From a virus, in IMG/VR virus record IMGVR_UViG_3300046010_003648, positions 1 to 22,395 of that record: DNA of 22,395 bases. One strand, given 5' to 3'. Made by a program: the position numbers and the translations under genes. Position 1 is the first letter of the stretch; each line of letters starts with the position of its first letter. The notes beneath the pieces were generated by a model, which saw nothing but the letters and a program-made list of their open reading frames with translations, was not told the origin of the DNA and did no database searches. Positions 1 through 22,395 of this stretch are shown piece after piece.

Positions 1-3000
1 GCTCCAACGTCGGCAGCGCCACCAGCAGGACCGATAGCGGCGGACATACCAGCAGCGGCAGCGGTGGAAAGCGAATCAAGCGCGTCCATAAACTCCTCTG
101 GATTGTCAGGACTGAAAAGCTCGTCCATGTTTTTTCCGCCCTTGAGAAGATCATTCGCCGCTTTGCTGGCAAGATCATCGGCAGGGAATACGCGAAGGCC
201 AAGTAACCCGCGCCCGAGTTTGTCAATGAGTCGGCCAAAAACGAACAGACCATTGATGGGCCCTAGAGTGAGAGCAAGTGTCCACTGCTCGCGGCTCAAT
301 TCACGATCACGATCCTCATCGTCACCAAGTAGTGAGGCGATCACAACGGCCATCACCTGCGAAACGCCAGCTTGGACAACGTGAGCGACGAGAGCCCTCT
401 GAACGTCCAGCATCTTGTTTTTAGACTTGCCCGTTGCCAGCCTGCGAATTGCCATGAGCTCGATGGCTAGCGCCTTGCGTTGGTCAGAGACGAACATCGA
501 CATTGAGCGCATGAATGGATTTCCGTTACGCTCGTAAAGGGCGCGAGCGTAAACGTCGGCAGGCTGTGCCGAGGTGGCAATCATCTTTTCCACGCGAGCA
601 GTTGCCGCATTGTCCGCCATCTCTGGCGTCATGCCTTGGCTGATGTATCCGCGCCGGTAGAAGTCGAAGGAGATGGCAGCGCCGAGAGCCGTCCAGCCAC
701 CGTCAACCGCAGACATCGGCATCATACCCGCCTGCATGGCAAGAATGGCCTGTGAGCCCGTCATGCTAGAGCCTTGCGTTGCAATCCTGGATTCAGCAGA
801 GAATCCTTGTTCGATACGGCGGCGGATGATGTCAGACTTCCACATCGCGGAGACTTCGCGGGCAAATGTCTGCGGCTCCACAAATGCGCGAGCCATGCCC
901 ATCATGTAATTGTGAGCAGGAACGTCAGCGAGGAGCGGATTGAGCAGCGCGGGAGTCTGCTTGATGATTGGCGAGAGACGGAATGCCAGCCCCTTGTAGG
1001 CGCGATACTGCATAAACCAGCGCCAAACGCGGCTCATGTTCACAAGTTCGCTCGCGTTGTTTGTGCCGTTCTTCTCAATCGTGCTGATGTCTTGCTTCAA
1101 CCGTTGAAGATAGCCCTCGCTTTTCTTTTGGCGGATGGCTACAGCCGTATCTTTATCGAGCAGCACGGCCTTCATATCCCGAATGAGTTCAGCGTGTGCC
1201 ACCCAATGAGAGACGTTCTCCCAATGCGCCAAGAACACGGCCAGCGCGTCACTTTCCACCAGCGATGCCGTCGTGTTGACGCGGGACTTTGTGAAGCCAG
1301 CAGCTAGCCCGCTGTTCATGTCGGAGCTTTCCATGTCCATCACCTCTCCGCCTGCGTTCATGTTCCGGCGATGAATCGGAGAGTAGTTCTTAATGCGTGG
1401 CAGCGGCGCGTTGAACAGCCTGCGGTAGATGGGATCAATCATGCCAGCCGCATCTTGATAGCTGCCAGCAATCCAGCGCCCGAGCGCCTTAGCTTCGGGT
1501 GACAGGAACTTCTCAAGCTGCTCGAAGCTGTCAGCGTCCCAGCCGTCACGCTCCATTTGTTTCCGGCTCGCGTCTTGCATGGACCATAGCCACCACTGGA
1601 TTCCTTGCGCTTCGGACATCTTGCGAGCGGTAGGCTCAGCGCGGCTTGTCACCTTCTCAATCGTCACCGTGCGCTTGCGTGCATTGGACGCGAACTCCTC
1701 AAGCGCGGCCTCGACTTCGACTTGCTCCAGCCCTGCCGTCTTGGCATCCATCGTGCCGTCTGCCAGCTTTGTCAGCGTGTCGATGTCCAACGTCACTTTC
1801 TCCTTTGTGACGCGAGAAATCACAACGCCGGAGTCTTTGATCTTCTGCAATTCAGCGATGCCGCGAGCGTGTGCGAACTTGCTGTCAGAGTTGAAAATGA
1901 CCGTCAGCGCGTCCTTTTTCTGAGACTCCACCAACCGCTTGATGTCAGTCGAAAGGTTCGCCGCGTTGATGATCTTACCCGCGAAGTAATCGAGCGTTTT
2001 GGAATCTTCACCGAAGATCAATTCGAGCCGTTGCAGAGTCGTCCACAGAGCCTCCGACAGAACGCCACGCATCCCGAGTAATGCGCGCTTCATCACGCCT
2101 TTATTCAGGTTCGTGATGTTGTCGGCAATGGCAGCATTCAGTTCGTCGCCAGCGAGAATGGACGCTTGCCCATCTTGGCGCATATCATCAAGGAAGGCTT
2201 TCCGCTCTTCATCCAGTAGCTTCTTTCCTTGCTTGCCTTGCTCAATCGTCTCGTTTAGCCACAAGAAAGCGGACTCACGGGCGGTAGAATCTTTCGTGTC
2301 CCAGACTTCAAAGAGTCGGGCGATGCCGAGCTTTGTCAGCGCGTCTTGAACATCTTCAGCGGACTCTGATTCTTCCACCTGCTTTTCAAGCGCGGCCTGT
2401 TCTTTGGCTTGGCTTGCAATGTCCAGTTCGATGAACTCGGCAGCGTAATCGACCTGCTCCGTTGCCGTGGAAAGAATCTTACCGGAAATGCGCCCGCCCT
2501 TGTCCTTCTGCGACTTGTAGCGTTCAAGCAGTTTATCAACCGCCTCGCCATACTGATCCTTCAGATGCTTTTCGAGCAGCCTCTGCCCGCGTTCGAGTTG
2601 CTTCTGCAGCACCTTCAACCGCGCCGATTCGGAAGCCTTGCGCGCCAGCGTGACAAATCCGCCGATCTTCCCACGAATCTCCGCAGGGAACATGGCAACG
2701 ATTGCCTCTAGGGTGATCAAATCACGGACGAGCGATTCACGCGGGGACCAGTCCTCATTCTGCATCTTATCGGTTTCGTCGCGCCATGCTTGGGCTTCTT
2801 TCGTGGCCTGCTCCAGTGCCTTTTTCTCGACATCACGCACGGCCTTTTCTGCCTTCGCGTAGCCTTCCTTGGCGCTTCGATGAGATTTGACGATTGAATC
2901 CAACTCTGCCCACAAGTCAGGAGCAAGCGCCCCCGTCTTTAGTAGCCCATCATCATACATCGCCTGTGCCATCTCGTTTGGCATAATGCCGCCCGTAGAT

Positions 3001-6000
3001 GGGAGCCGAGTTGTTTTAATCGCTGCGGCAGCATCTCCTGAATCAATCTGCTTTTGGATGTCCGCAGGAATTTTACCAATGTCGAAAACCGTTTTGCCGC
3101 CATCTTTGAAAGTGACAACGACGGTCTTGAACGATGGCCCGCCGCTATACCAATTCGGAGGAATCCAGCCAGCATCATTGTAATCGCCAGCGTTGCCCTT
3201 TCCGTCAGTCTTGAGCTTGCCCATGCGTTCAGCCGTGGACTCAGACATAAGCCGCCCGTGATTATTGAGCATGTGCTTCACGAATGGATGATCTTCCAAC
3301 GTGCCCACACCTTCACTCCACGCCATGAGCGTAGCAGGTGGCAGTTTCATCATTCCCTCGTCAATGAGTTCACGCTGGCGCGCACGCTTGCGGTAGGCTT
3401 GCTCCCTGTCCAAACTCTTGACCGTGCGCTTCTCCGAGATTGGTCGAATCTTGTCACCCTTCGGCGTCCACCGCTCAGTGCTCCACTTATCGCGGAGTTT
3501 GGCGAACTGGTGAATCACCTTCGATTTCACTTCGAGCGCGCCCGCTGGATTCTCAGCAAACTGGCGCTCTACTTGGTCGCTGAGTTCGTTTAGGTTGCGG
3601 ATGGGAGAGATGCTAAAATTAATATTTGGCGTCTCAGGATTGAAGCGTTGGCTAAGTGGAATGACGTTGCCTGCGTTGTCGTAGGTTACTGGATCGGCGG
3701 ATTTGATTTTTGCAGGGTCAATGATTGCAATTTCTTTCACAATGCCATCACCATTCATGTCCATCATTAACGCATCAATGGGCTTACCTTTAATATCTGC
3801 CGTCCGCTTGCCGCTCACCATTCTACCAGCGTTTTCAATTTTTAAATAAACGCCGTATTCTTGAGGGCCATAACTTGCATAGCTGCCGCGTTGAGGCGTA
3901 AAGAAAGTCCCTGCCCTAAAATCCATCGTTCCAATTATTTGCCCACTTCTTGCGCGTTCAACAAAACGCCGCACTTCATCTTGCGTTTTGTCACCTGTCA
4001 TTGTTTCGCGAGCAAAAGGCTGAAATGAATCTATTCCTTTTGGCCCATAATGCCACACTGGGCCAGTGTTAAATCCAGCCGCCTTCGCCACAGCATCCAC
4101 CATCTTCTGCAACAACGTGCGATTCTTCTCAGGATTCTTGGCAAGCTCAAGATACTCGGCATCCTGCGCGGGAGTAACGCGAGAGATGGAGAACGTCCCA
4201 TGAGCCGCGGCATAGTTTGCCGAACTGGCCTTAATGCCCTTTTGTGCATTGACCGTCTGGCCGAGTGCTTCGAGATGGTCAGCGACCTTCTGCCGTTCTT
4301 CGTCCGAAACCTTCGCAGGATTCCACCAATACACAACGCCGTCGGTGGGATTAAAGCGGAAGTCCTTCGCATCGTCCTCCGTGGCGATCTCGCGGAAGTC
4401 TGCGTGCTGCGCTTTGCTCAAGTCAGGAACTTTAACCGCGATCACCTCGCCGTTTGCGACGGTGCCGAGGTAGCCTTTGGAGACGCTGAACGCCATGTTG
4501 CCAGCGTCTAAAATCTCCTGCGCTTCCTCGACTGCCGCTTGCTCCATCTGCTTCACCTCGTCAATGCCAAGCACCTTATTGACGAACGTATCCCACTCCT
4601 CGCCGATCTTGCCCTCATCGCGTGCTTTGACGATAGCTTTAACGGTGCCGAATACGCCTTTGAGATAGGCGGAGAAGGCGCGGAACATCGCGAGGATGCG
4701 ACGAAATGCGCTCGCTTCTGCCTGCGTCTTTGCGCCCATGACAGCCGCTTCGATGGCGCGGGAGATGGAGCCGGGACGCATACCAGTAGCGCGGCCCTGT
4801 CGGTCACGCCCGAGCACGTCACGAATGACCATCTCAGAGACGGTTTCTCGAAGCATTGTCTCATTGCCCTCGCCCTTTGCGAGCGTGCGCAGATTCTCGA
4901 TGAATTGACCTTCCTCCGAATTGGCAGGCTTGGAAGCCTCGAAAGCGGGCAGCAAGGCACGCATGGCCGTCCGCGTCTCCTGCTCTGAGAATGTGCCGTT
5001 TGCCATCCCGAGACGCCATGACGATTCGATGTTTTCATGCAGGAACGTGATCACCTGCGGCTGGCCTTCCGCCTGTGATTTGTAGAGGTTCAGGACGCGA
5101 GCAACGCCTTTAGCCGTGTCAGCCACGCGCATAGGAAACACGTCGTTGCCACCGTTCACATGGGCGAAGATGTCCTGTGTGCCCGAATTGATGCCAGCTA
5201 CTTCCGCTTCTTTGCGGATTGTTTCGAGTGCAGCGGCATCAAATGCTCGGGTTGCGACCACGTTACCCGCGGCATCACGACGAACACCGAACACGCCACC
5301 GCGCCCGACTTTGACCGTCTCGCCAGTAATCACCGTTTCAGCCTGCCGCCCTGCCGCGTAGTAATCGTCAATGACGTTCACCAGAGCGTCCGCCTCCTGC
5401 TGGCTTCCGACTTGGCGCAGATCCACCGCGATACGACGAGCGGCCTCCGCAGAGTCCACTGTGACAACATTCCCGTCACCGGTGCGGACCTGCCAGCCCT
5501 GGGGCGAGCGGGTCACGTCCACGGTGTATTCTGGGGAGGATGTGTCTTGGAGGGCAATTGCTTGATCTTGAACCTTTCGGAGCGCGTCTAACTTGCTCGC
5601 ATATTTCTCCGCTACTTCCGCCGCCAACTCTGGCGAACGCCTACCCATTGCATCCTTGAGAGCCGCTTCGGCCTCGTTCGTTTTGCCAGCGGTGGCAAGC
5701 TCCAGAATCTTCACGCGGTCAGATTCGATGATGCCCGCACGCATGAGCAAGTCATTGTCGGCAAGCATATCGTTCACCTGCTGCTTATTCGCTGCGGTGT
5801 TCACTCCAGCGCCAATGAGCATGAGCGGCACCATGCCGATTGCCACGTCTGCGCGAGTGCCGAGAAACTCTTCTTTCTCCTTCTGCCAATCCACCTGCGG
5901 GACTGACTGACTCAGTTCTGAAACCATCTCTTGAATGACAGAAGTGCTCAAATCTTGAGCAGCCTCAACGGTGTTTTCAAAAGCAAACAAAGCGCCACCT

Positions 6001-7466
6001 TGAGCCGCTGCCTTTTTGGCAAGCTCCTTGGTGACTCCTCCCATGATCATCTTGCGCACGTTTGGCGCGAACTTGCCCAGACCAAACAGCGTGGCTTTGT
6101 CCATTGCCGCCTGCGCAGCGCCAGACAGCACCGAGATAGTCGCGGCATCCTCTGGATTCATGTCTGGGAACTCAGTCAGCAATTCCTCACGTTCAAGGTT
6201 TGCGTAACCACCACCCGCCATAAGCAAGCCTTGCGGCCCCATCGCCAGCGGCAGCATAAGAGACAAGCTAGAAGCTGTCCCGCTCGCCATCGTGCCGAGG
6301 ATAGAATCGTCCATCGGGTCAGTGCTCAGCGCGATCTTTTTCAGTTCACGCTCTGCCTTGAATAGACTTTTGGCACGCTCCTTTGCCTCCATCACAAAAG
6401 CCTTTTCATCCTCACTCAAAACACGAGCAGCGGGGAGTTTAGGCGCTTCTGGATCATAAGGAACGCGGGACGCAATCTCTGCCCGCGCTATCGTATCCAT
6501 AACTTTGAGCGCATCTTCAACGGAAGTGATAGGCTCAGCGATGGGTAATGGCTGGGACGGGTCAATCTTGCGTGAGACTTCCTCACCGCGACGACCAGCG
6601 CCAAACATGCTGTCAATGATGTTCACGGCACTGCCTGCAAATGTCCCCGACACATCGCGCTTGCCGCCCTCTTCCGCGACCTTCTTAGCACCCATGAGAA
6701 GCGAGCGAATGAGGATATTACGGTCACGCCCTTGTGACTGCGCCAGCGTCCAAGTAAGTTGTTCGACAGTTTGGCGGTCTTCATCCGTAGCCTTGCCCTG
6801 CTGAATTCTGCGCATTGCCGGAGCCGCAGCGTCAATCAGTCGCCGATGTGGCGCGAGTGCTACGGATGTCTGAAACAGCGAATCAGCAAACGTCACTTTT
6901 TCCTCTTCGGTGGCGTCTGGATATGACTCCTGAAAGCGTGCCAACTCGCTCGCCATTGTTGCGCCAGATAGCGCCGACTCCATGCCGGTAAGTGCCGATT
7001 GCTTGCGCTTTTCGGCGCGCACCATATCAGCATCCAATTCAGACTTTGCCTTGCTGAAAAAAGTCGAATCATCGAGCGGTTGATTGCCCCATTTTTGGGA
7101 GGCATCCGCTTTATAGAAGTCGTAGCGCTTTCTCACGTCTGCCTCATCGGCGTTGTAACGGTCAGCCAGCCAGAGAATAGAAGCCTCGCGGGCGCGCAAC
7201 TGATCACCAAAGCCGGGCTTGGCTCGATTTGCCTCAACAAATGCGGCATTTTCAGTATCCAAGACGAGAGGGTTTTGGAACACCTCCTGCACACGCTTCT
7301 TGCGGTCTTGCTTCAACTTCTCCTGCGTAGGCCACAGCGGAGCGCCTAGCGTCTCCTGCTGCGCCCTGTAGTCAGCAAGGAGTGATGCGGCACGCGGACG
7401 CATATCCTCTGGCATGGTGTCGATACCTTGGAAAAGCTGAAAAGCGTCGTTTTCGTCAATGACCAT
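1..7466 (-). CDS. Giant internal virion / large polyvalent protein (gp16 position), C-terminus outside window
   Basis: Reading the minus strand from the ATG at 7466 gives one uninterrupted frame of 2488 codons that leaves the window at position 1, so the C-terminus is missing. It starts 1 nt after the stop of the gp15-like gene, the place of T7 gp16, an injected ejectosome protein. Visible parts: a helical N-terminus; hydrophobic stretches near residues 390-417 and 540-560; a degenerate zincin-like segment (H810-E811-N-I-E814, then a helix with E874/E878); a small module at about 990-1090; an ADP-ribosyltransferase-like module at about 1100-1290; a charged helical region at about 1560-1700 containing an FPAEIRGKIGGF motif; and a C-terminal region with NYSPIHRR at 2027-2034, as seen in other large polyvalent proteins. 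No SD precedes the ATG. Likely role: ejected with the DNA and modifies host targets. The frame is certain; the family call is by pattern memory. Confidence 0.88.
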   Translation of the reverse strand, partial: MVIDENDAFQLFQGIDTMPEDMRPRAASLLADYRAQQETLGAPLWPTQEKLKQDRKKRVQEVFQNPLVLDTENAAFVEANRAKPGFGDQLRAREASILWLADRYNADEADVRKRYDFYKADASQKWGNQPLDDSTFFSKAKSELDADMVRAEKRKQSALTGMESALSGATMASELARFQESYPDATEEEKVTFADSLFQTSVALAPHRRLIDAAAPAMRRIQQGKATDEDRQTVEQLTWTLAQSQGRDRNILIRSLLMGAKKVAEEGGKRDVSGTFAGSAVNIIDSMFGAGRRGEEVSRKIDPSQPLPIAEPITSVEDALKVMDTIARAEIASRVPYDPEAPKLPAARVLSEDEKAFVMEAKERAKSLFKAERELKKIALSTDPMDDSILGTMASGTASSLSLMLPLAMGPQGLLMAGGGYANLEREELLTEFPDMNPEDAATISVLSGAAQAAMDKATLFGLGKFAPNVRKMIMGGVTKELAKKAAAQGGALFAFENTVEAAQDLSTSVIQEMVSELSQSVPQVDWQKEKEEFLGTRADVAIGMVPLMLIGAGVNTAANKQQVNDMLADNDLLMRAGIIESDRVKILELATAGKTNEAEAALKDAMGRRSPELAAEVAEKYASKLDALRKVQDQAIALQDTSSPEYTVDVTRSPQGWQVRTGDGNVVTVDSAEAARRIAVDLRQVGSQQEADALVNVIDDYYAAGRQAETVITGETVKVGRGGVFGVRRDAAGNVVATRAFDAAALETIRKEAEVAGINSGTQDIFAHVNGGNDVFPMRVADTAKGVARVLNLYKSQAEGQPQVITFLHENIESSWRLGMANGTFSEQETRTAMRALLPAFEASKPANSEEGQFIENLRTLAKGEGNETMLRETVSEMVIRDVLGRDRQGRATGMRPGSISRAIEAAVMGAKTQAEASAFRRILAMFRAFSAYLKGVFGTVKAIVKARDEGKIGEEWDTFVNKVLGIDEVKQMEQAAVEEAQEILDAGNMAFSVSKGYLGTVANGEVIAVKVPDLSKAQHADFREIATEDDAKDFRFNPTDGVVYWWNPAKVSDEERQKVADHLEALGQTVNAQKGIKASSANYAAAHGTFSISRVTPAQDAEYLELAKNPEKNRTLLQKMVDAVAKAAGFNTGPVWHYGPKGIDSFQPFARETMTGDKTQDEVRRFVERARSGQIIGTMDFRAGTFFTPQRGSYASYGPQEYGVYLKIENAGRMVSGKRTADIKGKPIDALMMDMNGDGIVKEIAIIDPAKIKSADPVTYDNAGNVIPLSQRFNPETPNINFSISPIRNLNELSDQVERQFAENPAGALEVKSKVIHQFAKLRDKWSTERWTPKGDKIRPISEKRTVKSLDREQAYRKRARQRELIDEGMMKLPPATLMAWSEGVGTLEDHPFVKHMLNNHGRLMSESTAERMGKLKTDGKGNAGDYNDAGWIPPNWYSGGPSFKTVVVTFKDGGKTVFDIGKIPADIQKQIDSGDAAAAIKTTRLPSTGGIMPNEMAQAMYDDGLLKTGALAPDLWAELDSIVKSHRSAKEGYAKAEKAVRDVEKKALEQATKEAQAWRDETDKMQNEDWSPRESLVRDLITLEAIVAMFPAEIRGKIGGFVTLARKASESARLKVLQKQLERGQRLLEKHLKDQYGEAVDKLLERYKSQKDKGGRISGKILSTATEQVDYAAEFIELDIASQAKEQAALEKQVEESESAEDVQDALTKLGIARLFEVWDTKDSTARESAFLWLNETIEQGKQGKKLLDEERKAFLDDMRQDGQASILAGDELNAAIADNITNLNKGVMKRALLGMRGVLSEALWTTLQRLELIFGEDSKTLDYFAGKIINAANLSTDIKRLVESQKKDALTVIFNSDSKFAHARGIAELQKIKDSGVVISRVTKEKVTLDIDTLTKLADGTMDAKTAGLEQVEVEAALEEFASNARKRTVTIEKVTSRAEPTARKMSEAQGIQWWLWSMQDASRKQMERDGWDADSFEQLEKFLSPEAKALGRWIAGSYQDAAGMIDPIYRRLFNAPLPRIKNYSPIHRRNMNAGGEVMDMESSDMNSGLAAGFTKSRVNTTASLVESDALAVFLAHWENVSHWVAHAELIRDMKAVLLDKDTAVAIRQKKSEGYLQRLKQDISTIEKNGTNNASELVNMSRVWRWFMQYRAYKGLAFRLSPIIKQTPALLNPLLADVPAHNYMMGMARAFVEPQTFAREVSAMWKSDIIRRRIEQGFSAESRIATQGSSMTGSQAILAMQAGMMPMSAVDGGWTALGAAISFDFYRRGYISQGMTPEMADNAATARVEKMIATSAQPADVYARALYERNGNPFMRSMSMFVSDQRKALAIELMAIRRLATGKSKNKMLDVQRALVAHVVQAGVSQVMAVVIASLLGDDEDRDRELSREQWTLALTLGPINGLFVFGRLIDKLGRGLLGLRVFPADDLASKAANDLLKGGKNMDELFSPDNPEEFMDALDSLSTAAAAGMSAAIGPAGGAADVG
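3597..4169 (-). other. ADP-ribosyltransferase-like module inside the giant protein
   Basis: Residues about 1100-1290 of the giant protein. It begins with a helix DAEYLELAKNPEKN followed by MVDAVAKAAGF and the motif GPVWHYG (H1139). After a spacer come FFTPQRGSYASYG (T1190, Y1196/Y1199), EYGVYLKIENAG, and EIAIIDPAKIKSADP (E1245). It ends with a Y-D-N-A-G-N-V-I-P-L-S linker and FSIS. This matches the H-Y-[E/Q] arrangement of ART modules described in phage polyvalent proteins, including the usual IKSA ending. The exact catalytic third residue is uncertain. Function would be NAD-dependent modification of a host target; the substrate cannot be inferred. Confidence 0.6.
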
Positions 7467-7467
7467 A

Positions 7468-9138
7468 TTACTTGCCGTATTTTTTCAGAGTTTCGTTAAA
7501 TGATTCCTCACTCATGCCGTCGTTTTGAAGCGATGGGATAAGAGGGTTAGGCTTCACTGGTTTTACTTTGACCCCCTTCATAGTGGACAGATCAAACATG
7601 CGGGCCGTGATTTCTGACTGATCCTTGAGTTTCCCGGCTTTAACTTCACTTTCAAGCGTGCGCCTGATCTCGCGTTGAATCGCTGCCGCCCTTTCGATTG
7701 CCACCTTGTCAGGCTCAGTCAACGGCACGGGCTTGCCCTCATTCTCCTTCACATCTGAAGGACTTTCGCCAAACCATCCCGGCTTCATCACAAATCCAAT
7801 TTTCTTTGGGTCTTGCATCACAGGCTTGCCGTCTTGCATCACGGGACGCTCCAACGGGAAAAGACCACCTTGGCGAATAGAGTCTTCCAACTGCTGCATA
7901 GCCGGGCCGATGTCAGTCTCAGACGTTGGAGCAGCGGCATCACGGTCACGGCGCTTTGTGAGTTCGGAGCGGAGATTATCCAGATAAGGACCATCGAAGC
8001 GCGCCTCAAAAGATGCCTCCATTTGAGTTGCCGCCGTTACAGCCTCGCGAGGGTCAACGTATTTACTCGGGTCAAACGACATGGCCGCAGTGAGTGCGCT
8101 TTCAAACTCGGCAGGATCGTTGACGCTGCCAGTGGCGAGGGCCGCGATGCTGGCGCGGTCAAAGTCGGTCAGACTTGCGTCTTGTTTTAATTCGTCAGCC
8201 GATGGGATGTCATGCAAAGCAAGCCGCTCCTTATATTTTGTTACAGCGTCACGGCGCTTGAATGACTTCGCTTGATAAGACTCACGCTCAATGTTCACGC
8301 GGTCCTGTCCTGTGATCTTACCTTCGCGTTCCTTCACAACAGCCAACTCTGCCGCCATGTCTGGATTGTCGTTAGCTATGACCATTAGATCATCCGCTTC
8401 CTTTTTTCTCGCCGCTCCATTTTTGAGCCGAGCAATCGCCAGCGCCTTTTCGTCGGCAGGCATCGGGCTTTGCTCAATAACAGCCATCGCTGATTCAACG
8501 TCGTTGTTTGCCAGCGCCGTGTTTGCCTGCGTATTGGCGCGCTCGATTTTGACGGCTTTGGCCTTTTCCATGGCGTCAGCTTGCACACCATCACGCCACT
8601 CTGGAAGTCCAACGTTAGACGCAGCGGCAAGCCTCATGGTTTGCCCAACGGCATCAACGTCGCCGTCGCGGATGGCTTGAGCGTTTCGATTCAAAATGCT
8701 TTCTTTTGCCCTCGCCTGCGACTGCTCAAAAGCCTGCCCACGAATGTTCAGCGTGTGCCGATCCGCAAACTGCCCGAACGACTGCGTGAGATTGAGCCGC
8801 GTCTTGTCCGAGACTTTGAGCCCATCGAGGCGCTTTTGAAGGTCAGTGCTGCGTTTCTGCCACGCTGGCAACCATTCGCTTTGTTCCTGAACTTGCTGCT
8901 GGAAAACGCTCTGCTCGTCCACCGCTTTCCTCATGTCGCCTTCAAACTCGATCATGAGCCGGGCATCGTCGGCCTCCTGCTCTTTTTGCGCCATGTCTGC
9001 CAACTGCGCGCCGATACCCTGGAGCGCCCGCCCCATGCCGGTATCGCCAGCCGTGAGTTGCGCCGTTCGTGCTACCATCGTGCCGCTTTGCTGGAGCGGG
9101 ATAGCTCCGCGATTCATGAGGGGGACTTGTGTCGGCAT
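7468..9138 (-). CDS. Internal virion protein, gp15-like (ejectosome)
   Basis: A 556-residue protein, very helical and charged, with long Gln/Glu/Ala/Lys-rich stretches (residues about 40-330) likely to form coiled coils or helical bundles. The N-terminus (MPTQVPLMNRGAIPLQQSG) is extended and polar, and the C-terminal 130 residues are Pro/Lys-rich. No enzymatic motif was seen. Position decides the call: between a gp14-like membrane-active protein and the giant gp16-position protein, as in T7-like ejectosome operons, where gp15 forms part of the conduit across the envelope. The ATG follows the upstream stop by 2 nt (TAA-TT-ATG) without an SD sequence, and the stop is 1 nt before the next ATG, implying translational coupling. 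Family membership is inferred from position and helical character, not from a diagnostic motif. Confidence 0.75.
   Translation of the reverse strand: MPTQVPLMNRGAIPLQQSGTMVARTAQLTAGDTGMGRALQGIGAQLADMAQKEQEADDARLMIEFEGDMRKAVDEQSVFQQQVQEQSEWLPAWQKRSTDLQKRLDGLKVSDKTRLNLTQSFGQFADRHTLNIRGQAFEQSQARAKESILNRNAQAIRDGDVDAVGQTMRLAAASNVGLPEWRDGVQADAMEKAKAVKIERANTQANTALANNDVESAMAVIEQSPMPADEKALAIARLKNGAARKKEADDLMVIANDNPDMAAELAVVKEREGKITGQDRVNIERESYQAKSFKRRDAVTKYKERLALHDIPSADELKQDASLTDFDRASIAALATGSVNDPAEFESALTAAMSFDPSKYVDPREAVTAATQMEASFEARFDGPYLDNLRSELTKRRDRDAAAPTSETDIGPAMQQLEDSIRQGGLFPLERPVMQDGKPVMQDPKKIGFVMKPGWFGESPSDVKENEGKPVPLTEPDKVAIERAAAIQREIRRTLESEVKAGKLKDQSEITARMFDLSTMKGVKVKPVKPNPLIPSLQNDGMSEESFNETLKKYGK
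7810..7842. repeat. Short direct repeat (12 bp, period 21)
   Basis: The 12-mer GTCTTGCATCAC (plus strand) occurs at 7810-7821 and again at 7831-7842. It encodes a duplicated PVMQD peptide near the C-terminus of the gp15-like protein, consistent with a small in-frame duplication. Confidence 0.6.
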
Positions 9139-9140
9139 AA

Positions 9141-9719
9141 TTAGAGGCCAGATGGACGGGCAGAAACGCCACGAGGATTAGTGTAACCGGCTGGCATCGC
9201 TACGCCAGAAATAGAAGCGGTTTTAGGGCGGTTTTGATACATGCCATAAGCACTTCCGGCAGCGGAGGCAAGACCAGAGACGAGCGATGCGCCAGCCTGC
9301 CCGCGCAGTTGCGAGGCTTGGCTGCGGCCTTCAGCGAGGATACTCTGCCCCTGCGTCCCTAGCTGCCAGTTGCCGAGCTGCGTTTCCGTCGCCATGTCAG
9401 ACGAGCGGCGAGACTGCGCTTCGACTGTATCGGCCATGATTGCCAGCGGCGTTCCTGTGCTTGTTACAAAGCCGGTGCCGACAAGATCGGCCAACTGAGT
9501 TGCACGTTCACGACGAGACTGAATGGAGAGACGGCGCTGATTTTCGGAAAGCTCGAGGTTCTTCCTCTTCTGCTCTGCCGCGATGGCGTCAGCCTGCGCT
9601 TTGGCGTTGTATTCGCTTTGTTTCGCGGCTTGCTGTCCCTGCTGATAGGACACAACAGATCCAGCCGCAGAAGCTGCCACAGCGACGACTCCGTAAATAA
9701 TGCCAGCGTATTCAGCCAT
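9141..9719 (-). CDS. Internal virion protein B, gp14-like (membrane-active)
   Basis: A 192-residue protein with an N-terminal hydrophobic Ala/Val/Gly segment at residues about 5-25 (AGIIYGVVAVAASAAGSVVS). An Ala/Gln/Glu/Lys-rich helical middle follows (residues about 27-130), then a second small-residue hydrophobic segment near 145-163. This architecture is common among podoviral internal virion proteins B, which insert in the outer membrane during DNA ejection. The start overlaps the end of the GNAT-like gene by 8 nt, so the leader is coding sequence of that gene and has no SD. It lies directly upstream of the gp15-like gene, supporting the T7 gp13-gp14-gp15-gp16 order. It could alternatively be another small virion protein, but the twin hydrophobic segments and the context favour gp14. 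Confidence 0.78.
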   Translation of the reverse strand: MAEYAGIIYGVVAVAASAAGSVVSYQQGQQAAKQSEYNAKAQADAIAAEQKRKNLELSENQRRLSIQSRRERATQLADLVGTGFVTSTGTPLAIMADTVEAQSRRSSDMATETQLGNWQLGTQGQSILAEGRSQASQLRGQAGASLVSGLASAAGSAYGMYQNRPKTASISGVAMPAGYTNPRGVSARPSGL

Positions 9720-10122
9720 GATGAGTGAGAGTTGCTTGAGTGTAGTTTCCTGCCGTTTTCCAACCGAGTTTTTCCGCTTCGATTGCCAGACGCGAGTTGA
9801 TGAAGGTTCTGATCACGCAGTAATTGACGCCGCCGAGTTCATTCAGCCGCTTCATCCAGTCTTGAATCACGCGGAAGACATCGGCGAGAGCGGCACGAAT
9901 GACCTTCGCGGAAGTCTGGGGACGTGAGAAGAGATTGTCCAAAGCGATCACCGGCACATCGAGCAGCATGTAAGCCCACACGGCCAGAACGGGAGAGCCT
10001 TTCGACTCGGCGAGGAATCCGTGAGGAGACAGTAAAAGCGGCTCAAGAACGCACCCGCGCTCCTCCGCCCACGCCGTCAGTGTCGGCATATCTTCGGGAA
10101 GGACTTGGCGGACGGTGATCAT
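9712..10122 (-). CDS. GNAT-like protein at gp13 position
   Basis: A 136-residue protein. It begins MITVRQVLPEDMPTLTAWAE, an opening typical of GNAT acetyltransferases (beta strand, acidic turn, helix). It continues with FLAESKGSPVLAVWAYMLLD, where beta strands 2-4 would lie, and a C-terminal INSRLAIEAEKLGWKTAGNY resembling the last GNAT helix and strand. The acetyl-CoA-binding loop (Q/R-x-x-G-x-G/A) is not evident; the matching stretch reads FSRPQTSAKVIRAALADVFR, so catalysis is doubtful. T7 gp13, in the same position between the tail nozzle and internal virion protein B, also has a GNAT-like fold, so a virion-assembly role is likely. It begins 30 nt after the nozzle gene and has no SD (leader GCAGAATGAAAT before ATG). 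Confidence 0.65.
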   Translation of the reverse strand: MITVRQVLPEDMPTLTAWAEERGCVLEPLLLSPHGFLAESKGSPVLAVWAYMLLDVPVIALDNLFSRPQTSAKVIRAALADVFRVIQDWMKRLNELGGVNYCVIRTFINSRLAIEAEKLGWKTAGNYTQATLTHHG

Positions 10123-10152
10123 ATTTCATTCTGCCACTGGTTTAGAGTCGTT

Positions 10153-13100
10153 TCAACTACCGCTTACCTCGCCTTTTAAGACGTAGCCGAGGAGGCCGAA
10201 GGGAACCGGGTCGTCGTGCTGGATAGTGAATTCGGTTGTCGGCCCCCAATCGGAGCCAATGTGTAGATCAATTCTTCCAGTGAATGGCTTATCGGTGCCA
10301 GATGGATATTCGATGTCGAATCCGCCCGTGGAGTAGCCAGTAGCTCCGAAGGCGTATCCAAAGTCACCTGCGTTTGCTGCATACTTCCCGCCGAGTGAGT
10401 TATCGAGAATCAACTGGACGCGGTTTGCCCGCCAGTGCCTGCCCTGCCCGGTGCCGTCTTGAAGTTGCGCGTCCAAAGGAAATCCCTGGACGGTGGAAAG
10501 CACGGGTAGTCCGTAAAACCATGACCCAGCGACTCCGGTCATATTAGTTAGCGCTGGAGCTTCGTAATGGCCCACAAACGCAACAACCACAATGCCCACT
10601 CCAGAATCACTGTCCGGCCACTGCCAGCCGAGTGACGCGGTGATGAAACTGCCAGCCTCAATGAAGCCGTCATTAAGCCACGCGAGGATGTTAGAGCCGC
10701 TGGTGTAAAAGCCTGGAGCGGCAGGCGATCCAGACGCGGAGTAAGTCAGAGATTGAGCAGCATCGACAAAGCAGAGAGGTTCGTCGTTGGAGTCCTTCCG
10801 CTCGTCCATGATCCACTTTAGAGTCGGAGAATGGAGCCGCTCAATGAAGCGATAAGATCCCCGCAGTGTTGTGACATAAACCTCGTCGATGTCGTTTCCG
10901 TAGATCACTGCCACACTTTCAAACGAGTGCCCGTCAGCGTTGCCAGTCGTGTGCATTGCCCAAGCCGTCACGCTCTGTTCACGGTCATAGGTGAAGCTGT
11001 AGAGCTTCCCGGTGTCTGTCACCGCCCACACGATGGGCGTCGGTGAAGACTGATAAGCTGTCTGCACGATTTTGCCATCAAGTAGGCCGACGAGCTGAGT
11101 CATGTCGGGAGCGGTGTAACCATCCACTTGAAATGAATAAGTGAACTCGCGCATTGAGCGGCCAGAGCGTGAAACCCAAAGAAGCGACTCGGCCACGACT
11201 TCAGGCTGGATGCCATAAGAGCCGTGCTTCGTGCGCATTCGTGCCCGCGCCTTCGTTGGCGTGATCACCGTTTCAGCGTCTCCGCCGTCAATGGTCCACT
11301 CCTGCCCAGACGTGCCGACGATCATTGCGCGATTGTGCGATGCCAGCCAGAGAATATCATTCGCCTCAGTCGCGCCAAGTGTGACATCCAGCCCCGAGTC
11401 ATCCAGCGAGCCTGTGAGGAAGTTATAGAAGTCATCGAGTTTGCTGCCCCAGATGCGCGAGCCTTTGCCTGTAGTGCCGCCATACCAGATTCGCCCATCA
11501 TGGAAGCACACTGCACGCGGATAGCCTTCAGTGGGAGAGAAGGCAGGCTTGCGGTAATTCGTGGTTGAAACGCCAATCGCTGCCGCTGGCGGTAGCTGGT
11601 CGTTTACGGTGATGAGCTTGCCGCCAACGACAGTCGCGGAGGTGTAGCTTTCAATCAGGAACGGCATTTTGATCACTGAGGACACAGCCTCGATCTTCAT
11701 CACGCCGCCAGCGCCGCCGCTCGTTCGCGCTGCGCTGATGCGATACCACGCCCCCACGTCTGGAGCCGTGCCATCGTAGCTGATATTTCCGTCGTTCGCT
11801 GCTGTCTGATTCCAGTCCTTGATCTTGCTCCACGTCACACCGTCGAGCGACTCTTCGAGCGCCAGACTGCCAAGCATTGCCGAGGCGCTATTCCATGTCG
11901 TCGTGACGAGGAAACTGCCTTGGATGAAAAGCGGCTCAGTTGGCCCGATTGCCGTTCCTGCGGACAGGATAATCGAGTCATACCGGCCCGTTGTCCCAAG
12001 CTCCAAAAGCCAATTCGTCCCCACGTCGGAGGATGTGAAAAGGTCCTCAGTGGCGACGAGGTTAAAAGCCAGTCCAGAAAGGTCATTACCTGCGCTGCTG
12101 ATCTTCCAGAAGGAAGTCCACGCTTGCCCGTCTGAAGGACGATTGCCGCCACTTTTACCGAAGCGTCCATTGATAGGAGCAGAGGCAACGTGTGACTGGC
12201 GGCATTCATAAATAACGGAGTTATAGCGAACCTTATTCGTGGCGCTGTAAGTCGTGCCCGCTGCCCACGCTGCCACCGTCACGGATGATGTGCCGAGATT
12301 CCAATATGATTCCCAGGCAGAGCCAGCCCCAGGCTCGTCCACCGCGTCAGCCGTCGCTCCGCCGTGTGCCGTATGGCACGTAAAGATTTGCCCCTCGTAA
12401 GGCGCTGTCAGCCCTAAGACACGATCACCAACAGCGTAACCCGTGGCTATCTGAGTCCAGACCGTTGCAGAGTTTGCGCCCACTCCCGGCTGCGTCAGCG
12501 CTGCGGATGTGTGGTCAGCGATACAGGTATAGATTCGCCCCACCGTTGCGCCCGTGCCTTGGATGATGTCGCCCGCTTTGTAGGCCGTGGCAGTCGCCCA
12601 CGAGTCAGCCCACTTGTTGATGCCGGTATATTGAACCTGAACAGCGATGCGCGTCTCGTTCAGGTCGAGGTAAGGAGCGAACTCGAAAGGAACCTTTTCG
12701 AGTTGCCAGTGAGTATCCGAAACGCGGGTAAGTCTGCGCGGAAAGTGGTCTGGATGCGTGAGAAACATCACGTCATTTAGCTGCCGATATTGGAGGTCGA
12801 AAACCTCGGCGGCAGAATATGGCGAATCAATCACGACATCCGTCGTTGTGCTAGCGGTTGGCCCACCAATCTGAGTGAACTTCCCGGTCACGCTCGGATC
12901 TGCCCACGGAGCGCCAGCCGGATTGAAGGTGTATGACGTGTGACAAACCCAGTATTCAAAGTTTGGCGACGACCCATACTGAACGATTTCCCCAAGCTCG
13001 TAATCGCCAGACCCAATAAAGACGGGCGCTTCAAAAGCCTGCCCAATGACACGCATGTAATCGTCGCCCCATTCAAGAGCGAAGTTCACCTCCGTTGAAC

Positions 13101-13308
13101 GCCGGAACGGAATCAGCCTGGCCTTTTCGGTGTCATCTCTTTGGCGCTCAACGTGAAGAAAGCCGGGTCGCTTGAAAACTCCACCGAACGGAGTCGGGAG
13201 CATGTTTTTCAACTGAACGCAGCCCGTGCGAATCTTTTCAAGATCAAAGCGGCCCGCGAGCTTCTGACTCATCAGGCCTCCGTTGAAATTAGCGTGAAGT
13301 GTGTTCAT
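10153..13308 (-). CDS. Tail tubular protein B / nozzle-like tail protein with four CBM-like modules
   Basis: A 1051-residue protein. The first 50 residues (FNGGLMSQKLAGRFDLEKIR, then MLPTPFGGVFKRPGF) match the conserved N-terminus of podoviral nozzle (gp12-like) proteins. Four carbohydrate-binding (CBM5/12-like) modules follow near residues 102-148, 237-288, 290-339 and 346-403, each with a Y-x-x-G-D-x-V type strand, a Y/W-x-C strand and a final W or F. A beta-sandwich insert spans about 410-545 (LALEESLDGVTWSKIKDW). The propeller-like core resumes at about 590-830 (YPRAVCFHDGRIWYGGT, NDILWLASHNRAMIVGTSGQ). The start overlaps the adaptor stop as ATGA. Role: lower part of the short tail, with surface-binding decoration. 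It is longer than T7 gp12 (about 790 residues), the extra length being the inserted modules. Confidence 0.88.
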   Translation of the reverse strand: MNTLHANFNGGLMSQKLAGRFDLEKIRTGCVQLKNMLPTPFGGVFKRPGFLHVERQRDDTEKARLIPFRRSTEVNFALEWGDDYMRVIGQAFEAPVFIGSGDYELGEIVQYGSSPNFEYWVCHTSYTFNPAGAPWADPSVTGKFTQIGGPTASTTTDVVIDSPYSAAEVFDLQYRQLNDVMFLTHPDHFPRRLTRVSDTHWQLEKVPFEFAPYLDLNETRIAVQVQYTGINKWADSWATATAYKAGDIIQGTGATVGRIYTCIADHTSAALTQPGVGANSATVWTQIATGYAVGDRVLGLTAPYEGQIFTCHTAHGGATADAVDEPGAGSAWESYWNLGTSSVTVAAWAAGTTYSATNKVRYNSVIYECRQSHVASAPINGRFGKSGGNRPSDGQAWTSFWKISSAGNDLSGLAFNLVATEDLFTSSDVGTNWLLELGTTGRYDSIILSAGTAIGPTEPLFIQGSFLVTTTWNSASAMLGSLALEESLDGVTWSKIKDWNQTAANDGNISYDGTAPDVGAWYRISAARTSGGAGGVMKIEAVSSVIKMPFLIESYTSATVVGGKLITVNDQLPPAAAIGVSTTNYRKPAFSPTEGYPRAVCFHDGRIWYGGTTGKGSRIWGSKLDDFYNFLTGSLDDSGLDVTLGATEANDILWLASHNRAMIVGTSGQEWTIDGGDAETVITPTKARARMRTKHGSYGIQPEVVAESLLWVSRSGRSMREFTYSFQVDGYTAPDMTQLVGLLDGKIVQTAYQSSPTPIVWAVTDTGKLYSFTYDREQSVTAWAMHTTGNADGHSFESVAVIYGNDIDEVYVTTLRGSYRFIERLHSPTLKWIMDERKDSNDEPLCFVDAAQSLTYSASGSPAAPGFYTSGSNILAWLNDGFIEAGSFITASLGWQWPDSDSGVGIVVVAFVGHYEAPALTNMTGVAGSWFYGLPVLSTVQGFPLDAQLQDGTGQGRHWRANRVQLILDNSLGGKYAANAGDFGYAFGATGYSTGGFDIEYPSGTDKPFTGRIDLHIGSDWGPTTEFTIQHDDPVPFGLLGYVLKGEVSGS
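12100..13005 (-). other. Tandem CBM5/12-like modules within the nozzle protein
   Basis: Codons about 102-403 of the nozzle protein. Four segments of about 45-58 residues share a pattern: aromatic near the start, x-x-G-(D/E)-x-(V/I), a spacer, (Y/F/W)-x-C, a His three residues later in most copies, and a closing W/F. Examples of the cores are YKAGDIIQG...IYTC, YAVGDRVLG...IFTC and YSATNKVRY...IYEC. The Cys in the third strand is kept in all four. The two middle modules abut directly; the others are separated by core nozzle sequence or a short linker. Confidence 0.6.
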
Positions 13309-14126
13309 AGAAAATTGCGACGAGCGCGGACAACACGGGAATCGTAGTCAGGATCAATGACGCGGCCCTTGCCCTGCCTCGCGTCTTGCCCTTTAGCCTT
13401 TGGCCCGATTTGCTGCTCGAATCTGCCGCGCAGTTCTGCTGCTTTGCCACTCGGGCCGGTCAAGTCTTGCGCGATGTAGGAGGCCAGCAGAAGCGCGAAT
13501 GCGTTAATGAAGTGCTGGCTCCATTCCGTCTGCGTCTCATTCTTATAGACGTATCGCAATGTGACGATGTCCTCATTCGTGAGCAGCTTGCCAAGCTCCA
13601 CGGCGTAGGGAACGGAGTCGTTTTCATTCGCCTCGAATCCGTTGACGTTGACCACGCGCAGGCAGTCGGCGGGAAGCGTGTGCTGGTAGTCCCAGCCGAA
13701 CAAAGGGGCGAGAATCCATTCCCCTGTGCCGCTCGTGTGCGATCCGCTGAAAACAGAATCTTGCAGGTCGAAAGTGTGTTGGGTGATCCTTGTAATATAC
13801 CAAGTACCATTTGCAGCCGGAACGCCTTGAACATTCCGCATGTGGATTCTGTCACCCGTCTGCATTGAATGCGTGTTGTGCGTGACACGGATCAATCCCG
13901 AGCCGTTATCGGCTAACGCCACGCCAGATAGCGCCGTCCATGCAATCTCATTGCGCCACCGCTTCGTTGCGAAGTTCCACGGATGCGAAGCTAATGCCTC
14001 ATCCCTCGCAGGATCAAACCACTTCCGGCATGTCACAGCCTGCGGAGTGTTGTCAGTTAATAGCGCCGTCAGCGACTTGCCGCCGATTAGCGAGATGGCA
14101 AGATTTGCAATTTCAGTTTCAGTCAT
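13305..14126 (-). CDS. Tail tubular protein A / head-to-tail adaptor (gp11- or Gp4-like)
   Basis: A 273-residue protein. The N-terminus (IANLAISLIGGKSLTALL, then TCRKWFDPARDEALASHPWNFA) is the hallmark of podoviral adaptor proteins, which dock under the portal ring. After W63 a beta-rich domain is inserted (about residues 66-141, GLIRVTHNTHSMQTGDRIHM, then ANGTWYITRI and HTFDLQDS) that looks like an FCCH-type domain. The adaptor core resumes at LFGWDYQHTLPADCLRVVNV and continues with the helical NAFALLLASYIAQDLTG. The start lies 17 nt after a hairpin terminator and has no SD; the stop overlaps the nozzle ATG as ATGA. T7 gp11 is about 196 residues, so the extra length is essentially the insert. 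Confidence 0.87.
   Translation of the reverse strand: MTETEIANLAISLIGGKSLTALLTDNTPQAVTCRKWFDPARDEALASHPWNFATKRWRNEIAWTALSGVALADNGSGLIRVTHNTHSMQTGDRIHMRNVQGVPAANGTWYITRITQHTFDLQDSVFSGSHTSGTGEWILAPLFGWDYQHTLPADCLRVVNVNGFEANENDSVPYAVELGKLLTNEDIVTLRYVYKNETQTEWSQHFINAFALLLASYIAQDLTGPSGKAAELRGRFEQQIGPKAKGQDARQGKGRVIDPDYDSRVVRARRNFL
13704..13931 (-). other. FCCH-like beta domain inserted in the adaptor
   Basis: Codons about 66-141 of the adaptor. The motif order V-T-H-x-x-H-S-M-Q-T-G-D-R-I, then N-V-Q-G-V-P-A-A-N-G-T-W-Y-I-T, then H-T-F-D-L matches small beta-barrel modules annotated as ubiquitin-activating E1 FCCH domains in phage tail proteins. The name reflects fold similarity only; there is no link to ubiquitin here. 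It interrupts the adaptor between its N-terminal helical hairpin and the rest of the core. Confidence 0.5.
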
Positions 14127-14134
14127 GGCTTTTC

Positions 14135-14171
14135 AAAAGGAAAGCCCGACGCAGATCACTCCACGTCGGGC
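14135..14171 (-). terminator. Intrinsic terminator-like hairpin after the decoration-like gene
   Basis: On the minus strand an 8-bp stem GCCCGACG/CGTCGGGC (14171-14164 and 14151-14144) with a 12-nt loop is followed by TTTCCTTTT. It lies 38 nt after the stop of the 159-residue gene and just before the adaptor ATG at 14126. The U tract is broken by two Cs, so partial termination is plausible. Confidence 0.65.
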
Positions 14172-14181
14172 CGGTAACACC

Positions 14182-14203
14182 AACAACACGACCAAGCGTT
14201 GTT
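14182..14203 (-). other. Second hairpin in the same 3' untranslated region
   Basis: Minus strand AACAACGC and GTGTTGTT form an 8-bp stem (one G-U pair) around the loop TTGGTC. It lies 6 nt after the stop codon and upstream of the terminator at 14144-14171, making a double-hairpin 3' end. No U tract follows it, so an mRNA-stabilising role is more likely than termination. Confidence 0.45.
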
Positions 14204-14209
14204 CCCGGT

Positions 14210-14689
14210 TTAGCCGAGAGTGTAGGCAAGGTTCCAAGACTGCTGATGGGATACAGCAGTAGTAACCGTGGTCCAAGTGACGACGATCCAGACATCCGTG
14301 GTGAAAGTCACGGGATTCAGGAAATCGACGCCAATGGTTGTAGCCTCAGAGAAGAACTTGCGACCAGCGGCAGAGCCGAGCGCAAGATCGGTTCCAAAAG
14401 CGTCCACATCGACAACAACGGGAGTGTCAGCGGTTGTGAAGTAGCCAATGGAGCCAGTGCAAGCCGCGCCTGGATCACCGTAATCCACAGAGCAAAGCTG
14501 AGGAATGAGGCGGGAGCCTTTGGGAAGCCGGACGAGGTAAAGCGGGTCAGCCGTGGCAGCGGTGTAGCCGGTTTTCGACACTTGGACAAAGTGAAGATTG
14601 CCGCCCGCTTGCTTGAGGTTAGGAGCCGCCGAGGAATCGGTGGATGCGCTATTCTGCGCCGTTGCGAATGAAGTGAAGACGTTAGCCAT
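14210..14689 (-). CDS. Putative capsid decoration / minor head protein
   Basis: A 159-residue protein directly downstream of the major capsid gene. It is Ala/Thr/Val-rich with few charges and looks like a beta sandwich (LHFVQVSKTGYTAATADPLY, LPKGSRLIPQLCSVDYGD, TGSIGYF, then WIVVTW near the C-terminus). Podoviral and siphoviral head operons often encode a 120-170-residue protein with an LPKG motif right after the capsid gene (for example the BPP-1 Bbp16 type), serving as a capsid-bound or cement protein. That role is inferred. The gene has its own leader, without an SD and nearly free of G, and is bracketed by hairpins on both sides, so its dosage may be set separately. I do not recognise a specific family with certainty. 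Confidence 0.7.
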   Translation of the reverse strand: MANVFTSFATAQNSASTDSSAAPNLKQAGGNLHFVQVSKTGYTAATADPLYLVRLPKGSRLIPQLCSVDYGDPGAACTGSIGYFTTADTPVVVDVDAFGTDLALGSAAGRKFFSEATTIGVDFLNPVTFTTDVWIVVTWTTVTTAVSHQQSWNLAYTLG

Positions 14690-14722
14690 AATAGTGAGTG
14701 ATTGAGAGTTGAGGTTTAGAAA

Positions 14723-14744
14723 GGGGCGGTTTTTAGACCGCCCC
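14723..14744 (-). terminator. Hairpin after the major capsid gene
   Basis: Minus strand GGGGCGGT/ACCGCCCC, a perfect 8-bp stem with the loop CTAAAA, starts 13 nt after the capsid stop codon and is followed by TTTCTAAA. The short interrupted U tract suggests a leaky terminator or a 3' stabiliser of capsid mRNA. Confidence 0.6.
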
Positions 14745-14757
14745 GTTCAAGTTCAGG

Positions 14758-15648
14758 TTATGGGCTTTCGTCAGCGTAGATGCGGACGACACGGGTGTTC
14801 TCAGTGCGGACAGCGCCAGCGCGATAGACACCGCGAAGCTGTTTCGCATGACGGCGGTCAGGCAGGAGGTCGATGTGAACGGTTCTGCCGATTTCCGCAA
14901 ACTTGACGCCAGACTTGTGCCAGGCAAAGCAGGTGCGGACATCCGTGCTGGTGTTCAGGCTCAGACGCTCAGTGCGAATGAACTTGAAGCCAGCGAACAT
15001 ATCCACAGAGCCAGAGGCAAGAGCCTTCACGTTCACGAAATCGCCAGAGGTGATTTGAGTCGTGAGGAGCATGTCCTGAAGCTGCTGCGCCGAGGTGGCA
15101 AAGTAGCGCTCGCCGTCGTCAACTTCGGCCTCGTCCAAAATCTTCTTGGCCTGGAGAATCTTCGCCACGGTCAGGCCGCTGTTAGCGGTAGAACCGGAAG
15201 CGACGTAATCCACAGCAATGGAGAAGTTCGAGTCGAAGGCGTCAGTCGTGGTGCCGTCCTCACCGATGTAGCGAGTGGCGTCGAAACTGGAGATGATGAC
15301 CGAATCCTTCGTGCGATTGCTCGCAGCTTGGAGGCTCATCACTTCGTCCGAGTCGGGCAGAGCGATTTGACCAAGGTTGATTTCATCGTCCTCATCCCAG
15401 ACTTTCACGAACTCGAAGCGACGGCGGTAGATCCAGTATTTTGTGCCGGTGGAGTCACCGTCTGGAGTGTCGCCCTTGCGAGTGGTGATCTCGGTCATGG
15501 TGCCGAGGTCAAGCATGTTGTATTGCTTCCGCTTGCCGGTGAAGGAATCGGATGTGACGGCTCCGCCAAGGCGGGAGTCCGTTTGCTGGGCTTTCATTTC
15601 CCAGTTCGTTGCGACTTCTTTTTCGAAGAATGTAGTGAGTTCAGCCAT
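14758..15648 (-). CDS. Major capsid protein
   Basis: A 296-residue HK97-fold type capsid protein of the podovirus group with MCPs near 300-350 residues. It has an N-terminal helical arm (MAELTTFFEKEVATNWEMKA), then YWIYRRRFEFVKVWDEDDEI with a strand preceding the spine helix. The P-domain helix is LTVAKILQAKKILDEAEVDD, followed by ERYFATSAQQLQDML and the typical VDMFAGFKFIRTERL motif. The C-terminus (GRTVHIDLLPDRRHAKQLRG, VYRAGAVRTENTRVVRIYAD) is also characteristic. No signal or cleavage site is obvious; the flanking scaffold gene supplies assembly function. It is preceded by 268 nt of non-coding DNA including a strong terminator, and no SD lies upstream of the ATG. The neighbouring hairpins suggest that transcript level or stability is tuned for high expression. 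Confidence 0.9.
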   Translation of the reverse strand: MAELTTFFEKEVATNWEMKAQQTDSRLGGAVTSDSFTGKRKQYNMLDLGTMTEITTRKGDTPDGDSTGTKYWIYRRRFEFVKVWDEDDEINLGQIALPDSDEVMSLQAASNRTKDSVIISSFDATRYIGEDGTTTDAFDSNFSIAVDYVASGSTANSGLTVAKILQAKKILDEAEVDDGERYFATSAQQLQDMLLTTQITSGDFVNVKALASGSVDMFAGFKFIRTERLSLNTSTDVRTCFAWHKSGVKFAEIGRTVHIDLLPDRRHAKQLRGVYRAGAVRTENTRVVRIYADESP

Positions 15649-15819
15649 AAAATTGCGAGAATTGCGACTTGTCCGAGTCGGGACTTGTCAGGATTGGAAT
15701 CCCTTGTTTCTCGCGGGTGTCTGCGTAGCAGGCCGCTTGTAACGGGTGCAGGCAGGTGTCGCACGTTGTGCGGCTGCTTTGACTCGCCGTGAGTCTGCTA
15801 GATTACTTCGCAGATGTCA
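15649..15819 (-). promoter_or_regulatory. Long untranslated leader of the capsid gene with paired repeats
   Basis: This 171-nt stretch between the terminator and the capsid ATG has no convincing coding frame. On the minus strand it starts with TTGACA (15820-15815), a perfect -35 box, but the expected -10 position reads CAGACT, a poor match. It contains a GACTC/GAGTC dyad (15781-15795), a direct repeat GACAAGTC (15689-15682 and 15673-15666, period 16) and a TCGCAATT repeat (15667-15660 and 15658-15651, period 9) next to the ATG. A capsid promoter or RNA regulatory element is likely here but is not proven. Confidence 0.4.
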
Positions 15820-15852
15820 AATAAAAAAGCGGCCCCCATTTCTGAGGGCCGC
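15820..15852 (-). terminator. Strong intrinsic terminator between scaffold and capsid genes
   Basis: Minus strand GCGGCCC/GGGCCGC (15852-15846 and 15835-15829), 10-nt loop, followed directly by TTTTTTATTT. It is the best terminator in the window and lies 64 nt after the scaffold stop, separating the packaging/scaffold genes from the capsid gene. Confidence 0.85.
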
Positions 15853-15916
15853 CGCTCGTCGGCTTTCTTTTCTTACGCAGGTATTCAGCCAGAACCTCGC
15901 GACTATCACGAGCGCC

Positions 15917-16873
15917 TCACAATGTCGCATCCTTGACGCCTTGCAAGCGCATCATTAGCGCCTGTGCCTGCGCCTGCCGTTCCTTGCCCTCTTTGCCGTT
16001 ATAAGCCGCATGCCAAGGATTCGCGGGATTCCTGCGAATATCCTCCGCTTGATCCGCGCCCGTCAGCCCCAGCCCTACCTTGTTTGAGGCCACAAATTTG
16101 TCTTCCTGAATCAGCGCGGCGGCAGAGTAAAGCGCCTTGATCATCTTCGCCGAGTTGCCTATTTCCGCGTCTTTGGGGTCCAGCCCCAGAAGCTCCGCCG
16201 TTTTCAGCGCCTTGCCGATGTTGTTTTGATAGTTCTCGCCCCATTCTTTTTTCAGTGCATCGCGTTCACCCTGGATAAAGGTGTCCAGTTTCGCCTTGCC
16301 GCCAAGGTTCATCTTAGCCATGCGCTCAGTGTCGTAGGCCACCAGCTTTTGAGCCTGCGCAGGAGTGAGGCCGAGTTCATGCGCCAGCGCGCCAAACTTG
16401 CCGACTTCTTCCTCGTTCCACTCTACGCCTTCCGGCAGTGCGTCGGGTTTCTTGAGCCCGTAGCCGGTCACGTCGTCAGGAACGCCGATGGCCTTACGAT
16501 AGGCCGCAATTTCCTCGGGCTTTGCGTCAGGACCGGGAACTTTGACGCCGGGAGCGACACGCTGGCCGATGAGCTTTTGAGCGTTGCCGTGGCCTCGCAG
16601 GAGTTCGGCGGCATTCGGATACTTGCCGAGAGTGCCAGCGTATTCCTTCAGGTCAGGCGGCAACGTGTCCACCCATCCCTGCTTGAATGCGCCTTTGTCA
16701 TCGAGTGCAGAGCGGAAATCCCACTCTCCGCCAGTCGTGGCAGTGGTCGTGGTGGCCGCTGCCGTTGTGGTTGTAGCTGCCGCCTGTGTGGATGCCCCAG
16801 CATCACCAGAAAGCAGCGTGCCGCCACCTCCACCACCGTCGCCACCTTCAGGAGCAAAAAGAAAAGTTTTCAT
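15917..16873 (-). CDS. Scaffold protein
   Basis: A 318-residue acidic helical protein immediately upstream of the capsid gene. The first 20 residues are Gly/Asp-rich (EGGDGGGGGG), and residues about 28-48 are a low-complexity Ala/Thr tract. A structured part begins at EWDFRSALDD and continues with the recognisable KPEEIAAYRKAIGVPDDVTG and YGLKKPDALPEG, then LAHELGLTPAQAQKLVAYD. These motifs occur in many phage scaffold proteins. The C-terminus (QAQALMMRLQGVKDATL) is helical, consistent with capsid binding. The start overlaps the upstream stop as TAATG and has one of the few clear SD sequences here (AAAGGAGA, about 9 nt upstream, inside the upstream gene). No protease domain is visible. Confidence 0.85.
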   Translation of the reverse strand: MKTFLFAPEGGDGGGGGGTLLSGDAGASTQAAATTTTAAATTTTATTGGEWDFRSALDDKGAFKQGWVDTLPPDLKEYAGTLGKYPNAAELLRGHGNAQKLIGQRVAPGVKVPGPDAKPEEIAAYRKAIGVPDDVTGYGLKKPDALPEGVEWNEEEVGKFGALAHELGLTPAQAQKLVAYDTERMAKMNLGGKAKLDTFIQGERDALKKEWGENYQNNIGKALKTAELLGLDPKDAEIGNSAKMIKALYSAAALIQEDKFVASNKVGLGLTGADQAEDIRRNPANPWHAAYNGKEGKERQAQAQALMMRLQGVKDATL

Positions 16874-17448
16874 TACTCAGCGTCTCCTTTCTTGTCAGTG
16901 GTTTCACCGGGGAGCTTTTGCAGTTTTGCGATGCGTTGCTGTTCGCCCGCGTCACGCTCAGCAAGTGACGGTTGTTTGCGATTGGCCGGGTAGATCACCG
17001 CGAACTCTTCCACCGTGGCATGAGTGCGAACCCACTCAACGAAAGCGGGCGTTTTGTCGCCCATGTCTGGCAAAGTCGGAGGCGGCGGAGAGATGGCGGA
17101 GAACTTGGCGACGAGTTCCTGTTTATTCAGGATTCGCGCGTTGAACTGCGGCTCTTCCTGTTTGGCGGCTGGCGCCACGGGAGCAAGTCCGCGACGTTGA
17201 AGCTCTGCCAAAAGCTCAGCGTCAGAGAGCGGTTTAGTCTGAACAACGACGGTTTCAGCATCGCTCAGCGTCTCAGTCTCGCCGATCTCGGCCACGATGA
17301 AGCTCAGCTTGTCGCTGTTGAGCGCCTTCTTGATTGCACCCTTGACCGTGGGGCCGAGAGCCTTCGGAGACGTGATAACGTCCCCCGATATGCTGGCGAT
17401 TGTCTCGCCGTCTTTTAAGACGTTTCCGCCTTCGATTTCAATGTTCAT
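16873..17448 (-). CDS. Unknown virion-operon protein
   Basis: A 191-residue protein I do not recognise. Residues 1-65 look like a small beta-rich domain (MNIEIEGGNVLKDGETIASI, then VKGAIKKALNSDKLSFIVAE). A linker follows with LSDAELLAELQRRGLAPVAP (about 73-92), resembling a short helix-turn-helix or SAP-like element. A Pro-rich patch (SPPPPTLPDMG) precedes a helical segment (FVEWVRTHATVEEFAVIYP) and a charged Gln/Lys-rich tail. It sits directly before the scaffold gene with a 1-nt overlap (TAATG), suggesting coupled translation and an assembly role. The leader ends CACACGAC-ATG with no SD. Confidence 0.7.
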   Translation of the reverse strand: MNIEIEGGNVLKDGETIASISGDVITSPKALGPTVKGAIKKALNSDKLSFIVAEIGETETLSDAETVVVQTKPLSDAELLAELQRRGLAPVAPAAKQEEPQFNARILNKQELVAKFSAISPPPPTLPDMGDKTPAFVEWVRTHATVEEFAVIYPANRKQPSLAERDAGEQQRIAKLQKLPGETTDKKGDAE

Positions 17449-17464
17449 GTCGTGTGTTGGTTCA

Positions 17465-17779
17465 TCAAGGCTTCATGCCCTGAAATTCTGCGGGTGCCTC
17501 GCTGGGCTTTGAAATGTCCTCTTCATCCAACATCGCGACTCCGAGGGCGAGACGCTTGGCGATGTGAGCAATGACGATCTTTTCACCGTCGCGGATGGCT
17601 GCCGCGTGCGTGTTGTGCCCATCGCTGCTACGGAAGCTGGGCTTGAGCGGATTGAAGAGCGATTGAAGGTCTTTCTCCCAAACGGTTTTAAACGATGGAT
17701 TCAGCGCCAGCACTTCCCACGCGGCTCTGACTTCGGCCTCGCGGTTGCGCCTCTGTCCTTCGATTTCTGCGGGTGTCAT
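17465..17779 (-). CDS. Small head-operon protein, Bbp19-like
   Basis: A 104-residue protein with N-terminal helix EVRAAWEVLALNPSFKTVWE, a middle LFNPLKPSF, and DGHNTHAAAIRDGEKIVIAH followed by IAKRLALG. The pattern (large N-terminal helix; P-x-F; Ala-Ala-x-R-x-G-x-x-x-V-x-x-I) resembles the small Bbp19-type proteins encoded near portal and scaffold genes in BPP-1-like podoviruses; their function is unknown. Its start overlaps the stop of the upstream gene as ATGA and it ends 16 nt before the next start. No SD precedes the ATG, so it probably relies on coupling. Confidence 0.7.
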   Translation of the reverse strand: MTPAEIEGQRRNREAEVRAAWEVLALNPSFKTVWEKDLQSLFNPLKPSFRSSDGHNTHAAAIRDGEKIVIAHIAKRLALGVAMLDEEDISKPSEAPAEFQGMKP

Positions 17780-18231
17780 AGGGAGTATTGCGCGAAGTGG
17801 CGAGATTTCACAGACTCGTCTAGTCCAGGATGTCGGGCGAAGAATCCCACAAGATCATCACGCATTGATCGGATCATGCGAAGAATCGCCACCTTGGTAA
17901 GCCGGTCATAACCTCCACGAATCAGCGAGTCACGGAGAGGGTGAATCCATCCTTGATGCCATGCCCACCACTCCATTGATTCTGCAACGTGGCCGTTCAG
18001 GCAGATTTCTTTTTGGCGCTGGCCGTCGATAAGCGGCTGGATGCCTGCCAATTCGTCATTGGAAAGCGCCGACTTACCCTGCGATTGATACCGCTCAAAA
18101 GCTGCGCGCCACTGCTCAGGATTGTAATCGCTAGACTGCTGCATATTGATGAAATGCGGGCCGTTACCGAGCCAGAAAAGGAAGTGTTTCCAGGTCCTGT
18201 CTTGTCGAATTTGCCTCTTGGTCTTTTTCAT
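17776..18231 (-). CDS. Unknown small protein with Trp-rich segment
   Basis: A 151-residue protein, not recognised. The basic N-terminus (MKKTKRQIRQDRTWKHFLFW) is followed by a polar helical region (EQWRAAFERYQSQG), then a Trp-rich stretch (AESMEWWAWHQGWIHPLRDS) and a helical basic C-terminal part (YDRLTKVAILRMIRSMRDDL). It contains no signal peptide or long membrane segment. It lies between portal-associated and scaffold genes, so an assembly function is possible, but none is shown by the sequence. The start has no SD; the leader contains a repeated ACACGACCAAA. The stop overlaps the next start as ATGA. Confidence 0.7.
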   Translation of the reverse strand: MKKTKRQIRQDRTWKHFLFWLGNGPHFINMQQSSDYNPEQWRAAFERYQSQGKSALSNDELAGIQPLIDGQRQKEICLNGHVAESMEWWAWHQGWIHPLRDSLIRGGYDRLTKVAILRMIRSMRDDLVGFFARHPGLDESVKSRHFAQYSL

Positions 18232-18257
18232 TTGGTCGTGTTGGTGTTTGGTCGTGT
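18231..18257 (-). repeat. Direct repeat in the leader of the 151-residue gene
   Basis: The 11-mer ACACGACCAAA (minus strand) occurs at 18257-18247 and 18241-18231, period 16. The proximal copy abuts and includes the first base of the ATG. The same CACGAC core precedes two other starts in the window, so it may matter for initiation. Confidence 0.6.
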
Positions 18258-18259
18258 GG

Positions 18260-18520
18260 TCACAATCGTTTCGCCGCGAGTTGCCCCACGGTGTTCATGA
18301 ATCTAGCGAACTGATAGGTTGCCATTTCCAGAGCGCATTCCTCGTCAGCGTCGGCGGGCAGTGCCACGCGATCCTCAAAGATTCGCTTTTGAAACTTCAG
18401 CCGAAACTGGAAGGCGTAGATGCCCTCGCGAAAGGCGTTCAGGACGAGCTTTTTTACGCCGGGAAGGTGCGCCCGTTCGTCTAGGTTGATCACGCAAAGG
18501 TCTTTAGTTGGTGCGCTCAT
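18260..18520 (-). CDS. Unknown small protein after the portal gene
   Basis: An 86-residue protein, not recognised. It reads as mixed alpha/beta: MSAPTKDLCVINLDERAHLP, then GVKKLVLNAFREGIYAFQFR, RIFEDRVALPADADEECALE and a helical C-terminus (MATYQFARFMNTVGQLAAKR). It has no signal peptide or membrane helix. The start overlaps the portal stop as ATGA and has a strong SD (GGAGG, 7 nt upstream, inside the portal's last codons), so translation follows the portal. The position suggests a head-associated or assembly role; that is inference only. Confidence 0.7.
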   Translation of the reverse strand: MSAPTKDLCVINLDERAHLPGVKKLVLNAFREGIYAFQFRLKFQKRIFEDRVALPADADEECALEMATYQFARFMNTVGQLAAKRL

Positions 18521-20220
18521 GCCATTTCCTCCATCGCTTTCTTAGTTTCATCGACTCCGCCCATGTTCTTTACGGCCTTCGAGCCCTGCTCAAGCATCAT
18601 TGCGGCCTGTTGAGCTTGAGCGGCTTCGGCGCGGGCTTGGCGTGTGGCTGCCACCTCTTCGCCGTCAAGCATCCACGCGGCAGGCATCCCGTTGGAGCGT
18701 GCACGGTCACGGGTAATGCGGTCAAAGTCGTAATTGTCGAGAATGTCTGGGCGCGTCTGCGCGATCACAAGATCAGTTTCAAGCTGGCGTTCAAAGCCGT
18801 TCATGCCGAGTTGATCCAGCGCCAGCGCCAGCCGTGAGGAGTAGCTGATAGCAGGGTCAGGAATGACGCCCATGAACTCAGAGACGGGGATGATTGCCTC
18901 CTCTGGTGGCTGCTCCAATAGCCCTGCCTCCATCGCCATCGAGAACACGCGCAGAAGGATAGGGTTATGCTTCTCACTGCTCAGACGGGAGAACGCGGGC
19001 GAGATGAGCACGATCTTTTCAGCGGCTCGTTCTGCCACTTCACGCGCCGTCATCTGCCGGTCCAATGTGGCAAACATTCGGAAAAGCTCCGCGTGGAACT
19101 TCATATTCACGGCCTCCTGCCGCATCTTCACACGATCCACGGCGACGTTGTAATCTCCCGTTTGCTGGATGGGTTTCGGCCAGCGGTCAGACTGGATGCT
19201 GCCGGGCATGTAAGTAATGCCGCCAGCGGAAAGGATCAATTCACCCTCCATATCCTCAGGCGCGATCATTGCAGGACGCACGATCTTTTCAGCCGCGCAA
19301 TCGAGCATCATCTGGAGAAAGTTCACCTGCCGAGTGTCTGCCAGTGCCGCGAAGCCGGGGCCGTAGCCATAGGGCGATTTGCTCGAAAGCGCGGACCATT
19401 TCAGATAGCGACCAACAGCGAAAGGGAACGAGTCATAGCCAGACTCCTTGACGACCTGCTTGGATTTCACCTCAACATAGCAGGACGCAAACGCTTTGCC
19501 CCATGATGCGTTCCTTCCAGCGCCCTCTGGCCGTTCACTCTCTGGCCGAGGATAAACAGCATGGATAAACTTGTGCTTCTGCTGCGCCTTCTTGTCGTCC
19601 TTGAGACAGTCTTTGACATCCTTCGGAAGATTGTCATCACCAAACAAATCAGCGGCTTGCTTGGCCGTAATGTCCATCTCACGGTAGAGCGTGTTCACCT
19701 TGCCAAAGCCGTCCTCTTCGATGGCAAACGATCCGAGCGGCAGGGACTCAAATCGGAACTGTCCTTCATCCATCCCGCAGAACATCGCTGATGTGCCGAA
19801 GGTGCAATGCGTCAGCAGATCCTCATGGATCTCGGTGTAGAAATTCGAGTTCGCCAACAGTTCACGGATACGCTCAGAGCATCCCGCGAGCCACTGTTTC
19901 ACGCGGTCATTCCCGCGAAGCTCAAAGATAGGTTTGTAATTGAACCACGATTCATTCGCTGGCGAAGTCCAGGACATGAGCCCCCCCGCCATTGTCATAG
20001 CTGCATCTCCCGCAGTCGTGTCAAAAAGCAGAGCCTCCTTTGAGCTTGAAGGCGTTTCGTAAGTCGTGGAGATGCCAGCTTTACGAGGCATCATCAAATC
20101 AGCGATCTCCTGCCACTGCGGCTTCCAGACCGATAGTTCAGTGCTCATTCCCTGCCACTGGCGAAGGATGTCAGCGCCACGGGCGGACGATGCCGAGGGC
20201 GGTTTAGAGTTCTCCTCCAT
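18517..20220 (-). CDS. Portal protein (podoviral head-tail connector)
   Basis: A 567-residue protein of the T7-type head-tail connector family. The N-terminal motif (SVWKPQWQEIADLMMPRKAG) and MTMAGGLMSWTSPANESWF with WLAGCSERIRELLANSNFYT are typical, as are SPYGYGPGFAALADTRQVNF in the wing and DRQMTAREVAERAAEKIVLI in the helical crown region. Twelve copies would form the ring that docks the terminase and later the adaptor. An SD (GGAGG, about 11 nt upstream) precedes the ATG at 20220, which overlaps the upstream small gene by 17 nt. The Gln/Ala-rich C-terminus (ATRQARAEAAQAQQAAMMLE) is common in this family. The length is close to T7 gp8 (536 residues). Confidence 0.93.
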   Translation of the reverse strand: MEENSKPPSASSARGADILRQWQGMSTELSVWKPQWQEIADLMMPRKAGISTTYETPSSSKEALLFDTTAGDAAMTMAGGLMSWTSPANESWFNYKPIFELRGNDRVKQWLAGCSERIRELLANSNFYTEIHEDLLTHCTFGTSAMFCGMDEGQFRFESLPLGSFAIEEDGFGKVNTLYREMDITAKQAADLFGDDNLPKDVKDCLKDDKKAQQKHKFIHAVYPRPESERPEGAGRNASWGKAFASCYVEVKSKQVVKESGYDSFPFAVGRYLKWSALSSKSPYGYGPGFAALADTRQVNFLQMMLDCAAEKIVRPAMIAPEDMEGELILSAGGITYMPGSIQSDRWPKPIQQTGDYNVAVDRVKMRQEAVNMKFHAELFRMFATLDRQMTAREVAERAAEKIVLISPAFSRLSSEKHNPILLRVFSMAMEAGLLEQPPEEAIIPVSEFMGVIPDPAISYSSRLALALDQLGMNGFERQLETDLVIAQTRPDILDNYDFDRITRDRARSNGMPAAWMLDGEEVAATRQARAEAAQAQQAAMMLEQGSKAVKNMGGVDETKKAMEEMA

Positions 20221-20491
20221 AGCTGGTCACACCTCCCGAGCTTGCACCAAGTTTTGACTTCTTCCCGAGAGTCGGAGTATTGAACTCGCCCGCGAGAATC
20301 GTGTCTTGCAGCCCATTACGACGGCCAGCGTTGCGAATTGCCTCCGCTTCCGGCTCAGGCTCCACGCGAACGGGCGCGGGTGCTGGCGCTGGTTTAGGCG
20401 GTTTGGATGCGCCCTTGTGCAAGCGTGAGAGCTTACCGTTTGCGCCGATCAAGTCGGCATCCCAGAAGGGACCATTAAAGTCGATGTGCAT
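20204..20491 (-). CDS. Small Pro/Ala-rich protein between terminase and portal
   Basis: A 95-residue protein. It opens MHIDFNGPFWDADLIGANGK, contains a low-complexity tract of Pro, Ala, Glu and Val (about residues 30-50), and ends with QDTILAGEFNTPTLGKKSKL. Small proteins with a C-terminal 'TIL...GKK..LG' signature are common immediately upstream of podoviral and siphoviral portal genes. Their function is unknown; a portal-assembly or virion role is possible. It overlaps the portal start by 17 nt and begins 68 nt after the terminase stop. No SD precedes the ATG (AAAGACTATCCATC before ATG). Confidence 0.7.
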   Translation of the reverse strand: MHIDFNGPFWDADLIGANGKLSRLHKGASKPPKPAPAPAPVRVEPEPEAEAIRNAGRRNGLQDTILAGEFNTPTLGKKSKLGASSGGVTSYGGEL

Positions 20492-20525
20492 GATGGATAG
20501 TCTTTAAGGTGGCTTGCGCAAACCT

Positions 20526-20537
20526 CCGCCGAAGCGG
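20526..20537 (-). other. UUCG-tetraloop hairpin between terminase and the next gene
   Basis: On the minus strand the sequence CCGC-TTCG-GCGG forms a 4-bp stem closed by a UUCG loop, a very stable RNA motif. It lies 22 nt after the large terminase stop. No U tract follows, so it is more likely an mRNA stability or processing element than a terminator. Confidence 0.4.
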
Positions 20538-20559
20538 TGCTATCCCATTTCTAAACGAT

Positions 20560-21891
20560 TCAGCGCCCTCCTACAAACGAAAACTTTGCCTGCCCCCGGC
20601 GCTTGGGCTTGTCGTCTTCGTCAAGCATCCGGTCAATCATGGGCGTGGCGAGCTTGATGAATCCAGCTTGAACTGCCTCGGCCATGTAGCGCAGGGCATC
20701 TGCGGTATGGCTTGAAAAGTCGTGGACTGGCTCACTGGAAATGATCTTGCCGATCTCCACCTCCTTCGTGTGATACGCCTCAAGTGCCTCGATCCCGTAT
20801 GTCGTCTGCTTTTTCCTGAACACCAGCGACGGGAAAAGCCCTTTGAGCCCATTGATGCCAGTCCAGATGTCCGCCGTGCGTGGCAGAATCACGCAGCTTG
20901 TCAGCCCTGCTTTGACTAGTTCGCCGTGCATCGTTGCCCCGCTGTTTTCCGTCCTGCCTGCGTCGTGAGGTAGGAAATGCTTACCGAATGAGTAGCCCTT
21001 TCGCAGCATCCATGCCACGCGCTGAGTCGCCGTCTCCACGTTTGGGAGAAGTCCAATATCACAGTCAATCACGCGGATCTCACGGCCCACGACCTGCCAA
21101 TACCAGACGGAAGTGTTCGAGGGCGCGCCTAAGTCCCAAGAGGTATGGACCAACGTATCAGCCACGGGACAATCACAGATTCGGCCTTCTGCGTAGGCTT
21201 GCTCGATCAGCTTCGCATACACGGCCCCAGGGCGTCCAATGTTGAAATCGCACTCCATCTCCTGCGCGTAGGAATCGGCGGATAGCTTGGCTTTCATCGT
21301 CGCCAGTGCGTCAGGTGACAGGATGCCGGACTCCGAGGCTTTGAGCATGAGGGCAAACGAATCAGCGTCGCTCTGTGCATTGCAGAACGCCTTGTAGAAC
21401 GCATTCTTTCCCTTCGGAGTGCCAATGCGGCAGTGCCATCCGTTGTAATCGAGTAGACACGGCAAGATGACGTAATCGAATGCCTGAGCCGGGATGTCGG
21501 CATCTTCATCGCTTACAACGCCGTCGAAATACAAGCCTCGCATTCGCTCGTAGTTCTCGCCAGAGTAGAGCCGGATTTGAGCCCGATTCAGGAACGTAAT
21601 GCGAAGCTCCGACTCGTTCACCTCCGAGCCCGGTATCTTGCCCGCGTAGTCTTTCAGGTATGCCCAGGCAATGTCTTTGGCCTGATCTCGCGTTGGAGCG
21701 ATGTAGCCATATCGCAGCGGAGGCCCGGGGCGTTTATGCGTCAGAGCGCATTGAATCAGCTTTTGAACGACTGCCACCGTCTTCCCTGCTCGCCGATGCG
21801 CGACGAGCACAAGCCACCGCTTCGCCGATTCGAGGAACGCTCGAAACTGTGAGCGAGGGCGGATCTCAATCGTGACCTTCTGCGTTGCCAC
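20560..21891 (-). CDS. terL: Terminase large subunit (DNA-packaging motor)
   Basis: Packaging ATPase and nuclease. Numbered from the GTG at 21891 (443 residues), Walker A is AHRRAGKT (Lys near 37), Walker B is FDGVVSDED (Asp/Glu near 127), and a coupling motif IGTPKGKNAFY follows. The RNase H-like nuclease acidic residues are in SWDLGAPSNTS (Asp near 252), FLPHDAGRTENSG (Asp near 309) and SHTADALRYM (Asp near 397). The frame is open up to an ATG at 22014 (484 residues), but that would overlap the small subunit gene by 149 nt and add a 41-residue extension lacking family character. The GTG overlaps it by only 26 nt, and GGAGG lies 15 nt upstream, somewhat far. The start is therefore uncertain; the identity is not. 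Confidence 0.93.
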   Translation of the reverse strand: MATQKVTIEIRPRSQFRAFLESAKRWLVLVAHRRAGKTVAVVQKLIQCALTHKRPGPPLRYGYIAPTRDQAKDIAWAYLKDYAGKIPGSEVNESELRITFLNRAQIRLYSGENYERMRGLYFDGVVSDEDADIPAQAFDYVILPCLLDYNGWHCRIGTPKGKNAFYKAFCNAQSDADSFALMLKASESGILSPDALATMKAKLSADSYAQEMECDFNIGRPGAVYAKLIEQAYAEGRICDCPVADTLVHTSWDLGAPSNTSVWYWQVVGREIRVIDCDIGLLPNVETATQRVAWMLRKGYSFGKHFLPHDAGRTENSGATMHGELVKAGLTSCVILPRTADIWTGINGLKGLFPSLVFRKKQTTYGIEALEAYHTKEVEIGKIISSEPVHDFSSHTADALRYMAEAVQAGFIKLATPMIDRMLDEDDKPKRRGQAKFSFVGGR

Positions 21892-22270
21892 CGATGATGA
21901 CTGATACCTCCAGTGAATGACGTTCTGGCTCGTAGAACGCGGCCCCCTTGCCAATCTCGCGCAGTGCTCCGGTAGCGGCTGAAAAGTCGCCAGTCTCGCG
22001 GGATTCCTTGGCAATCGCGGCCAGTTCGTCCAGCCACTTGTCCTTGGTCATGTCGAATTTCTTCTCGATGCGGTCTGATACTCTACCGCGCAACTCAACA
22101 ATCCTGAGAGCAATCTGAGACTCTTTCGCAAGTTTCGGCCCTGTCGTTTCAGCCGTTGATTCAGAGCACTTCCCGCCGCTCACATACTCAGCATAAGCCT
22201 GTGAAGCTGGCATGTTCAGCGCCACGGCCTGAGCGAAAGCCTCATGCTTTGGATTCTTCAGTGCTGGCAT
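21866..22270 (-). CDS. terS: Terminase small subunit (Terminase_2-like)
   Basis: A 134-residue DNA-recognition subunit of the packaging motor. The N-terminal helix-turn-helix is ALKNPKHEAFAQAVALNMPA, then SQAYAEYV and SESTAETTGPKLAKESQIAL, then RIVELRGRVSDRIEKKF. That order (N-P-K-H-E-x-F, A-Y, several Ser/Thr, K-L-x-x-x-x-x-I, R-I-x-E-L) is the small-subunit signature. The middle and C-terminal part is a helix (DKWLDELAAIAKESRETGDF) and an oligomerisation/terminase-binding tail. It is the first gene of the operon, about 30 nt after the predicted transcription start. The leader ends CACGACC-ATG with no SD. Confidence 0.88.
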   Translation of the reverse strand: MPALKNPKHEAFAQAVALNMPASQAYAEYVSGGKCSESTAETTGPKLAKESQIALRIVELRGRVSDRIEKKFDMTKDKWLDELAAIAKESRETGDFSAATGALREIGKGAAFYEPERHSLEVSVIIGGNAEGHD

Positions 22271-22306
22271 GGTCGTGAAGGTGCTTGGATTATCCGCAAA
22301 TGCAAG

Positions 22307-22336
22307 ATTTTACCGACTTTATGGAGATTCTGTCAA
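22307..22336 (-). promoter_or_regulatory. Sigma70-type promoter for the packaging/virion operon
   Basis: On the minus strand TTGACA (22336-22331) and TAAAAT (22312-22307) are separated by 18 nt. The -35 is a perfect match and the -10 matches 5 of 6 positions. Transcription would start near 22300, leaving a leader of about 30 nt before the small terminase ATG. Host-type RNA polymerase would be sufficient. Confidence 0.65.
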
Positions 22337-22395
22337 GACAATTCATCTGGCGGCATCTCCTTGAATGTGAACGTCGGGCCTGAGAATGCCAGTGG
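22333..22395 (-). CDS. 3' end of an upstream gene (partial)
   Basis: The minus-strand frame from the window edge reads PLAFSGPTFTFKEMPPDELS and stops at TGA (22335-22333), inside the -35 box of the terminase promoter. Composition is protein-like and the direction agrees with the operon, but with 20 residues the product cannot be identified. Only one of the three frames gives this reading. Confidence 0.35.
   Translation of the reverse strand, partial: PLAFSGPTFTFKEMPPDELS

Follow-up and report, generated by a model that had tools for sequence, protein, structure and literature searches.

A giant, probably polyvalent ejection-type protein with exchangeable modules at the gp16 position of a BPP-1-like podovirus

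Giant proteins of described podoviruses and the locus in the window

Polyvalent proteins combine two or more disparate activities in one polypeptide that is packaged and injected with the phage DNA, zincin-like peptidases being their commonest domain (Iyer et al., 2017, PMC5512222). In BPP-1, the genes from bbp21 to bbp10 run in the order portal, protease, capsid, gp11, gp12, gp14-like, gp15 position and giant, the last three including Bbp12, Bbp11 (SLT domain, 5.8e-15) and the 2,052-aa Bbp10 (NP_958679; LPD22, 3.5e-25, and PBECR1, 1.9e-07), residues 700–1000 of which are among the published seeds of the CLCA_X metalloprotease family (PMC3650047). Bbp10 matches 63 phage records, among them that of the cultured freshwater Limnohabitans phage DC33, whose gp16 position is occupied by the 3,125-aa polyvalent giant XLZ15523, which has an ART-PolyVal domain (7.9e-21). 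A 2,986-aa giant of the same kind is carried by the Antarctic sea-ice phage OANV1 (PMC9239159), and the podovirus N4 ejects a giant multi-domain enzyme, the ~3,500-aa virion RNA polymerase gp50 (PMC12633501). GenBank places DC33 (PQ492659.1; our L046) in Inoviridae, although this tailed phage has genes of the portal and giant ejection types and microscopy shows an icosahedral head; the placement looks like a taxonomy error.

We analysed a 22,395-bp viral sequence (hereafter the window) that is the entire IMG/VR record IMGVR_UViG_3300046010_003648, so that there is no reading past position 1, beyond which the end of the giant described here lies. Its minus strand encodes, in order, the small and large terminase subunits, portal, a protease-like protein, capsid, gp11-like and gp12-like proteins, a 136-aa ORF, a gp14-like protein, the gp15-position protein and the giant. 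This is the BPP-1-type order, also T7-like, and the giant, the last gene of the podovirus module, is encoded among the virion genes of a portal- and terminase-bearing phage. The main features are:

20560..22014, minus strand: terminase large subunit
18517..20220, minus strand: portal (head-tail adaptor)
14758..15648, minus strand: major capsid protein
13305..14126, minus strand: gp11-like tail protein
10153..13308, minus strand: gp12-like tail protein with a CBM_5_12 insert
9141..9719, minus strand: gp14-like internal virion protein, 192 aa (phrog_418, 4.6e-12; PF24072, 1.3e-05)
7468..9138, minus strand: gp15-position protein, 556 aa, exchanged, in its C-terminal half, together with the giant's N module
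3..7466, minus strand: giant, probably polyvalent protein at the gp16 position, 2,488 of ~2,504 aa (open frame and full-length homologues)

The CBM_5_12 (chitin-binding type) modules of the gp12-like protein occupy two stretches around residues 347–377 (E 5e-11).

Translation from the ATG at 7466 proceeds to position 3 without a stop, yielding the uninterrupted frame of at least 2,488 codons that the preliminary description had reported; at 55.8% G+C, the chance probability of such an open run is ~1e-42. The frame is not an artefact, since full-length homologues of 2,191–2,854 aa occur in seven independent IMG/VR contigs, and because each of these, the divergent L027 excepted, runs on for 16 residues past the last window codon and then ends, the complete giant can be put at ~2,504 aa. 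The window ATG finds support in relative L004, whose giant opens with an identical MVIDENDAFQLF. Gene order bears out the proposed gp16 position, and the visible part, at 1.89 times the 1,318 aa of T7 gp16, agrees with the earlier figure of at least 1.9-fold. The window phage recurs: contigs L011–L016, recovered from several metagenomes, match it at 98–100% identity in the protein tested.

Relationship to Bbp10 and coupled exchange of the N module

Whole-protein tblastn of the giant against 50,697 phage records gave no match at 1e-5, and searches against Pfam, PHROG, NCBIfam and PDB sequences gave chance-level matches only. No homology to T7 gp16 was detected (Pfam, PHROG); we treat T7 gp16 only as a protein that the giant probably works like. 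The giant divides as follows:

5541..7466, minus strand: N module, residues 1–642, belonging to one of three interchangeable types and exchanged together with the gp15-position gene
5166..5540, minus strand: residues 643–767, with no relative beyond the close family
4545..5165, minus strand: zincin-like domain, residues 768–974 (profile match to L033, L066 and L083)
4194..4490, minus strand: cassette 1, residues 993–1091, with no family match
3600..4193, minus strand: cassette 2, ART-like, residues 1092–1289, with His1139, Tyr1196/1199 and tail IKSADPVTYDNAGNVIPLS
3..3599, minus strand: conserved, mostly helical C-terminal backbone, residues 1290–2488, homologous to the Bbp10 C-terminal region
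2994..3146, minus strand: optional insert, residues 1441–1491, present in the window, L002, L008 and L027 and absent from the other relatives

Profile searches established that the C-terminal backbone is homologous to that of Bbp10. The C-terminal profile recovered the giants of L033, L038, L041, L042 and L045 and was joined by Bbp10 after one iteration (6e-14), and a profile of the last 500 residues reached Bbp10 directly at 1e-07 and the DC33 giant at 2e-17 after iteration. Direct hhalign comparisons with Bbp10 were significant for neither the C-terminal nor the zincin-like alignment, because the alignments are shallow. An AlphaFold model of residues 1289–2488 was almost wholly helical at low confidence (pLDDT 55, too weak for a fold test) and had no PDB match at a Foldseek E of 0.001; in the BFVD viral library, the model of the C-terminal half found strong matches, including several 'large polyvalent protein' entries. 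Through its predicted structure, we reached the UniProt entry A0A6J5RUY7 (ART-PolyVal-like domain-containing protein, uncultured Caudovirales phage). It had already been deposited, as a database entry only, and is a direct member of the family, with 77% identity across ~1,070 columns within the C-terminal half.

The window giant resembles Bbp10 in its position behind the gp12-, gp14- and gp15-position genes, its homologous C-terminal region, its mid-protein zincin motif and its polyvalent-type domains. Bbp10 differs in having LPD22, PBECR1 and an intact HESGH, whereas in the window giant the N module is a different one, the zincin motif reads HENIE, and there are an ART-like cassette and junction tags of the form FS[IV]S. 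The BPP-1 transglycosylase sits in Bbp11, but neither the giant (3–7466) nor the gp15-position protein (7468–9138) of the window yielded a transglycosylase or lysozyme domain. The DC33 giant is larger, with an LPD22 N-terminus and no tblastn match to the window at 1e-5. N4 gp50 is likewise giant and multi-domain but is an RNA polymerase with no relationship found. T7 gp16 shares gene position, the rank of largest ejection protein of its set and, by inference, contact between its N-terminal part and the C-terminal region of gp15, but it has a transglycosylase domain and lacks cassettes. Because gene order, the Bbp10 C-terminal homology and the DC33 counterpart agree, we consider the window giant to be, probably, a polyvalent ejection protein that fills the place of T7 gp16 in a BPP-1-like podovirus. 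It belongs to an already known kind, given the proteins of BPP-1, DC33 and OANV1, and the arrangement is not special to this phage, as had been proposed, since dozens of other records, besides those of Bbp10 and DC33, have it too. Beyond these known giants, the window family reveals which of its parts are swapped jointly, and it bears tags at module boundaries, making both questions testable.

The three N-module types share 20–30% identity with one another. L003 and L004 are 98% identical in C2 and 23% in the N module; L027 and L005, at 30% identity in C2, reach 82% in the N module and 89% in the gp15-position protein. L004 marks the edges of the exchanged block. Its gp15-position protein is 82–97% identical to those of L002 and L003 over residues 1 to ~150 and 70–93% identical to that of the window from ~240 onward; its giant is 78–97% identical to the window over the N module and 80–98% identical to L003 from about residue 640. 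Taken as a single block, gp15-position residues from ~260 and giant residues 1 to ~620 are ~90% identical to the window, between flanks with ~90–98% identity to other phages. Across seven genomes, gp15 and N-module distances were correlated (r 0.71, exact permutation p 0.0012), and N-module and C2 distances were not (r −0.21). By these comparisons, the N module and the C-terminal half of the gp15-position protein are exchanged as one block.

In T7, residues of the gp16 N-terminal part bind and stabilise (cement) the flexible gp15 C-terminal region in the tunnel (PMC8954989). Co-exchange and distance correlation agree with that tie, and their simplest reading suggests, by analogy, that the gp15 C-terminal region and the N module touch in the window phage too. 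Gene adjacency offers a partial alternative account, as linkage contributes to co-exchange where the exchanged parts adjoin. The coupled exchange would provide comparative evidence for a gp15-C to gp16-N contact outside T7.

Zincin-like domain and exchangeable cassettes

The preliminary description had seen in the giant modules of polyvalent type. Two motifs are relevant to the first of these, the zincin-like domain:

5025..5039, minus strand: HENIE (HExxE) motif, residues 810–814
4830..4850, minus strand: RETVSEM, residues 873–879, with a candidate third-ligand glutamate

The profile of this domain reaches L033 at 2e-07, as well as L066 and L083, which have HENVH, HEEAH and HERAH, respectively, at the position of HENIE; the downstream E-x3-E segment is kept in all. 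HExxE occurs in all eight close relatives that have the domain. Because HExxE stands in place of the HExxH that, with a downstream Glu, defines zincin metallopeptidases, the domain is classed as zincin-like only; it may be inactive in the window giant, and activity is not to be assumed given the missing second zinc histidine.

Downstream, residues 975–1283 form a slot with differing inserts among relatives (168–790 aa). Searches with cassette 1 found no family and no relative. Cassette 2 has its nearest counterpart in the L039 cassette (48% identity), matches a set of ART cassettes along its full length (hhalign 9e-44, part of the match lying in conserved flanks) and retains His1139 and Y-x-x-Y-G, so it is likely, judging from sequence, to be an ADP-ribosyltransferase. 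Against PF18760 (Tox-ART-HYD2/ART-PolyVal; cut-off 31.2 bits), two cassettes of close relatives scored 43.2 and 51.1 and that of L039 14.7, and the window cassette gave no match. Inserts of L003 (8.9e-11) and L005 (twice) exceeded the curated Pfam ART-PolyVal cut-off, and that of L008 matched DUF2293 (4.3e-09). In L041 and L042 (8001–8477 in each), the usual left and right ART-cassette flanks enclose an interior unlike ART; these interiors suggest that the slot accepts unrelated payloads. A low-confidence AlphaFold model of residues 630–1290 (pLDDT 49, too weak for a fold test) gave no PDB match at a Foldseek E of 0.001 and no VIA Z >=5.

By relationship, the window giant has two polyvalent-type modules, ART-like and zincin-like, as candidates for two disparate activities; ART-PolyVal is recognized by Pfam in relatives, and both modules fall below curated cut-offs in the window giant itself. 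Of the proposed fusion of ejectosome function with a package of host-directed enzymes, one enzyme is supported, the ART-like one (below the Pfam cut-off), and the zincin-like domain lacks its second zinc histidine.

A purely structural giant, a conduit or tape protein whose cassettes are inert remnants or spacers, would fit the loss of that histidine in HENIE, the further loss of the motif in L097 and L038, and a cassette 1 that matches nothing. We hold it unlikely, as the His and Tyr of ART are retained at their positions and close relatives swap in other enzyme-type domains (ART-PolyVal, DUF2293) on a backbone that stays 80–98% identical, so that the region behaves as an effector slot. A protein for lysis or host takeover, produced late in the infected cell and not part of the virion, as the annotation of Bbp10 homologues as lysis proteins in some records and the term lysis-related for OANV1 gp16 (PMC9239159) might imply, is most improbable for a giant that sits directly behind the gp14- and gp15-like genes, has an N module co-varying with the gp15-position protein and ends in a long helical backbone.

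For the polyvalent ejection protein that we favour, we infer packaging and ejection from the order of the genes and from the way the giant is coupled to its gp15-position neighbour, and propose its topology, enzyme activity and target in the same conditional sense. The giant would be packaged in the head and expelled together with the gp14- and gp15-like proteins. Its N module would bind the gp15-like tunnel protein in the C-terminal half of the latter, and the giant's own C-terminal half, long and helical, would make up an inner-membrane or cytoplasmic part. The slot between the two would deliver the zincin-like domain and the exchangeable effector cassettes into the cell with the DNA, where the ART-like cassette might ADP-ribosylate a host target. 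The gp16 place of podoviruses would then be a widespread delivery slot for exchangeable effectors.

Short tags at module junctions

A four-residue tag, FS[IV]S, expected 0.035 times, stands in the window giant in three copies, each of them at a cassette edge:

4479..4490, minus strand: FSVS, residues 993–996
4182..4193, minus strand: FSIS, residues 1092–1095
3606..3617, minus strand: FSIS, residues 1284–1287

In other giants, a different tag recurs at the boundaries of the protein concerned: L033 has FS[IL]G eight times, L043 has RFMPE four times and L062 has FALD ten times, and the tags seen outside the window include FSIG, FMPE, YSLP, FALD, [FL]EQAA and SRARG. Among 55 proteins with readable left and right ART-cassette edges, the best five-residue match between the two edges (BLOSUM62) averaged 17.6 within a protein and 9.75 between proteins, the highest of 20,000 permutations being 12.84. 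This result is from a corrected extraction; an earlier edge pattern, which found the true right-hand tag in 34 of 112 proteins, gave no signal. Outside those edges, 82 own-tag copies occurred in 90 proteins versus 26.0 by permutation (maximum 50). The test was devised after the pattern had been noticed, and its proteins were collected via the ART tail, the right tag starting inside the conserved ART ending.

Recombinational homogenisation is a possible source of the tags overall, the codons of tag copies being identical at 0.57 versus 0.40 expected; the window copies (0.40 versus 0.32) are near chance. A general prohead-protease site is unsupported, as other ORFs on these contigs show no enrichment of the tags (26 versus 19.4, p 0.11), and cleavage in cis by the zincin-like domain is disfavoured because the window, L038 and L097 retain tags despite an altered or lost zinc motif. 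We tentatively raise the possibility that giant polyvalent phage proteins carry a protein-specific 4–5-residue tag at module boundaries, kept through cassette exchange and read by a cognate phage factor; in this same speculative reading, the reader might be a processing protease in trans, or the tag a docking site for packing and unpacking beads for tail passage. A literature search of partial coverage found no paper describing the pattern. If functional, the tags would amount to a general rule for the cutting or packing of giant injected proteins and would make module boundaries readable from sequence. A still larger polyvalent protein, of 5,864 aa with its 3' end open, is encoded at 3035–20626 in L062, where several FALD copies are followed by DDTRYM.
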